IMG/VR virus record: IMGVR_UViG_3300025949_000022
Span: 1-64,000 of that record
Length of the DNA: 64,000 nucleotides
Reading direction: 5' to 3' (one strand)
Source of the DNA: a virus
Shown: piece after piece, positions 1 through 64,000 of the stretch
Layout: every line of letters starts with the position of its first letter
Numbering within the stretch: the first letter of the stretch is position 1
Program-made: the position numbers and the translations under genes
Notes under the pieces: generated by a model
Seen by the model: only the letters and a program-made list of their open reading frames with translations
Told to the model about the DNA's origin: nothing
Databases searched by the model: none

Positions 1-336
1 CTGTACCTCTGTCACCCGCTGTTGCTGTACCGCTGTCACCCGCTGTTGCTGTACCGCTGTCACCCGCTGTTGCTGTACCGCTGTAACCCGCTGTTGCTGT
101 ACCGCTGTAACCCGCTGTTGCTGTACCGCTGTAACCCGCTGTTGCTGTACCGCTGTCACCCGCTGTTGCTGTACCGCTGTCACCCGCTGTTGCTGTACCG
201 CTGTAACCCGCTGTTGCTGTACCTCTGTAACCCGCTGTTGCTGTACCTCTGTCACCCGCTGTTGCTGTACCGCTGTCACCCGCTGTTGCTGTACCGCTGT
301 AACCCGCTGTTGCTGTACCTCTGTCACCCGCTGTTG
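1..336. repeat. 24-bp tandem repeat, 14 copies
   Basis: Fourteen head-to-tail 24-bp units start at 1, 25, 49 and so on, ending at 336. Only two positions vary between copies: c/a in gtcacc versus gtaacc, and t/g in cctct versus cgct. Read on the minus strand in the frame of the overlapping gene, these change Asp/Tyr and Arg/Ser at two adjacent residues. Everything else is identical, as expected for recent expansion by slippage or recombination. The array probably continues beyond the window. Confidence 0.95.
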
Positions 337-721
337 CTGTAGAACCCATTACGGCGATTTCGGGATAAATATTTTTGATTATTTGGCTGGCTGTTTTCTG
401 ATAGCCAACATAAATTATCTCGCCGCCTTTGAATTTTACCTTGTCGTTTAGATCGATAATTCCGTTTTCTTCGACTTCCAAAACCAACCATTTAGCTTCG
501 CTTGACCAATTCGCCAATGAATGATCGCCCAACCCTTTTAAGAACCCATGCAAACCATTGCCGCAAGCTTTTGTAGCTTTAAAATCGGGAGCCTCAACAT
601 ATCCACTATCGGGATATTTGAAATTATTATAAGAGGTCATATCCGCGTTACATGAGCGAAGTATCAATACTTTACCTTGCGGGACTTTGTACGTTTTTAG
701 GTTGATTTTCTTGGTTTTCAT
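1..721 (-). CDS. DUF7666-like protein with C-terminal octapeptide repeats (3' end outside window)
   Basis: The reading frame starts at the ATG at 721-719 and stays open to the left edge, so the C-terminus is missing. About 125 non-repetitive residues come first. They include a CGNGLHGFLKGLGDHS stretch, AKWLVLEVEENGIIDL, and KVKFKGGEIIYVG, a pattern I associate with the phage and plasmid DUF7666 domain (name from memory). From position 336 leftwards the protein becomes 14 copies of T-A-T-A-G-(D/Y)-(R/S)-G. The repeats resemble beta-solenoid octads such as the ice-nucleation AGYGSTxT motif; that comparison is by eye. Function is unknown. Confidence 0.75.
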   Translation of the reverse strand, partial: MKTKKINLKTYKVPQGKVLILRSCNADMTSYNNFKYPDSGYVEAPDFKATKACGNGLHGFLKGLGDHSLANWSSEAKWLVLEVEENGIIDLNDKVKFKGGEIIYVGYQKTASQIIKNIYPEIAVMGSTATAGDRGTATAGYSGTATAGDSGTATAGDRGTATAGYRGTATAGYSGTATAGDSGTATAGDSGTATAGYSGTATAGYSGTATAGYSGTATAGDSGTATAGDSGTATAGDRGT

Positions 722-735
722 TATTGGTTATTGGT

Positions 736-963
736 TTAATAAGTTAATTCAGTTTCTAAATCTCTTTCCATTTCCCGCGCAAGTTCCACCCATCCGTTTT
801 CTTTAGCTACTTCGATACATGCCTGCGCAGTGCTATCTAATTTTGTAGCGTCAAAACACTTCCTCAAAGCTGATTTTTGAAGTTGCATTAAGTATCCGGT
901 AAGGTCTGCTATCTTAGCTTGCAGATTAGCGTTGTACTGGTTTTTATCGGTGGTTTTTAACAT
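736..963 (-). CDS. hypothetical small protein (75 aa)
   Basis: The protein is soluble and largely helical, with many Lys and Glu residues. I recognise no family. Its ATG overlaps the end of the next upstream gene (957-1220), the tight packing typical of phage operons, which is the main support for it being real. It sits just upstream of the repeat-containing gene in the same leftward unit. Confidence 0.6.
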   Translation of the reverse strand: MLKTTDKNQYNANLQAKIADLTGYLMQLQKSALRKCFDATKLDSTAQACIEVAKENGWVELAREMERDLETELTY

Positions 964-1220
964 GATTTTGCCCTCCTTAATTGTTTAACTTTAGCTTCGG
1001 CCTCAATACTTGCTTTATCATTTGATTTTAGCCTCTCTGAAAGGCTTTTAACCTTACTGTCTATACTTACAGCCCAATCAAATAATCTTTTAAGAGAGGG
1101 CGTTAAAAGAGGTGTTATGTAGCAAGCTGCGCACCATGAAAGAGTGAAAGCAAAGCCTACTGTCCAACAAGCTAAAAGAGCCGTTAAAATGTATTGCCAA
1201 AATGTGATGTGAGTTGTCAT
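957..1220 (-). CDS. small membrane protein with coiled-coil tail (87 aa)
   Basis: Residues of about 8-38 are hydrophobic (ILTALLACWTVGFAFTLSW and onwards) and would form one or two membrane spans. They are followed by a charged helical segment, SKVKSLSERLKSNDKASIEAEAKVKQL, likely to be cytoplasmic and coiled-coil. The 3' end overlaps the start of the 75-aa gene downstream. No function can be assigned. Confidence 0.6.
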   Translation of the reverse strand: MTTHITFWQYILTALLACWTVGFAFTLSWCAACYITPLLTPSLKRLFDWAVSIDSKVKSLSERLKSNDKASIEAEAKVKQLRRAKSC

Positions 1221-1226
1221 ATTGCT

Positions 1227-1442
1227 TTATTTTTTTTCGGTAACAGTTACATTAAGGTTAATAAAATTGTGAACTGGCGTTATGTCGCACTCTTCATGGT
1301 TGCGCTCGATACTTTGCAATACCATATGAAATGCGCGCTCTTGTACAATCTCCATGTCATCGGCATCAACCTCAAAAACACCTGCACCTATTTTATCGTC
1401 AAAAGTTTTGTAGCCGTAGCTAACTGTAAATGTTTTATCCAT
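1227..1442 (-). CDS. hypothetical small protein (71 aa)
   Basis: This acidic protein starts MDKTFTVSYGYKTFDDKIG and contains FEVDADDMEIVQERAFHMV. It looks like a small alpha/beta phage accessory protein, but I recognise no named family. The ATG overlaps the last codons of the upstream membrane-protein gene by 8 nt, consistent with translational coupling in the leftward operon. Confidence 0.6.
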   Translation of the reverse strand: MDKTFTVSYGYKTFDDKIGAGVFEVDADDMEIVQERAFHMVLQSIERNHEECDITPVHNFINLNVTVTEKK

Positions 1443-1677
1443 TATTTCTAATATTAATTAAGTAGTAAAAAGGCATCCAAACCAAGCAAATAACTATGAC
1501 CGTGATGCAAACTATTATCGAAGCCGCTTTCAGAAAAAAAGAAGAAAAAACCTTATTCTTAATTCCTTGAGCCAACATTGGCAACCCCTTAAAAACCATA
1601 AAGTATATAATAAAGGCATCCACAATAAAGCACAATACATGTACTGCTGTTATGCCGGTTTCAAGTAGCTCATTCAT
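1435..1677 (-). CDS. two-span small membrane protein (80 aa)
   Basis: Two hydrophobic helices are visible, about residues 10-31 (VHVLCFIVDAFIIYFMVF) and 49-73 (LKAASIIVCITVIVICLVW), separated by a short basic loop. This could be an inner-membrane accessory or holin-like protein, but nothing places it in a family. The start overlaps the stop of the YopX gene upstream. Confidence 0.6.
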   Translation of the reverse strand: MNELLETGITAVHVLCFIVDAFIIYFMVFKGLPMLAQGIKNKVFSSFFLKAASIIVCITVIVICLVWMPFYYLINIRNNG

Positions 1678-2087
1678 GGAGTTGGGGTGTTTAAAAGTTC
1701 AGGGTTTTGGTAGATGTTTCCGATTACTTCAAGTTCATATGCATCGAAGTATTGTAAGAAAAATATCGGCGATTCAGTATCGCAAACCTCGCAATGGATT
1801 TGATGTTGATATTTAAGGCTTACTTTATTATGGTCGATATAATACTGGCCGCCATCAAGTTGCTTTACCTCGCCAATTAGTTTTTCACCGTATCGATCAA
1901 TACTGATTATATCGCCCTTATAAATTTCTTTTCCGTCTTTATCAGATTTGCCGGTAAATTGTAGATATATCCAGCTATCAAGTTGCCCGACAGTTATGCC
2001 TGATAAAATAGATTCATGAAAATATTTTATGGTTTGTGGTCTGATCATATTTGATCCAGTCCAAATCTTAAACTTCAACTCACGCAT
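1674..2087 (-). CDS. YopX family protein
   Basis: Residues 1-8 (MRELKFKI), the central LQFTGKSDKDGKEIYKGDIISI and the C-terminal ELEVIGNIYQNPELL are the hallmark segments of the YopX family (Pfam), a phage-associated family of unknown biochemical role. The length of 137 aa is normal. The gene starts inside the last codons of the 131-aa gene upstream (8-nt overlap) and its stop overlaps the membrane-protein start downstream. Confidence 0.9.
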   Translation of the reverse strand: MRELKFKIWTGSNMIRPQTIKYFHESILSGITVGQLDSWIYLQFTGKSDKDGKEIYKGDIISIDRYGEKLIGEVKQLDGGQYYIDHNKVSLKYQHQIHCEVCDTESPIFFLQYFDAYELEVIGNIYQNPELLNTPTP

Positions 2088-2475
2088 GGCAAACTCCTAA
2101 CTGCTCTGAAAGCCTTTCAAATGTGCTGTACTCATTAGGCTTAAAATTATTTGATTGCGTTGCCGGCAAATCCAGGCACTTGCTATTTATCGTTTCGTTG
2201 GCCTCACCATAACGATCTACAAGTTTTACAACCAATGTATCAAGGGGGAACTTGCTTGCTTTAGCGGTTAGATTCCAGCCGTACTTTTTTATTAGATTGT
2301 TCGCTCTTTCTGCGGCGCTAATGGCTATTCTATTGTTGGTTAGATAATAAACCATACTGTCGGCGTTCTGCCTCACGTTCATTATTCCAAATTCTTTTCG
2401 GAATAAATCAAGGTTTGTTTCTTTCGGGTAATTTTGTACTTTTGCATTCATCGGATTGAATTTTTGAATTGCCAT
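2080..2475 (-). CDS. hypothetical protein (131 aa)
   Basis: No known domain is recognised. The protein has a helical middle (NRIAISAAERANNLIKKYG) and a C-terminal YSTFERLSEQLGVCHA segment that could be a short DNA- or protein-binding helix pair. It is translationally overlapped with YopX downstream and lies 27 nt after the helix-turn-helix gene, so it belongs to the same leftward early operon. Confidence 0.6.
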   Translation of the reverse strand: MAIQKFNPMNAKVQNYPKETNLDLFRKEFGIMNVRQNADSMVYYLTNNRIAISAAERANNLIKKYGWNLTAKASKFPLDTLVVKLVDRYGEANETINSKCLDLPATQSNNFKPNEYSTFERLSEQLGVCHA

Positions 2476-2502
2476 TGGTTACCGCCAGTGGCTTTTCTTT
2501 TT

Positions 2503-2841
2503 TTATGAATTTGATTGTTGTTTACTTTTTGATTTGCTCGGGATGCTTACATCACTCCTTTTGAAATACTCCTCGATCTTAGATTTCTTAAATCTTATAA
2601 CCTTACTCCCAAATTGAGAGCATCCTATATCGGCCTTGCGATCTAAAAACCATTGCTCTGAAAGGCCCGTATATTCAGCAGCTTCTTTTGTATCTAACCA
2701 GCGATCATCCTTTAGCCTTTTGTTTTCTTCGGCCAGTTCGGTAACAGTTTTTAATGTCTGCTCAAACATGCCCTCAAGGCGTTTAAATGCGGTGGCTTCG
2801 ATGGTTAGCACTTCCATTGTCTTACTTTTTAAATTGTTCAA
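2503..2841 (-). CDS. helix-turn-helix (excisionase-like) DNA-binding protein
   Basis: A helical N-terminal part (FEQTLKTVTELAEENKRLKDD) is followed by WLDTKEAAEYTGLSEQWFLDRKADIGCSQFGSKVIRFKKSKIEEYF. This is the winged-helix pattern of MerR/Xis-type helix_turn_helix_17 proteins, with a basic Ser/Lys-rich tail. Such proteins act as excisionases or directionality factors, and this one lies in the operon driven from the lysogeny switch, about 2 kb from the integrase. The ATG at 2841 overlaps the upstream mini-gene; an internal ATG at 2817 (MEVLTIEA) would avoid the overlap and is an alternative start. Confidence 0.75.
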   Translation of the reverse strand: MNNLKSKTMEVLTIEATAFKRLEGMFEQTLKTVTELAEENKRLKDDRWLDTKEAAEYTGLSEQWFLDRKADIGCSQFGSKVIRFKKSKIEEYFKRSDVSIPSKSKSKQQSNS

Positions 2842-2953
2842 CTATGTAAGCCCAGTGAGCATGGCAGTAAATAATTACTGATATTAAAAGGATGGCGCCG
2901 GTCAATAATTGCAGGCCTAGTATCCAGTTGTTGTTTCTTTTTAAGGTTTTCAT
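2822..2953 (-). CDS. small single-span membrane protein (43 aa)
   Basis: The frame starts at ATG 2953 (MKTLKRNNNWILG) and ends at 2822. Residues 10-30 are strongly hydrophobic (ILGLQLLTGAILLISVIIYC), with basic residues before the span, predicting an N-in membrane peptide. It overlaps the stop of the gene above by 4 nt (ATGA) and the start of the HTH gene below. That packing makes a real gene likely despite its size. Confidence 0.55.
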   Translation of the reverse strand: MKTLKRNNNWILGLQLLTGAILLISVIIYCHAHWAYIVEQFKK

Positions 2954-3171
2954 ATTGATTCTAATAATTCAGGTTTGTACTCAATTCCACTCATGGCAAG
3001 CAGTAAACGCCGGGCCTCGATAACCAACGCATCGGTGTAATCGTCTTTGAGCGTATATATCTCTGTCCTTACTTGGCTGTACTCCATGCCTATGTTATCC
3101 GCAAGGGTTCTTATCATACCTTTAGGGGCTTTGTCGCGGATAAATAAAATTTCTCTTGGGTCTACTTTCAT
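2950..3171 (-). CDS. small putative DNA-binding protein, first gene of the leftward lysogeny-switch operon
   Basis: I choose the ATG at 3171 (MKVDPREILFIRDKAPKG) because a consensus promoter lies at 3245-3215 and an upstream in-frame ATG at 3225 would fall inside that promoter. The 73-aa product contains GMIRTLADNIGMEYSQVRTEIYTLKDDYTDALVIEARRLL, a two-helix pattern like small phage regulators. Its place opposite the S24-like repressor is that of a Cro- or antirepressor-type gene; this role is inferred from context only. Confidence 0.6.
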   Translation of the reverse strand: MKVDPREILFIRDKAPKGMIRTLADNIGMEYSQVRTEIYTLKDDYTDALVIEARRLLLAMSGIEYKPELLESI

Positions 3172-3214
3172 TTTTTGTATGATTGTTGTTATATTGCCAT
3201 TGTTAATTGCTATA

Positions 3215-3245
3215 CAAATGTACATAATAAATAGACACTTCCAAA
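3215..3245 (-). promoter_or_regulatory. Bacteroidota-type promoter of the leftward operon
   Basis: On the minus strand TTTG (3245-3242) and TACATTTG (3222-3215) are separated by 19 nt, matching the TTTG-N19-TAnnTTTG promoter of Bacteroidota. The flanking operator-like repeat overlaps the upstream box and spacer, so the repressor encoded at 3318 could shut this promoter. Confidence 0.7.
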
Positions 3246-3259
3246 TTATTTGTCTATTT
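3229..3259. promoter_or_regulatory. operator-like inverted repeat in the lysogeny switch
   Basis: AAATAGACA (3229-3237) and TGTCTATTT (3251-3259) form a perfect 9-bp inverted repeat with a 13-nt spacer. It covers the spacer and -33 box of the leftward promoter. A third ATAGACA copy lies at 3312-3318. This is the arrangement expected for phage repressor operators. Confidence 0.6.
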
Positions 3260-3310
3260 TTTATAAATAATGTTGTAATTGCTTGATAGTCAATTAGAAA
3301 AAATATAAAT

Positions 3311-3318
3311 AATAGACA
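3311..3318. promoter_or_regulatory. third operator-like half-site at the repressor start codon
   Basis: AATAGACA ends on the A of the repressor ATG. It repeats the half-site of the inverted repeat at 3229-3259, so a bound repressor could limit its own expression. Confidence 0.5.
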
Positions 3319-4088
3319 TGCACGAAGGCGAATTCCTAAAGAAGTATATAAAGACTAGGCCCATGAAAGTTACGCGTGTTGTGGAATTAACGGGTATTCA
3401 ACGCCCCACTGTGTACACGCATTTCAACAAAGAAAAATTGGACAGTCTGACAAAAGAATTGTATTCTGAAAAAATAGGGATTGTTTGGACTGGACAGATA
3501 TTAGACAATTGGCAAGAAAATAAACAACACACCAGTTTCACCGACTCCGAACGGATAGATGTAAATAAGGGGTCGCGGATAAATCCCACTTTTCCCGGCA
3601 TGCCTGACAGGGAAGAAAATAACATTACAGGAATTGAACGGTATATATCACCTGACCACACACCTATACCGGTCTATGACGATACAGGGGACATACATAA
3701 CATAGATGAGTTATTAAAAAATAATGAAGTAAAGCCCGTAGTTCTTATCATGAAAGGGCATTTAGGGTGCCATGCTGTGGTGAGGCATAACGACAGCGCT
3801 ATGGATAAAGATTTTTTACAGGGGAACCATCAAAAATGCCAGTTAGGTATCCAACGCGTTTTCCATTTTAAAAACACCATTATACCCGGCATGGCAGCAA
3901 TAATCATTTTAGAAGAATTTACAATAACAAGGTACGTGCACCGCACAGATAATAAAGATCAGCTTTTATTGCGATCTGCCGATACTGTTCTTTTTCCGGA
4001 TATGATTATAGATATCGCACATATAAAGCAAATGTGGCGGATAAAGAGTGTAACGCCGGTAGTTCAATCTAAAATATTAATGTATTGA
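3318..4088 (+). CDS. S24/LexA-like phage repressor
   Basis: The N-terminus has a helix-turn-helix (about residues 16-36, KVTRVVELTGIQRPTVYTHF). The C-terminal half resembles a LexA/S24 fold: CHAVVRHNDSAMDKDFL holds the likely serine (Ser160) and EEFTITRYV...LLLRSADTVLFPDMIID corresponds to the second half of the fold. The position aligned by eye with the catalytic lysine is Thr204, so self-cleavage may be lost. Length (256 aa) and divergent position over the operator repeats fit a lysogeny-maintenance repressor. The ATG at 3318 carries an operator half-site. Confidence 0.75.
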   Translation: MHEGEFLKKYIKTRPMKVTRVVELTGIQRPTVYTHFNKEKLDSLTKELYSEKIGIVWTGQILDNWQENKQHTSFTDSERIDVNKGSRINPTFPGMPDREENNITGIERYISPDHTPIPVYDDTGDIHNIDELLKNNEVKPVVLIMKGHLGCHAVVRHNDSAMDKDFLQGNHQKCQLGIQRVFHFKNTIIPGMAAIIILEEFTITRYVHRTDNKDQLLLRSADTVLFPDMIIDIAHIKQMWRIKSVTPVVQSKILMY

Positions 4089-4089
4089 C

Positions 4090-4500
4090 TTATAATAAAT
4101 GATGATCACGGAACGAGTAATAATCATCCTTTGTCATAATTATATGGTCAACTAAATTAATTTCAAGCGACCGGCACACCGACAGGAAGCGATCCGTTAC
4201 AGGCTTATCCCCTTCACCGGGGTTCGCATTACCCGATGTATGGTTGTGCGCTATAATAATGTGACTTGAGTTCTTTATAATCGCTAAATATATCGCTGTT
4301 CTCAAATCAAAATTGGTTTCAGAATAGCTGCCCCTGTTTAGCATTTCATAATATACCGGCTCACGCTTCCGGTTCAGATATATGGCATAAACACACTCGT
4401 ATTTTTCGTACGTGCCTTTCTTCCATATTTTTCTGAATGCCTGGCAGTACTGTAGGGAATTGGTGAGTATCAATAGGGGGTTGCCGATTGTTTTTAACAT
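4090..4500 (-). CDS. RadC/JAB-domain protein
   Basis: The product has the RadC-type JAMM motif HNHTSGNANPGEGD (residues 85-98), with two metal-binding His and an Asp, and ends IILVDHIIM-like and YYSFRDHHLL, typical of the mobile-element RadC family. The ATG at 4500 is preferred; a longer frame would need a TTG start at 4572 and adds residues not typical of the family. Such proteins are common beside integrases in Bacteroidota elements; their activity is unproven. It converges on the repressor gene with almost no gap. Confidence 0.85.
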   Translation of the reverse strand: MLKTIGNPLLILTNSLQYCQAFRKIWKKGTYEKYECVYAIYLNRKREPVYYEMLNRGSYSETNFDLRTAIYLAIIKNSSHIIIAHNHTSGNANPGEGDKPVTDRFLSVCRSLEINLVDHIIMTKDDYYSFRDHHLL

Positions 4501-4572
4501 AGGATTATAGCTAAAAAAAATGACGTAGAATATACAGATCGACCGCTCAAGGCTTACCACAGCCCATTGCAA

Positions 4573-4846
4573 CTCAAAAGGTATACCTACGCCATGCTGG
4601 CGTACTTACAGTCTGATCGTTGCAATATTTTATACGTGGTAATTTAGAGCGGCAACGTGATAAGGAAGTACAGTTTCTTTATCAGCAAAAATAATAATTT
4701 TATCAAGTCATGGTATAAATAATTAGTAAGGGGATACAATGTAAAAAGATTAATTGATATCCTATAGTTTTAATTAAAAAACTTTTCGTGTCAATTAAAC
4801 AGTTGTTATTATCTTAACAATAGAAATAGGATGGATTGGTTATTTT
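4573..4846. other. intergenic region between integrase 3' end and RadC
   Basis: No gene is seen. A perfect hairpin, TACGCC (4588-4593) with GGCGTA (4599-4604) and loop ATGCT, lies just upstream of RadC. The rest is AT-rich without a clear terminator for the integrase. Confidence 0.5.
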
Positions 4847-6076
4847 TTAGCTAAAAATATCGTCTGCTGCGTTATCCAGTTCCTCGTCTTGTGAAAGTTC
4901 CCTAATGTACCTCTCGTGTTCCTCAATATTGGAGTGCCCTACTAAATCCATGCTCAGGTTAAAATCTTTTACTTTATCAATAGCCATTTTTGCGAAGATG
5001 TGCCGGGCAATGTGAAAGCTCACATTTTTTGTTAACCCCGCCTTTTCTTTGGCAATAATCTTTAGCCCTGCGTTCAAAACTGTTTCGATGGAGCTTACAT
5101 GCTTTGCCCTGGCCTTTTTATTGGTTTCATCGTCAAAGCCTTTATTTTCCTTCCATTTGAAAAATGTGAAAAGGTAGGTACGCCCGTCTAAATATTTATT
5201 AACTATCTCCGTTGCCTCCGGTATCAGCTTAATATTAAACATCTTTTTTGTTTTCCCACTTTCATAAACTATGCGCCCGTTTTTGAAGTAATCCTGCCGT
5301 AACTGTATTACATCTCCGGCCCTCATACCACGTAAATAGACCGCCAGTAAAAACATATCTTGTATCTGCTGCAATCTTGGGTCGTCCGACAAATCAACGG
5401 CCTTAAAACGGCTCAATTCCTCTTTATTTAATTTTAGTTTTAATGACCGTTCCGCAATGGGTAGTGGGTAATTGTGGACAGCTGCAGATTTGCTATCATA
5501 GCCGTTTTTTTCGGCAAACGTAGAAGCGTACCTGATTATCTTTAACTGCGTTCTCATGGTAGACCGCTTGTTGCCCTTGTCGGCCATAAACTTTATGAAA
5601 CGGTCTATATGCTCTTTAGTTATTTGGCTTGACCTGATATCGCCTATTCCTGATTCGCGGATAAAATAGTTTAACCTTGCCTGATACCCAACCATTGAAT
5701 GACCGCTTTTTAAACTGGCTATATATAAGGGTACAATTTCTTTAAAACTCTTTGGCTTTTCAACGGGCACCGTTTTGGGGTCTATGCCGGCCTTTAAATT
5801 ATCGAAGTAATCAATAAAGTCCCTTTTAAGATCAAACTTATTATTTAAGATTAATGCCTCAACCCTATTATATTCATTTGAAATTTTTATATTTATGACG
5901 GCATAGTTAGGATGCGATTTCGGTTTAACCCGCTTTTGCTTGGGATCCCACTGATCAGGACGTACATTGGCTAAAGTTCGTTTGATTCTTTTATCCGTAT
6001 ATACCTGAATAACTATTGGGCTCGTTCCATCTGAATTTTTGGTGTATGAATAGTATAAAATATGTACAGAGGCCAT
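4847..6076 (-). CDS. tyrosine recombinase (phage integrase)
   Basis: The protein has a Bacteroidota arm-binding N-terminus (about residues 1-85), a SAM-like core-binding domain (about 110-200) and a catalytic domain. Numbered from the chosen start, the catalytic residues are Arg252 (GMRAGDV), Lys275-277 (SGKTKK), His355 and Arg358 (HIARH), His381 (LVGHS) and Tyr390 (HERYI), so it should be active. I choose ATG 6076 (MASVHILYY) because the upstream ATG at 6100 falls in a promoter and in a repeated TGTACA element. It should integrate and, with an excision factor, excise the phage. Confidence 0.93.
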   Translation of the reverse strand: MASVHILYYSYTKNSDGTSPIVIQVYTDKRIKRTLANVRPDQWDPKQKRVKPKSHPNYAVINIKISNEYNRVEALILNNKFDLKRDFIDYFDNLKAGIDPKTVPVEKPKSFKEIVPLYIASLKSGHSMVGYQARLNYFIRESGIGDIRSSQITKEHIDRFIKFMADKGNKRSTMRTQLKIIRYASTFAEKNGYDSKSAAVHNYPLPIAERSLKLKLNKEELSRFKAVDLSDDPRLQQIQDMFLLAVYLRGMRAGDVIQLRQDYFKNGRIVYESGKTKKMFNIKLIPEATEIVNKYLDGRTYLFTFFKWKENKGFDDETNKKARAKHVSSIETVLNAGLKIIAKEKAGLTKNVSFHIARHIFAKMAIDKVKDFNLSMDLVGHSNIEEHERYIRELSQDEELDNAADDIFS

Positions 6077-6104
6077 TTTTAATGTACAATTGATGTACAC
6101 AAAA
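6077..6104. repeat. arm-type-like repeat copy 1
   Basis: The core is TTTTAATGTACAA-TTGA-TGTACA-like, with two TGTACA hexamers. It matches copy 2 at 6268-6295 in the same orientation with three central and a few flanking mismatches. Position just upstream of the integrase suggests an integrase binding site; this is inferred. Confidence 0.5.
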
Positions 6105-6133
6105 CTAAGCTAATACGGTATAATTCGGCGCAA
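6100..6133 (-). promoter_or_regulatory. integrase promoter
   Basis: On the minus strand TTG (6133-6131) and TAGTTTTG (6107-6100) are separated by 23 nt, fitting the Bacteroidota consensus. The TGTACA repeat lies immediately downstream, between promoter and start codon, where integrase binding could autoregulate. Confidence 0.5.
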
Positions 6134-6233
6134 TAACTCACATATTTATTTACAAAAACCCAATTACATACTATAATTGACGTTTTTTAATGTTTATTAA
6201 ATTGCTTGTTTTATCTCGTCGGGAGCACCATTT

Positions 6234-6264
6234 ACCCGTTTCTAAGCGATTAGAGCGGGTTTTT
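6234..6264 (+). terminator. strong hairpin with T-run inside the presumptive attP region
   Basis: ACCCG-tt-TCTAA (6234-6245), loop GCGA, and TTAGA-g-CGGGT (6250-6260) pair over 10 bp and are followed by TTTT. It has the form of a rightward terminator, although no rightward gene ends nearby. It sits between the two TGTACA repeats, so it may instead be part of the recombination site. Confidence 0.5.
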
Positions 6265-6267
6265 CAG

Positions 6268-6295
6268 TTTTAATGTACAAATGGTGTACTTAAAA
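6268..6295. repeat. arm-type-like repeat copy 2
   Basis: This is a direct copy of the element at 6077-6104 (TTTTAATGTACAA, then GTGTAC, then TTAAAA), 191 bp away. Paired arm sites of this kind often flank the attP core. Confidence 0.5.
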
Positions 6296-6351
6296 TCACT
6301 TGGCAGGGTAGAAAGGGGGCGTACTTATGATAAGGGTAGACGGATATAAAC

Positions 6352-6381
6352 GCCCTGCATCCGAAAAGAAAAAAAATAAAA
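6352..6381. repeat. dispersed GCATCC/A-rich motif, copy 1
   Basis: GCCCTGCATCC is followed by an A-rich run with GAAA and ATAAAA. Related copies occur at 10201-10227 (inverted), 11427-11456 and 63621-63653 (inverted). This copy lies directly after the stop of the gene at 6386. Confidence 0.55.
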
Positions 6382-6385
6382 TCAC

Positions 6386-6673
6386 CTAGACCGCTGGCTT
6401 TTCATTTGTTTGAGAAAGAACTGATTCGCGCGACCAATGTTTCCAATTTCTTTTTTCACTTTCTGTCAATGTCATTTCCTGATATTTATCAGTAGCAGGC
6501 CAGCCTTGAATATACCATAAATCACGCCTACCCATATCATCAAGAAATAACTGTATGATATTCATTGCTAATCCTGGGTCGCCGGTATATACTTTTATTA
6601 TAGTCCACTTTTTAAGTGAACCTTTCCATCTTAAGACTACTTCTATTCCGTTGAAATTTATAGTGTGTTTCAT
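6386..6673 (-). CDS. hypothetical protein (95 aa)
   Basis: The ATG at 6673 (MKHTINFNGIEVVLRWKG) overlaps the upstream stop as ATGA, so it is preferred over an in-frame ATG at 6733. The product has a beta-rich start and contains TGDPGLAMNIIQLFLDDMGRRDLWYIQGWP. I recognise no family. It is the last gene of the leftward cluster before the integrase region. Confidence 0.6.
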   Translation of the reverse strand: MKHTINFNGIEVVLRWKGSLKKWTIIKVYTGDPGLAMNIIQLFLDDMGRRDLWYIQGWPATDKYQEMTLTESEKRNWKHWSRESVLSQTNEKPAV

Positions 6674-7026
6674 TTTATGGTTTTTGGAGGGGTGGGTAAA
6701 GATTGTATGTGTTGATAATGGGTAGGGTAGCATGGCATTTCGTGGTCATAAGAATTATACCAATTGCCGTCTTGAGCCAAATAGCCTATGCTTATCCATT
6801 CATCGTTAATATTGCCAATATTAAAATCAGTCCCAATTTGTTCATCGGTTGGCGGTGTTTCCACGCTAATCCAACGGGATTGTGAGGCGTAGGCTTCCAT
6901 AGCTTCGAATACGCTGTTTATTATTAAATCAGAATCTGCATCAATAAGTAAAATTCTGAAATTATCGTAATCAAATTTTAATGCGGTTTCGTCTAAAACG
7001 TCTTCTTTACCTTTCATCTTTAACAT
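6670..7026 (-). CDS. DUF551-like protein
   Basis: RWISVETPPTDEQIG in the middle and HYQHIQSLPTPP near the end follow the WISV-x-PP ... THWxPLPEPP pattern of the phage DUF551 family. The N-terminal half (ILLIDADSDLIINSVFEAME) is not explained by that domain. The role is unknown. It is overlapped by neighbours on both sides (20 nt and ATGA), so it is co-translated. Confidence 0.65.
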   Translation of the reverse strand: MLKMKGKEDVLDETALKFDYDNFRILLIDADSDLIINSVFEAMEAYASQSRWISVETPPTDEQIGTDFNIGNINDEWISIGYLAQDGNWYNSYDHEMPCYPTHYQHIQSLPTPPKTIK

Positions 7027-7204
7027 TGTTTAGGATTTTGAAATCATTGATTAATCCCTTTGCTTGGTTATTTATATCGCACTCCATTTGCCATTGACGT
7101 GATTTTATTTCCGCTATAATATCTATTACAGTATTTCCTTCTAAATCAAAACCGCACCAGCTTTTAAAATCATTCTTAAACTTTTTAGTTGTTTTACTTT
7201 TCAT
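7007..7204 (-). CDS. hypothetical small basic protein (65 aa)
   Basis: The protein starts MKSKTTKKFKNDFKSW and is Lys-rich and helical; no family is recognised. It overlaps the DUF551-like gene by 20 nt and its ATG overlaps the stop of an 18-codon frame upstream (ATGA). Confidence 0.5.
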   Translation of the reverse strand: MKSKTTKKFKNDFKSWCGFDLEGNTVIDIIAEIKSRQWQMECDINNQAKGLINDFKILNNVKDER

Positions 7205-7257
7205 GGGGTATAGGAGTTAATATCTAACTCGGGTAATGCTGATAGTAAGTCGCTCAT
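7201..7257 (-). CDS. possible 18-aa leader peptide
   Basis: ATG 7257 reads MSDLLSALPELDINSYTP and ends in a TGA that overlaps the ATG of the next gene. An AAAGGAG sequence lies about 9 nt before the start, a better Shine-Dalgarno than most here. It could be a true mini-gene or a device for translational coupling. Confidence 0.35.
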   Translation of the reverse strand: MSDLLSALPELDINSYTP

Positions 7258-7291
7258 AATTTTTCTTCTCCTTTTACCTTATTGTAGTAGT

Positions 7292-7486
7292 TTATGAATT
7301 TTGTGACGGTGGAGTATCTTTACCCTCATCAAGCCATTCAGAGTGGCATTCAGTAGAGCAGAACCTTTCTTCTAAGAAAGTTCTATCAGATAATACAACT
7401 TCATAAGCATCAAATATCTTTTCGCAATTCCAACAGTACCTTACTGGCAACTGCTCTTTCCCTTCGGTTATTTCGTTCTTTTCCAT
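7292..7486 (-). CDS. small zinc-ribbon protein (64 aa)
   Basis: CWNC (residues 18-21) and FCSTEC (about 42-47) form a C-x2-C...C-x3-C pattern suited to bind one zinc, as in small phage zinc-finger proteins. The flanks are acidic and polar. It lies 4 nt after the upstream gene start region, in the same leftward run. The target is unknown. Confidence 0.65.
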   Translation of the reverse strand: MEKNEITEGKEQLPVRYCWNCEKIFDAYEVVLSDRTFLEERFCSTECHSEWLDEGKDTPPSQNS

Positions 7487-7489
7487 GAG

Positions 7490-7873
7490 TTATGATTTAT
7501 AGGTTGATTTGTCGAGGGCGAGACCGGATTCCAAAAGACCGAAAACGTCAAAGTGGTGTTTAAGCAATATTTGAATAACTTTATACGGTAATTCATCAGG
7601 CGTACAAAAATCAGGATGAGCCGAATAATAAGACCCCATAACCTCATAAATTTCCGTATCCGCTGCGCTATCATTAAATTCAGATAATAGCAATAGTAAA
7701 GGCTTACTTTTACCACCCAAAATAGAACCATATGTTTCACCCTCCTCTTTAAAAATTAGCAAATCCCCTGCTATACCGTGTAATTCTAAAACTGTTTTAT
7801 CATCAGGTCGCATTACTTTCAATCCATACGGCAAATACGGAGCAAGGTGTTCTATCGTTAGTTTCTTTTCCAT
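7490..7873 (-). CDS. conserved Bacteroidota phage protein of unknown function (127 aa)
   Basis: The segments EHLAPYLPYGLKV near the N-terminus and LLKHHFDVFGLLESGLALDKST near the C-terminus, with KPLLLLLSEF between, are a recurring pattern I recognise from Bacteroidota phages and prophages. I know no function or Pfam name for it. It is ordinary in size. Confidence 0.75.
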   Translation of the reverse strand: MEKKLTIEHLAPYLPYGLKVMRPDDKTVLELHGIAGDLLIFKEEGETYGSILGGKSKPLLLLLSEFNDSAADTEIYEVMGSYYSAHPDFCTPDELPYKVIQILLKHHFDVFGLLESGLALDKSTYKS

Positions 7874-7882
7874 GTTAATCTT

Positions 7883-8155
7883 CTAACTTGTGAATTTATC
7901 AAAATGAATGCCTTTAAATTTATGATAGTCAAATAGAAAATCATGTGATTGCTCGGAACTATAAAACCCATTTTCGTTGAATTTAACAACAGGGATTAAA
8001 TCATTTTCTTGATACTTAGTAGAATGCTTAATTCCATTATAGTCAGTAGTAACAACCTCGTAACCAAACTGACCGACAATACATTTCGCCTGTCCCAATA
8101 TCAACCCATCTTTAGCTGAAGGAAATTCTTCTTTTAGCTTTTTGTATATCTCCAT
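7883..8155 (-). CDS. hypothetical protein (90 aa)
   Basis: The protein begins MEIYKKLKEEFPSAKDG and ends FLFDYHKFKGIHFDKFTS; it is rich in aromatic and charged residues. No family is recognised. It is separated from neighbours by short gaps and reads in the same direction. Confidence 0.55.
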   Translation of the reverse strand: MEIYKKLKEEFPSAKDGLILGQAKCIVGQFGYEVVTTDYNGIKHSTKYQENDLIPVVKFNENGFYSSEQSHDFLFDYHKFKGIHFDKFTS

Positions 8156-8175
8156 GTTAATCTTCTTTTAGAGCG

Positions 8176-8436
8176 TTAGAGGCTATTTAATGCTTTATGG
8201 GCTATGTGCCAAAACACTTCAACATCCGGGTCGTTTCCATCGCAATTATTTTTTATTTCAATGAGGGCCTTCTCATACCTTTCTACCCTTGATTGGAGGG
8301 AGGCGTTTTGATGGAATACCTTGTTAATTTGTTCCAACGTTTCGCTCCAAGTGCTATCGGTTTTCCAGTTGTTTGCAGCGTGTAATAGTAATTCCGATAA
8401 TCGTTGGTGTTGCTCAAATGGCTGCGATTCAATCAT
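8176..8436 (-). CDS. hypothetical helical protein (86 aa)
   Basis: The protein is predicted almost wholly helical, with a heptad-like section EQINKVFHQNASLQSRVERYEKALIEIKNN. No function can be assigned. It is the first gene downstream of the candidate structured RNA at 8453-8562, which would form its 5' leader. Confidence 0.6.
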   Translation of the reverse strand: MIESQPFEQHQRLSELLLHAANNWKTDSTWSETLEQINKVFHQNASLQSRVERYEKALIEIKNNCDGNDPDVEVFWHIAHKALNSL

Positions 8437-8452
8437 TGTTTTATGTTTTTGT

Positions 8453-8562
8453 TAGGTTGTCGCTATCGCTGCGAATGATTTCTTTTCCAACCTATGCCAC
8501 CGACTGCGGCCTCATTCGTAATCGTGTTTGTTAGACTACCGCCGAAGTTCCTGCCCGTCTAA
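8453..8562 (-). ncRNA. candidate structured RNA with pseudoknot topology
   Basis: In this gap the minus strand has three perfect long-range pairings. TTAGAC (8562-8557) pairs with GTCTAA (8536-8531). CGAATGA (8518-8512) pairs with TCATTCG (8478-8472). TAGGTTG (8494-8488) pairs with CAACCTA (8459-8453). The last two interleave as in an H-type pseudoknot. A competing small hairpin TCGC/GCGA uses 8474-8460. No reading frame fills the gap. It lies between the stop of the gene at 8589 and the start at 8436, so it is either a leader element or a processed RNA. I do not recognise a known class. Confidence 0.5.
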
Positions 8563-8588
8563 GGTTCTTTCTACTATTTCATGTGTTG

Positions 8589-8852
8589 TTAATTTACTAT
8601 CAAAAACCTATGTAAAATAGGGCTTAATTGAAGCGTTTCAGTAGTATTAAAATCGTTGTATTCGGCTTCCAAATATTCGTTATATTCCCGCTCCATACGG
8701 TCGTTTTGTTCCCGTTCATAATCAGCGTGTTGCTTATTTACAAAGTCATCAACAGCGTATTGAGCATTTATTTGCTGCGTGATCCAAGCGCATTCAACTG
8801 GGTTAAAGCAATCGCGGCCTATTAATCCTCCGCATGATGGGCATGTTTTCAT
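8589..8852 (-). CDS. small Cys-containing protein (87 aa)
   Basis: CPSCGG (residues 4-9) followed by RDCFNPVEC suggests a small N-terminal zinc-binding knuckle. The rest is an acidic, Tyr/Glu-rich helix (YEREQNDRMEREYNEYLEAEYNDF). Its function is unknown. It is the first protein gene downstream of the tRNA-like gene in the leftward direction. Confidence 0.6.
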   Translation of the reverse strand: MKTCPSCGGLIGRDCFNPVECAWITQQINAQYAVDDFVNKQHADYEREQNDRMEREYNEYLEAEYNDFNTTETLQLSPILHRFLIVN

Positions 8853-8935
8853 TTATTTACCTTTTAAAACTTTTTTAAATATTACCGATAAACAAGCTAA
8901 TTCTATAGCTTATTATATAGGGGGTTGTTATATTG

Positions 8936-9037
8936 TGGAGAGGGCAAGATTCGAACTTGCGTCGTAGGGCTACTGTCGCGTTTCACCCAATCGGCTCCTG
9001 TGTCTGCCGTCCTGTAACCAACTCAGGCTACCTCCCC
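8936..9037 (-). tRNA. class II tRNA-like gene with abnormal anticodon arm
   Basis: Acceptor arms GGGGAGG (9037-9031) and CCTCTCC (8943-8937) pair over 7 bp with one G-U. A D-arm with GGTTAC loop follows, then a long variable region, then a perfect T-arm GCAAG-TTCGAAT-CTTGC. CCA is not encoded. The anticodon arm is odd: CGGC and GCCG pair over only 4 bp around a 10-nt loop AGACACAGGA, which has no T at the place of U33. The total is 102 nt, long for tRNA-Ser or tRNA-Leu. It may be a degenerate, suppressor-type or non-decoding tRNA-like RNA. Confidence 0.55.
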
Positions 9038-9045
9038 ATTTGTTT

Positions 9046-9336
9046 TTAATCTGTTAATTCTGTTTCAGGATTCACTACTGTCAATTTTACTTCCAGTCCA
9101 GTTGACTGCTTTATGGCTTCTTTAACCATATTGGAAGTATCAGCGTTGATTTGAAAGGGCGCAACATCCTTTGCATCCACCGTAACGCTTGCCTCTATCT
9201 GTGGGCGTCTAAACAGCACATCCGGCAAATCTAAACTAAAGCCCATACAAACCTCATTAATTGACACGTTTTGCGCCTTTCTCGTAGCTTTCACTGTCCC
9301 GTTATCGTTAACGGTTAAATAGAATTTTGTTTTCAT
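9046..9336 (-). CDS. hypothetical protein (96 aa)
   Basis: The ATG at 9336 (MKTKFYLTVNDNGTVKATRK) is preferred because the upstream in-frame ATG at 9369 overlaps the XRE gene. The product is a beta-rich, soluble protein with PDVLFRRPQIEASVTVDAKDV. The pattern recurs in Bacteroidota phages but I know no name. It is co-transcribed with the XRE gene, 10 nt apart. Confidence 0.6.
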   Translation of the reverse strand: MKTKFYLTVNDNGTVKATRKAQNVSINEVCMGFSLDLPDVLFRRPQIEASVTVDAKDVAPFQINADTSNMVKEAIKQSTGLEVKLTVVNPETELTD

Positions 9337-9346
9337 AATTATGATT

Positions 9347-9556
9347 TTAATACAATGGTGTAATATCAATTTCTAATTCCAGTACATCTAATATTTTAAG
9401 CACTGTTTTAATTGCTAAATTAGCTTTGCCACTTTCAAATTTTGCGATATGTTGCTGCGTTGTTCCGACTTCTTGCGCTACCTTATCCTGTGAATATTTT
9501 AACTCTTTTCTACGGGCTGCTATGGCCTTACAAACCACTAATAAATCGTTTTCCAT
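9347..9556 (-). CDS. small XRE-family regulator
   Basis: The 69-aa protein is a single helix-turn-helix domain: RRKELKYSQDKVAQEVGTTQQHIAKFESGKANLAIKTVLKILDVL is a classical Cro/CI-type HTH_3. The tail LELEIDITPLY resembles HipB-like antitoxins. It faces the rightward cassette at 9672 across a promoter region, so it may repress that cassette or itself. The ATG sits 5 nt after a -7 box (9569-9562), implying a leaderless or very short-leader mRNA. Confidence 0.85.
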   Translation of the reverse strand: MENDLLVVCKAIAARRKELKYSQDKVAQEVGTTQQHIAKFESGKANLAIKTVLKILDVLELEIDITPLY

Positions 9557-9561
9557 TAATA

Positions 9562-9594
9562 CAAATGTACATATATATTTATGTAACTACCAAA
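9562..9594 (-). promoter_or_regulatory. promoter of the XRE gene
   Basis: TTTG (9594-9591) and TACATTTG (9569-9562) on the minus strand are separated by 21 nt. The ATG begins 5 nt downstream of the -7 box, so the transcript should start at or next to the start codon. Confidence 0.65.
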
Positions 9595-9671
9595 TTTATT
9601 TTTTAATACTTATCCCCGATTTTTAGTTAGCTTTGGTAACAGATTATTCACTTTAAAACAATCATATTTTT

Positions 9672-10148
9672 ATGGCAACAGCAGCTCAACACAAAACAGC
9701 ATTAGGGCGGTTAATCGCTACCATTGGTAGTATTATCGCATCTATTTTTAACGCGGCCGGCAAGGCATTTAAAACGCTTCCACCCGATCAACAAACCGGC
9801 GCTATTAACGGTTCACAAATCAGCCAAATTATTAAAAATGGTTACGCTAAAGGTGAGGCTTGGGTAATATCCGAAATAACATCGGTTACAGGCTTACCAG
9901 CGGACGTAGCAACACAAACGGTATTAAGTATTGCTAAAGATGCCGGAGTTAATACAACAAGCGTACAGGCTTATTTAGACCACATTGCGGATAAGGTTCA
10001 ATCAGGCTTAACAGATAGTGGATGGAACGCTTTATGGCAGAACGTCGCTAAGTTTGCAGCGATCTATTTAACACAAGGCAAGTTAAGTTGGGCTTCGTTA
10101 TCTTTGGGGCTTTTAGAATATATTTTTCAGACTTACGTTAAGTTTTAA
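9672..10148 (+). CDS. hypothetical protein with hydrophobic N-terminus (158 aa)
   Basis: This rightward gene opens a cassette opposite to the surrounding genes. Residues 11-29 (LGRLIATIGSIIASIFNAAG) form a hydrophobic or amphipathic helix. The middle, INGSQISQIIKNGYAKGEAWVISEI, and the aromatic C-terminus are helical. I recognise no family; a membrane-active or virion role is possible but unsupported. The gene stands alone between the XRE promoter and the next rightward pair. Confidence 0.6.
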   Translation: MATAAQHKTALGRLIATIGSIIASIFNAAGKAFKTLPPDQQTGAINGSQISQIIKNGYAKGEAWVISEITSVTGLPADVATQTVLSIAKDAGVNTTSVQAYLDHIADKVQSGLTDSGWNALWQNVAKFAAIYLTQGKLSWASLSLGLLEYIFQTYVKF

Positions 10149-10200
10149 TATCTTCTCTCTCCCCTAATATAAAAGGACTTGGTTTTTATTAATCAGGTCT

Positions 10201-10227
10201 TTTTTTTATTTCTTTCTTTTGGATGCA
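10201..10227. repeat. dispersed GCATCC/A-rich motif, copy 2 (inverted)
   Basis: T-rich sequence with TTTCTTTC ends in TTTTGGATGCA (10217-10227), the reverse complement of the copies at 6352 and 11427. With the copy at 11427 it brackets the two genes at 10265-11340 as an inverted pair. Confidence 0.55.
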
Positions 10228-10233
10228 AAGTGA

Positions 10234-10256
10234 TATATTTGTAGTTCATTAACTAC
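10234..10256 (+). promoter_or_regulatory. -7 box and palindrome upstream of the 10265 gene
   Basis: TATATTTG (10234-10241) matches TAnnTTTG. It overlaps a perfect palindrome GTAGTT-CATT-AACTAC (10241-10256), located at the expected transcription start, which may be an operator. A TTTG lies at 10218-10221, but the 12-nt spacing is short for a -33 box. Confidence 0.5.
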
Positions 10257-10264
10257 CACAAATT

Positions 10265-10423
10265 ATGTTAGTATCAGAACTCAAAGCAAAAGTTATTAAA
10301 CGCGGAATTTATTACAATAAATGGCTGTACGTTTACAAATTTAAGGGGGCAAAAATAATTCTTATTTACTTCGACGAACACCTTGAATTTAGTCTTTCAG
10401 AAATAGAAAGGATTGAGGCATAA
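10265..10423 (+). CDS. hypothetical small protein (52 aa)
   Basis: ATG 10265 reads MLVSELKAKVIKRGIYYNKW and ends FSLSEIERIEA with TAA at 10421-10423. It is a small basic alpha/beta protein of unknown function. The stop is followed by GG and the ATG of the PAPS-reductase-like gene two bases later, so the two are translated together. Confidence 0.6.
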   Translation: MLVSELKAKVIKRGIYYNKWLYVYKFKGAKIILIYFDEHLEFSLSEIERIEA

Positions 10424-10425
10424 GG

Positions 10426-11340
10426 ATGGATAATGATATTATTCACATACAGTCAGCGGGGATGGGGACTAACACTATCGCCCAATTAATTTTATGCACA
10501 CAACAGGGCGTTAAATTTGATTATATATTATTTTCTAACACGGGCGGAGAAAGGCGCAAGACATATAATTATATACCTATAATGAATAAATGGCTTGTGG
10601 CTAACGGGCAACCTAAAGTAAAAATATTACGTCAATTAAATAAGGATAAAAAGTTTATAGGACTTTATAATGATGTTTATCAAAGAAAATCCCTTCCAGC
10701 AATAGCTTTTGGATACAAAACTTGTTCTTTAAAATTCAAAAAGGGGCCATTTGATGTTTTTATAAACAATAATAAGGATATCCAAACCCGTCTTAAAAAT
10801 GGAGCTATAATTCACAAGCATATCGGATTTGATATTGACGAAGAGCATAGAACTACGCAAAATTTCGATACAGAAAAGATGGTTAATATTTATGACCTTG
10901 TTAATGCCGAAATGGGGAGGTTTGAATGTGAAAAGATTATACGGGACGCCGGATTGCCGCCTGTCGGGAAGTCAAGTTGTTTTTATTGCCCTTCTTTAAA
11001 GCCTTATGAAATTATCGAACTATACGAAAGTGAACCTAAAGTTTTTTATAGAGCTATTGCAATGGAGCGGAATGCAAAAGAAACCATGACCGCAATAGAG
11101 GGGCTTGGAAGGGATTTTAGTTGGTGGGATTTGATTGTTGCTTACAGGTATTTAAAGTTCCTTAAAAGGCGTCCAATAGCGGTAAGAATACCAATTAAAC
11201 TTAAAAAATTAATTAAAAAAATAAACAGATCAAAACCGGAAGATTTTGAAACCATAGCTAAATCTCGAAAATCAGCAGCTGAAATAATTTGCGATTTATT
11301 TTCTGTTAAGGTAAATGAAAGTTGTGATTGCATGAGTTAA
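10426..11340 (+). CDS. PAPS reductase/adenine-nucleotide alpha-hydrolase-like protein
   Basis: The N-terminus HIQSAGMGTNTIAQLIL is a variant of the pyrophosphate-binding P-loop (SGG-x-DS) of N-type ATP pyrophosphatases. YILFSNTGGERRKTYNYIPIMNKW matches the following motif of the PAPS-reductase/DndC group. Further on, CSLKFKKGP and GKSSCFYCPSLKPYEI give a Cys-x2-Cys pair typical of many phage members. The normal Ser-Gly-Gly-x-Asp-Ser residues are altered (AGMGTNT), so catalysis is uncertain. Possible roles are sulfur or base modification of nucleic acid; the context gives no partner beyond the 52-aa protein upstream. Confidence 0.75.
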   Translation: MDNDIIHIQSAGMGTNTIAQLILCTQQGVKFDYILFSNTGGERRKTYNYIPIMNKWLVANGQPKVKILRQLNKDKKFIGLYNDVYQRKSLPAIAFGYKTCSLKFKKGPFDVFINNNKDIQTRLKNGAIIHKHIGFDIDEEHRTTQNFDTEKMVNIYDLVNAEMGRFECEKIIRDAGLPPVGKSSCFYCPSLKPYEIIELYESEPKVFYRAIAMERNAKETMTAIEGLGRDFSWWDLIVAYRYLKFLKRRPIAVRIPIKLKKLIKKINRSKPEDFETIAKSRKSAAEIICDLFSVKVNESCDCMS

Positions 11341-11389
11341 AAAATTAATCGCTCAACTTCAACGTGGTAGTTAATTTTGACGGTTAGTA

Positions 11390-11421
11390 GGCATCGGCTT
11401 TGATTAGTCGGTGCCCTTTTT
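11390..11421 (+). terminator. Rho-independent terminator of the rightward cassette
   Basis: GGCATCGGC (11390-11398) pairs with GTCGGTGCC (11407-11415) over 9 bp with two G-U pairs and an 8-nt loop, followed by a T-run at 11417-11421. Confidence 0.85.
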
Positions 11422-11426
11422 ATTAA

Positions 11427-11456
11427 CCCTGCATCCAAAAAAAGAAAATAAAAAAA
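11427..11456. repeat. dispersed GCATCC/A-rich motif, copy 3
   Basis: CCCTGCATCC followed by AAAAAAAGAAAATAAAA lies directly after the cassette terminator, in the same orientation as the copy at 6352. Confidence 0.55.
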
Positions 11457-11462
11457 CTCAAA

Positions 11463-11594
11463 CTATTTAAGCACTGATCTATCTTTTATTTCAGAATGAT
11501 TAACAATAGCGTTATCATCCTGCCACCTACCTATTAAAATAAAAGCAATACAAATTAACAGGGCTAAAGCAAAGCAATATATGAGTATCTTCAT
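11463..11594 (-). CDS. small membrane protein (43 aa)
   Basis: ATG 11594 reads MKILIYCFALALLICIAFILIG, a single strong membrane span or signal anchor, then a polar tail RWQDDNAIVNHSEIKDRSVLK, with TAG at 11463. It starts 3 nt after the DUF6527 stop. This is the last gene of the leftward late run before the rightward cassette; a spanin-like or lysis-accessory role is possible from position only. Confidence 0.55.
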   Translation of the reverse strand: MKILIYCFALALLICIAFILIGRWQDDNAIVNHSEIKDRSVLK

Positions 11595-11597
11595 GGC

Positions 11598-11960
11598 TTA
11601 TACAAAGTTTGCAACGTTTTTAGTTATGATATAATGATGAGACGCATATGTTTTAGTCCAAGATGGCGGAACAAATTCATCTGTGCTATCAACAGTTTCA
11701 TGTATACAAGTTTCAGGATTTAATATTGACGGCGTAAATGAAATAGTACCATTGTTTTCCTGTATCAAATTCCATCCGAAAGTATTTTTATCGTTATTTA
11801 GCGGTAAAACCGTTTGCAATCCGCACCCACATAAACAACGGTGCGCAGATGTTTGATATTCTTCCGAAATATAAACATGATTATCTTTCATTTCCTTAAA
11901 TGGTATCATAAATCCATCTAAAAAAACAGGCGTTATTTCAACTTGCTTTATTGTTTTCAT
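11598..11960 (-). CDS. DUF6527-like protein
   Basis: HRCLCGCGLQTVLPL (about residues 40-54), FGWNLIQENNGTISFTPSIL and YASHHYIITKN follow the family pattern C-x-CGCG...LPL...W-x-L...PSI...SHYxI. The Cys and His residues probably bind zinc. The usual Cys before SHY appears to be replaced here by Tyr-Ala. Function unknown; it is common in phages and mobile elements. Its start overlaps the stop of the holin-like gene. Confidence 0.65.
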   Translation of the reverse strand: MKTIKQVEITPVFLDGFMIPFKEMKDNHVYISEEYQTSAHRCLCGCGLQTVLPLNNDKNTFGWNLIQENNGTISFTPSILNPETCIHETVDSTDEFVPPSWTKTYASHHYIITKNVANFV

Positions 11961-12235
11961 GGCTTGGTGGTTTGCAGTACCGTATCGGCGTTTGTAACGG
12001 TTTGAGTTGGTTGATTAACCGTTTCTGAAAGGATATCGTCTTTCTTTGAACTGCCGGATGAACTGCCGAAATAATACCCTGTCGCTGCGGAAACGGCGGC
12101 TACCATAGCAATCAATATTTGAGGATCAGGTTTTATATTCCTGATTGAACACATGAAGAAATAAGAGAAGCCGAATATCACTATTACAAGTGCTAATACT
12201 GGCTTAATGTTGTCGGATAACCACGTTGTTTTCAT
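11957..12235 (-). CDS. holin-like membrane protein (92 aa)
   Basis: Two hydrophobic spans, about residues 10-29 (IKPVLALVIVIFGFSYFFM) and 40-57 (QILIAMVAAVSAATGYYFG), are followed by GSSSGSSKKDD and a polar tail. This layout is common in phage proteins coded beside endolysins. Proximity to the CHAP endolysin (one mini-gene away) supports a holin role, but holins cannot be identified by sequence alone. Confidence 0.6.
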   Translation of the reverse strand: MKTTWLSDNIKPVLALVIVIFGFSYFFMCSIRNIKPDPQILIAMVAAVSAATGYYFGSSSGSSKKDDILSETVNQPTQTVTNADTVLQTTKP

Positions 12236-12241
12236 TTTATT

Positions 12242-12334
12242 TTACTCTTTAATTTTCATTTGTTTCCACCATCCATAACCAGTATAAAAGAACAGTATCC
12301 CGTATTCTGATATAAAGGTTTGGCTTAGTTCCAT
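12242..12334 (-). CDS. possible 30-aa membrane-associated peptide
   Basis: The ATG at 12334 overlaps the stop of the endolysin gene (TAATG), the classic coupling signal. The product MELSQTFISEYGILFFYTGYG then WWKQMKIKE is aromatic and hydrophobic with a basic end. It may be a lysis accessory or only a chance frame. Confidence 0.4.
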   Translation of the reverse strand: MELSQTFISEYGILFFYTGYGWWKQMKIKE

Positions 12335-12849
12335 TATTCAGGCATATAAGCAAATCCTAATAAATTCAAGTTATGCAGGCTGTGAGGCAAACCCAATGTA
12401 TGAACATTCGCCCAAACTCTATATCCTTCTCTGCCACCGGCCCCATTTGTATTGCCCTCTATTGAGGTGAAATGTTTACCATCCGCGTCAACGTCTATTA
12501 CAATTCCTGTATGCCCGTTTGTGCCGTCACCTTCCTGCCATATTGCCACTGCACCTAAACGCGGGAGAGTACCTGTAATGACCTCTTTAGAGGCTTTAAA
12601 ATTAAGCCACATAGTATGAGTAGACGGTGAACAGTATTTTTTAAGATAAGCTAAGATAATAGGCGCATCGGCATAAGCACCGAATAAAACAACCATTACA
12701 AAGAATGCACACCATGAGGCCGATCTGTAAAATCCTACAGCAAGCATTTTCTTTTGGAAGGCCGCGTCTTTAAAGCCCAAATTAGGCGGTATTTCTTCTT
12801 GTCCTATGTAAGACTTTGCCTGTTTAATAATTTCGTCAATGTGGCTCAT
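12334..12849 (-). CDS. CHAP-domain-like endolysin
   Basis: The 171-aa protein has the features of a CHAP/NlpC cysteine peptidase or amidase: SASWCAFFV with the nucleophile Cys47, PRLGAVAIWQEG, GHTGIVIDVD with His113, and IEGNT with polar Glu/Asn at 131-132. The N-terminus EIIKQAKSYIGQEEIPPN is typical of phage lysins. It should cut peptidoglycan at the end of infection. It has no signal peptide, so it should need a holin, and holin-like genes lie directly downstream. Confidence 0.85.
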   Translation of the reverse strand: MSHIDEIIKQAKSYIGQEEIPPNLGFKDAAFQKKMLAVGFYRSASWCAFFVMVVLFGAYADAPIILAYLKKYCSPSTHTMWLNFKASKEVITGTLPRLGAVAIWQEGDGTNGHTGIVIDVDADGKHFTSIEGNTNGAGGREGYRVWANVHTLGLPHSLHNLNLLGFAYMPE

Positions 12850-12852
12850 AGT

Positions 12853-13068
12853 TTAAAATGATTTTGAATTTTTTACTATATATTCAGCAAACTTTTTACG
12901 CTGATATTTTTTCATATCTATTATATTGGCCTCGATCAATACCCTTTGTTCGTGAGCCTTTACATCAGGTTCTGTGTACCCTAAAACTTTATAATCTGAC
13001 GGGCCAGTTATTGTCTTCATTTTAAGAATTAGCAATAATATAAACAGGAATAGCAACCACCAGTACAA
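12853..13068 (-). CDS. hypothetical small protein, membrane-anchored if the long start is used
   Basis: Two starts are possible. ATG 13068 gives 71 aa with an N-terminal span MYWWLLFLFILLLILK. ATG 13020 gives 55 aa (MKTITGPSDYKVLGYTEP) and lies one base after the stop of the 29-aa gene at 13022-13111, in the TAA-A-ATG layout. Coupling favours the short form, hydrophobicity the long one. The C-terminal half is basic and helical. Its site beside the endolysin suggests a lysis role, not shown. Confidence 0.5.
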   Translation of the reverse strand: MYWWLLFLFILLLILKMKTITGPSDYKVLGYTEPDVKAHEQRVLIEANIIDMKKYQRKKFAEYIVKNSKSF

Positions 13069-13111
13069 TGATAATGTAACCTAAAATCAATATCCAAAGT
13101 GGCTGTTTCAT
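13022..13111 (-). CDS. 29-aa membrane peptide
   Basis: ATG 13111 reads MKQPLWILILGYIIIVLVVA then IPVYIIANS, nearly all hydrophobic. The ATG overlaps the stop of the gene upstream (ATGA) and its own stop abuts the next ATG. Part of it overlaps the alternative long frame of 12853-13068. Confidence 0.45.
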   Translation of the reverse strand: MKQPLWILILGYIIIVLVVAIPVYIIANS

Positions 13112-13263
13112 TGCTCTTTTTTTAAACTTAAACATTTACTGCATTGAACGAAAATCCAGTTAAAGTTTCCCTCCTTATTAAATCCGGATTCTACAGTTAA
13201 TTTTTCGCCCTTATAAATAGCAGTTCCACAACAACTGCAACAATAATTTTTTTTAGCTATCAT
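13108..13263 (-). CDS. small four-cysteine zinc-ribbon-like protein (51 aa)
   Basis: ATG 13263 reads MIAKKNYCCSCCGTAIYKGE and later VQCSKCLSLKKEQ. The CC-x-CC and C-x2-C pairs are spaced like a zinc ribbon. Start and stop both overlap neighbouring genes (TAATG and ATGA). Function unknown. Confidence 0.5.
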   Translation of the reverse strand: MIAKKNYCCSCCGTAIYKGEKLTVESGFNKEGNFNWIFVQCSKCLSLKKEQ

Positions 13264-13439
13264 TATTCCCCTTTTTTAAACTTATCCAAAATATCCACTA
13301 CTACCCCGTTATGATCTACTTCTGCACTTAATACTTCACTTCCTATAGTCTCTAAAGCATCGAGCGTAACGTTAACAATTTTATCAATAGTTTCCTGCTC
13401 GTAATATTTAGATGTGGCTGTTATTTTTATGACTATCAT
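13263..13439 (-). CDS. hypothetical small protein (58 aa)
   Basis: The ATG at 13439 (MIVIKITATSKYYEQETIDKI) is preferred over one at 13478 that lies close to the upstream terminator. The product has a beta strand, an amphipathic helix and an acidic VDHNGVVVDILDKF part. No family is recognised. Confidence 0.5.
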   Translation of the reverse strand: MIVIKITATSKYYEQETIDKIVNVTLDALETIGSEVLSAEVDHNGVVVDILDKFKKGE

Positions 13440-13480
13440 CTTAATCAAATTTAGAAAATAAAGTTGGTTTATTTGCAAAT

Positions 13481-13511
13481 AAAAAAGCCCTCCATTTCTG
13501 AAAGGCTTTCC
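13481..13511 (-). terminator. terminator after the candidate RNA
   Basis: On the minus strand AAAGCC/GGCTTT arms (13509-13504 and 13489-13484) close a 14-nt loop and lead into a run of Ts (13486-13481). Confidence 0.75.
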
Positions 13512-13542
13512 CCTGCGTTACCAGTTATTATTTAATAAAATT

Positions 13543-13628
13543 GCACTCTTAACCGATATTGCTCTTGGGTATCTTCCGACCCTCGGTAGTCACAACGGCG
13601 ACCTTTGGACAGTCTTTGTGTGTAGTGC
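13543..13628 (-). ncRNA. candidate multi-branched structured RNA
   Basis: The minus strand of this gene-free stretch has nested, perfectly paired stems. GCACT (13628-13624) pairs with AGTGC (13547-13543) as the closing stem. Inside it CACAA (13620-13616) pairs with TTGTG (13595-13591), and ACCGA (13587-13583) pairs with TCGGT (13556-13552). The last stem contains GGGT (13582-13579) with ACCC (13570-13567). A terminator follows at 13511-13481. It therefore looks like a discrete three-way-junction transcript, or the structured 3' end of the mRNA for 13651-14187. No known family is recognised. Confidence 0.5.
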
Positions 13629-13650
13629 TTCGACCCGCTAAAACGTATGC

Positions 13651-14187
13651 TTAAATATTATTCAAAGATGCGGCTTTTCTATGAACGAAACAACCCTGTG
13701 TTTCTAATAAAGCTATGTTAGCTATTTCGGCTATAGGAATATTAAGCTTATCACACTTCCCGTAATGAATTTTATTTGCAATTATCTTTTCGTTGCTGTT
13801 TAAAGCCTGTGTTTTTTCAATGTCTCTAACGAAAAATCCACAATTATTACAATTGCAATCCAGTAATTGAAGTTCAAAAATACTTTCCTTCTCGAGATTG
13901 ATTTTAACATTCAGCGCTGTCTTAAATCCTTTATCGGTTTTCTTTCTTAATGCCATAGCTTTCTCTTTAACCGCATAAGCAGCCGTACCTCTTTGTTTAG
14001 AGCCGTTGAATACAAAAACATAATGGGCGTAAACTCTTAGCGCCTGCGCTATTTTCCTTGCCTTAAACCCGCTTATTTGGTCTATAAGGGTGCCGTTATT
14101 TGTGATAGTTAAACTTTTGATAAGTTGCTCATATTTAACCCTCGCGAACTCCGAACGATTATTAGCTGTCTTTCTGATCGTCTCCAT
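13651..14187 (-). CDS. hypothetical Cys-containing protein (178 aa)
   Basis: The N-terminal two thirds are basic and helical (KARKIAQALRVYAHYVFVFNGSKQRGTAAYAVKEKAMALRKK). Near the C-terminus, LLDCNCNNCGFFVRD and YGKCDKL form a Cys cluster like those of small phage zinc-binding domains. A nucleic-acid-binding role is plausible but unproven. It overlaps the end of the upstream gene by 26 nt. Confidence 0.65.
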   Translation of the reverse strand: METIRKTANNRSEFARVKYEQLIKSLTITNNGTLIDQISGFKARKIAQALRVYAHYVFVFNGSKQRGTAAYAVKEKAMALRKKTDKGFKTALNVKINLEKESIFELQLLDCNCNNCGFFVRDIEKTQALNSNEKIIANKIHYGKCDKLNIPIAEIANIALLETQGCFVHRKAASLNNI

Positions 14188-14641
14188 CTTTTTCGGTTAA
14201 AAACTTGCCATATCTTAAATAATAATTCACATGGAATTGATTCCTGATTACAGATTTTACTTCACTTATTACCTCTTTTGGCACGCCGTATTGCGCCAGT
14301 AAAATATTAACCGCTATATTTTCATTGTATAATATTTTCTTAACTTGGTCGTGCGGTAAATCTTTTATGGAAACCCTTTGAATAGAGTTTTTATCAATTA
14401 ATAAAGCAGCCTGACTTTTTACGATTTTATTTCTTAAATGGGCCTGATTTTCACAACAGGATTTACACATTACCCATTTTCTACCATTATCTGCGCGGGT
14501 GGCAACTACAGGCCCGTCTAAAGGGTAAAACTTTGGTTCATATTCGAAGTTGTAATTCTTGATTAACACTCCGCATTCTGTACAATTTGGATTCTTTTCC
14601 AAAACGGCATTAATCAGCCGTTGCTTATCTTGCTTGTTCAT
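14162..14641 (-). CDS. hypothetical zinc-binding-type protein (159 aa)
   Basis: The ATG at 14641 (MNKQDKQRLINAVLEKNPN) is preferred because TATATTTG lies about 40 nt upstream on the minus strand, so an ATG at 14707 would precede the transcript. CTECGVLI and WVMCKSCC form two Cys pairs about 42 residues apart that may bind zinc. The C-terminus, NQFHVNYYLRYGKFL, is aromatic. It is the first gene of the short leftward unit that ends at the terminator at 13481. Confidence 0.65.
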   Translation of the reverse strand: MNKQDKQRLINAVLEKNPNCTECGVLIKNYNFEYEPKFYPLDGPVVATRADNGRKWVMCKSCCENQAHLRNKIVKSQAALLIDKNSIQRVSIKDLPHDQVKKILYNENIAVNILLAQYGVPKEVISEVKSVIRNQFHVNYYLRYGKFLTEKDGDDQKDS

Positions 14642-14723
14642 AATTTTATGGTTTAGTGAAAGTACAAATATACCAATTAAACCAACCATATCCGACATGC
14701 TTATCAAGAAAAAAGAAAAAAAT

Positions 14724-14758
14724 AAATGCTTACCGAGCCTTGCGCCAAGTAAGCATTT
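14724..14758 (-). terminator. terminator of the long late leftward operon
   Basis: AAATGCTTAC (14724-14733) and GTAAGCATTT (14749-14758) form a perfect 10-bp stem. On the minus strand it leads into a T-rich tract, so it ends transcription from the gene at 14865. Confidence 0.85.
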
Positions 14759-14864
14759 TCATAAACCTTTTCAATTATAAAACCTTTGATAAATTATGAG
14801 CTTGAGCAGCCCTTTTCAGATAAACAAATGTAATAATTATTTTGAATATTTTGCAGCCATTATT

Positions 14865-15155
14865 TCATCGTGGCCTGTTCCTGATATACAGCCACAAGCG
14901 CCACATTACAATAACCATTGGCGTATTACAAACAACTCTTAATAGCACTTGGTCGAACGTTTGAAAATAACCTAAATCCCATGCAAGATAATACGAACCA
15001 GCAACCCCAAACTGCCAACATTTTGCAAGGAATAATTGTATAATTAATATACGCAACAGCCCATCGCGCGATAAGTAAAACTCATACGCAATCATGCCTG
15101 AAAATATAACTATTCCCCAAAATATTAATTGTGATATGAGCATTTCAGTTGTCAT
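14865..15155 (-). CDS. multi-span membrane protein (96 aa)
   Basis: Three hydrophobic stretches are seen, about residues 5-26, 32-56 and 68-90. There is no signature motif. It is the last gene of a run of four overlapping membrane-protein genes downstream of the tail fibres, a position where holins or superinfection-exclusion proteins may be found. Confidence 0.6.
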   Translation of the reverse strand: MTTEMLISQLIFWGIVIFSGMIAYEFYLSRDGLLRILIIQLFLAKCWQFGVAGSYYLAWDLGYFQTFDQVLLRVVCNTPMVIVMWRLWLYIRNRPR

Positions 15156-15400
15156 TTCTTAATGGTTTTTATCAGTGTGCTTAGTTCAGAAAGTACCGAA
15201 ATGTTATCTTTAGTAGTCTTGTTGGTTTCTTCAAATTGTTTCTCAATTGTTCGCTGCCATTCGGAGCGTTCCTGCCGGTGTAATCTTTCCTGTTCATCCC
15301 GCTCGTCACGGTGGTCTTTCAGTTGTTGCTTTATGAATAAAGCAAGCCAGCCAATACCGCCTAACAATAGTCCTACCGCTCCGTATTGTTCTAACATCAT
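15152..15400 (-). CDS. membrane-anchored coiled-coil protein (82 aa)
   Basis: One N-terminal span (YGAVGLLLGGIGWLALFIK, residues 6-24) is followed by a highly charged helix (DHRDERDEQERLHRQERSEW) and a C-terminal heptad-like segment. The layout resembles BhlA-type or phage holin-like proteins and spanin-like proteins. It overlaps both neighbours by 4 nt. Confidence 0.6.
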   Translation of the reverse strand: MMLEQYGAVGLLLGGIGWLALFIKQQLKDHRDERDEQERLHRQERSEWQRTIEKQFEETNKTTKDNISVLSELSTLIKTIKK

Positions 15401-15660
15401 TTATTTTTTATAGCCCAGATAGCCTCGCTTAAATCCTGTATCTTTTCGCCCAGTTCTTTAATGGTTGGGTTCATCTCGTCATGGACAATTTTACGTAATT
15501 CCGCATCACGGGCTTCGGAGAAATATTTAAACACCTTGTCTATCCCTTTCCAACACAGCGCAAAGGAGGCAAACAACACCGTGTTGTCTTTTATCCAGTT
15601 AAATATTGGTTCCCACCACGAAGGCGTTTGTTGTATCATTGTTTTGCTATATGTAGCCAT
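15397..15660 (-). CDS. membrane-associated coiled-coil protein (87 aa)
   Basis: A hydrophobic segment (residues 27-44, DNTVLFASFALCWKGIDKV) is followed by an amphipathic coiled coil (LRKIVHDEMNPTIKELGEKIQDLSEAIWAI). The similarity of layout to the 82-aa neighbour suggests a paired membrane complex. An in-frame ATG at codon 8 is an alternative start. Function unknown. Confidence 0.6.
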   Translation of the reverse strand: MATYSKTMIQQTPSWWEPIFNWIKDNTVLFASFALCWKGIDKVFKYFSEARDAELRKIVHDEMNPTIKELGEKIQDLSEAIWAIKNK

Positions 15661-16033
15661 GTCTTGTTGCCGATATTACAATCATAATGGTAGCTACAAT
15701 GATGCCAACTATTGTAAGCTGTAACCCGTAGGTATGCTTTATTAGACTATATTTTTGAGCAATTACGGCTATGTTTAAAATTAAGGTAAAAAAACCGATA
15801 ATTATTAAGAAATTGTTGTCAAATGTGCAGCGTTCCTCTTGTCGTGTACGGGCAAATAAAAAAGATAACAGCATCAATGGTATCATAAGGGAACTATCGT
15901 AAAATACCGTCCATCCGTAGCTATTCCAGTACGTTAATTCAGGTGTGTCATGGCTCATTCGCCAAAAGTAAATCAACATGCTGAATAAATAGCCTATCAG
16001 GATGAACGATACGCCGAATTTCTTAATCATCAT
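15647..16033 (-). CDS. four-span membrane protein (128 aa)
   Basis: Four predicted spans lie around residues 7-24, 45-62, 74-92 and 103-122. The loop FARTRQEERCTFDNN is cytoplasmic by the positive-inside rule. Its start overlaps the stop of a 45-aa gene (ATGA). No family is recognised. Confidence 0.6.
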   Translation of the reverse strand: MMIKKFGVSFILIGYLFSMLIYFWRMSHDTPELTYWNSYGWTVFYDSSLMIPLMLLSFLFARTRQEERCTFDNNFLIIIGFFTLILNIAVIAQKYSLIKHTYGLQLTIVGIIVATIMIVISATRHGYI

Positions 16034-16167
16034 GGCTTCGGGCCGGTAGGCGGTGATACAGGGTCGCCGTTGGTTTGTACCTTTATGCCATGCTTGGCTT
16101 CCAGTTCTGTTTTTTGCTCGTCCGTTAGCTCGTTTAACTGATCCGCCAAATCTTTTAAATCTTCCAT
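16030..16167 (-). CDS. hypothetical small acidic protein (45 aa)
   Basis: ATG 16167 reads MEDLKDLADQLNELTDEQKT then ELEAKHGIKVQTNGD and a Pro-rich end. The short amphipathic helix resembles linker peptides coded after phage tail fibres. Its TGA overlaps the start of the four-span protein gene. Confidence 0.5.
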   Translation of the reverse strand: MEDLKDLADQLNELTDEQKTELEAKHGIKVQTNGDPVSPPTGPKP

Positions 16168-16196
16168 TTTTTACTTGTTTGTTTTTTATAAATGTA

Positions 16197-16982
16197 TTAA
16201 TTAATATTTATAATAGTTTGTACCGGTCCACCCGAAATATTAGAGGATACCTGAACGGTTGAATATCCCTGAATTGGAACAGATACAGATGCCGTTGTTG
16301 TTGTTCCAACTGTGTAAACCGGTGTTAACGTAGTAGTTTTTTGCGCTCCGTTTGTATCTTGATAGGTAATCGTAAAAGAGGCCGTTCCAGCCAACTGTGG
16401 CAGTATTGTTGTCGTTATAGTATATTGTCCGTCACTCGGTACTTCTGCCTGTATGTAATCGCCGGTATTTGTAGCTGGAATTGTAAGATTGAATATGTTG
16501 AATCCATAGGGCCGGAATACGATTTGGCTATTCATAGAAACCGCTAAATAATTATTGGGTGTTCCAGGGGGCACGTTTATTATTCCATTTATACCGGCTG
16601 GACCTTGCGCGCCAGTTGCTCCGATAGGACCCTGTGGGCCTGCTGGACCAGTGGCTCCGGTCTGCCCTATTGGCCCCTGCGGCCCGGCTGGTCCTACTGC
16701 GCCCTGAACGCCTTGCGGCCCCGGAATACCGACAGGCAAAGTTATTAACTGCCATCCTATAACTTTCGGGCTAAACGATGTAACGGTTAGCATCCATATT
16801 TGATTAGACCCAGCAATTACCATTGGCGGATATATAGGCCATTGATTGCCCCCCGAAAAATATGCCATCATTCCATCTTTAGGATTTAAAAATGGAGGGG
16901 CAGGAATAAAAGGTTGCTTGGTTTGCGCTTTAACAACAAAGGCTAAAGAGAAAAGTAAAAGGGTGATGAGTGTTTTTTTCAT
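16197..16982 (-). CDS. secreted collagen-like tail fibre protein
   Basis: I choose ATG 16982, which gives a signal peptide [20 protein letters not shown]. The mature part has an N-terminal domain, then a collagen-like Gly-x-y run (about residues 100-145, [19 protein letters not shown] and onwards), then a beta-rich C-terminus with repeated Thr/Val strands. Gly-x-y shafts are common in phage fibres, where they trimerise. A signal peptide on a virion protein is unexpected, and the 926-aa fibre gene upstream has one too. The start is 2 nt after the stop of the 99-aa gene. Confidence 0.8.
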
Positions 16983-16983
16983 A

Positions 16984-17283
16984 TTAATAAAGTCTAAACC
17001 ATTTTGCAACAGAAGCCTCATATTCATAGCACATACATACTCCGGTTGCTGCTGATGTTGGTAGTGTGCTTATTATTCCACTAACCGCTGAAAGTGTTAA
17101 TAATGTTACGCCACCATTGAAAAATAATAATAAATTATCTCTGTCGTTTGGAGAAGATGGGAATGGTAGTGTAGCGTTAGCAAGCAAACTGCCCGTCCCT
17201 ATTATTACCTTCCCGACACCGCTGTTAATTTGGGTACTGCCTGTTGTCGTTACTTGTTGTACGCCCTCTGGTCTTAATATCAT
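16984..17283 (-). CDS. small fibre-associated protein (99 aa)
   Basis: The protein is beta-rich and neutral: [48 protein letters not shown]. This is like short C-terminal modules or chaperones of tail fibres in Bacteroidota phages. It sits between two fibre genes with gaps of 1 and 4 nt, so it probably works with them. Confidence 0.65.
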
Positions 17284-17287
17284 AGCC

Positions 17288-20068
17288 TTAATTAGTCTTG
17301 ACCCAGTTGGTCCCGTCTGATTGCAATAAATAAACAGACGTATTAACCAATGTGGTTAGTGAATTGCTTGCCGCATCCTTTACGGTAGCACCTGTAAAAC
17401 TCCATGTAAAACTTCCTGATGTATCCTGGTTCCAAATAGTAAGCTTTTGCCCACTGTAAGTTGATGCAGATGGTATTGATACGGTTCTATTAGCGGTAAC
17501 AACGGGTAGCTTAACCAATTGTCCTGCGGTAGTAACTGTATAATTTGCATCTGTCGCCGTATTTACTACATCGGCGGGGCTGCTTACCAAACTTCCATCC
17601 CCGGCTATAAGTTGATTAGCTGTACCTATGCCTGTTGAGGTAAGGTTCTTGCTTGCATCGGTGAATACTACTTTTGAGGCAGTTAGGTTACTTATATTTA
17701 CTACACCTGCGTCGGTTATGCTAAAACGAGATGTATAACCACCTGAATTAATCTGACTTTTTATAACAAGATTTGAGGTTATAGGAGAAGTCCCGTTTAC
17801 AGGTTCATTTTCCATTATCCAGTCGGCCTGTTGAGATGCAGCACCCGTCCATGCAAAGCCAGACCACCTGATTCTTGGCGAATACTGTACAGGAACACCG
17901 GATGTAGCCGCTTGGTTGTTATTTAACATTGGGCCGTCAGCCGATGTAGTAGCTATATTTGTACGCTGTACCGTTAAAGAACCATTAACCTGCAAGGTGG
18001 TTGATATCGTTGGAGATGTTGCCAATACATAAACCGTTCCTGATCCGGTTGTCGTTCCTGTATTTAAAGTACCGACACCGCCCGATGTATAAACCGGGCC
18101 GTTACTTGTTAAGTTGCTTAATGTGGCTATATTTTGGGACGTGCCTACATTTACAGATTGCGCCGGCCATGTTCCGCTTACTGTTGTTCCTGTTCCACTT
18201 GCTAAACTTGGGGTTGCTGTAGCAGTACCTCCATTAGCCAATGGTAATAGTCCTGTTACTTTTGCGGTTAAGTCGATTGTTGAATTGGTGATATCACCGT
18301 TTACAATAGCTGAATAAGACGGAACAGTTCCGCCGTGCAAAACTGTATTTGCACCACCTATTGCCAGTCTATTCAAGAAACCGCTTGAATTTCTGTAATA
18401 AGTATCGCCTGTAGCATCCGACCCCAAAGTCATGGTTACGCCGCCAAGCACGTTATTACTATTAGTAAACGTTTGATTCTGCCATGAGTTAGCATGTGTC
18501 AAAGCTATTGAAGCAACCACAGCACCCGTTGTTGGTGATATGGTTAATGTTCCATCTGAATTGCTTACAGACGATACCCCTGTAGCGGGTGTTCCAGTCA
18601 ATTGGCTATATGGCAAGGATAATGCCGATAGTGTGGTTAAAGTTGAATTTGTAGTAGCTACCAATATTGAAGCGTTCCCGACACTTGTAACGTCCCCTGT
18701 AAGGTTAGCGTTGGTCGTAACATGTCCCGCTGTAAAGCCACTACCCGCCCCTGTAATATTCGTCCCCACCAAAGCGGAAGGCGTACCCAAATTAGGCGTT
18801 GTGAAAACCGGATTAGTTGTATAAGCCACTACCCCAGTACCACTTTCATCACTTAATACTCCCGCTAATTGCGCTGATGTTGTTGAGGCGAATTGTGATA
18901 GTGGATTAGTCGTTAACGCAAGTGTAGTTGGGAACGTATTTGTCCCGCTTGTTAAATCCTTATTAGTTACAACATTAGTGCTGCTTGGCGTGAGATATGT
19001 GCCACTGGCTTGTTTCCCATTTAACTGTGTCTGAATAGAGCTTGTTGCATCATTAAAAGCCATTGTAGCTGCTGATACACCATTAGTTGATGTTGGGGTT
19101 ATTGCGCCCAATACAACGGTAGGGACAGGCGTTGTGGTTCTGTTTGCCCATGTTATAGCTATGCCATTTGCTGTATTGTCGGTTAATGAAGTTACTGTAC
19201 CACCCGCCGCAAGTGAATAAGTACCGAAATTACCGCTTCCATCCACACCTATAGCAAGCGTTGGGGTAATTGAGGTTAGGCCGCTTATAGTATATCCTGT
19301 CGTGCCTATGTTAAATATCCGGTTTGTTCCGCCTAAACTTGATAACGAAGCATTTCCACTTCCATCGAGGGTTAGCTGTCCATTTGCCGTGTTTGAGGCC
19401 ACTAAATTAATCACGTTTGACGCACCCAATAATTGCATATACGTGCCTGAAAACGCAGATGTCCCCGCATAGAATTGATTGGCACCGGTAATTATTTTTG
19501 CATCACTGGCTAACGTTCCGCCCAAGTCAACGGCAGTTCCATTTGCGGTTGTCCCACTGCCGTCTGTTAAAGCAAAAGTATTTGCGGCAACATAATTAGC
19601 TACGGCTTGGGTAGTTGGGTATAAAGTATTATTTAGCGTCCCGAATGAAGTCGCCTTATTCGCTATATTTTCAGGGGTGAATCCAAGAGCTGGCTGAACA
19701 GCAATATTACCGCTGCCTAAAAGTGACGTTGAATTGATTGTCTTTATATTCGTTCCACTTACTAATAATGCCTGCGCTCCAATAGAATTATACGACAATG
19801 TTCTCGCTACTGCGCCATTAAAAATAAAAGAACTTGCATCCCCTGCGCCACTTGAATTTACTGTGAGGGGGTATGTGGTTGTTCCACCGCCCCCTCCGCC
19901 ACCGTGCGGATTAAACGCTAATAGTCCCGGCGTGCCTCGATTAAACGCCCATATAGTATCCAATGGGGCAATGACTTTATATTGTAGGGCATTACCTCCG
20001 GCACTCTGCCATGACTGCGCCTGTGCTAATATGGGGAATAATAGAAGGAGAAATAGGTATCGTTTCAT
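17288..20068 (-). CDS. giant repetitive tail fibre protein with signal peptide (926 aa)
   Basis: The N-terminus MKRYLFLLLLFPILAQAQ is a textbook signal peptide. It is followed by a Gly-rich linker (HGGGGGGGTTTYPLTVNSSG) and several hundred Ser/Thr/Asn/Gly-rich residues with recurring LTS/ALT/GTG-type beta-repeats and segments like GTNIKTINSTSLLGSGNIAVQ, as in trimeric tail fibres. The C-terminal 80 residues contain LTIWNQDTSGSFTWSF and YLLQSDGTNWVKTN, a module frequent at fibre ends. It probably contacts the host surface. There is no autotransporter barrel, so it does not look like an adhesin of the host. Confidence 0.85.
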   Translation of the reverse strand: MKRYLFLLLLFPILAQAQSWQSAGGNALQYKVIAPLDTIWAFNRGTPGLLAFNPHGGGGGGGTTTYPLTVNSSGAGDASSFIFNGAVARTLSYNSIGAQALLVSGTNIKTINSTSLLGSGNIAVQPALGFTPENIANKATSFGTLNNTLYPTTQAVANYVAANTFALTDGSGTTANGTAVDLGGTLASDAKIITGANQFYAGTSAFSGTYMQLLGASNVINLVASNTANGQLTLDGSGNASLSSLGGTNRIFNIGTTGYTISGLTSITPTLAIGVDGSGNFGTYSLAAGGTVTSLTDNTANGIAITWANRTTTPVPTVVLGAITPTSTNGVSAATMAFNDATSSIQTQLNGKQASGTYLTPSSTNVVTNKDLTSGTNTFPTTLALTTNPLSQFASTTSAQLAGVLSDESGTGVVAYTTNPVFTTPNLGTPSALVGTNITGAGSGFTAGHVTTNANLTGDVTSVGNASILVATTNSTLTTLSALSLPYSQLTGTPATGVSSVSNSDGTLTISPTTGAVVASIALTHANSWQNQTFTNSNNVLGGVTMTLGSDATGDTYYRNSSGFLNRLAIGGANTVLHGGTVPSYSAIVNGDITNSTIDLTAKVTGLLPLANGGTATATPSLASGTGTTVSGTWPAQSVNVGTSQNIATLSNLTSNGPVYTSGGVGTLNTGTTTGSGTVYVLATSPTISTTLQVNGSLTVQRTNIATTSADGPMLNNNQAATSGVPVQYSPRIRWSGFAWTGAASQQADWIMENEPVNGTSPITSNLVIKSQINSGGYTSRFSITDAGVVNISNLTASKVVFTDASKNLTSTGIGTANQLIAGDGSLVSSPADVVNTATDANYTVTTAGQLVKLPVVTANRTVSIPSASTYSGQKLTIWNQDTSGSFTWSFTGATVKDAASNSLTTLVNTSVYLLQSDGTNWVKTN

Positions 20069-20098
20069 TTTGTTTGTATTTTTTCTAATTTTATCCTC

Positions 20099-20263
20099 AT
20101 GAGAAGATATGTTATTATTGTATTGGCCCTTTTTATAATCGCTACCGCCGTTTTAATTATCATAGGGATCAATAACCCTCGTAACTTTCAAAATGGCGGC
20201 GCGTACCATGAAAATGAACGCATACGCAAAATGCGATCAGAATGCCCCCAATGTGGTGTCTAA
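20099..20263 (+). CDS. small rightward membrane protein (54 aa)
   Basis: ATG 20099 reads MRRYVIIVLALFIIATAVLI then IIGINNPRNFQNGG and ends MRSECPQCGV. It has one membrane span and a C-terminal C-x2-C. It runs against the fibre genes, in the only gap between them, and its last 27 nt overlap the 3' end of the SGNH gene. It may be a one-gene moron. Confidence 0.4.
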   Translation: MRRYVIIVLALFIIATAVLIIIGINNPRNFQNGGAYHENERIRKMRSECPQCGV

Positions 20264-21661
20264 ATAGCCTGAAATGTAATCATGCCCGTTATTCATTGGG
20301 TGTATGCCGCTCAATAAAGCGTTCCCACCGTTAGCCAACATTAATGGCTTCATATTAAAACACCTTGCAATCCCGTACGAAGTAGCTAAAGTTTGAACCG
20401 CGTTTATATAGGTATCTTGCAAAGCATCGCACCCCGCTCCAAACGAAGCATCCAAATTTGCCCAATACCCACTTATTAAAACAATGTCATTTACCGAATA
20501 GCCAGCGGCTAATATTGTATTTAAAACACTTGTATAAGCGGCTGTGAATATGCTTATATTCATTGTTGGTAGAGTACCTTGAAAGTCATGTATAGTATCA
20601 TTGGTGCTATATGCGACAAAAACACGCCTATGATTTGAATCTTTATTAACCAAGTTTAGAATGTCAATATTTTGACAATCTACAATCGTGTGTCCTGATA
20701 CCCCCCAATTTATGCAACTGGCATTTTTGTAATAAGACAATGCGGTAGCCCAACAATGCCATGCGGGGCTTGCTAAAAGGCCAACTGTTATACTGTCGCC
20801 TAAAAACTGGAATCCATTATAAATTGAAACTGGGTTTCTGCCAACGCCAAAAGTCCAACGGTCAACAATAGCGTTTGCGGCAACATTGTCCGAATCTGAA
20901 AGCCCATCAGCCATAAAAAACATACCGCATGGACGGTTTGTAGGTGCTTGTGGTGTTCCAAAACTGTTCCATGCACCTACCCAAATATCATTTGTGCTTC
21001 CGGCGTCGCTACCTACCGTTGTCGTGGTTGCCAATTTATTGCCTTGTGCAAATATTGTAGCAAGATTATTAGCTAAAATATTTTGAGTATTTAACCCTAT
21101 AACCTGCGTTGGCGAAAAGGAAAACGATTGCCCGAAATCAGCAAAATAATAGAAACTACCTATTGATGCCGCAAATACATTAAAGGAGGTTACGGATTGC
21201 GTACCATACTGCGCGCCGCCAGATGAATAAAAATAATACCCAGCCGTATAGCTATATGAACCAAACTCCGATAATAATATACCGCTTGTGAGGTATCCAC
21301 TCCCGTCGAATATTATCCCCGATCTGTCCATTACAAAAGTATTGCCTATAGAGGCAACTAAATCTTTTGTTCCGGGCGCCATCATATTCACGAATCCTTC
21401 GGCAAGTGTAGTACCGAAAAACGGGTACAGATAATGTGTTTTAGCCCATAGTCCAGCAGCTTTCCAATCGACTACAAATTGATTTGTTTCATCAATTATC
21501 CTGTAAGCGTCGATAGGATGAAATGTTCCGGGTGTTCCTCCGTATTGGTCGCCTGTATAAACGTTCCCTAATACAACGCCAGCAGCAGCAAGATAAGCTG
21601 CTGCATCCGGGTCTATCGGAGAAGCCGCAGAATAAAAATATGGCAATATCCTCCGTAGCAT
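20237..21661 (-). CDS. tail spike with SGNH-hydrolase (esterase) domain
   Basis: Residues 90-270 look like a LamG/concanavalin-type beta sandwich (RSGIIFDGSGYLTSG ... NDIWVGAWNSFG). Residues of about 283-474 form an SGNH/GDSL hydrolase: GDS with Ser290, NWGVSG with Gly320/323, STND with Asn354, and IHPMNNGH with His454. The Asp that normally sits three residues before the catalytic His is Ser451 here. Such spikes deacetylate surface polysaccharides during adsorption. It sits inside the fibre module, supporting a receptor-binding role. Confidence 0.8.
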   Translation of the reverse strand: MLRRILPYFYSAASPIDPDAAAYLAAAGVVLGNVYTGDQYGGTPGTFHPIDAYRIIDETNQFVVDWKAAGLWAKTHYLYPFFGTTLAEGFVNMMAPGTKDLVASIGNTFVMDRSGIIFDGSGYLTSGILLSEFGSYSYTAGYYFYSSGGAQYGTQSVTSFNVFAASIGSFYYFADFGQSFSFSPTQVIGLNTQNILANNLATIFAQGNKLATTTTVGSDAGSTNDIWVGAWNSFGTPQAPTNRPCGMFFMADGLSDSDNVAANAIVDRWTFGVGRNPVSIYNGFQFLGDSITVGLLASPAWHCWATALSYYKNASCINWGVSGHTIVDCQNIDILNLVNKDSNHRRVFVAYSTNDTIHDFQGTLPTMNISIFTAAYTSVLNTILAAGYSVNDIVLISGYWANLDASFGAGCDALQDTYINAVQTLATSYGIARCFNMKPLMLANGGNALLSGIHPMNNGHDYISGYLDTTLGAF

Positions 21662-21662
21662 A

Positions 21663-22250
21663 CTATTGACTTATAGAGTATCTAATTAAAGTATCATCCA
21701 AGTATTGGCAATCTATAAAGTTGGTATCTCCGGTAACGTAGCTTCCCGATCCGCTTAATTGGTGAAATTCAGTTCCAAATGTTGGTGGAGAGCCATTATT
21801 ATGAATCACTAATACAGAAACGCCCAATAATGCTCCTGTTAAATCGGCTGTAATGTTCCCAGTTTCCGGCGTCGCAACAGAACCATAAACAGTGTCTGCG
21901 CTAAACGCAAGTACTGTGCCTGTATCTTCGGGTGTTTGTTCTGGAACGAAATTTCCGCTTATGCCTTTCAACACCAAGTCCCCATCCAATATCCCGTCCT
22001 TAAACCACCATTCAGCGTTTGTTCCGCCTGTGATAACGCCGTTTACAAGCGTGCCACCTGTATTTATGATGATAGAGAATTGCCCTGTACGATTATTGCC
22101 GATTAAATAAGCTAATACCTCGGCGGTATCTACATAAGCCCTAAACACAAAGTAAGTCGTGTCATAGTAGTAAGTACGTGCGTCAACTGGCGTGCCTGTT
22201 AACCCTATAGGCTTATTTGTGGCTGTGAATAGTGCGGGATTAAAGCTCAT
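21663..22250 (-). CDS. putative tail/fibre structural protein (195 aa)
   Basis: The N-terminus (FTATNKPIGLTGTPVDARTYYYDTTYFVFRAYVDTAEVLAYL) resembles attachment segments of phage baseplate or fibre proteins, and the rest is beta-rich and Thr/Gly-rich. It starts on the last base of the upstream gene and ends 2 nt before the SGNH spike. No enzymatic motif is seen. Confidence 0.65.
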   Translation of the reverse strand: MSFNPALFTATNKPIGLTGTPVDARTYYYDTTYFVFRAYVDTAEVLAYLIGNNRTGQFSIIINTGGTLVNGVITGGTNAEWWFKDGILDGDLVLKGISGNFVPEQTPEDTGTVLAFSADTVYGSVATPETGNITADLTGALLGVSVLVIHNNGSPPTFGTEFHQLSGSGSYVTGDTNFIDCQYLDDTLIRYSISQ

Positions 22251-23164
22251 TATGATGTTAATGTTAAATTATTTTGTCCAGATTGAAGTACCATTGGAAT
22301 ACGGGTAACATAGTACCGTTCCCCCCCAATAACTACCGGGCCTTGCATAACGCTATCAGGAATAAATCCGTAATTTAAAATAGTATTTAGCCAGCTAATC
22401 TTTACCGGATTAGTTGCATCTTCCGCAACAGCTAAATAATTACCTGTTGCGGATGAACCAAATGGCAATGTATATGATACCGCGTTAGGAGTTATAGTGC
22501 CGCTGAATAAGAAAATAGCCGTATCAATAGTAGCATAAGGGTCTGTTGCAAACCATCCCCATTTTATCGGTTGTGTAGGCGGTGGTGGCGTAGGTGTTGA
22601 TCCGGTTGCGCCTAAAACTGTTACTACTATTACTTGTGTTGGGTCGTTATTCGGGAAGCCATAAATACGCGATGGCGGTGCAGGCGGTGAAGTTGTGTCT
22701 AAAGTACTTCCCACGAGTTCAACGCCATTAATCGTTATGAATATTGGTATTACACTTGTTGCAAAAGGATTGCCATTATCATCTAAGAAAGGCAGATACC
22801 AATTACCACCCCCGGCATCCAGTAATTGATTGCCGGAACGTACAATATCAATAGGCGCAAATGGCGTTGTTATGCCTATTGTAAACGCAGGGTTTTGGAA
22901 GTTAGGATCAATAGTATTTACAGTAGTATCAACACCGATTGCGGTCACTAATTTATCGTAAACAATAAGAAAATTTGTTGAAGTGTAATCCTGTAAATTA
23001 TACTGCCTAAGCACCGCAATACATAGCCGTGTTATTCTTCTTATAAACCCCCATTTTGCAGATAACGCACCACCAGCTAATGTTATTCTATTGGCCTCTG
23101 TTTTGTTGGCTGCAATAAGTTGCGCTGATAATATAGTTTGCTGAATTTCTGATTGAGTTGGCAT
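22250..23164 (-). CDS. putative virion protein (304 aa)
   Basis: A helical N-terminus (residues 1-60, QTILSAQLIAANKTEANRI) is followed by beta-rich regions joined by a Pro-rich linker (STPTPPPPTQP). This layout suggests a structural adaptor in the tail or fibre module. No named family is recognised. It is 2 nt from the gene upstream and overlaps the next by 1 nt. Confidence 0.65.
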   Translation of the reverse strand: MPTQSEIQQTILSAQLIAANKTEANRITLAGGALSAKWGFIRRITRLCIAVLRQYNLQDYTSTNFLIVYDKLVTAIGVDTTVNTIDPNFQNPAFTIGITTPFAPIDIVRSGNQLLDAGGGNWYLPFLDDNGNPFATSVIPIFITINGVELVGSTLDTTSPPAPPSRIYGFPNNDPTQVIVVTVLGATGSTPTPPPPTQPIKWGWFATDPYATIDTAIFLFSGTITPNAVSYTLPFGSSATGNYLAVAEDATNPVKISWLNTILNYGFIPDSVMQGPVVIGGERYYVTRIPMVLQSGQNNLTLTS

Positions 23165-23165
23165 A

Positions 23166-23621
23166 TCATGTTTGAAGGTTTACGTAAATATTTGCGGCTA
23201 AAATTTCGTTGTTTGCCGCAATGCCTAACCCTGCTACGCCAAACCGTTGCGCAGCGGCTAAAAACTTTTCTGCTATGTCGAGATTATTAAAATCAGATTC
23301 GCAACAAGCATCGGATTGTACAAGCCGGTTTAGATAAGCAACGGTGTAAAAACCTTGCGCTAAATAGTTAACAGTTGTCACCCACGGACTGCCCGAAACA
23401 TCATCTGCAACAGTGCAAATAAATCTTAAATATTGGTCGGCTGTTATAGTGTAAGGCGCCGTTAAAGACGAACCCATATCAATGGTGGAAAGCAGCGTCC
23501 CATTAGGGTCAAAAATGGTTAATATCCTTGATGATACTGTTCCATATGTGCCTGTATCAGTATAGGTTAATTGGTTACCTGCAATGTTGTTTGTAACATT
23601 TCCTGACGGGTTAGATGCCAT
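23166..23621 (-). CDS. putative virion protein (151 aa)
   Basis: The first 75 residues look like an immunoglobulin-like or beta-sandwich domain (NQLTYTDTGTYGTVSSRILTIFDPNG). The C-terminal half is helical and contains SDACCESDFNNLDIAEKFLAAAQRFG, with a Cys-Cys pair. Conserved order before the fibre genes suggests a structural protein. A TATATTTG box lies 26 nt upstream of the ATG. Confidence 0.65.
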   Translation of the reverse strand: MASNPSGNVTNNIAGNQLTYTDTGTYGTVSSRILTIFDPNGTLLSTIDMGSSLTAPYTITADQYLRFICTVADDVSGSPWVTTVNYLAQGFYTVAYLNRLVQSDACCESDFNNLDIAEKFLAAAQRFGVAGLGIAANNEILAANIYVNLQT

Positions 23622-23647
23622 TGTCTTTTTAATCTATAAATGCTTAT

Positions 23648-23655
23648 CAAATATA
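23648..23655 (-). promoter_or_regulatory. -7 box upstream of the fibre module
   Basis: TATATTTG on the minus strand, 26 nt before ATG 23621, matches TAnnTTTG. I see no good -33 box at the usual distance. Confidence 0.4.
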
Positions 23656-23777
23656 ATTAAAATACAAGGGCATGAATTACCATTTTGGTGTGAATAGATA
23701 CGTGTTAATAGTGGCAATTCGGGGTGTTGTAGTAGATGATTTTCCCCAACATTAAGAGTGCCTAACTATAAATATTC

Positions 23778-23805
23778 TTTGGTTTCATATTTGTTTATAT
23801 ATTTG
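23778..23805 (+). promoter_or_regulatory. promoter of the lipoprotein gene
   Basis: TTTG (23778-23781) and TATATTTG (23798-23805) are 16 nt apart, slightly short of the consensus. The ATG follows 19 nt later. This gives the lone rightward gene its own promoter. Confidence 0.55.
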
Positions 23806-23824
23806 AGAACCAATTTTTGAAAAC

Positions 23825-24175
23825 ATGAAAAAACTAACCTTTGTGGCATTAATATGCCTGCTTTCTGCATGTAAGAAAGAACAAACCTCCCAAACGCTTA
23901 CTGTATCCGTCTCCAATCTTCCCAACGGAACTACGTATAATATCAATATTACGGACAAGAAAAAAGGAACGGCGGTATTGCAGGTAACAAATGGAAGCGG
24001 GCCATACAATCAAACAGCGGGCGTTACAAGCGGACAGCAAATCTCAATCGACTATAGATTTACTTATGTAGCAAATCCAGTCAATTCAGGGGTTTTAAAT
24101 ATATCTGTCCCTTCAAAAGTTCTTTTTCAGACAGGACAGGCAGGTAACGGAATAGTTGATGTAACCGTTCCTTGA
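23825..24175 (+). CDS. lipoprotein moron (116 aa)
   Basis: The N-terminus MKKLTFVALICLLSACKKEQ is a lipoprotein signal with lipobox LSAC; lipidation would be at Cys16. The mature part is a beta-sandwich-like domain (TVSVSNLPNGTTYNINITDKKKG). The gene runs against all neighbours, has its own promoter and ends one base before the 1666-aa gene's stop. A single lipoprotein gene in a virion operon fits lysogenic conversion, for example superinfection exclusion at the cell surface; this role is inferred. Confidence 0.8.
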   Translation: MKKLTFVALICLLSACKKEQTSQTLTVSVSNLPNGTTYNINITDKKKGTAVLQVTNGSGPYNQTAGVTSGQQISIDYRFTYVANPVNSGVLNISVPSKVLFQTGQAGNGIVDVTVP

Positions 24176-27100
24176 TTATAATGCCCTTTGTTCTGTTTTT
24201 GGTTTTGCCTTTTTATTTGTGAAAGAACTTACACCAATTCCAAATTGTGAGGGTATAAGTACCTTTAATGAATTAGTTATACCGCCTACTTTATAAGCAT
24301 CGTAAAGGTCGGTAGCTGGTAATGGTATAAACTCCTGCGGAACATTTGGCCATAGATGATATGGTTGCCCTACCATGTCTTTACCAGCCATTAAATTTGC
24401 AGAACTCCCCACTATAGGGTTTAATTTCCCACGTAAAAAGCTAATTGCCGCGTCAAACCGTGTAGGCTTGCCGAATTTCCCGCTTGTCAGGCTATTTGGC
24501 TTCGTAGCCCCGGCAGGTACTTTTTGCCCTGTTATCTGCTGGGATAAAAACACAACATATTGCGTTAACCCGCCTAAAATATCGTATCGTGTATCGCCGT
24601 CCTTTATCTTTAAAAAATCAGAGCCTCGCGGGTCGGTAGAAACGCTTAATCCTGCCGCTTTTGCCATGCCAAGTATTACCGCTGCTGTAGCTAATGTCTT
24701 ACCGATATCTTTTGCCGCCAAAACTTTAGCTGATCGCGATAATCGCGGGTCACCCCAAAGATATAATGTTTGAATACGTGCCGCCATAAAACGCGGTGAA
24801 AATAATAAGTTGCTTAATATAGCGGGTTGTTTGCCACCAAGCCAGTCAGGTATGCTACCCCGGCCGGAAAGAACATTAACTACAGTTGCTAAATCCCTAA
24901 ACGCATCAGGGTTGTTTTTAAAGGTATAGCCGCGTTCTTGTAATTTAATGGCTTCTGATACGAATACCCCTGTTCTAATGGCGTTAAGGTACCCTGTATA
25001 CGCTCGTTCGGCCCCCTGATGTACTTTTCCTAATACAGGTATCTTTTCGAGCAGGTTAGAGGTGAATTGTTCTTCCCTTGCTAATAATTCAGGGTTGTTC
25101 TTTTCTGAAATATACAGCCCGCTTTGCTTCATTAAATCATATTGTGGCGATGTTTTTATATCTGAAAACCAATCCCGATATTTCTTTTCAGAAAACGTCT
25201 GCCCAAACATAGTTTTTAGGGCTTTTATAGCTTCCATAGGGTGTGCTACCGTTGGAATTAAACCCTGTCTTAGCACCGCCGAAAAGTCCAATGTGGCTTT
25301 AATAGCGCGTGGCAAAGAGGCTACATTTAATAGCACATCCTTTGTTTTCTCAATCTTACTGCGCTTGTCAAGTTCGCGCCTTGCTACATCTAGTTCGTAT
25401 TCGTATCTTAATTCATCCCGTTTTCTGCGAAGATCCCGCACTTCCTGGCTTTCTTCGGGCGGTAAGGTTTTTTCTGGCTTGTCAAACTCCTTCCGGTCTA
25501 TCTTGCCCTGAAACTCCTCGATGCTTTTTTGAAGTTGCGTTTTAGTCGCCCGTTCATTCTGCTCTTCATAGTATCCGTTTTCCTTGTCCAGTTCTTTCAG
25601 GCGTTTTCTTAACCCGTCTATTTTCTCATTCGCCGCTATTTTCTTAGCTTCGGGTAACTTCCTAAGCCCGTTTTCAGCATCTTCAATTTGGCTCAATAAT
25701 TTAGCCTCATTTTTTAGGATGCGTATTTTGTCCTGTAGCTCGCTTTTGGTAGCAGGAGCATTGTATTTACCACTGATAAGGTCGTGCATATCCTTATCGC
25801 TGATATCGTTTAACTCCAGTTCGTCTTTAATCCTGCGCACCACTTCGCCTAATTCAGTAATACCCTCTCGTGCTAAAGAGGTCACCATTTTTGCAACATA
25901 AGGCGCCGCTGCGCTAAGAAACTGCGCCGAAGCAGAAACCACGTCATTTAGTTGCCCGTTGGTACGCATAGCTTTCAGTTTATTGCTAAAATCTTCTGCT
26001 ATCTTTTTTCGCTCCTCTACAAATTCAGCGTGGGTTTTAGCCTTTGTCCGGGGCATTCTCTTTATCGCTTTTTCAGCTTTTAAACGCGCTATTTCAGCCT
26101 GTGATTCTTTTAACTTTTGCTCGTAGTCTTTATTGGCTTGTTCAAGCGACTGATATTTTTTAGTAACATCCGCCAATTCCTCTGGTGTTAGCTTATCGCC
26201 CTTTATATCGCGTTCCCTAACAATCATATTCTCTAAAGAATAGTTGTTATTCAGTTTGAATTTACCGCTGTTTAAGGCGCGTCCGGCGTCGCTTCTTGTT
26301 TGGTCGTTAGCATCTGCAACATCCTGAAAATCATTCAATGCGGCATCGCGTTTGGCGGTCAATTCGTCAAGTGTTTTGTCGCTTAATGTTGCACCTTCGT
26401 CCTGTAGCCGTTTATTTATTTCGATAATCTCGTCCGTCTTAGCCCCTACATACTTAGCTAAAATAGCGTTTTCAGTATCAGTTGCTACATGCTTTTCGGT
26501 CTTTATTTTATGTACCAAATCGTGGATATCGTAACCGTCTTTAAGTTTGGCATCTGCTTCGGCTTCAACAATTTCTCTGGTGCGTACACCGCCCTTATTG
26601 TCGCCTAAAGTGATATCAACCTTGTCGGCTTGCTCTCTTAAAGATTCTTTTTTCGATGAAACTGTCGGTTCTACTCCGGTTGGGTCGGATGGTTCTCTTT
26701 GTGGAGTTTTATTGCCCGTATCTTGTGGTTCGCCTGTTGAGGTGTCATTTTCGGGTTCTGATACAAGTCCTGTAGGTACTTCAGGTGTTCCGGCTTGATC
26801 TGATCGTCCGGATTGTTGGTATTCTTCGTATCTTTTTGCATCTTCTGGTGTGATTCCTAATTCTGTTGCAGCCTGATTATGTTCTTCTATTTGACGCGGG
26901 CTAAGTTCGCCAATTTTATTTGATTTTGCATCATTAATATGATTTTGTATATCTTCGCTCGTAAGCCCCTGTCGCCTAATAGACGAACCGCCTAATCCTT
27001 CAATTATTGGATAGTCGTCATTCTTATCCATTTCCATGACTTTATCAAGCAATCGTTTCGCTGGTGCGGTTTCATAATTGCCTTTAGAAATATCAGAAAC

Positions 27101-29176
27101 GGCTTTTCTTTTGTCGGCAGATGACATGCCTAAATCAATACGCGCGCTTGGGTCGTTCTCTTTAAAGTTTTCCGGTACGATTATACCATGAGTAATAGCG
27201 TCAATAGCTTTTTGCCTTAAAGGGTCAGTAGTTGCTACCGGATTATTTGCAGGTTCTTCATTAACTGGAACATCAGCAACCTTGTTATCTTCTGCGGTAG
27301 GCTGTTCCGGTGTTTGAGCAGGTACTTCCTGATTTGGTTGGGGTTGTTCATTTTTTGATGGGCGTTCTAAGGTTTCAAGGTCGTACCTGTCCTGTGGTAT
27401 TTCTTCCTTGACACCATTAACTGTTTTATAAAATGTTCCTTCATCTTCCTCTGTTCCTTTGGAGTAGGTTGAGCGTTTACCCGTTGCCAGTGTTCGTAGT
27501 TTATCATTAGCCTGGTCAATCTTATTTTGCAATAACTGTTCACCGGGGCTTGGTTCTTCATTAAAGGGCGCGGTTAGCCCGGTACGATATGCCTGTTGTT
27601 CGTCAAGTTGCTTTTGCAGATTGTCACGCCCTATTATTAAGTCAACGGCTTTAGTTGCCTTTTCTTCAGGAAGTCCTTTCGGGATGGATTTTGTTATAGC
27701 CGCTAATTTATCTACATGGTCATTTGTCGCGGCTATTTCTTCCGGCGTCCAACCAACCTGCTGCCCGTTTTCGGATATAAATTGTTTGGTTTTAGCAACA
27801 TTGGCATCCGAACTGTCTTTAATAAGGTTGTCAAGCACTACATTTTTATATTCGCTTAGCGGGGTGAGCTTTGATATATCACCCAAAGAGCCTACCGCGC
27901 CGAATAATGGCGCGGCTTTTAGTGTTTCACCCTCTTGATCGGCTAATGTTCCTAAACTTTCATTGAAAACAGGTTGATCGTTCGCCAAATCAACCCCTTT
28001 TTTTAAGGCAAAGTTTGATACATTGAGTGCCGAAAGGTCGGTGACCGCCTTTTTAGTGTTTTTAAGAAAGTTTACGCCACCTTGTAATGCTTTGTCTCCC
28101 CAATCCTTTGCTCCTTGTTTAAGCAGATCGGTAAAGCCCTCTGCGGTTATGTCTTTCCCAGCTGCTTCTTTAATAGCGTTCATGGTGATGTTTTTTACTA
28201 CATCGTCTTTTAATGAGCTACTAAGTGAATTGAATATACCGTGTCCTAAATCACCCATCAGCAACCCATTAACGCCGCCTGTCCCTAATATGAATGCTGT
28301 TTTAACTACAGGATTGATCTTGGCGCCGTTTTCTTCGGCCTTATCCATTATTTCCTTGCCCTGTCCCATCCCTTGCAGGTATAGTGTTGCGCCGCCAGTT
28401 CCTTCTGCTGCGGCTGCGGCTGGTAAAAACTCTGCCAATCCCCCGAGGTTAGCCATTGTTTTACTTTTCTCAACCTGATTTTCGCTTGTTTTGGACAGGA
28501 AATCAGTTGCTTTATCTGCTGAATTGAATGCCTGATCGAAATCGTGCGTATCCGTTAACCCAAGTCCTCTTTGTGAATTAGCTGTTAATTGAGCAAGGTA
28601 GGCCGCGCCCTTAACAACCTGTAATCCTCCTTTAGTAGCTTTTTGAGCCAAATAGGTTAGTCCGTTCTGTATTTTTCCGGGCAACGTTTGCGCATAAGCA
28701 TAGTCGCCTTGTTGCGATTGTGGCGTTTCGGATATGGTTTCGTTAGCGTGGCTGGCTACGGACTGTTGTGTTTGTTGGGTTAACGCTTTTTGTTCGTCAG
28801 GCGATAGTTGCTTCCAGTAATTCTGCATAGCCGATTGCCCTGATTTAACCCACGGTTCTTGTTGCGGCTGTGTGGGTTGTGCGGGTTCTTGCCCCGGCAT
28901 AAAAACACCTGAACTATGCTGTTGGGTATTTTGGAAAGGATTTAAGCCACTGCCAGATAAGTCCGCACCATTTGGCAAAGCGTTGCCGACTGGACTTTTT
29001 TTTTGACTATAGTCTATCTGGCTGTTATAATCAGGATATTTTGCAACGATCTTTTTTACAAGTTCGGCGTTATCAATGCTTGCATAATCAGGATATTTCG
29101 CCTTTATCTTAGCCGCAAAATCATCTACAGACAATTTAGGCTGTTCCTGTACTGGCGCGTCTGTGATTTCTCCCAT
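24176..29176 (-). CDS. very large phage protein, probably ejected internal virion protein (1666 aa)
   Basis: The N-terminus has two KYPDY motifs (residues 27-31 and 46-50) in DDFAAKIKAKYPDYASIDN and VKKIVAKYPDYNSQID. A Gln/Pro-rich linker follows, then long helical and coiled-coil regions. The last 350 residues (VFVSEAIKLQERGYTFKNNP, LSNLLFSPRFMAARIQTLYL) are of the type found in large polyvalent phage proteins (LPD-like). No nuclease or polymerase motif was found. Position between fibre and ring genes suggests it is packaged and injected with DNA. Confidence 0.7.
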   Translation of the reverse strand: MGEITDAPVQEQPKLSVDDFAAKIKAKYPDYASIDNAELVKKIVAKYPDYNSQIDYSQKKSPVGNALPNGADLSGSGLNPFQNTQQHSSGVFMPGQEPAQPTQPQQEPWVKSGQSAMQNYWKQLSPDEQKALTQQTQQSVASHANETISETPQSQQGDYAYAQTLPGKIQNGLTYLAQKATKGGLQVVKGAAYLAQLTANSQRGLGLTDTHDFDQAFNSADKATDFLSKTSENQVEKSKTMANLGGLAEFLPAAAAAEGTGGATLYLQGMGQGKEIMDKAEENGAKINPVVKTAFILGTGGVNGLLMGDLGHGIFNSLSSSLKDDVVKNITMNAIKEAAGKDITAEGFTDLLKQGAKDWGDKALQGGVNFLKNTKKAVTDLSALNVSNFALKKGVDLANDQPVFNESLGTLADQEGETLKAAPLFGAVGSLGDISKLTPLSEYKNVVLDNLIKDSSDANVAKTKQFISENGQQVGWTPEEIAATNDHVDKLAAITKSIPKGLPEEKATKAVDLIIGRDNLQKQLDEQQAYRTGLTAPFNEEPSPGEQLLQNKIDQANDKLRTLATGKRSTYSKGTEEDEGTFYKTVNGVKEEIPQDRYDLETLERPSKNEQPQPNQEVPAQTPEQPTAEDNKVADVPVNEEPANNPVATTDPLRQKAIDAITHGIIVPENFKENDPSARIDLGMSSADKRKAVSDISKGNYETAPAKRLLDKVMEMDKNDDYPIIEGLGGSSIRRQGLTSEDIQNHINDAKSNKIGELSPRQIEEHNQAATELGITPEDAKRYEEYQQSGRSDQAGTPEVPTGLVSEPENDTSTGEPQDTGNKTPQREPSDPTGVEPTVSSKKESLREQADKVDITLGDNKGGVRTREIVEAEADAKLKDGYDIHDLVHKIKTEKHVATDTENAILAKYVGAKTDEIIEINKRLQDEGATLSDKTLDELTAKRDAALNDFQDVADANDQTRSDAGRALNSGKFKLNNNYSLENMIVRERDIKGDKLTPEELADVTKKYQSLEQANKDYEQKLKESQAEIARLKAEKAIKRMPRTKAKTHAEFVEERKKIAEDFSNKLKAMRTNGQLNDVVSASAQFLSAAAPYVAKMVTSLAREGITELGEVVRRIKDELELNDISDKDMHDLISGKYNAPATKSELQDKIRILKNEAKLLSQIEDAENGLRKLPEAKKIAANEKIDGLRKRLKELDKENGYYEEQNERATKTQLQKSIEEFQGKIDRKEFDKPEKTLPPEESQEVRDLRRKRDELRYEYELDVARRELDKRSKIEKTKDVLLNVASLPRAIKATLDFSAVLRQGLIPTVAHPMEAIKALKTMFGQTFSEKKYRDWFSDIKTSPQYDLMKQSGLYISEKNNPELLAREEQFTSNLLEKIPVLGKVHQGAERAYTGYLNAIRTGVFVSEAIKLQERGYTFKNNPDAFRDLATVVNVLSGRGSIPDWLGGKQPAILSNLLFSPRFMAARIQTLYLWGDPRLSRSAKVLAAKDIGKTLATAAVILGMAKAAGLSVSTDPRGSDFLKIKDGDTRYDILGGLTQYVVFLSQQITGQKVPAGATKPNSLTSGKFGKPTRFDAAISFLRGKLNPIVGSSANLMAGKDMVGQPYHLWPNVPQEFIPLPATDLYDAYKVGGITNSLKVLIPSQFGIGVSSFTNKKAKPKTEQRAL

Positions 29177-29182
29177 TGTAAT

Positions 29183-30667
29183 TTAATTAAATATCCCTAA
29201 AGGGTCTTTATGCTTTGGTTGTGCCTGTTGCCCGTTAACTACGGGAAGATGTTTTTTACCCCCTAATGTTTGTAAGGATGATATGTCTACCTTTTCGCCT
29301 GTTAGCTGATTAGTTAACTCGTTAAGTTTTATGTTAGCGTTAGGGTCTTTAGGGTTAATCCAAACGGTATGTGCGGGTGAAACTTCTGTCCAGCTATTTG
29401 TAGAAGCATCCCACTTTTGTTTTGCAGGCACGCCGAAACCAATTTGCCCCGCAAGGTTACCTTTCCCTTTATTTATCAGAAGCGGCCCATCATAAGTGGG
29501 ATCAGCGGCTATTTTTGCTTTTAGCTCTTCCCCACTATTCGGCACACCTGTAAGCATATCTGTAATTAACTTTTGGCGGTAAATAGGTTGCGTATTCTTT
29601 TCCTGTTTATCTTTTTGCATCGCCAAACGCTGCTCTGCTAAACTTAAATTGGCTTCGGATAATGCTAATCTTTCATCACTTGTGTTTCTTAGTTTCTCCT
29701 GTCCTATGTTCGCATCAAGCCTATTAGCGAAGTCGGTATAAACCTTACCATACCCAGCATTTTGACGTTGTACTAATTCTGTCAGTTTGTCTTTTGCGTG
29801 GGGGTCTAATGGGTCAATCCCTGCGGCCTGTAATGTGGCAGCATAATGGGGTTGATTGGCATTTTGTATAATATGGTCGGCGATAGCATTTACTGTCGGC
29901 GCATCGGTTGGGTATATTACGCCCCCATGCCCATTTGGTTGTCCGCCAATATCACCTACATGGGGGTCAATGCCATTTTGCTGTAACATAGGTGCAAATT
30001 CAGGCTGCGACAATACTGTACGTGCCTGCGCTATATGTGCCCCCCTGTCGGGTGCTGTAATATTATAACCGTTAACCGTCTCCTTTTTAGCTACAGCATG
30101 GCCTAATTTTATCGCATCGTTCATGTCCAGGTTCCGTTCTATTAAATCAGGCGGCGGCGCGTAAAGGTTTCCTACGGGGTCTTTCTGATATTGCGTAAGC
30201 CAGTCTATACCCGCTTGTTTGCTTTCGGGGGTATAGTTTTTGCTTTTATCAGCTATCTGTGTAGCATAGGCAGTATGCCGTAAATTAGCTTCATGCGTGG
30301 AGTTGGCTACTGTGTTTAAATCGTTTATCCTTTGAACAAACTGTGGCTGTGTAAAAGGGTCTTGCCCTGTTTTTGTATGATAATCAGCCGCATCGTTTAA
30401 AACCTGATCGAATTTAGGTTGCAGCCAGTTGGTGTACTCATTGGCTATTTTTGGCGTTTTCTGCTCATAAAGGTGCTGTGCATATTGCGCATTAGCCTTT
30501 TGTTGTGCTTGTTGTATTGCCGCCGCATCATCCCTGCGTTGCTGTGCCTGCTCGTTGGCAAGTTGCATAAAATATCCTACCGTTCTGCTTTGAGGCAATA
30601 CGTAAGCTAAACCCTGTCCTTGCTGGGATTCATTACCGTCAAATCCACCTATGTCTTGTGCGTCCAT
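29183..30667 (-). CDS. putative internal virion protein (494 aa)
   Basis: The protein is Gln/Ala-rich and helical at residues 30-110 (ANEQAQQRRDDAAAIQQAQQ) and again near 320-360, with a Gly/Pro-rich middle. It resembles podovirus internal core proteins. It lies 6 nt upstream of the 1666-aa gene and 2 nt from the 234-aa gene, and the three probably assemble together. Confidence 0.6.
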   Translation of the reverse strand: MDAQDIGGFDGNESQQGQGLAYVLPQSRTVGYFMQLANEQAQQRRDDAAAIQQAQQKANAQYAQHLYEQKTPKIANEYTNWLQPKFDQVLNDAADYHTKTGQDPFTQPQFVQRINDLNTVANSTHEANLRHTAYATQIADKSKNYTPESKQAGIDWLTQYQKDPVGNLYAPPPDLIERNLDMNDAIKLGHAVAKKETVNGYNITAPDRGAHIAQARTVLSQPEFAPMLQQNGIDPHVGDIGGQPNGHGGVIYPTDAPTVNAIADHIIQNANQPHYAATLQAAGIDPLDPHAKDKLTELVQRQNAGYGKVYTDFANRLDANIGQEKLRNTSDERLALSEANLSLAEQRLAMQKDKQEKNTQPIYRQKLITDMLTGVPNSGEELKAKIAADPTYDGPLLINKGKGNLAGQIGFGVPAKQKWDASTNSWTEVSPAHTVWINPKDPNANIKLNELTNQLTGEKVDISSLQTLGGKKHLPVVNGQQAQPKHKDPLGIFN

Positions 30668-30669
30668 TA

Positions 30670-31374
30670 TTAGTAAGGATTAGGTATTTGATAAGGTACA
30701 ACATTGCCTGATACGGGATATGGTGAGGTGTTTTGATAGCCTCCGCCTGCTGCTGATAAGTAAGGATTCCCATTCACCTGTCCCATTGTTTGTACAGTTG
30801 GCGGATTGCTGGTTGCCGCCCCTTTTGCATAACCGATTGCGGCAGAACCGATATCGTCAAGTCCACTATATAAGTTTTGCTGTCCTGCTCCGTACATTGA
30901 AGCGGCGAGGTTTGCAGTCCGTAAATAGGGCTGTAAGGTATTGTTATTATATAATTTACCCCTCCATCCTGCTTGATTTTGTAAAGCGCCCTCGTATTGG
31001 CCTAAAGCACTTTCTTTATACTGTGCCTCCTGTGCGTTTAACTGGTTAGTTGCCGCATTACTTCCCTGTCCGATACGGGTTGCTAAATCCAATATATCGC
31101 CTCCCGATGTTGCGCCTTGTGAACCACGATAAAACTGCGAGGCGGCATTTCTATTAATGTCGTTACGCGCATTAGCATCGCCCGGCATACCGTTCGTATA
31201 ATTACGTGCGGCCAAATCTGTTCCCAACTGAACTTCGGCAGGCATTTCTTCAGGCGTAAAAATATTATTCTTAGCCATACGTTTTGCATCTGCGGCTTGG
31301 TTAGCGCCTTTGATAGCCTTATAAGCTCCTAACCCTGCTGAAACTACTGCTGCTCCGGCGAATACGAATGCCAT
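30670..31374 (-). CDS. putative internal virion/cargo protein (234 aa)
   Basis: The N-terminus (FAGAAVVSAGLGAYKAIKGANQAADAKRMA) is a glycine-rich hydrophobic helix followed by a basic region, as in podovirus ejection proteins that enter the membrane. The remainder is Asn/Gln/Gly-rich with helical stretches (NAATNQLNAQEAQYKESALG). It overlaps the end of the cupin-like gene by 31 nt. Confidence 0.65.
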   Translation of the reverse strand: MAFVFAGAAVVSAGLGAYKAIKGANQAADAKRMAKNNIFTPEEMPAEVQLGTDLAARNYTNGMPGDANARNDINRNAASQFYRGSQGATSGGDILDLATRIGQGSNAATNQLNAQEAQYKESALGQYEGALQNQAGWRGKLYNNNTLQPYLRTANLAASMYGAGQQNLYSGLDDIGSAAIGYAKGAATSNPPTVQTMGQVNGNPYLSAAGGGYQNTSPYPVSGNVVPYQIPNPY

Positions 31375-31826
31375 AACTCCTCCTGTTTTTTATCTCCCAA
31401 AAATGGGTTTTCTCTTTTTTCTATAATATCTTCCTCTACTAAATCGGCAGCTTTTTCTATAGCCTCCGGCGTGTCGTTTTCAGGCATCCTTTCGGTAGGG
31501 TGAAATGTGATTAGCATCGTGTCTGTTATCGTCCTGAAAACACGTCTCGTCCCCGGTTCTGTTACCCCTCTTTTATATCCGATTACACGTTCCCATCCTT
31601 TGCCTTTTAAGTAAATATCAACAACCCCAAACGCGATAACATATTGGTGTTGCGTCTTGTGGCATTTACTGCTAATTTCTACCCCGGCAGGCATAAATAA
31701 TTGACGTGAATAAAGCCCTTTAGTGAACTCATGCACCACCGGCAAGTCTATCTGTGGTCGCGAAGCAATCTCTGCCTGCACCATGTCTAAAACTTCGTCT
31801 TCAGTATATGTTCTTTCTGTTGCCAT
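31344..31826 (-). CDS. cupin-like phage virion-associated protein (160 aa)
   Basis: GLYSRQLFMPAGVEISSKCHKTQHQYVIAFGVVDIYLKGKGWE and TEPGTRRVFRTITDTMLITFHPT form a cupin-type beta barrel with His/Gln residues at the metal-site positions. This small family recurs in phage structural modules; its job is unknown. The acidic helical tail (AADLVEEDIIEKREN) may bind a partner. Confidence 0.7.
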   Translation of the reverse strand: MATERTYTEDEVLDMVQAEIASRPQIDLPVVHEFTKGLYSRQLFMPAGVEISSKCHKTQHQYVIAFGVVDIYLKGKGWERVIGYKRGVTEPGTRRVFRTITDTMLITFHPTERMPENDTPEAIEKAADLVEEDIIEKRENPFLGDKKQEELWHSYSPEQQ

Positions 31827-31845
31827 TAGTCCCTAAAGTTATACA

Positions 31846-32301
31846 TTATTTACCACTTTTTATTTTTGCAATTGCCGCATCATAAGCATTTAAATTTGTT
31901 CCGTAACTGGTTTGATTTAATTGCGCTACAGGGTATTTATGCGATGATGTTTTACTGCCTAACCACCCATCGGCAGGGGATAAGTCCGGCATGATATCCT
32001 CCTCGGTTTTTGCATCAGGAACCACGGCAGGATTAGCTTTCCATTTGTTGACTAATTGCGCCCTGTAATCAAGTAAATCTTTCTGCACCTGTGGCACTTG
32101 GTCGTATGTTAATGTAAAGTGCGGATTCTGCGCTTTGTAGCTGTCAAACATCTGCTGACTTAACTTCGTATCGCGGTTATCCAGTGCCGGATTGCCTTTC
32201 ATTCCTTTAGCCTGAAGATAGTCAATGTATGCGTTCCACTGCGCCCGCTGTTCGGTCGTTAATGGGTGTGATTGCATGGCCGCTGCTTTTACATAAGTCA
32301 T
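31846..32301 (-). CDS. conserved phage protein of unknown function (151 aa)
   Basis: QQMFDSYKAQNPHFTLTYDQVPQVQKDLLDYR and EDIMPDLSPADGWLGSKTSSHKYP are segments I recognise from other Bacteroidota phage structural modules, without a named function. The first 100 residues are helical. It lies between the cupin-like gene and a tail protein gene. Confidence 0.65.
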   Translation of the reverse strand: MTYVKAAAMQSHPLTTEQRAQWNAYIDYLQAKGMKGNPALDNRDTKLSQQMFDSYKAQNPHFTLTYDQVPQVQKDLLDYRAQLVNKWKANPAVVPDAKTEEDIMPDLSPADGWLGSKTSSHKYPVAQLNQTSYGTNLNAYDAAIAKIKSGK

Positions 32302-32302
32302 A

Positions 32303-33226
32303 TCATAAACTCCTTTCTGTATCTATAAAATATGTCTCGATTGAACTGATTTCCGCGTAAGTAATGTCATCGCATTGCAGATCCACAATTAGCCAGCCCC
32401 CCTGCATCTTTCTGCCACCAAATAATGCACTCAAACGTCTTTGTACGGGATCGCTTATTGTCGCAAAATTGGGATCGTTGACATCAGATAAAATATCGCT
32501 CCAGAGCTTGTTATCAATTAGTTTAAAATTCTTGGCTTTTAATTCTGTTAACATTCCATTTGGGAACTGGCTGCTTGGCGCTGTTTGTATTGAGGGCATA
32601 TACCAATTGCCTACTGCATCTAATCTAAAGTTGTAGAATATCTTTTCCTTTTGGTACTCTGCGTTAACGATTAAAGTTATTTTAGGTGAATACTGTACTC
32701 CGTAAAGATTCCCTTGAATTGGATTAGTATTATGAACCCACAATGCCCCGTCTTTCCAACTTATCAGGCTGTCGATAAACTTGGTCATCGTATCGTTTTC
32801 GTACTCATAGTCAGAAGCCCATTTATTCGCTTTGTCAAAGAATGATATTACCTGTGCCGATTGCGGGCCTGTCAATAAATCATAAAACGATAATGCGCTA
32901 ATGCGCAAATTGCCGTCTGAAAAGAACTTTAAAACAGTGGTGCCTGTAAGCGTTATTGTTTCTGTAAAAGTTCCGTTAGTTGTCCTGTTCGTTCCTGTTA
33001 CCGTGCCGGCATATAATTGCACACCACCGCTTGTTAATTGGTCTACCGTAAATGAAAAAACATATTGCCTGCCTATAACTAATCCAAAATTTGTCAGTCC
33101 AATAATAAAACCACTATTACAAGCGGAGTGAACCGCATACTTACCGCTTATCTCCCAGCCCGTATCGGTCGCCGCCACCGGCGCGTTTACATATCCTGTT
33201 GTATTTTGAACTATTGTAAGTGCCAT
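32303..33226 (-). CDS. putative tail protein (307 aa)
   Basis: The ATG at 33226 (MALTIVQNTTGYVNAPVAATDTG) overlaps the stop of the tail hub gene as TAATG, so I prefer it over a longer in-frame start at 33316. The N-terminal 120 residues look like a carbohydrate-binding-module-type beta sandwich. The rest (VISFFDKANKWASDYEYENDTMTKFIDSLI) is mixed and seen in podovirus neck or tail genes. Function is inferred from position. Confidence 0.6.
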   Translation of the reverse strand: MALTIVQNTTGYVNAPVAATDTGWEISGKYAVHSACNSGFIIGLTNFGLVIGRQYVFSFTVDQLTSGGVQLYAGTVTGTNRTTNGTFTETITLTGTTVLKFFSDGNLRISALSFYDLLTGPQSAQVISFFDKANKWASDYEYENDTMTKFIDSLISWKDGALWVHNTNPIQGNLYGVQYSPKITLIVNAEYQKEKIFYNFRLDAVGNWYMPSIQTAPSSQFPNGMLTELKAKNFKLIDNKLWSDILSDVNDPNFATISDPVQRRLSALFGGRKMQGGWLIVDLQCDDITYAEISSIETYFIDTERSL

Positions 33227-36200
33227 TATGGGTTTATGTTTATGGTAAATACATGATTGGCGCTCATATCTACGCCAGTAAAGGTAATATACCCTGCAGT
33301 CATGCCTCCTGTCCATACACCAGCTATCGGGCCATACGCGGATGCGGTCAATGCCGAACTGGACGGCATATAACCGTTGCCCACATAGAATATCACGGTA
33401 GACGCTGCGGTTCCTGCTGCGGTATTATCGGTTACATTGCCCAACGGCGGAATATTTATAGATTGCGGATAATTCGTGCCATCAATTTGAATTGACGGCG
33501 ATTGTATACCCTTAATAGTGCTATTATTGATAATATTGAAAGTATTTGCAGGCGCTGGTATCGTGCATGCTCCTGTGTTTAATATTGTAGGGATATAATT
33601 AGTATTTACCACCCTGTTTGTTAATGTGGCCCATACTCCACCTATTTTTTTGTATAGAATATCAGATAGTCCATTATACCATATATCGCCGTCGCTTCCA
33701 CCGCTTGGGGACACGTCCGTATTTGGATTTGACGTAATTGTAGCGGTGTTCTGAACAATAGCATCGGGCGAAATATTCCGAATATTCGGCATTATTCGAC
33801 CTGTCAGTGCGCCGGTTGTCAGGTTTTTTTCATCGATTATATTCCATCCTTGTTGCCCCGTATTAGCGCCGCCAATCGTTTCGCAATAATTTGTAGTGGC
33901 ATCTATTACCCATGTTAAAATCGGGTCAGGCGCTTTGATAATATTGAAACAGAGCTTAATTACCGGTGTAAGCCCCGCGCCTGCGGGTAACGTCCCCTGA
34001 AACGTAAAGAAGTCTGCACCAACCGTGCTTGTTCCCGTAATTTGTATTTGATTGGCTACTACGGTAGCCGTGCTGTGTGCGGGTTGTGCTACGATAGCCC
34101 ATGTTGTGCCGCCGGGGTATAATGCCAAAGTAGTTTGCCAGTCGTTTGTATAAAAGTCACCATTAAAAATGTAGTCTATGTAAGATGGAATTGCCCATAA
34201 ATCTTCGCCGTTAAGCCTGTCGCTCGCACCGGTAATCTTTACGTTATTCCTTGCTACTTTGGTTAAAATCGCCCGCGCTTTTTTATCAAAAAGATATAGT
34301 TCTGAAATGGGTATAGAGCCATCCTGCGCTATCCTGATAAAAACCCCTGAATTTGCCGAAGCAAACTTTTGATACGATCCGTCATCAAGCCAGCTTTCAG
34401 GGTTATTACCTATCCCGCCTTCCCATGATGAGTATTGAAGTTCATTAAGTAACTCGCTGGAGGTAGTTAGTAAACTGTTACCCGAATTATCCTGTATTAG
34501 CCTTTTATTTACGGGTGTCCATGTTGTTTTTAAGGGCTTAAAGATAAATAGATAATCCCCTCGCATCCGTGTAAGCGTTATTGCACCGTACTGATCGTTG
34601 TAATCTTTTCTGTCAAGGTTGTCAAAGTTATTCAACCCGTTTATACGTGTACCCTGAATATAGTTTTTTGAGAACCTTACCCGCTGTGTAAATAATACCT
34701 CTCCAAATCCCTGATCCTGCGGATATACCCGTCCTGTTCCATAAAGGTTTGAGATATAGAAATCGGAGAAGTTCGGGTCGCATATTTGATCTATAATAAC
34801 CTGTGGATTCGGGTTTTGATTATTGGTCGGCATCGCCCTGTTGCGCACATACGCATCACCTTGCGAGATTTGTACGATACAAGGGGTAGTAACAGGGTTT
34901 AATGGGTCTTGGGTTTGTATATTGCCTACATACGCCCCGTTGGTAATTGGGTATTTCTGCTGAAAGTCTGAAAAGTTCAGGTAACCCACATTTCCGATGT
35001 TTTGCTCAGGGCGGTATATTTCAACTAAAATCTGTACGCCAGCAGGGAATGAATAAGTACTCGGCGGGTTTTTGATACGCACTATTCCGCGTGTATCCCT
35101 GAATGAATAATTAGGATATATGGTTGCCGCGCCTGTGCCACCAGCGTAGTTTACATTCGGCTGTAAGGGAAAATCCAGCACATACGATCCGCCTGATACG
35201 CCTGTTATTAATCTTTGAACATCATTGATAATAATATATTTACCTACGTGGTCTAAATCAGGGCCTTTGTCCGGTGTAACATTATTGCTTGCTGGGAAGG
35301 GAACGGTAATGTTTGCCGCCACAAGTTCTATAACATCGTCCGAATAGCTTAATACCTCTGTTTCGTAATAAGGGGTATATAGTGTCGCTGGTACCGTTGA
35401 TTCATTGGATATCAGCCGTAGCCTGTCCCCTTTTTTAAACTCGTATTTAAGTATAGCATCGGGATGAATAAGTTGATAAGTGAATAAGCTGCCTACGATC
35501 AAATCAAGGTAGGTATCTTCATTAGCAACCTCAACCACGTTAACTTGCTGGATTAATAATTGAATAAACGTAGCCGTGTCGTTCGTCCTTACAATAGAAT
35601 AATATTTAGCCCATGACGGCGGTAAAGAGGTAATGGTAAGGGTATGTATGGGTTGCTGTAATCCTATTGGCGTTATTCCATCAGCGCCGTATTCTGTTTG
35701 AAAAGGCGTCCTGATAAGAAACGAATCGGTTGTGTACGCATTTGAAGTTACGCCGTCATCGTCATAAAAGATAATGCCGTACTTTTCAGTAGCGCCCATC
35801 TTTTTAGTATTTATAGATAGCCCATTATCCAATAAAGTGGAATAATTTACAGCGGTTACATTTGTGCTAAATACTATTGCATTATGCCCCTCATGGGCCT
35901 CTATGGTAAAATCCCATGATGCATTGCCACCTGCTCCGCTTTCCCCGCTAACCGCGCCTGTGCCAACCGCATCAATAGTTCTAAGCCATTGTTTAATGCG
36001 GGATGCTACTGTGCTGGCGGTATCTGAATTTGTTGCAGTATATGAAAAGGGCGAAACGCCGTTTCCTCCGGTTGCGCTGATATAAAATACATTCCCTTTT
36101 TTAACATCAGAACCTACTAAAAAGTGTGTAACAGTTGTCCACCACGAGTTAAATAACCCGCCGCTTTCTGTTGAACTTGTTAACGATGAAGTAAAAGCAG

Positions 36201-37296
36201 GCGAATTAAGCTGGCTTACTGTCCCCGGTGGCAGGTAAAAAGGTTTAAAGGTACAAACTACGCTTCCCGTTATCGAAACTACCGGAAACCCCTCTGTAAA
36301 GTGACTATACGCAATTGCCCTGTTAAGGAACGACTGACATTTTGGATTTTTTGGCAGATAGGAATAAGGTCGTGCTACTTCTGCCTGATCTACCGTAACC
36401 AATGGGCCGTCATTATAAAAAGTGTAAACATACGTGCCATAATCCGCTATGCCGACATCTGCCTTGTTCAATACAATAGCACTTGCCCAGTCATCCTGGT
36501 TAATTTTTACAAGCAATTCAATTTTAGTAACGTCCCTGCTTCCTGTCTCTACTGTCCATTCTATTGCGTTATTGTTGAACGAGATATTGCCCAATCCCAA
36601 ATAACTTTCATTTGGCGGGAGTGGAACATCGCTATAGGGCGAACAGTCGCTTTGCTCATTATCGTAATAATAAAAGCGGTAACACATCTTTATCTGTATG
36701 CCGTACAGATAATTACTACTCTTGGTTATATCTGTGATAAAGTTCCACGTTGGGCTATGTACCGGAGCTTGCTTGTATGCCGTTATTAAATCCTCTGTAA
36801 TCACCGTTCCGTATCCAGTGGCTGTCTTATCTATGCAGCGTAATATATTCGTTTTACGGGCTTTATTTAGGCCGTCAGCCCAATATAAAAGGTCATCTTG
36901 TATTACGTCTGCGTGATAAATAGGGTAATCAGGATCAAATTTTAAAATATCGACAGAATTGGTATCTGTGAGATTTAAAAGTACCTGTGTTATGGTTTGT
37001 GACTGAATATTAAAAAAATAAATCCCGTGTGAACCGTTGCTATTCCAGTTGAAAAAATAAAGGTTCCCTCTCTCCTCGTTAGATGCGTAACCAATACACT
37101 TGTTAGTTCCGGCAGGAAGTGTATTAAGGATTTGGGTATTGCCCATTATAGAAGTAGCCACGCCACGCCGTCCCGAACCAAACACGCGCATATTAGTCAT
37201 GCTGCGCACGCTGGTTGGCTTTACGTACTGATCGGAAGTGTCTACATCAACGCTATCTGTAAATGTATTTGTGGCTATTTTCTTTTCCTGTGCCAT
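33226..37296 (-). CDS. tail hub/stabilisation-type protein (1356 aa)
   Basis: The N-terminus (NTFTDSVDVDTSDQYVKPTSVRSMTNMRV) and KFDPDYPIYHADVIQDDLLYWADGLNKARKTNI match the start of large tail proteins of crAss-like and related podoviruses, where a YWTDG-x-N-x-PRKINI-like segment is typical. The long beta-rich middle suggests beta-propeller and barrel domains, and the last 200 residues are fibre-like. It should form the hub below the ring proteins. The neighbours on both sides are virion genes. Confidence 0.7.
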   Translation of the reverse strand: MAQEKKIATNTFTDSVDVDTSDQYVKPTSVRSMTNMRVFGSGRRGVATSIMGNTQILNTLPAGTNKCIGYASNEERGNLYFFNWNSNGSHGIYFFNIQSQTITQVLLNLTDTNSVDILKFDPDYPIYHADVIQDDLLYWADGLNKARKTNILRCIDKTATGYGTVITEDLITAYKQAPVHSPTWNFITDITKSSNYLYGIQIKMCYRFYYYDNEQSDCSPYSDVPLPPNESYLGLGNISFNNNAIEWTVETGSRDVTKIELLVKINQDDWASAIVLNKADVGIADYGTYVYTFYNDGPLVTVDQAEVARPYSYLPKNPKCQSFLNRAIAYSHFTEGFPVVSITGSVVCTFKPFYLPPGTVSQLNSPAFTSSLTSSTESGGLFNSWWTTVTHFLVGSDVKKGNVFYISATGGNGVSPFSYTATNSDTASTVASRIKQWLRTIDAVGTGAVSGESGAGGNASWDFTIEAHEGHNAIVFSTNVTAVNYSTLLDNGLSINTKKMGATEKYGIIFYDDDGVTSNAYTTDSFLIRTPFQTEYGADGITPIGLQQPIHTLTITSLPPSWAKYYSIVRTNDTATFIQLLIQQVNVVEVANEDTYLDLIVGSLFTYQLIHPDAILKYEFKKGDRLRLISNESTVPATLYTPYYETEVLSYSDDVIELVAANITVPFPASNNVTPDKGPDLDHVGKYIIINDVQRLITGVSGGSYVLDFPLQPNVNYAGGTGAATIYPNYSFRDTRGIVRIKNPPSTYSFPAGVQILVEIYRPEQNIGNVGYLNFSDFQQKYPITNGAYVGNIQTQDPLNPVTTPCIVQISQGDAYVRNRAMPTNNQNPNPQVIIDQICDPNFSDFYISNLYGTGRVYPQDQGFGEVLFTQRVRFSKNYIQGTRINGLNNFDNLDRKDYNDQYGAITLTRMRGDYLFIFKPLKTTWTPVNKRLIQDNSGNSLLTTSSELLNELQYSSWEGGIGNNPESWLDDGSYQKFASANSGVFIRIAQDGSIPISELYLFDKKARAILTKVARNNVKITGASDRLNGEDLWAIPSYIDYIFNGDFYTNDWQTTLALYPGGTTWAIVAQPAHSTATVVANQIQITGTSTVGADFFTFQGTLPAGAGLTPVIKLCFNIIKAPDPILTWVIDATTNYCETIGGANTGQQGWNIIDEKNLTTGALTGRIMPNIRNISPDAIVQNTATITSNPNTDVSPSGGSDGDIWYNGLSDILYKKIGGVWATLTNRVVNTNYIPTILNTGACTIPAPANTFNIINNSTIKGIQSPSIQIDGTNYPQSINIPPLGNVTDNTAAGTAASTVIFYVGNGYMPSSSALTASAYGPIAGVWTGGMTAGYITFTGVDMSANHVFTININP

Positions 37297-37299
37297 AGC

Positions 37300-38046
37300 T
37301 TACATTTTTGGAGAAGAAACAACATTACTTCTAAAGGCATCTATCCACGCGGTGATACCTTCGTCTGCCTCCCAAACGGATAGCCTGTACATTTCCTGTT
37401 TGTAGTTTTCACGGTTTATTGCCCCTAACTGCGGGTTTCTTGTGCGGTAGTATTTGCCTAATGCAAAATACTCTATCGCTTCTTTGGCTTGTGACGGCAC
37501 CCATTCAGGGCATTTATCCAACCCGTCTGATTTATAGAACATGCCGAACGTATCGGTCGATTGAATTTGACAGCCATTGATAAAACTTTTTCTTTTTTGT
37601 GGATCGTATGTTACAACACCTGTTTTCCAAAAGTCTGCGGGTAGTCCATAAACTTCTCCGGCTCCAAAGTTCCATGTCTGATAAGGTGCCACAATATTAA
37701 ACAGGTCTGAACAAAAAAACTCCCATAGCGTTTCGTCAGGCGTAGTATTTGTTGGCGTTCTGTTAACGTTGCCTAATAAACTGTCATCTACTGCCAGCGC
37801 AAACGAGCGTTCGTTACGGGTTATAAAGGTCATTAAAGGTTTTACGCACGCGGAAGGCCAGCATAAACTATTAATGCCATTAATTGTTAGCCCTTTCGTA
37901 ACCCCCCAACAAGGCATAGCATGGAGTGAAAGGTCGCGTATAGCATCGAAAACACAGCCCCACATGGTCTGTGAATTTTGAAGTCCAGGTTCGCCGACTT
38001 CTTTACATAACTCAATAACGATTTGTTCTGTTGCTACGACGCTCAT
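37300..38046 (-). CDS. neck/ring protein-like (248 aa)
   Basis: The C-terminal DGLDKCPEWVPSQAKEAIEYFALGKYYRTRNPQLGAINRENYKQE resembles crAss-like head-tail ring proteins, where an EAKEAIEYYAL-type helix is common. A conserved-looking FGAGEVYGLPADFWKTGVV lies in the middle. It is placed next to two other ring-like genes, in the order expected for a podovirus neck. Confidence 0.65.
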   Translation of the reverse strand: MSVVATEQIVIELCKEVGEPGLQNSQTMWGCVFDAIRDLSLHAMPCWGVTKGLTINGINSLCWPSACVKPLMTFITRNERSFALAVDDSLLGNVNRTPTNTTPDETLWEFFCSDLFNIVAPYQTWNFGAGEVYGLPADFWKTGVVTYDPQKRKSFINGCQIQSTDTFGMFYKSDGLDKCPEWVPSQAKEAIEYFALGKYYRTRNPQLGAINRENYKQEMYRLSVWEADEGITAWIDAFRSNVVSSPKM

Positions 38047-38048
38047 TG

Positions 38049-38663
38049 TTAATTATCTTTACTATCTTCTGTGTAATCCTTTGGTTCTCTACGCTCACCG
38101 AGCATAAAATTAACTATCAAATCCACTACTTTTGTATCTCCGTCAGACGGCAGTATTACTAAATCGGTATCCAACAAGTCGCCAACGTGTACCCATTGTT
38201 TTGTGCGTACTAAATTGGCTAAGGGTGGCTTGTTATAAACCCACACTGTAGCTTGTCCTTCAATCTGATATGACATTACTTTCTTTAATGGCCCGTAAAA
38301 TTTTTCGAGTGCATCATCTCCCTGCGTTAACGGGTAACACATCTGCCCGCTCATTGTATTTACCTCCAGTGCGCGACCTTTGGGTAAAGTGATTATGTTC
38401 TTTGGCAGGGTAAAATAATAACGTCCCGAAGATGTGTCTTTTAATATGGGTACGTTTTCAAAAACGGTGTATAGCAAAGGGTTTATGTTATGACCTGCTT
38501 CAGACCTGTTTTCAGCCCAATACTGCCCGGTCATCACGTAGTTAACCGCCATAGCAAGGTATGTTTCATACTCTCCCCACTTAGCCGAGGCATCCGGATT
38601 TGGCTTACCGCCTTCCACGCGTAACATGGCCTGTCCTATAAGTTCTGCCTTAGTAAAACTCAT
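38049..38663 (-). CDS. neck/ring protein-like (204 aa)
   Basis: A helical start (FTKAELIGQAMLRVEGGKPNPDASAKWGEYETYLAMAVNYV) is followed by beta-rich segments and an acidic tail. Length, order and the 4-nt overlap with the next ring-like gene suggest a head-tail connector. Direct motif evidence is weak. Confidence 0.6.
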   Translation of the reverse strand: MSFTKAELIGQAMLRVEGGKPNPDASAKWGEYETYLAMAVNYVMTGQYWAENRSEAGHNINPLLYTVFENVPILKDTSSGRYYFTLPKNIITLPKGRALEVNTMSGQMCYPLTQGDDALEKFYGPLKKVMSYQIEGQATVWVYNKPPLANLVRTKQWVHVGDLLDTDLVILPSDGDTKVVDLIVNFMLGERREPKDYTEDSKDN

Positions 38664-39349
38664 TGTTTCTCCCCTCCCATAGATGCCGATACAGCGATAC
38701 CATATTTAGCATATTCCTGTAAAAGTTGTTCACGTACTGATATGCCGTATTTCTCCAGCATACCATATAAAATAAGGTTAAAAGCCGCTTGTGGCCACAA
38801 CAGGTTTACACTGTTTATACTGTCATAACTCATTATATCCTCATTGCTTACTGTTGTATATGTAAATGCTATTTTAGCGGCGGTTGGATATGTTAAATAA
38901 AAGGCGTCGTATGGCACTGTTTCCTTTGGATAAAACTGCAATAATGAGGGTGAGTTAAACCGGTAATAAACTTTCTTGCCTGCTGAATTTGGCGCACGTT
39001 GCGGGATGCGCGCTATTGCTATTAATTCTGTTTCATCTATGCTAGAAATACTAAAGGCTGGCATAGCCGATACTACATACCCGATAGCAAGCGGTCTGCT
39101 AACCACATCAGGGGCTGTACCTAACGCTACAATACCAAGCGAATTGGATGATCCTGATTGCTCTTTAACCCATACGTCAAGTAAAGTTTTAATCTTTTCA
39201 TTCTGATCGTATAGTGGTGCGAATAGATTAAATGTTTCTATTTGTACCTCCGCAAGTTTGGAATTAAAATACGCAACGGTATCAGTACCTGATTGGTATT
39301 TCTGACCGTAATCGTTAAGCCTATTCCAAATGTCTATAACTGCTATCAT
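38660..39349 (-). CDS. neck/ring protein-like (229 aa)
   Basis: WNRLNDYGQKYQSGTDTVAYFNSKLAEVQIE at the start and AAFNLILYGMLEKYGISVREQLLQEYAKYG near the end resemble a crAss-like ring protein. It is the first gene of this leftward block and lies after the rightward cassette at 39500. Its role is inferred from order and these segments. Confidence 0.65.
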   Translation of the reverse strand: MIAVIDIWNRLNDYGQKYQSGTDTVAYFNSKLAEVQIETFNLFAPLYDQNEKIKTLLDVWVKEQSGSSNSLGIVALGTAPDVVSRPLAIGYVVSAMPAFSISSIDETELIAIARIPQRAPNSAGKKVYYRFNSPSLLQFYPKETVPYDAFYLTYPTAAKIAFTYTTVSNEDIMSYDSINSVNLLWPQAAFNLILYGMLEKYGISVREQLLQEYAKYGIAVSASMGGEKQ

Positions 39350-39499
39350 TTGCTATAAAGATATAAAAAAAATAACTATCTGTATTTCTCTTTTTGCTTA
39401 GTATATTTTTCTTAAAACATTACGGTTTCCCGTAAATAATTTTAATTTATATTTTCTATAATTGTATCGGCAATTCAGCCAAATTAAATAAGTACTAAA

Positions 39500-39943
39500 A
39501 TGCAAGAAAATGTAAAGGTATTCACACCGGAGGTATTAGTAGATATTTTCGGGGAAATTAAACCTAAGGGTGATTTTACTTACAAACTAAGAGTTGACGG
39601 CATTAGTAGCCGTGAATTAAGAGAACTCGCACAGGTAAACATAGACTACGGGATGGACTTCAATATTAAACGCTCTGGTAAAGGGTTAGTTGTGTTTAGT
39701 CAGTCAATAGATGACCGACGAATTGTTGTGGAAAACGCTCCTACTAAACAACTATTCGTTCGTGACTTTTACGAAAGCCTACCACAAGACGCACGGATAG
39801 CAGCCTTTAACAATACGGCTAAAGTTAAATGGGATTACCCCGCTAACACTTTAACAGAAGCGCTTACAAATTCATTTTATTTTTCAGACACTCCGGAAGG
39901 TGCCAATTATTGGCAAGATGTTATTTTAGAAAATAGAAACTAA
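39500..39943 (+). CDS. rightward phage protein, paralogue of the gene at 60383
   Basis: The 147-aa protein begins MQENV. From residue 86 it has VRDFYESLPQDARIAAFNNT through ANYWQDVILEN, which matches the 60383-60853 product at 43 of 59 positions. The N-terminal part (FTPEVLVDIFGEIKPKGDFTYKLRVDGISS) differs. The C-terminal domain with SFYFSDTPEGANYW recurs in phage small proteins of unknown role. A terminator follows directly. Confidence 0.75.
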   Translation: MQENVKVFTPEVLVDIFGEIKPKGDFTYKLRVDGISSRELRELAQVNIDYGMDFNIKRSGKGLVVFSQSIDDRRIVVENAPTKQLFVRDFYESLPQDARIAAFNNTAKVKWDYPANTLTEALTNSFYFSDTPEGANYWQDVILENRN

Positions 39944-39966
39944 CTTCTCGAATTTTTAAAGGTGAG

Positions 39967-40000
39967 GCCGATACAGTTGCGAAATTGAATCGGCTTTTTT
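39967..40000 (+). terminator. terminator of the 39500 gene
   Basis: GCCGAT (39967-39972) and ATCGGC (39989-39994) pair perfectly and are followed by TTTTTT (39995-40000). Confidence 0.85.
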
Positions 40001-40003
40001 ATT

Positions 40004-40011
40004 TATATTTG
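40004..40011 (+). promoter_or_regulatory. -7 box of the metallopeptidase gene
   Basis: TATATTTG lies 3 nt before ATG 40015. The preceding terminator T-run merges into it, and a TTG lies at 39985-39987 (16-nt spacer). The mRNA is probably leaderless. Confidence 0.5.
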
Positions 40012-40014
40012 AGC

Positions 40015-40785
40015 ATGACGTTTGTAAAAGCAGCATCCGCAATACCATATACCCCATATGTAGCGCCTGAAAAAGACGATACTAAACGTTTTATGGCTAA
40101 TTACATGGCATCAAGTATGTATAAAAAGCGGCTTGCATCACAAGGTATTTATTCAACGCCCGATATACAGTCAATATTAAATGTACCAATAAATTACAAC
40201 ACCAAACAAGATACTCAAGCTACCATTGTTAAAAATGGCGGTCAAATTAAAAATTCAATAAACATTAATAAAAATCAATTAGCGGATGTCAAAAAAGATT
40301 TTAACTTTCCAGTGTCCATAGATGAGGCTAAAGCACATGAATTATCACACGTATCGAGGCCATTAAGTCAGCAAGAGCAACTACTTATAGCGGGGAAGAA
40401 TAAAAGTGATTTGGGATATGGCTTGTTTGCCCAATATCAAACAGATAAATCGTTAGGAAGCTATCAAGGGCAGTATGATGATTATAAAACAAATGGGATA
40501 GATAACAGTAATGATGCTTATCACGACTATAGACCGAATGAAAATAAAGCCGATTTAGATGCTTTGCGGTTTTTAATGCAAAAAAAAGGGATTTACGATA
40601 CGTCTAAAAGGGATATGACAATAGATGATTTCAATAAAGCATCCCAAGACCCTGAAATAAAAAATAGTCTTATATTCAACAGGCTTATACAGCAATTCAA
40701 ACCAAAAGATATTATAAGTCTAAATAATACAGTGGCAATGAATAATGCAGCCAGTCCCCAACTATCCGCTGCCTATATGGTATAA
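40015..40785 (+). CDS. putative zinc metallopeptidase (256 aa)
   Basis: I choose ATG 40015 (MTFVKAASAIPYTPYVAPEK) because the -7 box just upstream makes the earlier in-frame start at 39985 untranslatable from that promoter. HELSH (residues 108-112) is an HExxH zinc motif, and YRPNENKADLDALRFLMQKKGIYD (from 172) supplies a third-ligand-type Glu176 or Asp180. This combination is seen in putative peptidases of Bacteroidota phage structural modules. It could act in virion maturation or entry, but the substrate is unknown. It is rightward between leftward head genes. Confidence 0.7.
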   Translation: MTFVKAASAIPYTPYVAPEKDDTKRFMANYMASSMYKKRLASQGIYSTPDIQSILNVPINYNTKQDTQATIVKNGGQIKNSININKNQLADVKKDFNFPVSIDEAKAHELSHVSRPLSQQEQLLIAGKNKSDLGYGLFAQYQTDKSLGSYQGQYDDYKTNGIDNSNDAYHDYRPNENKADLDALRFLMQKKGIYDTSKRDMTIDDFNKASQDPEIKNSLIFNRLIQQFKPKDIISLNNTVAMNNAASPQLSAAYMV

Positions 40786-40812
40786 AAAAGCGGCAGATAA
40801 TCCACCTGCCGC
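40784..40812 (-). terminator. terminator after the capsid-associated gene
   Basis: GCGGCAG (40790-40796) and CTGCCGC (40806-40812) form a 7-bp stem; the minus strand then reads a T-run at 40789-40784. It may also stop rightward transcription of the peptidase gene. Confidence 0.8.
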
Positions 40813-40843
40813 CTAACCAATTATGAACCCAAAGAAACCTTCT

Positions 40844-41968
40844 TTATGCGATAGATAAACCTTCTTTTTCAGCCGCCAAAACCTTGCGGTAAAGGGCTAT
40901 TTCTTCAGCGTTATTCTCCATCGCTTTTTTAGTTAAAACGTGCGTTTTAGGATCGTTTTCATCCTGCTCCGCCCACTTCTTTATCTTCTCGAATTTGCCG
41001 TAGTCTTTTTTCAATTCTACGTATGCTTTCCACAACTCATTATCTACCTCTGCCAGTGTTTCTACTGCGCCGGTTTCCTCAAATGATAAATCGTTTTCAG
41101 GCTTGCTTAAATTAGTGGAAACTGTAATGCCTTCCAGTAAGTTATTAAGCTCGTCTGAATACATATACCATTTTTCTGATATGTGTTCTTCAAGTACTTT
41201 TCTCGCATCAATACCGTACTGTACAGGTATCACTTCCTTGCCGCCTAAGTACCACCGCTGCATACCATTTAAGGTGCGTAAATCGAGGATATGCGCGTCA
41301 ATAGCTTCCTGTATTTTGCCTGAAAATGCTACCTCGCGGCTTTCAGCCATATTGATAAATTCAGATGGCTTTTGGTATGCTCTTGCCTTAAGTGTGTTTT
41401 TCACAACCTCGTCGGTCATATCAGTAACTCCGGCAATACCCATTCCTTTTGCTAAAGTCCGTAAACGGCTTATGCTCCATGCGTTGTTGCCAAGCACTAT
41501 TGACATGGCTATAATGCGGGTTTCATCAATGTCGTTATCAACTTTCGCCAGGTGGTCGTTATCCAAAAACTCATAGAACACCGGTGACGATGGTTTCCTG
41601 AAAGGGCTTTGGCGGTTCATCGGGTTGATGTACCAAAACAGGAATGCCATTTCATCATTTATCAGCACCGCGCCGCCTTCTCCGCACTCCATTGCATTGT
41701 CGGTGGGGAAATACTCAAAATTCTGATCTTTATCTTTCTTTTGGGTTGTGGCTATCCGTACCTGTACTTCCCTGTTTAAAGTAGGGATATACACCGAAAA
41801 GGCATTGCACATCAGGCGGTGTAAATGCCTTTTATTGCCGTCTTTATCCGTCCTTGTAGGGAACTGGAACCGCTTTTCGCGTGGTGATGGAATTGAGTTT
41901 TTGTTGATGCTAAGCAGTTCAAATAGTTTCGACTTGTTAACAACCTCGTCATTAATGTAAATAGCCAT
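40844..41968 (-). CDS. putative head-associated protein (374 aa)
   Basis: The protein is soluble with a basic N-terminal part (SPREKRFQFPTRTDKDGNKRHLHRLMCNAFSVYIPTLNREVQV) and a helical, highly charged C-terminal third (ELKKDYGKFEKIKKWAEQDENDPKTHVLTKK). I recognise no domain. It is coded directly after the major capsid gene with its own terminator, suggesting a head accessory protein. Confidence 0.6.
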   Translation of the reverse strand: MAIYINDEVVNKSKLFELLSINKNSIPSPREKRFQFPTRTDKDGNKRHLHRLMCNAFSVYIPTLNREVQVRIATTQKKDKDQNFEYFPTDNAMECGEGGAVLINDEMAFLFWYINPMNRQSPFRKPSSPVFYEFLDNDHLAKVDNDIDETRIIAMSIVLGNNAWSISRLRTLAKGMGIAGVTDMTDEVVKNTLKARAYQKPSEFINMAESREVAFSGKIQEAIDAHILDLRTLNGMQRWYLGGKEVIPVQYGIDARKVLEEHISEKWYMYSDELNNLLEGITVSTNLSKPENDLSFEETGAVETLAEVDNELWKAYVELKKDYGKFEKIKKWAEQDENDPKTHVLTKKAMENNAEEIALYRKVLAAEKEGLSIA

Positions 41969-41987
41969 TCTTTTTTTATTTGGGTTT

Positions 41988-42012
41988 AAAAAAGGGGGCT
42001 TTTACACCCCCT
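41988..42012 (-). terminator. terminator after the major capsid gene
   Basis: AGGGGG (41993-41998) and CCCCCT (42007-42012) pair, and the minus strand continues into TTTTTT (41993-41988). It may be partial, so that capsid mRNA is more abundant than downstream genes. Confidence 0.8.
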
Positions 42013-42017
42013 GTAAA

Positions 42018-43484
42018 TTATATACCTATCAGTTTAATCATCTGATTGGCTAATGCTTGTTCAGCGCCAATTTCTGACCGTATGTCAAGGAACTTGCCAT
42101 CGATAGATGATGTAGCCGGATCGATGCCCGCGCCTCCTGTGTAATGTTGTTCCATTTCACGTGAGTAGCCACCAAGCGCCTTGTAGCGATAACCTACCGA
42201 AGCGGTTGCGTCTGTGTCGAACTTGCTTTGTACAAAATCGATTGGCAATACGTAACCTACACCCGACCAGTTATAACCTTCTGTTCCGGCGCCCATTTGC
42301 TCGTTAAGTTCCTCCTGTGTGCGTAAAAGGTAGTTGTAACCGCCTTTATGTACGCCGTCAAAGCCTAACCATAAGAAGAAGTCTTCTTTGTTAGAGAACG
42401 AGTTGAACATATCGGAACTGATTTTACCGCTTTGTGAGGCATACTGGAAGCAGGTATTGTTCATGTACGTTTTTAGCGTATTGTCAACCTGTGAGCGCAA
42501 CCCGTATGCCATCGGCACAAGGAATGTTTTCGTACCGGCGCGTTCCCTTTGAAGTATAGTACCGATGTTGTCGAAATCAGCCATTGCAAAGTTTCCATAA
42601 GAGTAGGATAACAAGTTGCCACCGGAATTGGTGATATAGTCATCTACTCCTTGAGTAGTACGTACCGGGGCTACGCGGTTTTGAGCGGCTGCCATGTTTT
42701 GTGTAACGTTGCCGTCACCCTGAACCGAAAACCATAACGCTTTAGAAATCCTGTCCATGTGCAGTTTTTCAGTAGCTTCAGAACCTACGATCATCATGTA
42801 ATTACCACCATCAGAACCTGACACTGATACTACTGGCATACGGTCGGTCATTGCTGAACCTGTGATACCATAGGCTGTTTTGATGATCTGCGGATTATTC
42901 TGCTGACGGTATAAACGCGGTTCTTTTGGATCTGCGCCTAATGTTCCTTCTGCAAAGGCGTTGGTAGTTATCCAGTACCTGCCCTGTGCGGTTATTTTAG
43001 TCGCAAGGTCGTTTGTTGTTAAACGGGGCTTAATGGTCAACCGGTGCGGCGTAACGGTTTCATCTTTAAGGATGATCTGCGCTTCGCTATTGTCCACCAA
43101 TTTGATAATATCCCACTGTGCTGGGTAAGAGAACGACTGTGTGCCATAGCCTGTTGTGGTAGTGGTGTACATAGATGTGGTGTCAAGTGCTACTACGATA
43201 GCCGAACCTACGCCGGTAGATGGTGTTATTACTGATCCTACCAAAAAGTTATTGATAATCCAGTCTTGTTCCCAGTGTGCATAGTTAGGGCCTTCAACCG
43301 ATGTTCCTAAGCCCATTTCTTTAAGCATAGTGTACCAGTTCTTTTCCATTCCATGACGGGAAAGTAATTTTTTACGTACTTGCGGAACGTCCGCAATTAA
43401 TCCGAGACCGGTTATAAAACCTTCGGATGTAGTCCCCATCACTGTTGATGGTTGATTTGAGTAATTATAAGGTGCTACTGGCAT
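42018..43484 (-). CDS. major capsid protein
   Basis: Size (488 aa), position between scaffold and head-associated gene, and segments such as LKEMGLGTSVEGPNYAHWEQDW, GYGTQSFSYPAQWDIIKLVDN, FLVPMAYGLRSQVDNTLKTYMNNTCFQYA and GVGYVLPIDFVQSKFDTDA match HK97-fold capsid proteins of crAss-like and related Bacteroidota podoviruses. Ser/Thr-rich beta regions and no charged coiled coil also fit. It follows the scaffold gene by 11 nt and is followed by a terminator. Confidence 0.85.
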   Translation of the reverse strand: MPVAPYNYSNQPSTVMGTTSEGFITGLGLIADVPQVRKKLLSRHGMEKNWYTMLKEMGLGTSVEGPNYAHWEQDWIINNFLVGSVITPSTGVGSAIVVALDTTSMYTTTTTGYGTQSFSYPAQWDIIKLVDNSEAQIILKDETVTPHRLTIKPRLTTNDLATKITAQGRYWITTNAFAEGTLGADPKEPRLYRQQNNPQIIKTAYGITGSAMTDRMPVVSVSGSDGGNYMMIVGSEATEKLHMDRISKALWFSVQGDGNVTQNMAAAQNRVAPVRTTQGVDDYITNSGGNLLSYSYGNFAMADFDNIGTILQRERAGTKTFLVPMAYGLRSQVDNTLKTYMNNTCFQYASQSGKISSDMFNSFSNKEDFFLWLGFDGVHKGGYNYLLRTQEELNEQMGAGTEGYNWSGVGYVLPIDFVQSKFDTDATASVGYRYKALGGYSREMEQHYTGGAGIDPATSSIDGKFLDIRSEIGAEQALANQMIKLIGI

Positions 43485-43495
43485 TGTCTTAGTTG

Positions 43496-44620
43496 TTAAA
43501 GTTTATAATAATCCTGTACAAACTTCACCCTTGAATCCTGGTCTGACTTACCTGCATGTGCAGCATCCTCGCCTCTTTTTATTGCAGACGGGTTGTGATA
43601 TTCCTCTCTGATCTTTTTGTCAGCTACGTTAACAGCGTGTTGCTGCCATGCTTCGTAGTTTTCAAGTATCAGAACGCTTTTTGCAAATGCAGCGATACGG
43701 TTTGCACCATCTTCATTTGCCGGAATATTAGCCCATTCATTTTTCATGTATTGCTCCACTTTTGGCATCAGGCTTTTAAGGCTTTCTTCCGATGGAGTAA
43801 AATCTGCAAATATGGCTTTATCATCGCTCTTGCCATTGATGTTAACTTTGGCAAACGATATTTCTTTTAAGGCGTTTTTTGCTATCGGTGTAAGTTTTTC
43901 AAGGTGGCCGGTTTGTTTTTCCTGCAATAACTGCTGCTGCAATTCATATTCGGAGGCCGGGGCTTTAGAAACCTGCGCTTTATGGTCTTTCAGGTAATCC
44001 CTGTCATTCCGCGCATCCACTTTTAGCCGGATTTGCTCTCTTGCAATAGTTTCTTCGTCATGCTCTTCGGGGTTGAGTTTATAAGAAGCATCAAGATATA
44101 CTTTAGCCTCTTTCTCTGTAAGCCCTTCTTTAACTTGCAGCGCCAATAGCTTAACGTCATAAGGCGACATGCTTTCAAAGTTGTCGTGCTTATTTAGTTT
44201 AAGAAATGCGTCTACCTGTTCGGAAGTTGCTCCGCCTTTTAGCAGGTCGTTGAATTTTTTTGATAAGTCATTAGCGAACGGGTCGGTGCTTACTTTGGCT
44301 TTTAGTGAAAGGTTCTCGTCGTCGAGGGCTTTAACGCGGCTTTCAAAGTCGGTTAACTGCCCTGCCTTTTCTAATAAACCCGCAAGGTCGGTAGAACTTT
44401 TGATGCTCCCGTTGGTAATCTTTACCAGCTCTTCATCGAAATTAAACTGTGGTTGCGCCTGTTCGGTTGTTTTGGCAGGTTCTGCACTTGCTGCATCCGC
44501 TGCCGGGATATTGTCGGTGTTAGTTTTGTTTAGTGTTTCGTCAGGTATATTTTGCTGTTCCTGTCCGTTAATTTTTAAGCCAGCTTCTTGCAATAATTCT
44601 AAGGTATCTTCTCCGGGCAT
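43496..44620 (-). CDS. scaffolding-type protein (374 aa)
   Basis: The protein is Glu/Lys-rich and mostly helical (FESRVKALDDENLSLKAKVSTDPFANDLSKKFNDLL), with an acidic, low-complexity N-terminus. This is the usual composition of phage scaffolds, which guide capsid assembly and leave before packaging. Gene order portal, scaffold, capsid supports the call. No protease motif is present. Confidence 0.75.
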   Translation of the reverse strand: MPGEDTLELLQEAGLKINGQEQQNIPDETLNKTNTDNIPAADAASAEPAKTTEQAQPQFNFDEELVKITNGSIKSSTDLAGLLEKAGQLTDFESRVKALDDENLSLKAKVSTDPFANDLSKKFNDLLKGGATSEQVDAFLKLNKHDNFESMSPYDVKLLALQVKEGLTEKEAKVYLDASYKLNPEEHDEETIAREQIRLKVDARNDRDYLKDHKAQVSKAPASEYELQQQLLQEKQTGHLEKLTPIAKNALKEISFAKVNINGKSDDKAIFADFTPSEESLKSLMPKVEQYMKNEWANIPANEDGANRIAAFAKSVLILENYEAWQQHAVNVADKKIREEYHNPSAIKRGEDAAHAGKSDQDSRVKFVQDYYKL

Positions 44621-44678
44621 ATTGATTGCATTAGTTTAGTGTAAAGATAATTTCGCGACATAACTTAACCTATCACAA

Positions 44679-44710
44679 TTTGCTTATAGTAAAATTATTA
44701 CATACCTTTA
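44679..44710 (+). promoter_or_regulatory. promoter of the XRE-GroES cassette
   Basis: TTTG (44679-44682) and TACCTTTA (44703-44710), one base off TAnnTTTG, are 20 nt apart. The first ATG is at 44730. Confidence 0.5.
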
Positions 44711-44729
44711 TACCGTACACAATAAGGCT

Positions 44730-44927
44730 ATGGAATCTAATAACATTGGCGCAAAAATAAAGGAAGGTAGAAAAGCAAAAGGCTTTAAAAATCAGGCGCA
44801 GTTAGCAGTTAAATTAAATATGTCTGTTAACACAATTAGCGGCCTTGAAAGTGGCCGTAAAAAAAGCACTTCGGTAACTATTTTACAATTAATTGGCAGG
44901 GAATTAGGAATAACTTTTCAGATATAA
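44730..44927 (+). CDS. small XRE-family regulator (65 aa)
   Basis: IGAKIKEGRKAKGFKNQAQLAVKLNMSVNTISGLESGRKKSTSVTILQLIGRELGI is a complete helix-turn-helix domain of the HTH_3/Cro type. It is the first gene of a rightward five-gene cassette that includes a GroES-like protein; it may control the cassette's own promoter or antagonise the phage repressor. Confidence 0.85.
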   Translation: MESNNIGAKIKEGRKAKGFKNQAQLAVKLNMSVNTISGLESGRKKSTSVTILQLIGRELGITFQI

Positions 44928-44932
44928 ACAAT

Positions 44933-45172
44933 ATGACTATACCCGGCTCACGCATCCTAATAGAACCTACCGAACCTATCCGTAAACTGGAATCAGGTTT
45001 ATATTTACCCGAAGCGTTTTTACAAAAACCAAACACCGGAAAAGTTGTTGTTACTGGTGTAGATGCACCCCCTGAATTACTTAATAAAACAGTAGTCTAT
45101 AACCCTGTTATTGCTATTAATATTGAAGGGAAGCATTTGATACATATTACTGATTTAAAATTCGTACTTTAG
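44933..45172 (+). CDS. GroES-like co-chaperonin (79 aa)
   Basis: The product follows the Cpn10 pattern: SRILIEPTEPIRKLESGLYLPE matches the first strand and the start of the mobile loop, NTGKVVVTGVDAPPEL the second strand, NKTVVYNP the third, and GKHLIHITDLKFVL the C-terminal strand that contacts the neighbour subunit. At 79 aa it is shorter than bacterial GroES (about 95). It should cap host GroEL and help fold a phage protein, probably the capsid, as T4 gp31 does. The gene lies 5 nt after the XRE gene and next to head genes. Confidence 0.75.
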   Translation: MTIPGSRILIEPTEPIRKLESGLYLPEAFLQKPNTGKVVVTGVDAPPELLNKTVVYNPVIAINIEGKHLIHITDLKFVL

Positions 45173-45194
45173 TATCACATTTAACAACAAAATC

Positions 45195-45401
45195 ATGGCA
45201 TCAAATATCGTAGCAACTTACCCTCCGGCAGTAGGCGCACCAACCCCTCCGGCTGAACTGGATCCTTTTGGGAACGAATCGGCATCAACAAAAGATTCAC
45301 TACAAAATTATGTAACAACTATCTTACCGACATCGCCTGTTACAAGTTATGTTCTTAGGCGCGAACAGGTTATAAAAGGGATACAGGAGTACCCAAGATA
45401 A
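45195..45401 (+). CDS. hypothetical small protein (68 aa)
   Basis: The N-terminus is Pro/Ala-rich (ATYPPAVGAPTPPAELDPFG) and the C-terminus is polar with YVLRREQVIKGIQEYPR. It is probably partly disordered. It is the third gene of the rightward cassette and its function is unknown. Confidence 0.55.
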   Translation: MASNIVATYPPAVGAPTPPAELDPFGNESASTKDSLQNYVTTILPTSPVTSYVLRREQVIKGIQEYPR

Positions 45402-45403
45402 TT

Positions 45404-45592
45404 ATGATTATATCAATCTTATTTTTACTGTTTTACTTAGTAGTTGCAGTGATCCTTATTGAAATTGTGTTTTGGATATTAAGTTTAATATTCGCGCCAA
45501 TTATCACTCCCCGTATCAGGGGTTTGGTGTATGCTTTGGTGTTAATATTGGTTCTTATTTATGCCGTTCAACACTTTGGATGGATTAGATAA
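45404..45592 (+). CDS. two-span membrane protein (62 aa)
   Basis: Two long hydrophobic spans (residues 2-33 and 40-57) are separated by ITPRIRG. It lies 2 nt after the upstream stop. Composition suggests a small inner-membrane protein; a holin or exclusion role is possible but not shown. Confidence 0.6.
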   Translation: MIISILFLLFYLVVAVILIEIVFWILSLIFAPIITPRIRGLVYALVLILVLIYAVQHFGWIR

Positions 45593-45604
45593 CATTCGCT
45601 TATT

Positions 45605-45757
45605 ATGAGATTAAAACATATCGGACATATCCTATTAGATAGCGGCCTATTTATATTTATGGCTTTTCCTTTTTCTATCCCTTTGCTTATTATAGGAAAT
45701 GTTTTAATCTTAATAGATTACCTAACTTGCCTTTCTCGGTTCAAGCAACGATTTTAA
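45605..45757 (+). CDS. small membrane protein (50 aa)
   Basis: ATG 45605 reads MRLKHIGHILLDSGLFIFMA then FPFSIPLLIIGNVLILIDYLT and a basic end LSRFKQRF. It has one or two spans. It overlaps the 3' end of the portal gene by 36 nt, convergently. It is the last gene of the rightward cassette. Confidence 0.5.
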   Translation: MRLKHIGHILLDSGLFIFMAFPFSIPLLIIGNVLILIDYLTCLSRFKQRF

Positions 45758-48061
45758 TCTTATCTCCTGCAATCTCCCCTGATTTTTAATAATCTCTGTT
45801 TGAATTGCCTGTTGCGCTGCAGCTTGTGATTTCTGTTGTTGTAAAGCAGCTTCATTTTGTAATTCCTGTTGCTGCAATTGTGCATCTGCCTGTGCTTTTT
45901 GTCCTTGTGATTGCTGCTGAACTGCGCCGTTCTGCTGAATAGCCGCCTGCTGCTCCTGTTTCGCTTCGGCCTGACGTTTATTTACCGCAAACGCTGTATA
46001 AATTTGTGCCTGCTTTAACTTATCAGAGCGAATCATAGCCTCAATTATTAAAAAGTCGTTTTCACTCATTGAAGCAAGTCCGCCTTGCCTTGCCGCACTT
46101 CTCATATTCATTAAATCCTGCAACATTTGCTCTTTGTCTGAACTATCAAGTCCAGGAGAAATCTGAACAGCAAAATCATAATCAAATATCTTCTCGCTAA
46201 TAGAAACAATTTCCAACGATCTTGATATAGATAACTTTTTCTTTTGCTCTGGAGTAGCGTATTTAGCCACACACTGCCATTTTGAAGCCACCACCTCATA
46301 GGTGCCTTGTGTCATTTGTTCAGTAGCGTTTATAAGCGGTGTAAGGGAGTTTTGTGAGCCCTGAAGTAATAATTTAGATACACCCAATCCCATGTCCTCA
46401 CGGGGCGTTTGCGCGGCGAAAATATCATTTATGCCTGTTACCTTTTCAATCATTCCTATTACGCGGCCCATATCTTCCCACCATGCCGATATAATTTGCA
46501 TTAAGTCAGTTCCTATTGGTGTTATTGGCCGACTTCCGCCTGATTGGTTTTGCCCCCATTGGTTTTTATCGTCAATAAGCAGGTATCCCTCGTCCTGTAG
46601 TAGTTTTAATAATTGCTGTGGTTTGTAAGATACGCCGTCTATCTTCATTCCCTCTAATGCCCCTTTATTAATGGCAAGGTTTGGCGGTGCAGGCATTTTG
46701 GCGCGCGCTACGCGGAGTTTTAACATGATAAGCTGTGCATCATCCACAAAAGGAATAGCGCGCTCTATGATGCTCGTTGAGCCTGTACGGGCAAATCTTA
46801 GCGGGAATATCGGCCATTTTTTACCGCCCTCTGATTTATAGTTAATGTCGGTATCTTCTCCCTGCTCAAATACATATGCCGATCCTAAAACCATTGAGGC
46901 TTTATAAATGGTCATATTTGTAAAGCTATCCAGTATCTTGCCTTTTTTGTTTGACACTTTAGATAGGTCGTAACTGGCATCTACCTTGTTTACAACTAAG
47001 GTTCCGTTGTCGCGCGTTACGCTTGTCAGGTTTATTTGCTTGCTGCCAATCCAGTATCCGCGAAATACATCAACCTCAATCTGATCGATCATTTTAAAGT
47101 CGAACTGCTGGTTATCGGATGTTAGATTGGCATAAAATCCGGGGATGTTACCGGTTGAATATTTTCGCGCTATCTCAACAATTTGTTTGTTGGTTAGCTT
47201 GCTTGTCCGGCGCAATTCTGAAATGCTTATTTTCTCCCAGTAGCCACCCCATGATATATCGCGGTAATCCCTGTATTTTGATTGTGGAAATACGGCATGG
47301 GCTATATCAATATAACTTTCTTCTACTTCATTGGTGTTTGGATTAGTGAAAACCCTGCGGCCACTATAGGCGGCGGTTATCATATCGTCGTTAATCAAAT
47401 CCTCAATGCCGGTAGTTTTGCTAATGTATCGTGTGTTGTCGATTAAAGTTTCAAGGGCGCTTTCTTCCTCCAGCATAAATAATCCTATACTTTGCGCTAA
47501 ATCTACATCCTGTGGTGAGTTGATCGGAACTGAATTATTGGCTACCGGAAGTTTGGGCTTTACGAGATTTACAGTATGATTTGTGTTAAGTGTTGAGAGT
47601 ATATTTCCAAGCCTGATATCAGTTACAATCTTTGCTATGGCAACCTTTGACTTCTTATCTATTAACGCCTCGTAATCGTTAGCTTGTACGCCAATATCGA
47701 GCTTATTTTTCATTAAAAAACCAAGCACTGCATCCGCTTTTTGTGGAAGCACTTGTGTCATGGCCCATGATATATTTAAAGTGGTTTTACGCTCTCCGCT
47801 TTGGTCTGGCGCACCTACCATCCAGTTCTTATATTTGTTAACGCTATTAGTGCCGTGCCGGTACGCTCTTAACTCTGCTATTGAACGGCGTTCTGCACCC
47901 CATCCATCATAAGGTAAAGCGCATCTGTTCATAAAGTATTTTGAACACATCGCGTTTAATGCGGCTAAGAAATAACCATCGTCTTTTACAGGGTTTGCTT
48001 CGTCGGGAAATGGATAGCCATTTTCTGAAATATATTTATTTGCGAATTTCGGTTTTTCCAT
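45722..48061 (-). CDS. portal protein
   Basis: The 779-aa size, position directly after the large terminase, and helical C-terminal part fit a portal. AWWEDMGRVIGMIEKVTGINDIFAAQTPREDMGLGVSKLLLQGSQNSLTPL corresponds to the stem and helix region often seen in crAss-like portals. The last 110 residues are a Gln/Ala-rich coiled coil (the barrel or crown). It forms the dodecameric DNA entry ring. The C-terminus overlaps a rightward mini-gene. Confidence 0.85.
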   Translation of the reverse strand: MEKPKFANKYISENGYPFPDEANPVKDDGYFLAALNAMCSKYFMNRCALPYDGWGAERRSIAELRAYRHGTNSVNKYKNWMVGAPDQSGERKTTLNISWAMTQVLPQKADAVLGFLMKNKLDIGVQANDYEALIDKKSKVAIAKIVTDIRLGNILSTLNTNHTVNLVKPKLPVANNSVPINSPQDVDLAQSIGLFMLEEESALETLIDNTRYISKTTGIEDLINDDMITAAYSGRRVFTNPNTNEVEESYIDIAHAVFPQSKYRDYRDISWGGYWEKISISELRRTSKLTNKQIVEIARKYSTGNIPGFYANLTSDNQQFDFKMIDQIEVDVFRGYWIGSKQINLTSVTRDNGTLVVNKVDASYDLSKVSNKKGKILDSFTNMTIYKASMVLGSAYVFEQGEDTDINYKSEGGKKWPIFPLRFARTGSTSIIERAIPFVDDAQLIMLKLRVARAKMPAPPNLAINKGALEGMKIDGVSYKPQQLLKLLQDEGYLLIDDKNQWGQNQSGGSRPITPIGTDLMQIISAWWEDMGRVIGMIEKVTGINDIFAAQTPREDMGLGVSKLLLQGSQNSLTPLINATEQMTQGTYEVVASKWQCVAKYATPEQKKKLSISRSLEIVSISEKIFDYDFAVQISPGLDSSDKEQMLQDLMNMRSAARQGGLASMSENDFLIIEAMIRSDKLKQAQIYTAFAVNKRQAEAKQEQQAAIQQNGAVQQQSQGQKAQADAQLQQQELQNEAALQQQKSQAAAQQAIQTEIIKNQGRLQEIRLKSLLEPRKAS

Positions 48062-48097
48062 TTTGCGTAGTATGCTTAATGGGTGATAAAGATACTG

Positions 48098-50212
48098 TTA
48101 AACTTTATTATAAACAAACCATGTATTTTCTTTCGCATCACGCAAATCTTCGCCGGGATAACTTAGATATTGTTTATCTCTTGCGATTAATCCCCAGCCA
48201 AAAGCCGTACCTAAATCTTTTTTAGTCCTCACCTTTTTTGAACGGTTCATTGTTAACAAATCTGCGATAATTCTTTTATGCTTAATCGCGTTTGAAAAGT
48301 TCATTACGTAAGATGATATTAAAGAAAAGAATTGATTGATCGTATCTTCTGTTGCGGGTGTTCCTACCTGCTTAATATTTTTGGCTGCATACCCTGTATG
48401 GTCGAAGGTATCTTCCGGCCTGTCCATTAAATACATTGAATATCCTCTTGCCCTAAAGTAGCTTTTAATAGCCCGTTTATTATTTTCCACGTTCATTTGT
48501 GTGCCGTAATAAACGTGCATCATTAACATGTCTTCAAAAAATACATTTGGGTCGCCCTCGCGGAATAAATAATCGGCTACTACCTGATTCGTTTCCCAGT
48601 TCCATCCTAAATCAAATGGCGTGCCGTCATCGTGCTTTTTTGCTCCGTCAATATTATCGTCGTACATACGGAAAATAATACCCGCACCTTTCGAAGCTCT
48701 GGCCTTATCTACTATTTCGTCAATGTCATGTTCAAACGGGTCACATGCGCCTCTATACCTGCGTATATTACCCGGTAATCGTATTCCTGCGCTGCTGATC
48801 TCACATAAATTATCGTTCCCATCCTTTAGCAGGTATGATACTTCCCATTTACCGTCTACGCATGGCTCAAAAACAACTTTTGTATCTCTTTGGCCGTTTA
48901 CCCAAACAAAGTTTCCTGTTACCGTCCAGTCTTTAGGCTCAAACCCATAGGATTCAGGATATTCAAGCCGTCTTGATATGTCCTGTAGGTTTTCTTTGTT
49001 AAATGCCGTCTTTTCACCGCTGGGTGTTAGCGCATCCTCGATTTTTAGCGGCGACTTTCTTAACAGGTTGCCTATTGCTTTTTCATTGCCCCTTGCCCGT
49101 AAGTTTGCGATTTCATTTTCAAGGTGTTTTTTTGCTTCTTCACGCTTCGGGTATCCAAAATCGTCAGTATCCGCACCATCTTCGGCTGATAGAAATACCC
49201 GCCATACACCTGTTGTTGTCCGTCCGTTTTCGTTAAGGTCGTTGGGGTCGCTATCTTTCCAAAAACGGTTTACCTCGTCTATTTGTTCATCACTTACTTC
49301 CTCAATAGATGATTCTATCCAGCATTTACCTATAATTTCTGCACCGTTAAAATAATGCAGGGTAGGTTTAAATACTTCCCACCATGTGATAAGTGACATT
49401 GTTTCCAGCTTACCAGCTTCATTCAATATGCCCCTGTTGGTTTCCTGTCCATCATAGGCACTCGCTTTCGCCGGTTCAAAGTCAATTTTAGAACCTATTT
49501 CTTCTTCGCTGTACTTTACCTCTTCTTCTTCGGCATCCATACCGGCTTTGCCGCGCATTTTAGCGTCGGTCATCCGTTCGGATGGATAGGAAAACTCCAA
49601 ACGGTCTTCAGGATCATCGCTACCCTTATGAACCGGCTTCATAAACCATATCATCTTTTTGTTTGCGCGGGTGATGCGTTTAAAGTTCTTATAGGCTTCT
49701 TCGTCGTTCTTTGATTGGTTATGTCCCTGAACGTTTCTAACGCGCGTACAGAACTCGTATTCCTCACCAAGCGTAAACTCTGTCTTCCCTAACCTTCGTG
49801 GGCCGACAAGAAATAACCCGTAACAATTGGGATCCCTTACAACCATATTCCACAACTGGAAAATGTGGCATTGAACTATTCTAAAGTCAGCATGTTTATT
49901 GGTTTTTGTCCACCAATAGTTTAAAAAGAAGTAGTATGGGCCGGTGATATAAACAGGTTCACCCTTTATGAGTATCCAAACGCCGTTCCTGCGCTTGTGC
50001 CATTCATTCGCTATCCATTCTTCTTCCTCGCGAGTAACCCTGTTCTTTCTTTGGAGTAGTGATTTTGGTATTTCGACGTGCCTGAACTTTTGTTGCTTTT
50101 CCGGCAGACCATAGTTTATCATTTGGGTTTTAGGCGGCATTTTAGGCAGCGGTATCTTATAGCCTCCAAACTCCGTATATCCACCTATCGCCCTCCAGTC
50201 TGCCGTGTACAT
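48098..50212 (-). CDS. terminase large subunit (TerL)
   Basis: Walker A is GPRRLGKT (residues 137-144), with the two arginines usual in terminases. RGILNEAG (260-267) is the Walker B/catalytic Glu region. The nuclease half has YRGACDPFEHD and downstream acidic residues (FFEDMLMMH), as in RNase H-fold terminase nucleases. The N-terminal GPYYFFLNYWWTKTNKHADFR segment is typical of Bacteroidota podovirus and crAss-like TerL. It drives DNA into the head with the portal coded directly downstream. The length of 704 aa is normal for this group. Confidence 0.92.
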   Translation of the reverse strand: MYTADWRAIGGYTEFGGYKIPLPKMPPKTQMINYGLPEKQQKFRHVEIPKSLLQRKNRVTREEEEWIANEWHKRRNGVWILIKGEPVYITGPYYFFLNYWWTKTNKHADFRIVQCHIFQLWNMVVRDPNCYGLFLVGPRRLGKTEFTLGEEYEFCTRVRNVQGHNQSKNDEEAYKNFKRITRANKKMIWFMKPVHKGSDDPEDRLEFSYPSERMTDAKMRGKAGMDAEEEEVKYSEEEIGSKIDFEPAKASAYDGQETNRGILNEAGKLETMSLITWWEVFKPTLHYFNGAEIIGKCWIESSIEEVSDEQIDEVNRFWKDSDPNDLNENGRTTTGVWRVFLSAEDGADTDDFGYPKREEAKKHLENEIANLRARGNEKAIGNLLRKSPLKIEDALTPSGEKTAFNKENLQDISRRLEYPESYGFEPKDWTVTGNFVWVNGQRDTKVVFEPCVDGKWEVSYLLKDGNDNLCEISSAGIRLPGNIRRYRGACDPFEHDIDEIVDKARASKGAGIIFRMYDDNIDGAKKHDDGTPFDLGWNWETNQVVADYLFREGDPNVFFEDMLMMHVYYGTQMNVENNKRAIKSYFRARGYSMYLMDRPEDTFDHTGYAAKNIKQVGTPATEDTINQFFSLISSYVMNFSNAIKHKRIIADLLTMNRSKKVRTKKDLGTAFGWGLIARDKQYLSYPGEDLRDAKENTWFVYNKV

Positions 50213-50742
50213 CAGATAGTCGTTTTACTTTCCGCAAAGCGTTCCGCAAATTGCAGTAGCCTTGCTGTTTCTTCCCTCACCACTTTTCTTGTCTGCGCAT
50301 CGGGAAATATCTGTCTTTCGTAATCAACCAGTGACTTGTGTATTGCAGGAAGCTGTTTTTCCACATTTAGGCGCTCTCTAACGGACTTTTCTATGTCATC
50401 CGTATTCATAGGGCTTCGGATAAACATCGTTAACTGGTGAAAGTTTATGAGCTTTGATTGCCAAATCACAAAGGCCAGGTTATCCATCATCATAAATAAC
50501 GCTGTCGCTATTTTGTTGTACTCTTTGTTTTCGCCGGATAATATGTCGGGGTATTCTGCCTTTAGGTGTTTGAGTACTTTAGCCAGCCTTGCGTCATAGT
50601 CGTCACGGTCGGCCTGTAGAAATGGGCTGTCCTCGGATATCATTAAAATAACTACCCGTAATAACTTATCATCCTCTGTTATGCCCTGCAGTGTCGCGTA
50701 CTTCTCGCACATTGGCTCTTTGCAGGATGTATCATATCTCAT
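50212..50742 (-). CDS. hypothetical protein upstream of TerL (176 aa)
   Basis: The protein is wholly helical and charged. It starts MRYDTSCKEPMCEKYATLQG, with a Cys pair, and contains KSVRERLNVEKQLPAIHKSLVDYERQIFPD. Its 1-nt overlap with TerL and its helical nature are where a small terminase subunit is expected, but no clear DNA-binding motif is visible, so this is only a suggestion. Confidence 0.6.
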   Translation of the reverse strand: MRYDTSCKEPMCEKYATLQGITEDDKLLRVVILMISEDSPFLQADRDDYDARLAKVLKHLKAEYPDILSGENKEYNKIATALFMMMDNLAFVIWQSKLINFHQLTMFIRSPMNTDDIEKSVRERLNVEKQLPAIHKSLVDYERQIFPDAQTRKVVREETARLLQFAERFAESKTTI

Positions 50743-51542
50743 ACTAATTCAGCCTCCTTGCTATTAGCCTTTTTCGATTCCCAATCCTTAACTATCTCTA
50801 GAATATCGGTATAGTTCCCCCAAATATCTTTACGGTGCGCTACCTCTATATCACGTAAGTCCTCGTTGCCGACCTCATATGATATGCGGAAGCCCCGTTT
50901 TTTCATTAGTAATATTCTATCTCCCTTTTGCAGGGGCATATCTGGTTCGTGTTCGCGCTCCAAATGCGCACGGCATTTTTCGTCAGCCGCAAGCACTGTA
51001 GCGGTATTCATTTCGTACTTATCATGGGTACGAACTAATAATATCCCACTATTCAATTCCAATTTATCAGGCAGTTGGTCGCGCAGGAAGAATATATACC
51101 CATTAACCGGACACAGGTCGCCGTCACGATACACGCCATATATCCTATCTTGTCTAACAAGTACGCATAATCCATGTTCTTCGGTACGTACTAATCTGCA
51201 TTCAGTTTCTACATCGATCTGTTCCCTATAATCAAAAAATACCTTTTCGCCTACCTGAACATCGAACGGCGCATCAAATTCAAGTGAATTTCGAACCATT
51301 GCATTAAATTCATCACCGCTTCCATCACCCTTATTAGCAAAAAACCATGTTTCTTTTGGTAGCATGATAACCGTACCACTTATGGATAGATATTTTGACT
51401 TATCCTGATTGAAATATGATAACTGTATGCTTACCTTTCCGTCAGGGGTTGGTATCTCTACAAAATCATAGTTCGGATCGGCTTTTATTAGCACGAAATT
51501 GTAAGGAGTAATTGCAGTTTTTATATCAATAGTTGGAATCAT
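50739..51542 (-). CDS. tandem GroES-like domain protein (267 aa)
   Basis: Two GroES-fold-like halves can be read. Residues 12-137: PYNFVLIKAD, SISGTVIMLPKE, VQVGEKVFFDYREQ, CVLVRQDRIYGV. Residues 145-241: PVNGYIFFLRDQ, NSGILLV, NTATVLAADE, LQKGDRILLMKKRGFRI, DLRDIEVAHRKDIWG. The second follows the GroES order of strands closely (GGI-VL, G-VLAVG, VKVGDIV-F, E-LIM--SDILA). It is therefore a phage co-chaperonin-like protein of double size, and lies just upstream of terminase. Alternatively it is a structural protein that reuses the fold. Confidence 0.65.
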   Translation of the reverse strand: MIPTIDIKTAITPYNFVLIKADPNYDFVEIPTPDGKVSIQLSYFNQDKSKYLSISGTVIMLPKETWFFANKGDGSGDEFNAMVRNSLEFDAPFDVQVGEKVFFDYREQIDVETECRLVRTEEHGLCVLVRQDRIYGVYRDGDLCPVNGYIFFLRDQLPDKLELNSGILLVRTHDKYEMNTATVLAADEKCRAHLEREHEPDMPLQKGDRILLMKKRGFRISYEVGNEDLRDIEVAHRKDIWGNYTDILEIVKDWESKKANSKEAELV

Positions 51543-51544
51543 AT

Positions 51545-52480
51545 TTATAAAGTTAATAAACTATTTTGCCTTAGTAAATTTATTTTTGACAACAGTAAAT
51601 TTTCCTCAACATATCCTACCGCTTCGTAGTGAGAAGAACCGTTTGGAAACTCTGTCATTGGATGCACATAAGGCAGGTTAAATTCAGGCAAATTATTACT
51701 GCCAAAATATTCAGCGCCAGCCCATGTTGCCTCAAGAAAACTTATGTTGCTCTTTCCCCTGTTTAATGGCGTGTCGCATAACGGGAAAATCATAGCTTTA
51801 GGCTTTAACCGTTTTAAGTAATCGAAGTATTGCATTATCGGCATACACTCTACCGAATAGTAGTTACCTATACCTGCTTTATCCAACGCCATTTCTAACT
51901 TAATAAACCTATGACCTATAAAGTAGAAATCGAGGTTGTTATTATCGGCTATCATCGCCATTATCTGATCAAAGTTTTCGTAAACATCAGCCTCATGCGT
52001 CATACCTCCGCGCCATACTACTTTATTGCTTGTGGTGTTGGCGGCGCTACATTGTCCCAATATATAATCGTTAAGCGCATTAGGAATTACTATGCCGCGT
52101 CCGAATGATAAAGCAATATTATTTGTGCTTACCCAAACCTCATCGGCGGTATCAATCATTTCTAAAATAATATACTTCTGTTCTTTGTATTGCTGGTACA
52201 CCGGGGAGTAAGCATCAACGTGCAAAACATCGTCGTCATATTCTACTATTACCTTAATTCCGCACTTCTTTGCAAGCCTAATCATTTTCATGTGATCGGG
52301 CGTACATGGACGTTGCATAATCAAGATATCAACAGACGCTAAATCCCATTGTGTAATGTGACCGAAATGGGAAATATCACGTAGATGAATGTCGGGATGA
52401 TTGATAAATGGAAGCACCCCAGTAGTGCGGTAAAAATCGGTATTGCTCCAGATAGTTTGTGAATAATAGAGTACTTGCAT
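51545..52480 (-). CDS. glycosyltransferase (GT4/GT-B-like, 311 aa)
   Basis: KVIVEYDDDVLHVDAYSPVYQQY, EVWVSTNNIALSFGRGIVIPNALND and VWRGGMTHEADVYENFDQIMAMIADN are typical of GT-B fold glycosyltransferases found in phages, in which the last is the nucleotide-sugar site region. The C-terminal KSNISFLEATWAGAEYFGSN gives the acidic E-x7-E-like motif. It may glycosylate a virion protein or DNA. It heads a run of glycosyl- and methyltransferases. Confidence 0.8.
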   Translation of the reverse strand: MQVLYYSQTIWSNTDFYRTTGVLPFINHPDIHLRDISHFGHITQWDLASVDILIMQRPCTPDHMKMIRLAKKCGIKVIVEYDDDVLHVDAYSPVYQQYKEQKYIILEMIDTADEVWVSTNNIALSFGRGIVIPNALNDYILGQCSAANTTSNKVVWRGGMTHEADVYENFDQIMAMIADNNNLDFYFIGHRFIKLEMALDKAGIGNYYSVECMPIMQYFDYLKRLKPKAMIFPLCDTPLNRGKSNISFLEATWAGAEYFGSNNLPEFNLPYVHPMTEFPNGSSHYEAVGYVEENLLLSKINLLRQNSLLTL

Positions 52481-52544
52481 AATGAAATAAATAATATATC
52501 TTTACGTGCAGTTTAAGATATTATTCATTTCAATTCATTTCATT

Positions 52545-52766
52545 ATGGCAGCAACTAACATGATCTCCCTATCGGTTCAACAAATAGGGACAACACCACC
52601 ATCAAAACTACATCGTATTGGGGTAGCCTCAATACTTGATGTGTTAGATTTTACAGACACTAATTTCCCATTTATTAAGTCTGTAGTCTTTACCAGTAAT
52701 CCCGTTTTATCACGGTTATATGTTAACGAATCGGCATCCGCTATTGAGACAACAATTAACAGTTAA
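52545..52766 (+). CDS. rightward small protein (73 aa)
   Basis: The ATG at 52545 (MAATNMISLSVQQIGTTPPS) is preferred over one at 52506 since a TATCTTTA-type box lies just before the latter. The beta-rich product has no recognised family. It is a single rightward gene inside the modification cluster, ending a few bases before the stop of the leftward gene at 52772. Confidence 0.5.
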   Translation: MAATNMISLSVQQIGTTPPSKLHRIGVASILDVLDFTDTNFPFIKSVVFTSNPVLSRLYVNESASAIETTINS

Positions 52767-52771
52767 AACAC

Positions 52772-53140
52772 TTATTCTCCCTCGCTGCCTGAATCGGCGG
52801 GGGGGTTTATTAAATCGCTCGGCACTTCAACTAAAACACCATAATAAACCTTGCTGTCTGTGAACCTGATATGTTCGATACTGCCAGTAGTTTCACCTAC
52901 CGTAACCGTTTCTCCAATTTTGTACTTAGCTGGTAATTCCATTACATTCTTTTTATGTCCTAACATTGGGTTTTCAACTACAAATATATCGTTACTTTCA
53001 AAGTGTTTAATCTGCCCGTTACTATTTAAGCTAACTACCCAAATCGAATTTATATTTATTGAATAATCAATAACTAATAAAGCCCATCCTTTTCCCAATG
53101 GTGTTTTCACTTCGATAGGTGGATTGAGTTGGATAATCAT
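52772..53140 (-). CDS. hypothetical phage protein (122 aa)
   Basis: The opening IQLNPPIEVKTPLGKGWALLVIDYS followed by IWVVSLNSNGQIKHFESNDIFVVENP is a beta-barrel-like pattern I recall from other phage genomes without a name. The end is acidic and Gly/Ser-rich. It starts within the last codon of the methyltransferase upstream. Confidence 0.6.
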   Translation of the reverse strand: MIIQLNPPIEVKTPLGKGWALLVIDYSININSIWVVSLNSNGQIKHFESNDIFVVENPMLGHKKNVMELPAKYKIGETVTVGETTGSIEHIRFTDSKVYYGVLVEVPSDLINPPADSGSEGE

Positions 53141-53847
53141 TTCCGCCGGTAAACCATAATGTGAATCACATTTGCTACGAACTCAAACTCTTTAGCTATG
53201 TCAGTCTGTAACCATTCATCTAAAGCCTTGCATACGGGTTCAATGCCTTGAAAGTAACCAAATGGCTGATGTGTTGAACAAGCGGCGTCATCAACGACTA
53301 AAAAGCCACCTGATTTCACCATTGGGGCGTAGGTAGTTAGGTCAGCAAGCGCACCTTCGTAACTGTGATCGCCGTCAATGTATGCCACATCGTATTCGCG
53401 CCTTGCGCGTTCAATTACCTCTTCGTCTGCAGAATATCCTTGCACTATCAGGGGTAGTTTAATATAAACAAGGTCGCTGTTAAACTTTTTGTAAATCGTG
53501 TTTAGATGCTCCCAATAATCATCGCCAGTCCACCCAGTTCCAACCCCGTTCATCGGAGAAACGCCCCACACGTTGGCAAATGGTTTTAGTTTTTGCCACA
53601 AGCTCAATGTAGCCCCTTTAAACACACCAACCTCTAACATATTCGGGTCGTCTGGCAACTCGTCACAAATAAGCTTCCATAACCACCAAAAGCTGCGTTC
53701 ACCAAAGCCAAACACATTTTGCTCCACCCAATCGCGGTGTTCTTTAAGAACCGCGTCGGCATTTACCTTTTCGCAAAAGCTTTCATGTATCTGCTTATGG
53801 TAGTCGGGTTCGTCTACCCACGAATTTTTTAGGTCGGTTAGTGTCAT
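53137..53847 (-). CDS. class I SAM-dependent methyltransferase (236 aa)
   Basis: LEVGVFKGATLSLW (about residues 70-83) is the SAM-binding motif I. YDVAYIDGDHSYEGALADLTTYAPMVKSGGFLVVDDAA is the methyltransf_24/TylF-type acidic motif and post-motif strand. The N-terminal 65 residues are extra. Substrates in this family are often sugars or peptides. It lies beside glycosyltransferase genes, so methylation of a sugar added by them is plausible. Confidence 0.85.
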   Translation of the reverse strand: MTLTDLKNSWVDEPDYHKQIHESFCEKVNADAVLKEHRDWVEQNVFGFGERSFWWLWKLICDELPDDPNMLEVGVFKGATLSLWQKLKPFANVWGVSPMNGVGTGWTGDDYWEHLNTIYKKFNSDLVYIKLPLIVQGYSADEEVIERARREYDVAYIDGDHSYEGALADLTTYAPMVKSGGFLVVDDAACSTHQPFGYFQGIEPVCKALDEWLQTDIAKEFEFVANVIHIMVYRRK

Positions 53848-54062
53848 TTCTTTATCTCCCTTGTTATGATTTCTACTATTCGTTCCACATGTTCATTATA
53901 AACACCAACTGGATAAGACGGGTATTTGATTACTATAGAAATATCGTTAATCATTACGGCTATTTCAATCGGAAATCTTAGCTGTTCATTTATTTTTTGT
54001 GGTTTTTCTTTAAAGAGGCTCATAGCTTTATCAATTTTTCCCGTAAATGGTTTTAAATCCAT
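53844..54062 (-). CDS. hypothetical protein (72 aa)
   Basis: The first part is basic and the second has EIAVMINDISIVIKYPSYPVGVYNEHVERIVEIITREIKK, a beta-alpha pattern. No family is recognised. It overlaps both neighbours (4 and 32 nt). Confidence 0.5.
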   Translation of the reverse strand: MDLKPFTGKIDKAMSLFKEKPQKINEQLRFPIEIAVMINDISIVIKYPSYPVGVYNEHVERIVEIITREIKK

Positions 54063-54270
54063 CTTTTATATACCAAAACTTCCCGTCTTTATTAACTTTC
54101 ATGTGCCTAATTTTATGCCGAAATGGAAATTTAAAATTCCAATAATATTCATAGTGGTAATCAAAATTTACAAATACATGCGTTGGTTCCTTAAATCCAT
54201 ATGGATTATTGTAAGCCATATCGTTAAACGGTAAATTCACGTAATGTCTATATGCTTCTTGCCAGTTCAT
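54031..54270 (-). CDS. hypothetical aromatic-rich protein (79 aa)
   Basis: The sequence is unusually rich in Tyr, Phe, His and Asn (FVNFDYHYEYYWNFKFPFRHK). It is overlapped by 32 nt with the gene downstream and 4 nt with the PLOD-like gene. No function can be assigned. Confidence 0.5.
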   Translation of the reverse strand: MNWQEAYRHYVNLPFNDMAYNNPYGFKEPTHVFVNFDYHYEYYWNFKFPFRHKIRHMKVNKDGKFWYIKDGFKTIYGKN

Positions 54271-54935
54271 AATTTCATTAAGTTATCAAGTTTCTCATCA
54301 ACAGTGCGCCCATTTTTATGCACGAATATTGGTTCGTTGCCTAATATTTGGAGGCGTCCGTTTTCATACCCGTATTCGTTTTCGTGGATGAAAGAATGTG
54401 AGTTAAAAAGTATTTGGTTACAATCAATCTCAATAGGCCGGTATCTTTCCCTTTGGTCTTGCGTTAAATATACCATAGTTGCCCAAAGCTGGTCGTCATT
54501 TTCAAAATCAACAGGCAAAGAATCGATTAACACGATAAACCAGTCCGATTTGGCGTAATACAATCCACTATTTACAAATCTAAACGGAGAGGTATTATCT
54601 AAATCGGGGGCGGCTTTGTAAAACTTATCAATTTGCGGAATTGGCCAGCATCCTTTTTCAGCACTGAATATCACGCGCGTATGAAAGTTAAATCCGTTTA
54701 GCTTCTCCCTAAACTCATCCTCGCCTCCAAGCGCCAGCACATCAAAAGCATCACAAAAAATAAACTCTGTAACATCAGGGTTGGATTTAAGATAATTGTA
54801 CGTTTCGATAAGTTTAGTTCCGAAGCCTTTCCATTCTGCCTCTATCACTACGTAATCCCACTTATTAGCTACTAATGAGCGGATAAGTGGGCCTGCGTGT
54901 TGAGGGGAGTTGGTTACGGTTATTACTTTAAGCAT
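54267..54935 (-). CDS. PLOD-type glycosyltransferase (222 aa)
   Basis: EFIFCDAFDVLALGGEDEFREKL, RVIFSAEKGCWPIPQIDKFY, FRFVNSGLYYAKSDW and ENDDQLWATMVYL form the complete core of the procollagen lysyl-hydroxylase/galactosyltransferase GT domain. The CDAFDV motif takes the D-x-D place and DDQL is the downstream acidic pair. Such viral GTs glycosylate proteins or DNA. It lies in the modification cluster between two methyltransferases. Confidence 0.8.
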   Translation of the reverse strand: MLKVITVTNSPQHAGPLIRSLVANKWDYVVIEAEWKGFGTKLIETYNYLKSNPDVTEFIFCDAFDVLALGGEDEFREKLNGFNFHTRVIFSAEKGCWPIPQIDKFYKAAPDLDNTSPFRFVNSGLYYAKSDWFIVLIDSLPVDFENDDQLWATMVYLTQDQRERYRPIEIDCNQILFNSHSFIHENEYGYENGRLQILGNEPIFVHKNGRTVDEKLDNLMKL

Positions 54936-55054
54936 AAAAGAATTATATCTATAATTTTAACTATGATTATGTAAAACACCATTAGCCCTACGTGATTATT
55001 AAGGTAGTTATTGAATATTCGCCAATAGTCAGGTTTATTTACTTTTTCTGCCAT
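54923..55054 (-). CDS. small membrane protein (43 aa)
   Basis: ATG 55054 reads MAEKVNKPDYWRIFNNYLNN then HVGLMVFYIIIVKIIDIILLC. It is a C-terminal-anchored single-span protein. It overlaps the end of the methyltransferase upstream by 16 nt and the start of the PLOD-type gene by 13 nt. Confidence 0.5.
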   Translation of the reverse strand: MAEKVNKPDYWRIFNNYLNNHVGLMVFYIIIVKIIDIILLCLK

Positions 55055-55644
55055 AATCCCTTTTTTAAGCCCATTTTTACTTCAGTCCAGCCAAGTTGTT
55101 TAAACAATTTTTGAACGGGCTTTATGTCTACGAAATCTTCTGTCACGTCATCTACGCAAATCGTTGCACCGCTATCCATGCGTTTATCAAACCAAGTAAT
55201 TTCATTATACAAAGCTGCGACCGTATGTGTTCCGTCCAAATGCACCATAGCATATTTATTACATCTTACAGATTCCAGTTCATATAATTCAACTCCGTGC
55301 GGGTACAAAAGAAAATATTCCGTATCTGTCATTCTCATTGGCATCCATTGCACGTTCTTATCTAACACATAAGCCGACATAGCTGCCATACAACGCTTTG
55401 CCATGTCGTTTGTATAATCTAACCTGCACGGCCCATTTGGTTCGCGCCCAGTGTACAATATCGATCCGTACGGGTCTATTCCAATTACAGTACTTCCCGG
55501 CCGATGTTCACAAGCGGCATCAACAATATATTTAGTCCCCATCCCCATGCGTACGCCAACCTCAACAAGTAAGCCCTCAACATCTTTCGATAACTCTACC
55601 GCTTCGGTTAAGAACTCATATTCACCACTGTCGCCTTCGATCAT
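55039..55644 (-). CDS. class I SAM-dependent methyltransferase (201 aa)
   Basis: LLVEVGVRMGMGTKYIVDAA is motif I. VIGIDPYGSILY gives the ribose-binding acidic residue. MVHLDGTHTVAALYNEITWFDKRMDSGATICVDDVTEDF matches the TylF/methyltransf_24 motif DGxHxYxxxxxD...GG-I-xDD. It is a second methyltransferase of the same broad type as 53137-53847 but not closely similar to it. It overlaps the GT2 gene by 4 nt. Confidence 0.85.
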   Translation of the reverse strand: MIEGDSGEYEFLTEAVELSKDVEGLLVEVGVRMGMGTKYIVDAACEHRPGSTVIGIDPYGSILYTGREPNGPCRLDYTNDMAKRCMAAMSAYVLDKNVQWMPMRMTDTEYFLLYPHGVELYELESVRCNKYAMVHLDGTHTVAALYNEITWFDKRMDSGATICVDDVTEDFVDIKPVQKLFKQLGWTEVKMGLKKGLWQKK

Positions 55645-56441
55645 AATTCAACTTTTAATGGTAGTGTTCCTTCAATATACCCCTTATGTAACTCATGGTA
55701 TTTACCCCAGGCAGCAGCAGCCAAACTTTCCTTAACCTGCGAATATTCTGTCCCGCCAACATCAATGTGGTCGATGTCTATATGTGGTAAAAACCCGTTC
55801 CAAAAGCCACCCAACAATGAACGCAAACTCATCAGTGTATCGTCAAAACCGTAAACACCGGCCTGAACAAAATAACCCACCGTATCAAGCAACCGCCAGT
55901 TCAACATCGTACATGTTCCCATAACATCTCTTGATCTCTCAACCACTATCCAACGTTCGCCCGGTTCGTGCGGCAGCATCACAAATTCACTCCTAAAATC
56001 AGGGTCAGGATCATTAGGCGTCTGCCTTAAATCTTTACGCTTTAAACCCAAAACACCAATAGTATTATCGCGCTCAATAGCGGCCTCCATTTCATCAACC
56101 CATCCCGTATAATTAATAACAACATCGTTGTCAATTTTTATGCAGTGTTCCGATGGCTTTCGCAACTTCAGGCCTTCGTTTATTCCGCGCGCTGTACCAA
56201 TGTTTTCGGGTAGGGTAATAACAGTAGGTCTAATCACAGTCGGTTCCGGATATGTCCACACCATACCAAACACACAATCGCGCAATATTGCTTTTGTTAC
56301 CTCGCAACTACCGTTATCAATCACCACTAATCTATGCTTATCCCAATCCACCGTTTTACGCAACCCCTCTAACGTGCGTTTCGTATATTCCGAACGTCCA
56401 TTATCCTCTGTATCGTGGCAACACATTATGATTAGTGACAT
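55641..56441 (-). CDS. GT2-family glycosyltransferase (266 aa)
   Basis: KHRLVVIDNGSCEVTKAILRDC is the nucleotide-sugar-binding start of GT-A enzymes. PENIGTARGINEGL and CIKIDNDVVINYTGWVDEM contain the D-x-D motif (DND), and GTCTMLNWRLLDTVGYFVQAGVYGFDDTLMSLR is the acceptor-side motif with the catalytic acidic residues. The family is GT2. It should transfer a sugar to a protein, DNA or glycan, and starts the modification operon just downstream of a small protein gene. Confidence 0.88.
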   Translation of the reverse strand: MSLIIMCCHDTEDNGRSEYTKRTLEGLRKTVDWDKHRLVVIDNGSCEVTKAILRDCVFGMVWTYPEPTVIRPTVITLPENIGTARGINEGLKLRKPSEHCIKIDNDVVINYTGWVDEMEAAIERDNTIGVLGLKRKDLRQTPNDPDPDFRSEFVMLPHEPGERWIVVERSRDVMGTCTMLNWRLLDTVGYFVQAGVYGFDDTLMSLRSLLGGFWNGFLPHIDIDHIDVGGTEYSQVKESLAAAAWGKYHELHKGYIEGTLPLKVEL

Positions 56442-56659
56442 TTAGCCCCCTTTATATCAATATTATCTAAAATATATTTATCTATAGAAGCACAAATTCC
56501 TTCTGACTTATTCCATGGGACTTCTTTATTATTGGTGATATCCCATAACGCAAATTCTCCATTCGGCAATTCACGTTGACCAAATTTAAATGGACGGTCG
56601 CCATAGGTCTGATTCTCATCGTCGCTATAATGATAATCTATGGTTATTACTTGCGTCAT
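56432..56659 (-). CDS. hypothetical protein (75 aa)
   Basis: The product (TIDYHYSDDENQTYGDRPFKF ... GEFALWDITNNKEVPWNKSEG) is acidic and beta-rich without known family. It overlaps the start of the GT2 gene by 10 nt and is the first gene of the long leftward late block. Confidence 0.55.
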   Translation of the reverse strand: MTQVITIDYHYSDDENQTYGDRPFKFGQRELPNGEFALWDITNNKEVPWNKSEGICASIDKYILDNIDIKGAKCH

Positions 56660-56698
56660 TTTTTAATAAACCCCGCCCATCCCCAATGTTAAGACAGC

Positions 56699-56773
56699 GC
56701 AAACTAATCAGGACATACACGGGACGAACGGGAATATTTTAGTTAATTTTAATGCCCTGATCGATTAGTTTGC
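56699..56773. repeat. inverted repeat, 11-bp arms
   Basis: GCAAACTAATC (56699-56709) and GATTAGTTTGC (56763-56773) are perfect inverted copies. CAGG (56709-56712) and CCTG (56756-56759) extend the pairing after an asymmetric insertion. The inner 53 nt has no gene. Confidence 0.6.
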
Positions 56774-57287
56774 TTCCGTAAATCTACACTTTATTATTAA
56801 CCAAAAAAAAGTTTTTTCACCGCATTTTTTTAACACCAACCCGTAATTATTTTATCGCAAATCGTTAATACGTTTTACTGAATTAAACAACAAGAATATT
56901 TCGCTTAGCACACTATTTAATGTCGATTTAAAAATGGGTTATGTTGTTGTTAGTAGGGGGTATGGGATGCGCTTAATTTTAAAACACTTTATGTAGTTGC
57001 AATAGTGGGGTAGACGCCCACAGCCACCCCCACCAATTCTCCACAGAAAAACCACTTTACTGCGACCGGGTGGCCTTGATTATTTTGAAAAGCAATCCAA
57101 CAAACTAAAGGCTGTTTTAAAGCTAAGTAGGGGACCAAAAGCTATTTATTTAGATGGCTTATTCTTTCAGATAATAAACCTTATGTTAAGTAGCAACTTT
57201 GACAGGCTTAAAATAGACTTGTTGTCACTCCCCTATCCTATCGCTTTTTAGCTATAAATAAATAATTAAAATATATTTACAATTAAA

Positions 57288-57318
57288 TTTGGTGGTATTA
57301 AAATTAGTTGTATCTTTG
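57288..57318 (+). promoter_or_regulatory. strong rightward promoter
   Basis: TTTG (57288-57291), 19 nt, TATCTTTG (57311-57318) is a full match to the Bacteroidota consensus. The leader to ATG 57393 is about 70 nt and may carry control signals. Confidence 0.75.
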
Positions 57319-57392
57319 TTGTGTCGAAAGCAATAAAGCATAGATAATTAAACCCTGCTACAGGATAAGCAGCACAAAACACCTGATAAGCT

Positions 57393-57794
57393 ATGATTAG
57401 CAAAGCACAAGTTATCCGCAACAATAGCCAGTACAAAACATTAATCAACGCCGTTATTAATTCTTTAGGTGGCACAGATTACATTGAGGATGTTAATAGC
57501 TATGGAATGTCAGGCGGCTTCCCCGGCTTCACTTATTATTCTGATACTCATAAATTCGCTATGAGATACCGTAAATTAATTGTTACTATGCTTGAAGATA
57601 TGGCCGATCAGTTGGGAGAAGATGTCGTGTCAATGGTTTCCAACTTCGGGGTGTTCCGCAACTCACCAATGGATAAGGACGACAAGAAAGAGCTTTACCG
57701 CTATTTAGGCGGAGGCAGAAACGCCCAATCAACTATTACTAATGTTATGGCGTGGTTTGCTGCTGAAGAAGTTTGCAGGATGTTTGAAGATTAA
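57393..57794 (+). CDS. conserved phage early protein (133 aa)
   Basis: GGFPGFTYYSDTHKFAMRYRKLIVTMLEDMADQLGEDVVSMVSNFG is a segment I recognise from early proteins of many phages, including crAss-like ones, without a known function. The C-terminal TITNVMAWFAAEEVCRMFED is helical. It is the first gene behind the strongest promoter in the window, so it is probably made early and abundantly. Confidence 0.75.
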   Translation: MISKAQVIRNNSQYKTLINAVINSLGGTDYIEDVNSYGMSGGFPGFTYYSDTHKFAMRYRKLIVTMLEDMADQLGEDVVSMVSNFGVFRNSPMDKDDKKELYRYLGGGRNAQSTITNVMAWFAAEEVCRMFED

Positions 57795-57810
57795 TCCATA
57801 CTAACATTAA

Positions 57811-57843
57811 AGCCAGCCCGACAGCCTCACCGCTTCGGGCTTT
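57811..57843 (+). promoter_or_regulatory. hairpin between two early genes
   Basis: AGCCCG (57815-57820) and CGGGCT (57836-57841) pair perfectly. Only a short TT follows, so this is a weak terminator or mRNA-processing hairpin rather than a full stop. Confidence 0.5.
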
Positions 57844-57863
57844 GGCGGCTATAAGAACTTACC

Positions 57864-58094
57864 ATGAACACAACAAACCCAAAGGGCGCAGGCCGTAAGA
57901 CTTTACCAGCAGCGCGTAAGAAAGTCAAGTGTATTATATTCTTAATCCCATCGGAGATTGAAGCACTGGAGGCTAAATACGGATCCTTAACCCTCGCCAT
58001 CCGTTCAGTCATTATCCAGGACAAGCCCGAAATACTTCCCATTCTTGACAAAATCATCGATTTATCAGCCGAATTAAAGGCTTTAATGAGTTAA
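57864..58094 (+). CDS. small putative DNA-binding protein (76 aa)
   Basis: The basic start NPKGAGRKTLPAARKKVKCI and IPSEIEALEAKYGSLTLAIRSVI resemble small plasmid and phage ribbon-helix-helix-like regulators (GAGRP...K...V...I..LEAKYGSLTKAI). It is followed by a good terminator. The target is unknown. Confidence 0.65.
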   Translation: MNTTNPKGAGRKTLPAARKKVKCIIFLIPSEIEALEAKYGSLTLAIRSVIIQDKPEILPILDKIIDLSAELKALMS

Positions 58095-58115
58095 AATACC
58101 TTACTTAGTGTATTG

Positions 58116-58140
58116 AGCGGCATAATAGCCGCTTTTTTTA
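58116..58140 (+). terminator. terminator of the early rightward pair
   Basis: AGCGGC (58116-58121), loop ATAATA, GCCGCT (58128-58133), then a run of seven Ts. Confidence 0.88.
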
Positions 58141-58263
58141 TGTCCTTTATTTTCAAGCACTTAGTCTCATTTGATCACCGCTTAGATACCCTGACTTATT
58201 GTATTGATTCATAATCAGACCTTTTCTGCCAAGATTAGGCCTTTTTTATGTAAAAAAATGTCG

Positions 58264-58271
58264 TATTTTTG
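58264..58271 (+). promoter_or_regulatory. -7 box of the 58280 gene
   Basis: TATTTTTG matches TAnnTTTG and lies 8 nt before ATG 58280, implying a leaderless or near-leaderless mRNA. No TTTG is seen at the expected distance upstream. Confidence 0.5.
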
Positions 58272-58279
58272 TGTGTAGT

Positions 58280-58663
58280 ATGGAAAAATTAGGGATAAAT
58301 ACCCTTCCCGCAGACGATTATTGTAACAATGTAATATTAATACCATTGGGTAAATATTTAACGTTGCCATTAGATAGAATTCGCGCATTTATACCTGAAA
58401 GGCGAGGATTTAGATCAAGTGCATGTTTAGACTTGCTGGTTATTATTAATTGTAATCCTCGTCTTGCTATTACACGCGTATCTTCTTTAATGCACAGTAA
58501 TCCTTATAAGGCAATTAAAAATGTTGCTTACCTAATGTCATTAGGTTATGTTAGACAGATTGGTAAACCTCGTCTTATTATCCCTTTTCAGCGGTTTAAG
58601 ATAGATAAGGGGTATGTTATTACTCAAAGTGGTATAAAAGTACTTCGGGAATTAATGTCTTGA
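58280..58663 (+). CDS. winged-helix-type DNA-binding protein (127 aa)
   Basis: I use ATG 58280 (MEKLGINTLPADDYCNN), since the frame upstream holds only a GTG inside the promoter box. LDLLVIINCNPRLAITRVSSLMHSNPYKAIKNVAYLMSLGYVRQIGKPRLIIPF and YVITQSGIKVLRELMS follow the MarR-like winged-helix pattern (helices, recognition helix, wing, YxIT-xxG). It probably controls early gene expression. Confidence 0.7.
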   Translation: MEKLGINTLPADDYCNNVILIPLGKYLTLPLDRIRAFIPERRGFRSSACLDLLVIINCNPRLAITRVSSLMHSNPYKAIKNVAYLMSLGYVRQIGKPRLIIPFQRFKIDKGYVITQSGIKVLRELMS

Positions 58664-58758
58664 TTAAGGGGCTTAAAATGCTATTTTGAATGTCTATTCT
58701 CTATCGCTTGGTTATTTTTGGTCTTTTCTTTTTTTGATTAGCTTAAAGGGGTTCGTTT

Positions 58759-58938
58759 TTATCGGGGTTTCATACCGGTTATATCCTCAATTTCGGCTTC
58801 GATAATACTTACTTTTACTACGATGGTGTTAATAAAAGCCTCTACGTTTTCAGGTAATAGATACCATACTTCATGAGCGGCCAATTTGGCTTTGTTTAAT
58901 TGGTCGCGCTCTATTAATAGTTCTTCAAGTCTGTTCAT
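58759..58938 (-). CDS. hypothetical helical protein (59 aa)
   Basis: ATG 58938 reads MNRLEELLIERDQLNKAKLA then AHEVWYLLPENVEAFINTIV and ends GMKPR. It is a helical hairpin-like small protein. It is the last gene of the leftward early block, converging on the winged-helix gene. Confidence 0.6.
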   Translation of the reverse strand: MNRLEELLIERDQLNKAKLAAHEVWYLLPENVEAFINTIVVKVSIIEAEIEDITGMKPR

Positions 58939-58987
58939 GTTATTAATGGTTTAAAGGGGCTGTAATTTTAGGTTTTTATGGCGGTTT

Positions 58988-59176
58988 TTATAGCTCAAAT
59001 CCGTCTGGGAACGGTGAAATACCTTGCAAATATTCTTGCCTGTCATATTTGGCCTCGTGCCAACCAAAATCCCAATTACTATGGCTTGTTGTTGCTAATT
59101 CATATGGGTTTTCAGATAGTGGTTTGCCATCGGCATACGCTTCGTATCCTTCCTGTAAGGCTTCGTCGTTTTTCAT
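58988..59176 (-). CDS. Rmf/CrpP-like small phage protein (62 aa)
   Basis: LQEGYEAYADGKPLSENPYELATTSHSNWDFGWHEAKYD follows the pattern EG-x2-A-x3-G-x3-NPY...W-x2-GW-x2-A of the CrpP/Rmf-type fold, known in ribosome modulation factor and many small phage proteins. The biochemical role here is unknown. Its start overlaps the stop of the next gene by 4 nt. Confidence 0.65.
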   Translation of the reverse strand: MKNDEALQEGYEAYADGKPLSENPYELATTSHSNWDFGWHEAKYDRQEYLQGISPFPDGFEL

Positions 59177-59355
59177 CCCTCCTTCCCCTCCTGTAGATTA
59201 AGCTGGTTGAGGAAGTCGCGGAGTTGTATTGCTTCGCCTAAGCTTGCCACGATATTATCGTTATTTTGTTTGATAATAAGCGATTGATGCTCATTGAATT
59301 TTAAACTGACAGGCATTCCATCTTTTTCAAATTCTATTACTATTTCAGTTTTCAT
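59173..59355 (-). CDS. hypothetical protein (60 aa)
   Basis: The sequence MKTEIVIEFEKDGMPVSLKF, then a helix GEAIQLRDFLNQLNLQE, gives a beta-alpha mini-protein of unknown role. It overlaps the Rmf-like gene. Confidence 0.5.
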   Translation of the reverse strand: MKTEIVIEFEKDGMPVSLKFNEHQSLIIKQNNDNIVASLGEAIQLRDFLNQLNLQEGKEG

Positions 59356-59403
59356 AATTTTAAGTTAGTTGTTAACGGATGGTATTATTTAAGGTGGTGG
59401 GGG

Positions 59404-59619
59404 TTAGTTAAGATCGATTATGTGGCGCAACTTATCAGGGCCATTAGCTTCATCGTATCTAGCTTCTAAGATTGGGAATTGCTCAAAAGCCTCGTCAACT
59501 GAATCAGCTCTTACATTTAACCATGATGAAATATTATCGATCTGCTTTTTAAGCCCGGCAATACTTGGATAGGCCCTTAGCTTTCCGCTTTTATCCCTTG
59601 CAATGATGTACTTTTTCAT
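59404..59619 (-). CDS. hypothetical protein (71 aa)
   Basis: The product, MKKYIIARDKSGKLRAYPSI and LKKQIDNISSWLNVRADSVD, then a polar tail, is a small alpha/beta protein of unknown family. It is the gene directly downstream of the three-way-junction RNA at 59667-59747, so that element lies in its 5' leader. Confidence 0.55.
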   Translation of the reverse strand: MKKYIIARDKSGKLRAYPSIAGLKKQIDNISSWLNVRADSVDEAFEQFPILEARYDEANGPDKLRHIIDLN

Positions 59620-59666
59620 TTTAAAGTGGTTTGGTTAGTTATTTTTTTTGATGTTATGTTCTCTTA

Positions 59667-59747
59667 CTGCCAAATCCCCATGACTTTCAGGGTCTATGGG
59701 GTAGCATACATTCACCGTTGTAGCGGCTTCGATGCTGATATTGGCAG
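59667..59747 (-). ncRNA. candidate three-way-junction RNA element
   Basis: The minus strand folds as a closed three-way junction with perfect stems. P1 is CTGCCAA (59747-59741) with TTGGCAG (59673-59667). P2 is AGCAT (59736-59732) with ATGCT (59707-59703), containing CCG/CGG around loop CTACAA. P3 is CCCCAT (59701-59696) with ATGGGG (59681-59676), containing GAC/GTC. Junction strands are only 1-4 nt. It sits between a stop (59769) and a start (59619), as a riboswitch or leader would. A palindrome GCTAAG-A-CTTAGC (59751-59763) precedes it. I do not recognise a known riboswitch. Confidence 0.55.
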
Positions 59748-59768
59748 ATTGCTAAGACTTAGCATAAC

Positions 59769-59996
59769 TTATACAGTTTCTTTACTGGCCTTTTCTAATA
59801 ATTTGCCATATTGAGTACCGAGGGTGAACATGAATTTTTCGTCCGGGCTTTCAAATATAAATTCGCTTTGGTTTGGTGATAACCTATTTTTCTTTACGAT
59901 AATATCGGCGCCGGTTTCTTCTTCAAACATTTCAATTGCTTCTGAAAGCTTGGCTGCATAATTGTTGTTGAGGGTGATAATTACTGATGAGTTCAT
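59769..59996 (-). CDS. hypothetical protein (75 aa)
   Basis: The product (MNSSVIITLNNNYAAKLSEA, KNRLSPNQSEFIFESPDEKFMFTLG) is alpha/beta with no recognised family. Its start lies in a 23-nt leader identical to that of the gene at 60134. Confidence 0.6.
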   Translation of the reverse strand: MNSSVIITLNNNYAAKLSEAIEMFEEETGADIIVKKNRLSPNQSEFIFESPDEKFMFTLGTQYGKLLEKASKETV

Positions 59997-60016
59997 TTTT
60001 GCTAAGTTTTAAATTG
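59994..60016 (-). repeat. identical leader repeat, copy 1
   Basis: A 23-nt sequence, reading CAATTTAAAACTTAGCAAAA then ATG on the minus strand, is shared exactly with 60344-60366. It includes the start codon. The ACTTAGC part recurs in the palindrome at 59751-59763. Confidence 0.7.
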
Positions 60017-60034
60017 TTAATATTCTCTTTTTAC

Positions 60035-60091
60035 TGCCTTAACCTCAAGCCTTGTGAGCGTTGAGGTGGCAGACCCTGATACGTATCAGGG
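60035..60091 (-). promoter_or_regulatory. two adjacent stem-loops in the leader of the 59769 gene
   Basis: CCCTGATACGTATCAGGG (60091-60074) is a perfect 18-nt palindrome. Next to it TGCC-ACCTCAA (60071-60061) pairs with TTGAGGT-tta-GGCA (60048-60035). No gene fills the interval. They may form RNA hairpins or bind a dimeric protein. Confidence 0.5.
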
Positions 60092-60133
60092 CAAATCAGA
60101 GTGTTTTAATATCCCTAAGTAGGTGCCTAAATT

Positions 60134-60346
60134 CTATTGTCCTTCGGCTATTTGAAGTAGTAGGCTTTCGCAATGCTCATTAATATAATGCTCACACCCC
60201 TCAAACGTTTCAGGATATTCAGGCACATCTTCCCACTCTGTTTCAGCCTCATTTTCCGACCAAATACCCTGTGTGAAAGCAATAAACTGCTCGTCTGTAT
60301 CAAACTCCCATTTTTCGTTGTCAATACTTGTTACTGTTATTTTCAT
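60134..60346 (-). CDS. hypothetical acidic protein (70 aa)
   Basis: The sequence is very acidic in the middle (ENEAETEWEDVPEYPETFEGCEHYINEHCESL), like DNA-mimic or inhibitor proteins, although no family is recognised. It starts inside the second copy of the 23-nt leader. Confidence 0.6.
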   Translation of the reverse strand: MKITVTSIDNEKWEFDTDEQFIAFTQGIWSENEAETEWEDVPEYPETFEGCEHYINEHCESLLLQIAEGQ

Positions 60347-60366
60347 TTTTGCTAAGTTTTAAATTG
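60344..60366 (-). repeat. identical leader repeat, copy 2
   Basis: This is an exact copy of 59994-60016, again with the start codon of the following gene inside it. Confidence 0.7.
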
Positions 60367-60382
60367 CAATTTTAAATTCTTA

Positions 60383-60853
60383 TTATTTGTTTTCTAAAAT
60401 AACATCTTGCCAATAGTTAGCGCCTTGTGGTGAATCACTAATGTAAAATGATGTTAAGATGGCCTCTTCTAAATCCCTTGCTGGATTTTTCCATTTGCTC
60501 TTAGCTGTATTGTCAAACGCGGCTATCCTTGCCTCTTGTGGCAGGGCTTCAAAAAAGTCGCGCACCATTGGAATTTTCTTTGCCTGAATATCATCTGGGT
60601 CGGCATCATAATAAGAGGAATCAAGGCCTTTAGAATCCGGTTTTGGGCTAAAAAAAATAACCAGCCCTTTATCGGACCTTTTTATTAAAACATCCGACCA
60701 TTGCAGTGAATTTGACACTGTCAAAACATCCCCGTTTCCCATTTCTTTGGTAAAGCACCGGATAACACCATCGGGTAGGACAGATACATTTTCAGCCCCG
60801 AAGTTTTGTACTGCGAAATCATTTGTACAAACTGCATTTACATTTTCTTGCAT
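60383..60853 (-). CDS. phage protein, paralogue of the gene at 39500 (156 aa)
   Basis: The ATG at 60853 gives MQENVNAVCTNDFAVQNFGA, sharing the MQENV start with the 39500 gene, so I prefer it to an upstream ATG at 60880. The C-terminal 59 residues (VRDFFEALPQEARIAAFDNT through ANYWQDVILEN) match that protein at 43 positions. The N-terminal 80 residues are different and may bind another partner. Function unknown. Confidence 0.75.
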   Translation of the reverse strand: MQENVNAVCTNDFAVQNFGAENVSVLPDGVIRCFTKEMGNGDVLTVSNSLQWSDVLIKRSDKGLVIFFSPKPDSKGLDSSYYDADPDDIQAKKIPMVRDFFEALPQEARIAAFDNTAKSKWKNPARDLEEAILTSFYISDSPQGANYWQDVILENK

Positions 60854-60943
60854 AATACATTTTTTAATTTTAATCGACATTGATTAAGACCGCATTAGCG
60901 GTTTCGCTGAACTACAGCTCGTCAGTTAATCTTTTGTGTTTAG

Positions 60944-61030
60944 TTAAATAGTTAGCAATTGATAAACTGCGAATATTAATACTATTGTTGCGATTGCGCC
61001 GATTAGTAATGATTTGTTTAGATTTTTCAT
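60944..61030 (-). CDS. 28-aa membrane peptide
   Basis: ATG 61030 reads MKNLNKSLLIGAIATIVLIF then AVYQLLTI, a single membrane span with a basic start. It is the first frame after the early leftward promoter at 61099-61068, about 35 nt downstream. Confidence 0.4.
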   Translation of the reverse strand: MKNLNKSLLIGAIATIVLIFAVYQLLTI

Positions 61031-61067
61031 GTTTGATACGTTTTTTAATTTGCCTTGATTGACGATG

Positions 61068-61099
61068 TAAATATAAAGCGTTAAATTATCATTTCCAAA
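61068..61099 (-). promoter_or_regulatory. leftward early promoter
   Basis: TTTG (61099-61096), 20 nt, TATATTTA (61075-61068), one base off the TAnnTTTG consensus. It would drive the genes from 61030 down to 58759. Confidence 0.55.
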
Positions 61100-61149
61100 T
61101 CTTTTTTCATTTATTTTATAATTTAAGTATTTATATTTACTTTTGGCCT

Positions 61150-61413
61150 ATGAACAACAGAGTATATGGCGTGTTTGCCGCTATAATCGATAACAATATT
61201 ATAGTCATAGATTTTAATCTTAAAGACTTTTATAAGCAATTTGTGAATAAATGGTCTTGCTTTGATATGAATTATCAGGCGTTATACCGGCGTTTTAAAA
61301 AGTCGGATGCCTTTGAAATGGAACTTAGCGGGGTTGTTATTCATCTCCAGTGCATCATATTGAAGCCGCAAGCAAAGAGAAAAAAAGAAATTAAGCCTCG
61401 TACTTATAAATAA
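61150..61413 (+). CDS. hypothetical rightward protein (87 aa)
   Basis: The product (IIDNNIIVIDFNLKDFYKQFVNKWS, then YRRFKKSDAFEMELSGVVIHLQCIILKPQAKRKKE) is beta-rich with a basic tail; no family is recognised. TACTTTTG (61138-61145) lies 4 nt before its ATG, so it may be another leaderless gene. It faces the leftward block at 61466 and ends at a shared terminator. Confidence 0.6.
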   Translation: MNNRVYGVFAAIIDNNIIVIDFNLKDFYKQFVNKWSCFDMNYQALYRRFKKSDAFEMELSGVVIHLQCIILKPQAKRKKEIKPRTYK

Positions 61414-61444
61414 AAAAGCCGGGGTTATCCTTAAGTCCCCGGCT
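61411..61444 (-). terminator. terminator between convergent genes
   Basis: AGCCGGGG (61417-61424) and CCCCGGCT (61437-61444) form a perfect 8-bp stem. The minus strand has a T-run at 61416-61411, so it mainly ends leftward transcription from 61466; rightward only a weak T-tract follows. Confidence 0.85.
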
Positions 61445-61465
61445 CTAAATAATTTTGTTGGTTAA

Positions 61466-61684
61466 TTATTCGGTCTGGGGTTTTCGCTTTGCGCGGGTCT
61501 TTTTGGGTGCTCCTGCGGGTTCTGATAGCTTCTTAGCCATTAAATCTAATTGCCGGGCTTGGTTATCATAAATTACTTTTTGGGCTTTAAGGGCGTTGGT
61601 TTGAAGGTCTATTTGTGCCTGGATTTCTTTGCTCTTTTTTTTGAAATCTGCCGATAGGTCTTTTAATGTCTGTACGTGATCCAT
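61466..61684 (-). CDS. coiled-coil protein with basic tail (72 aa)
   Basis: A long amphipathic helix (LKDLSADFKKKSKEIQAQIDLQTNALKAQKVIYDNQARQLDLM) is followed by a Lys/Arg/Pro tail (KKTRAKRKPQ) that could bind nucleic acid. Function unknown. It is the last gene of the 62-64 kb leftward unit. Confidence 0.6.
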   Translation of the reverse strand: MDHVQTLKDLSADFKKKSKEIQAQIDLQTNALKAQKVIYDNQARQLDLMAKKLSEPAGAPKKTRAKRKPQTE

Positions 61685-61823
61685 TTTTTTAGTTAATAAT
61701 TCTGCTTCCTCTTGTTAATTTTTTTTACGGAGTTAGTCAGTCTGTTATGGGGGTTGGTTTTGTCGCTTCATTTGCGTGGTTTTTAAGTTTTTATTTTTTT
61801 CTTTTTTGATTAGCGTGTGGATG

Positions 61824-62033
61824 TTATGCGACCTCAGCAAGCGAACGGTAAATATTCATTTTGCCATAAGTCCATGCGTTAGGCGTTTTTAATTGAAGCA
61901 CATAATCGTTACCGTTTTTGAAGTATTTGATTACTTTACAAACGATATATTGCCGGGATTGGTAATCTAAAACGCCGACCTTTTTTATTTGACCGGTCGT
62001 TAATAATTCTATCGTTATGTGATTAATTACCAT
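61824..62033 (-). CDS. hypothetical beta-rich protein (69 aa)
   Basis: VINHITIELLTTGQIKKVGVLDYQSRQYIVCKVIKYFKNGNDYVLQLK suggests a small SH3-like beta barrel. I recognise no family. Confidence 0.55.
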   Translation of the reverse strand: MVINHITIELLTTGQIKKVGVLDYQSRQYIVCKVIKYFKNGNDYVLQLKTPNAWTYGKMNIYRSLAEVA

Positions 62034-62050
62034 ATCAATTAGCTTTAACC

Positions 62051-62248
62051 TTAAAGTACTTTAGTGATTTTAACGTTTGTTATTTCGGGAACGCCAGCGC
62101 CCTTTAAAGCAAGATTTTCGCCAAATGATAACTCAACTTTTAGCCCTCTTTGCTTTTCAGCCTCGATAATAAGCTGATTAAGGCTCTTTACGGCGTTCCT
62201 GATATCAGTTGCCACATCCCTATCCGATCTAATTTCTACTGCTTCCAT
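62051..62248 (-). CDS. hypothetical protein (65 aa)
   Basis: An amphipathic helix (DVATDIRNAVKSLNQLIIEAEKQRG) precedes a beta stretch (LKVELSFGENLALKGAGVPEITNVKI). No family is recognised. Confidence 0.55.
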   Translation of the reverse strand: MEAVEIRSDRDVATDIRNAVKSLNQLIIEAEKQRGLKVELSFGENLALKGAGVPEITNVKITKVL

Positions 62249-62256
62249 TTTTTAAA

Positions 62257-62553
62257 TTAGTTAGCTTTAACCTTAACACTATCCAGCTTAACCCGTGCTG
62301 GTAAATCTTTTAAATAGGCTTCTATGTTTTTATAAACGGTTACTTTTTGAGTATCGTTATTCGCCGGTTCGTACATTGATAACCTTTTATAGTCTTGTAA
62401 TGCTCCGTAGATTAGATTATAATCGCTTATAGGCATTGTTACTACTTTCTGATACTTGGCGCTGTCTTTTTTAATTGGTTTCGCCTGCGGGCTTGTTTGG
62501 GCCTTTAAACCGAGGCTTAAAATGATTAAGGTGGTGGTGATTATATATTTCAT
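62257..62553 (-). CDS. secreted small protein (98 aa)
   Basis: The N-terminus MKYIITTTLIILSLGLKAQ is a Sec signal peptide, with cleavage after KAQ. The mature part (TSPQAKPIKKDSAKYQKVVT) is basic and helical. It lies 3 nt below another signal-peptide protein gene. It would act in the periplasm or outside. Confidence 0.7.
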   Translation of the reverse strand: MKYIITTTLIILSLGLKAQTSPQAKPIKKDSAKYQKVVTMPISDYNLIYGALQDYKRLSMYEPANNDTQKVTVYKNIEAYLKDLPARVKLDSVKVKAN

Positions 62554-62556
62554 GGT

Positions 62557-62922
62557 TTATTTTTTAGAGGTTTTTAGCTTTTTTTTCTTGATTTTCCTGT
62601 GGATTATTATCGGCTGGTCGCGTCTATAAAATACTCCGTTGCGATAATTGTATCCAGCTATTGACATAGCCGTTACTACGTCGCAATTTGAGCAATTGGC
62701 CTGATGATGAACCCTTATACCATTTACAAAAAAATCGTCTTTTCGGGGCGCGTCTGTCATGATGGTAGATGTTCCGGTGAGAGTTGTGACAGAAAATAGA
62801 TTTTGCCCGCTATATGAAATTAACGAATCAGTCAACTTAATAACTTTAACGGTGTCTGCCTTATTCTGCCCCTTTAAATTAAAAGCAAGGCAAAGGAGTG
62901 TGATAATTAATAAGTATTTCAT
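62557..62922 (-). CDS. secreted Cys-containing protein (121 aa)
   Basis: MKYLLIITLLCLAFNLKGQ is a signal peptide ending in GQ. The mature part has VHHQANCSNCDVVTAMSIAG, where C-x2-C and two His could bind metal, and a strongly basic tail (IIHRKIKKKKLKTSKK). No family is recognised. It overlaps the gene upstream by ATGA. Confidence 0.7.
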   Translation of the reverse strand: MKYLLIITLLCLAFNLKGQNKADTVKVIKLTDSLISYSGQNLFSVTTLTGTSTIMTDAPRKDDFFVNGIRVHHQANCSNCDVVTAMSIAGYNYRNGVFYRRDQPIIIHRKIKKKKLKTSKK

Positions 62923-63083
62923 GCTGCTTTGTTATTTAAGGCGTTAAGTTTACAATAGTTTTTTACGAATACCTTTCGGGCAAGAGAGTGTATCACCTCG
63001 GTAGGCTCGTGACTTACGAGTATTCTATTGCACATACGAAGCGCCGCGTAAATCTTTCCGGTTTCGGTTAATGGTTTTTTCAT
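62919..63083 (-). CDS. hypothetical small basic protein (54 aa)
   Basis: ATG 63083 reads MKKPLTETGKIYAALRMCNR and ends LNALNNKAA; TGA overlaps the start of the secreted-protein gene. It is helical and basic. Confidence 0.55.
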   Translation of the reverse strand: MKKPLTETGKIYAALRMCNRILVSHEPTEVIHSLARKVFVKNYCKLNALNNKAA

Positions 63084-63153
63084 AATTGATTCGGGTTAAT
63101 TCAAAATTAGTGGATTACTTAATAAGTTGCTCTAAAACTGCGTTATTTATTTT

Positions 63154-63549
63154 TTAGAGTGCGGTTTTTCTTTCCAAAATAGCAACCGTTTCTAATTTAA
63201 ATTCTATTAGCCCCTCTAATTGCATCCTGTGTATTTTATGACGTAAAGCGGATGCGCTGCGCATTAATTTTTCAGCTATTTTTTGAGAGGTCATATTTTT
63301 ATAATTTTCAATTATGAAATCTACCTCAAACTTTTTATAAGCGTTAAATCCAGGGGGCATAACATATCGGGGCCGGTAAATGTGCGTTTGCTCGCTTTCT
63401 ATTCGCCGGGCCAGCGGTAATAAGCCGCCGTTCTTATCTATCATATCCTGAATATCTTTCATTAACTGGCTCTTTGGTTCAGCTAATCCCGGAAATATAT
63501 CTGCTGTCATATTATTAATTTTTGGAGTTGGTGAAATAGGTTGTATCAT
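63154..63549 (-). CDS. HTH DNA-binding protein (131 aa)
   Basis: The C-terminal half KKFEVDFIIENYKNMTSQKIAEKLMRSASALRHKIHRMQLEGLI is a Myb/SANT-like helix-turn-helix of the kind found in phage and transposon regulators. The N-terminus is Pro-rich and flexible. It may control the early genes downstream. Confidence 0.7.
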   Translation of the reverse strand: MIQPISPTPKINNMTADIFPGLAEPKSQLMKDIQDMIDKNGGLLPLARRIESEQTHIYRPRYVMPPGFNAYKKFEVDFIIENYKNMTSQKIAEKLMRSASALRHKIHRMQLEGLIEFKLETVAILERKTAL

Positions 63550-63620
63550 TTACTGTCATTATTTTAGTTCATACAATCGCATGGCATATTTATGTTTTGG
63601 CTGAATAAATCGCAAACTGA

Positions 63621-63653
63621 TTTTTTTATCTTTTTTTCTTTGGATGCAGGGCG
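63621..63653. repeat. dispersed GCATCC/A-rich motif, copy 4 (inverted)
   Basis: A T-rich tract ends in CTTTGGATGCAGGGCGG, the reverse complement of the motif at 6352. It lies just after the stop of the DUF1643 gene. Confidence 0.55.
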
Positions 63654-63654
63654 G

Positions 63655-64000
63655 TTATTCGTTGTTAAAGCGCTTTAATTTTATGTCTGATTTGCAATAA
63701 AGTGGATGCTTTGGACTTCCGTTTTTATTGATATGAAGCGCGGCGGCATATGGAAACATTTTTTTTACCTCTTCATCCCGGCCAAATACCCTAAAGTTAC
63801 CCCATGCGAAAACCACGATATTGCATTTAGTAGAAACATGCTTCAGGTGCCTGTCAGCCAAATTAACGTTACCTTTTTCGATATTTAACTTAGTCGGGTC
63901 TGTGCTGATATAGGTAAAAAGATTCATCATGTAAAACCCACCGTAACCTAAATTATTGGCTATGGTTTTTATTCGCCTGATTGTAGGGTCATCGGTTTCA
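63655..64000 (-). CDS. DUF1643 family protein (5' end outside window)
   Basis: The frame is open to the right edge. It reads ETDDPTIRRIKTIANNLGYG then GFYMMNLFTYISTDPTKLN, and later VVFAWGNFRVFGRDEEV and HINKNGSPKHPLYCKSD. These match DUF1643 in order (DDPTIRR, NLFAY-ATDP, AWGN, GxPxHPLY). A shorter start at 63930 would cut the family core, so the true start lies beyond position 64000. Function is unknown; the family is common in phages and bacteria. Confidence 0.85.
   Translation of the reverse strand, partial: ETDDPTIRRIKTIANNLGYGGFYMMNLFTYISTDPTKLNIEKGNVNLADRHLKHVSTKCNIVVFAWGNFRVFGRDEEVKKMFPYAAALHINKNGSPKHPLYCKSDIKLKRFNNE

What the first reader, a model, noticed from the sequence alone, without database searches (positions are those of the whole stretch)
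59667..59747. Riboswitch-like three-way junction in a phage early operon
Stems of 7, 5 and 6 bp, with inner extensions, close a compact junction with very short joints, exactly between a stop and the next start. It fits the shape of a ligand-binding or protein-binding leader and matches no class I know.
Basis: seen in the sequence. Interest (0 to 1): 0.65.

Follow-up and report, generated by a model that had tools for sequence, protein, structure and literature searches.

The report
New phage RNA leader family

Summary
The three-way junction at 59747..59667 (minus strand) is in the sequence as described and folds better than shuffled DNA. Related phages show that it belongs to a wider family. 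The family core is a 5' hairpin (P0), then a two-part hairpin (P1 and P2, with a 3-4 nt bulge on the 3' side), then a nearly invariant tail GUARAAGAC. About 15 copies occur in nine related phage records, and P1 and P2 keep pairing through many two-sided base changes. The window copy is an outlier: the side arm that makes it a three-way junction is absent from most copies. No Rfam family matches. In eight copies the P1 foot ends exactly 17 nt before an ATG. Downstream genes are unrelated (ribbon-helix-helix-like, DNA methylase, several unknown), which argues against a metabolite riboswitch. The most likely role is a cis-acting translational leader. A put-like antiterminator, an mRNA processing site and a recombination linker remain open. 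Both window copies lack the 17-nt spacing, so they may work differently or be relics. Function is inferred only.

The parts
59750..59764 (-). W1 hairpin P0, TGCTAAGTCTTAGCA
   Evidence: Exact in G001, G004 and G011 as well, once per record; changed in step elsewhere (read by eye)
59667..59747 (-). W1 body: P1 arms 59747..59741 and 59673..59667, P2 59701..59676
   Evidence: Fold z -4.0; family model match E 0.005
59703..59736 (-). W1 side arm that makes the three-way junction; absent from most other copies
   Evidence: MFE; comparison of copies
59650..59666 (-). W1 tail TAAGAGAACATAACATC; the place where other copies have ATG reads AAA here
   Evidence: Comparison
59404..59619 (-). Downstream gene of W1, 71 aa, unknown; a 55% identical homologue in G004 is not next to the element there
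60074..60091 (-). W2 hairpin P0, CCCTGATACGTATCAGGG
   Evidence: Sequence; fold
60025..60073 (-). W2 body P1/P2 (foot at 60034) and tail TAAAAAGAG; second copy in the window
   Evidence: Model match (the model was built with it), fold with P0 z -4.3
59769..59996 (-). Gene between the two copies, 75 aa, unknown; its last codons AAAGAAACTGTATAAG are shared with an unrelated gene in G001

Best explanation
The feature is a copy of a phage cis-acting RNA family. It is transcribed as part of a polycistronic mRNA (inferred) and folds into P0 plus a bulged P1/P2 hairpin (shown by covariation). In typical copies that hairpin sits directly against the 5' edge of the translation initiation region of the next gene: its foot lies 17 nt before the AUG, followed by an A-rich tail with A at -3 and -6 (shown in the sequences). 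The fold most likely sets the rate of translation start of the downstream gene (inferred), either by docking at the upstream edge of the 30S subunit or by binding a phage or host RNA-binding protein that opens or blocks that site. In the window a side arm was added to copy W1 and the ATG position is lost, so W1 and W2 may be displaced or relic copies left by gene exchange.
For: Two-sided changes in P1 and P2: 6 of 11 pairs in a sequence-only alignment of five copies, 7 of 11 among 18 model matches. Copies G408, G409 and G410 were found by tail pattern alone and then match the structure at E 1e-7 to 5e-6. Tail GTARAAGAC is kept while stems diverge. P1 foot to ATG is 17 nt in 8 copies, 18 and 19 in two more, before unrelated proteins. 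Bacteroidetes ribosomes favour A at -3 and -6 and low structure from -20 to +20 (PMC6847099), which is where the stem ends.
Against: W1, W2, G001b, G007b and G011 do not have the 17-nt spacing. G408, G409 and G410 were found with a pattern that fixes the ATG distance, and four of the other 17-nt copies precede related RHH-like genes, so independent cases are few (G001c at 17, G007c at 18, G004b at 19), and these are weak model matches. No expression data. No partner protein identified.
Confidence: 0.48

Rival explanations
1. A put-like antiterminator: the nascent RNA binds RNA polymerase in cis and makes it ignore terminators further down the operon.
For: Same gross shape as HK022 putRNA, about 70 nt in two stem-loops (PMC9378689); found in a phage, gene-independent, and P0 and P1 are separated by a single nucleotide in several copies.
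Against: Two to three copies sit inside gene clusters rather than just after a promoter; P0 varies and the linker runs from 1 to about 12 nt; the most conserved part is the tail before an ATG, which put does not need; the model finds nothing convincing in the HK022 stretch fetched.
Confidence: 0.18
2. An mRNA processing or stability element: the paired hairpins mark a cleavage site or protect transcript ends between genes.
For: The element fills intergenic gaps directly after stop codons and lies between unrelated genes.
Against: Does not explain the conserved tail or the constant distance to the ATG in many copies.
Confidence: 0.15
3. A gene-exchange linker: a conserved boundary sequence at which genes are swapped by recombination, with the fold secondary.
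For: W and G001 share a 37-nt stretch at 95% identity running from the end of unrelated upstream genes into P0; the G409 homologue of the G001 gene continues for about 40 more residues; neighbouring genes differ in almost every phage.
Against: Recombination at DNA level would keep sequence identity, yet P1 and P2 sequences diverge while pairing is kept. Linker use may be a by-product.
Confidence: 0.1
4. A metabolite riboswitch with the three-way junction as ligand pocket.
For: Compact fold close to a gene start.
Against: Unrelated downstream genes, variable loops, the junction present only in the window copy and weakly in G408 and G410, no Rfam match.
Confidence: 0.04
5. A DNA site: P0 is a palindromic operator for the ribbon-helix-helix-like protein encoded downstream in several phages.
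For: P0 is a near-perfect palindrome and identical in several phages; RHH-like genes follow in G001, G003, G004 and G007.
Against: The window and G011 have the same P0 but no RHH homologue was found; P0 in W2 and G007 is a different sequence; G409 has a pair (T-G) that is allowed in RNA but is a mismatch in DNA. Would not explain P1/P2.
Confidence: 0.05

Closest known systems
HK022 putRNA (putL, putR), phage antiterminator RNA
   Same: Phage RNA of about 70 nt made of two adjacent stem-loops with bulges, acting in cis if the analogy holds (PMC9378689)
   Different: No sequence similarity found, intergenic and repeated rather than promoter-proximal, variable linker, conserved tail and constant spacing to an ATG
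Phage translational operator hairpins (for example the MS2 coat-protein operator and the T4 gp32 and RegA sites; from own knowledge)
   Same: Structured RNA at the edge of a ribosome binding site
   Different: Those control one gene or a fixed set through a known protein; here the same fold precedes unrelated genes and no protein is identified
Bacteroidetes Kozak-like start region (PMC6847099)
   Same: A at -3 and -6 and an unstructured stretch before the AUG
   Different: Ordinary start regions carry no conserved folded element upstream
Metabolite riboswitches with three-way junctions (from own knowledge)
   Same: The window copy has a three-way junction in a leader position
   Different: The junction is not conserved in the family and downstream genes share no pathway

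Membership tests
Any Rfam 15 family | Score at or above the family's gathering threshold | tested here: not met
   No match for the window, none up to E 10 for the element; for L019 and L020 only a sub-threshold wcaG match elsewhere
HK022 putRNA | Two adjacent stem-loops, about 70 nt | tested here: met
   Shape of G001a, G004a, G011 and W2; shape only
HK022 putRNA | Sequence similarity to put | tested here: inconclusive
   Family model on HK022 24000-34000: only a chance-level match, inside IS903. put itself was not aligned
HK022 putRNA | Read-through of terminators in cis via the RNA polymerase zinc-binding domain | not testable with these tools
   Needs a transcription assay
Riboswitch | Conserved aptamer core shared by copies upstream of functionally related genes | tested here: not met
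   Downstream products unrelated and loops variable; the side arm is not conserved
Riboswitch | Ligand-dependent structural change | not testable with these tools
   Needs in-line probing
Conserved structured RNA (general) | Compensatory base changes beyond control level | tested here: met
Translational leader | Constant position relative to a start codon | tested here: inconclusive
   17 nt in 8 of 15 copies, but three were selected by that spacing and several share a gene; window copies differ

The most novel reading that the evidence does not exclude
A new class of phage-borne, gene-independent translation-start module: a folded RNA that docks on the upstream face of Bacteroidota ribosomes, which do not rely on Shine-Dalgarno pairing, and thereby gives phage mRNAs an initiation signal of their own.
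Probability: 0.15. Interest if true: 0.85.

Novelty: new variant of a known kind. Interest (0 to 1): 0.55.

Why it matters
Few structured regulatory RNAs are known from Bacteroidota phages. This one has clear covariation, occurs one to three times per phage, and in many copies keeps a fixed distance to the start codon of unrelated genes. Bacteroidota ribosomes do not use Shine-Dalgarno pairing, so a conserved fold at the edge of the initiation region gives a concrete, testable case of how phages might mark start sites or tune translation there.

Tried and rejected
Coding explanation: a 38-codon open frame runs through W1 (59751-59635), but no shared frame was seen in other copies and the stems covary. 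Rfam: nothing. Close relatives of the neighbouring proteins in viral contigs: none by peptide patterns; relatives came through the terminase. Pattern hits L029 and L031 (terminase genes), L044-L046, L096-L120 and nearly all of L121-L171 have no structure match, and the best of the last set (L152, L133, L139) read through as coding sequence. Host genomes: weak matches in 3 of 395 Bacteroidota genomes, judged chance on inspection, and none in 395 more at E 0.005 (strict filters, no positive control, so absence is weak evidence). Named phages and plasmids: no meaningful DNA match. A distant Elemovirus relative has none. The G005 hits (24065, 24188) lack the tail and sit in a 700-nt gap without genes; kept apart as doubtful. 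A covariance model including P0 was considered but not built because the alignment misplaced P0 in two rows. REP or transposon-type hairpins were considered and dropped because there are only one to three copies per phage; an associated transposase was not searched for.

Full report
WHAT IS THERE. The whole gap between the genes gives z -4.5. The opposite strand also folds (z -3.1). The window is part of a 75,103-bp IMG/VR phage record with a tyrosine integrase, a terminase and a portal protein. Rfam has no match.

RELATIVES. The terminase led to related records. A DNA search of those found conserved fragments at both ends of the element. Reading them showed a simpler element: hairpin P0 (CTGCTAAGTCTTAGCAG), then CTGCC-A-GCGCA..TGCGC-TTAA-GGCAG and similar, then GTAAAAGAC and shortly after an ATG. 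Following the RHH-like downstream gene gave copies in G003 and G007 with different stem sequences. A second copy in the window, 60091..60025, appeared on inspection.

FAMILY MODEL. A covariance model of P1/P2 and nine tail bases from five copies found further copies in whole phage records (contexts): G007b (E 3e-8), G004b, W1 (E 0.005), G001b, G007a, and the weaker G007c and G001c, which score at chance level and were accepted by eye for their tail, stem and ATG position. A tail-only pattern then gave G408, G409 and G410, which score E 1e-7 to 5e-6 for the structure. In all there are about 15 copies in nine records: G000 (window), G001 with its near-duplicate G002 counted once, G003, G004, G007, G011, G408, G409 and G410. 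G005 is doubtful.

COVARIATION. On the sequence-only alignment of five copies 96.4% of cells pair and 6 of 11 pairs show changes on both sides; the score is 0.518 and slid controls reach at most 0.109. On 18 model matches 93.1% pair and the score is 0.363 against 0.118 in shuffles (this alignment is fitted to the structure and includes some chance hits). G.U pairs number 9 and A.C only 1, which supports the strand. P0 also changes in step: one pair is T-A in most copies, T-G in G409 and C-G in G003, and W2 has an unrelated palindrome; this was read by eye and not counted by a tool.

THE WINDOW COPY. W1 keeps P0, P1, P2 and most of the tail. Between the P1 5' strand and P2 it has a 34-nt side arm (59736..59703). 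G408 and G410 have an 11-nt insertion with a possible 3-bp hairpin at that place, and G001c and G007c also have extra bases there. The junction is therefore mainly a private extension and not the family's signature. At the position of the usual ATG W1 reads AAA, and the next gene starts 47 nt from the stem foot; W2 has 37 nt.

SPACING AND FUNCTION. The P1 foot lies exactly 17 nt before an ATG in G001a, G001c, G003, G004a, G007a, G408, G409 and G410, 18 in G007c and 19 in G004b. Caveats: G001a, G003, G004a and G007a precede related RHH-like genes, and G408, G409 and G410 were found with the ATG distance fixed. Unrelated genes at 17 to 19 nt found without that constraint are G001c, G007c and G004b. 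Products include RHH-like proteins (one with a weak, sub-threshold ParD match), a C-5 DNA methylase and several unknowns. Bacteroidetes ribosomes favour A at -3 and -6 and low structure from -20 to +20 (PMC6847099). The strict copies carry those A bases, and the stem begins at the upstream edge of that stretch. This is the basis for the translational reading. It is inference.

ALTERNATIVES. The two-hairpin shape resembles HK022 putRNA (PMC9378689), but position and tail differ and the HK022 stretch shows no convincing model match. mRNA processing and a recombination linker remain possible; W and G001 share a 37-nt stretch running from the ends of unrelated genes into P0. A riboswitch is unlikely because the genes are unrelated and the loops vary.

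DISTRIBUTION. No copy was found in samples of 395 and 395 Bacteroidota genomes beyond chance-level matches (strict filters, no positive control), nor in named phages or plasmids. The family seems confined to this group of uncultured phages as far as these collections show. Whether it has been described in a paper outside the library searched is not known; the searches made found no description.

Noticed in passing
L070:3993-4699 (G005:C1 about 23993-24699): About 700 nt without a gene in a related phage, holding two long hairpins similar to P1/P2 (4065-4114, 4188-4242) but without the tail; possibly a larger non-coding RNA.
   Followed up: partly
window 59997-60018 and 60347-60368, minus strand: Nearly identical short leader AATTTAAAACTTAGCAAAAATG before two adjacent unrelated genes.
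   Followed up: no
window 59766-59784 and L019:1520-1540: Unrelated upstream genes in the window phage and in G001 share the same last codons (AAAGAAACTGTATAAG) running into P0, while the G409 homologue of the G001 gene is longer: looks like a gene-exchange junction at the element.
   Followed up: partly
L049:11712-11833 (G007:C1 31712-31833): Two copies of the element in tandem, the first followed by ATG TAA.
   Followed up: no
L083:2464-2492, minus strand: A P2-like hairpin without P1 and tail upstream of another gene.
   Followed up: no
window 51545-56441, minus strand: A block of genes that by eye look like glycosyltransferases and methyltransferases, next to the terminase.
   Followed up: no
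window 4847-6100, minus strand: Tyrosine integrase (Pfam PF00589), so the phage is probably temperate.
   Followed up: partly
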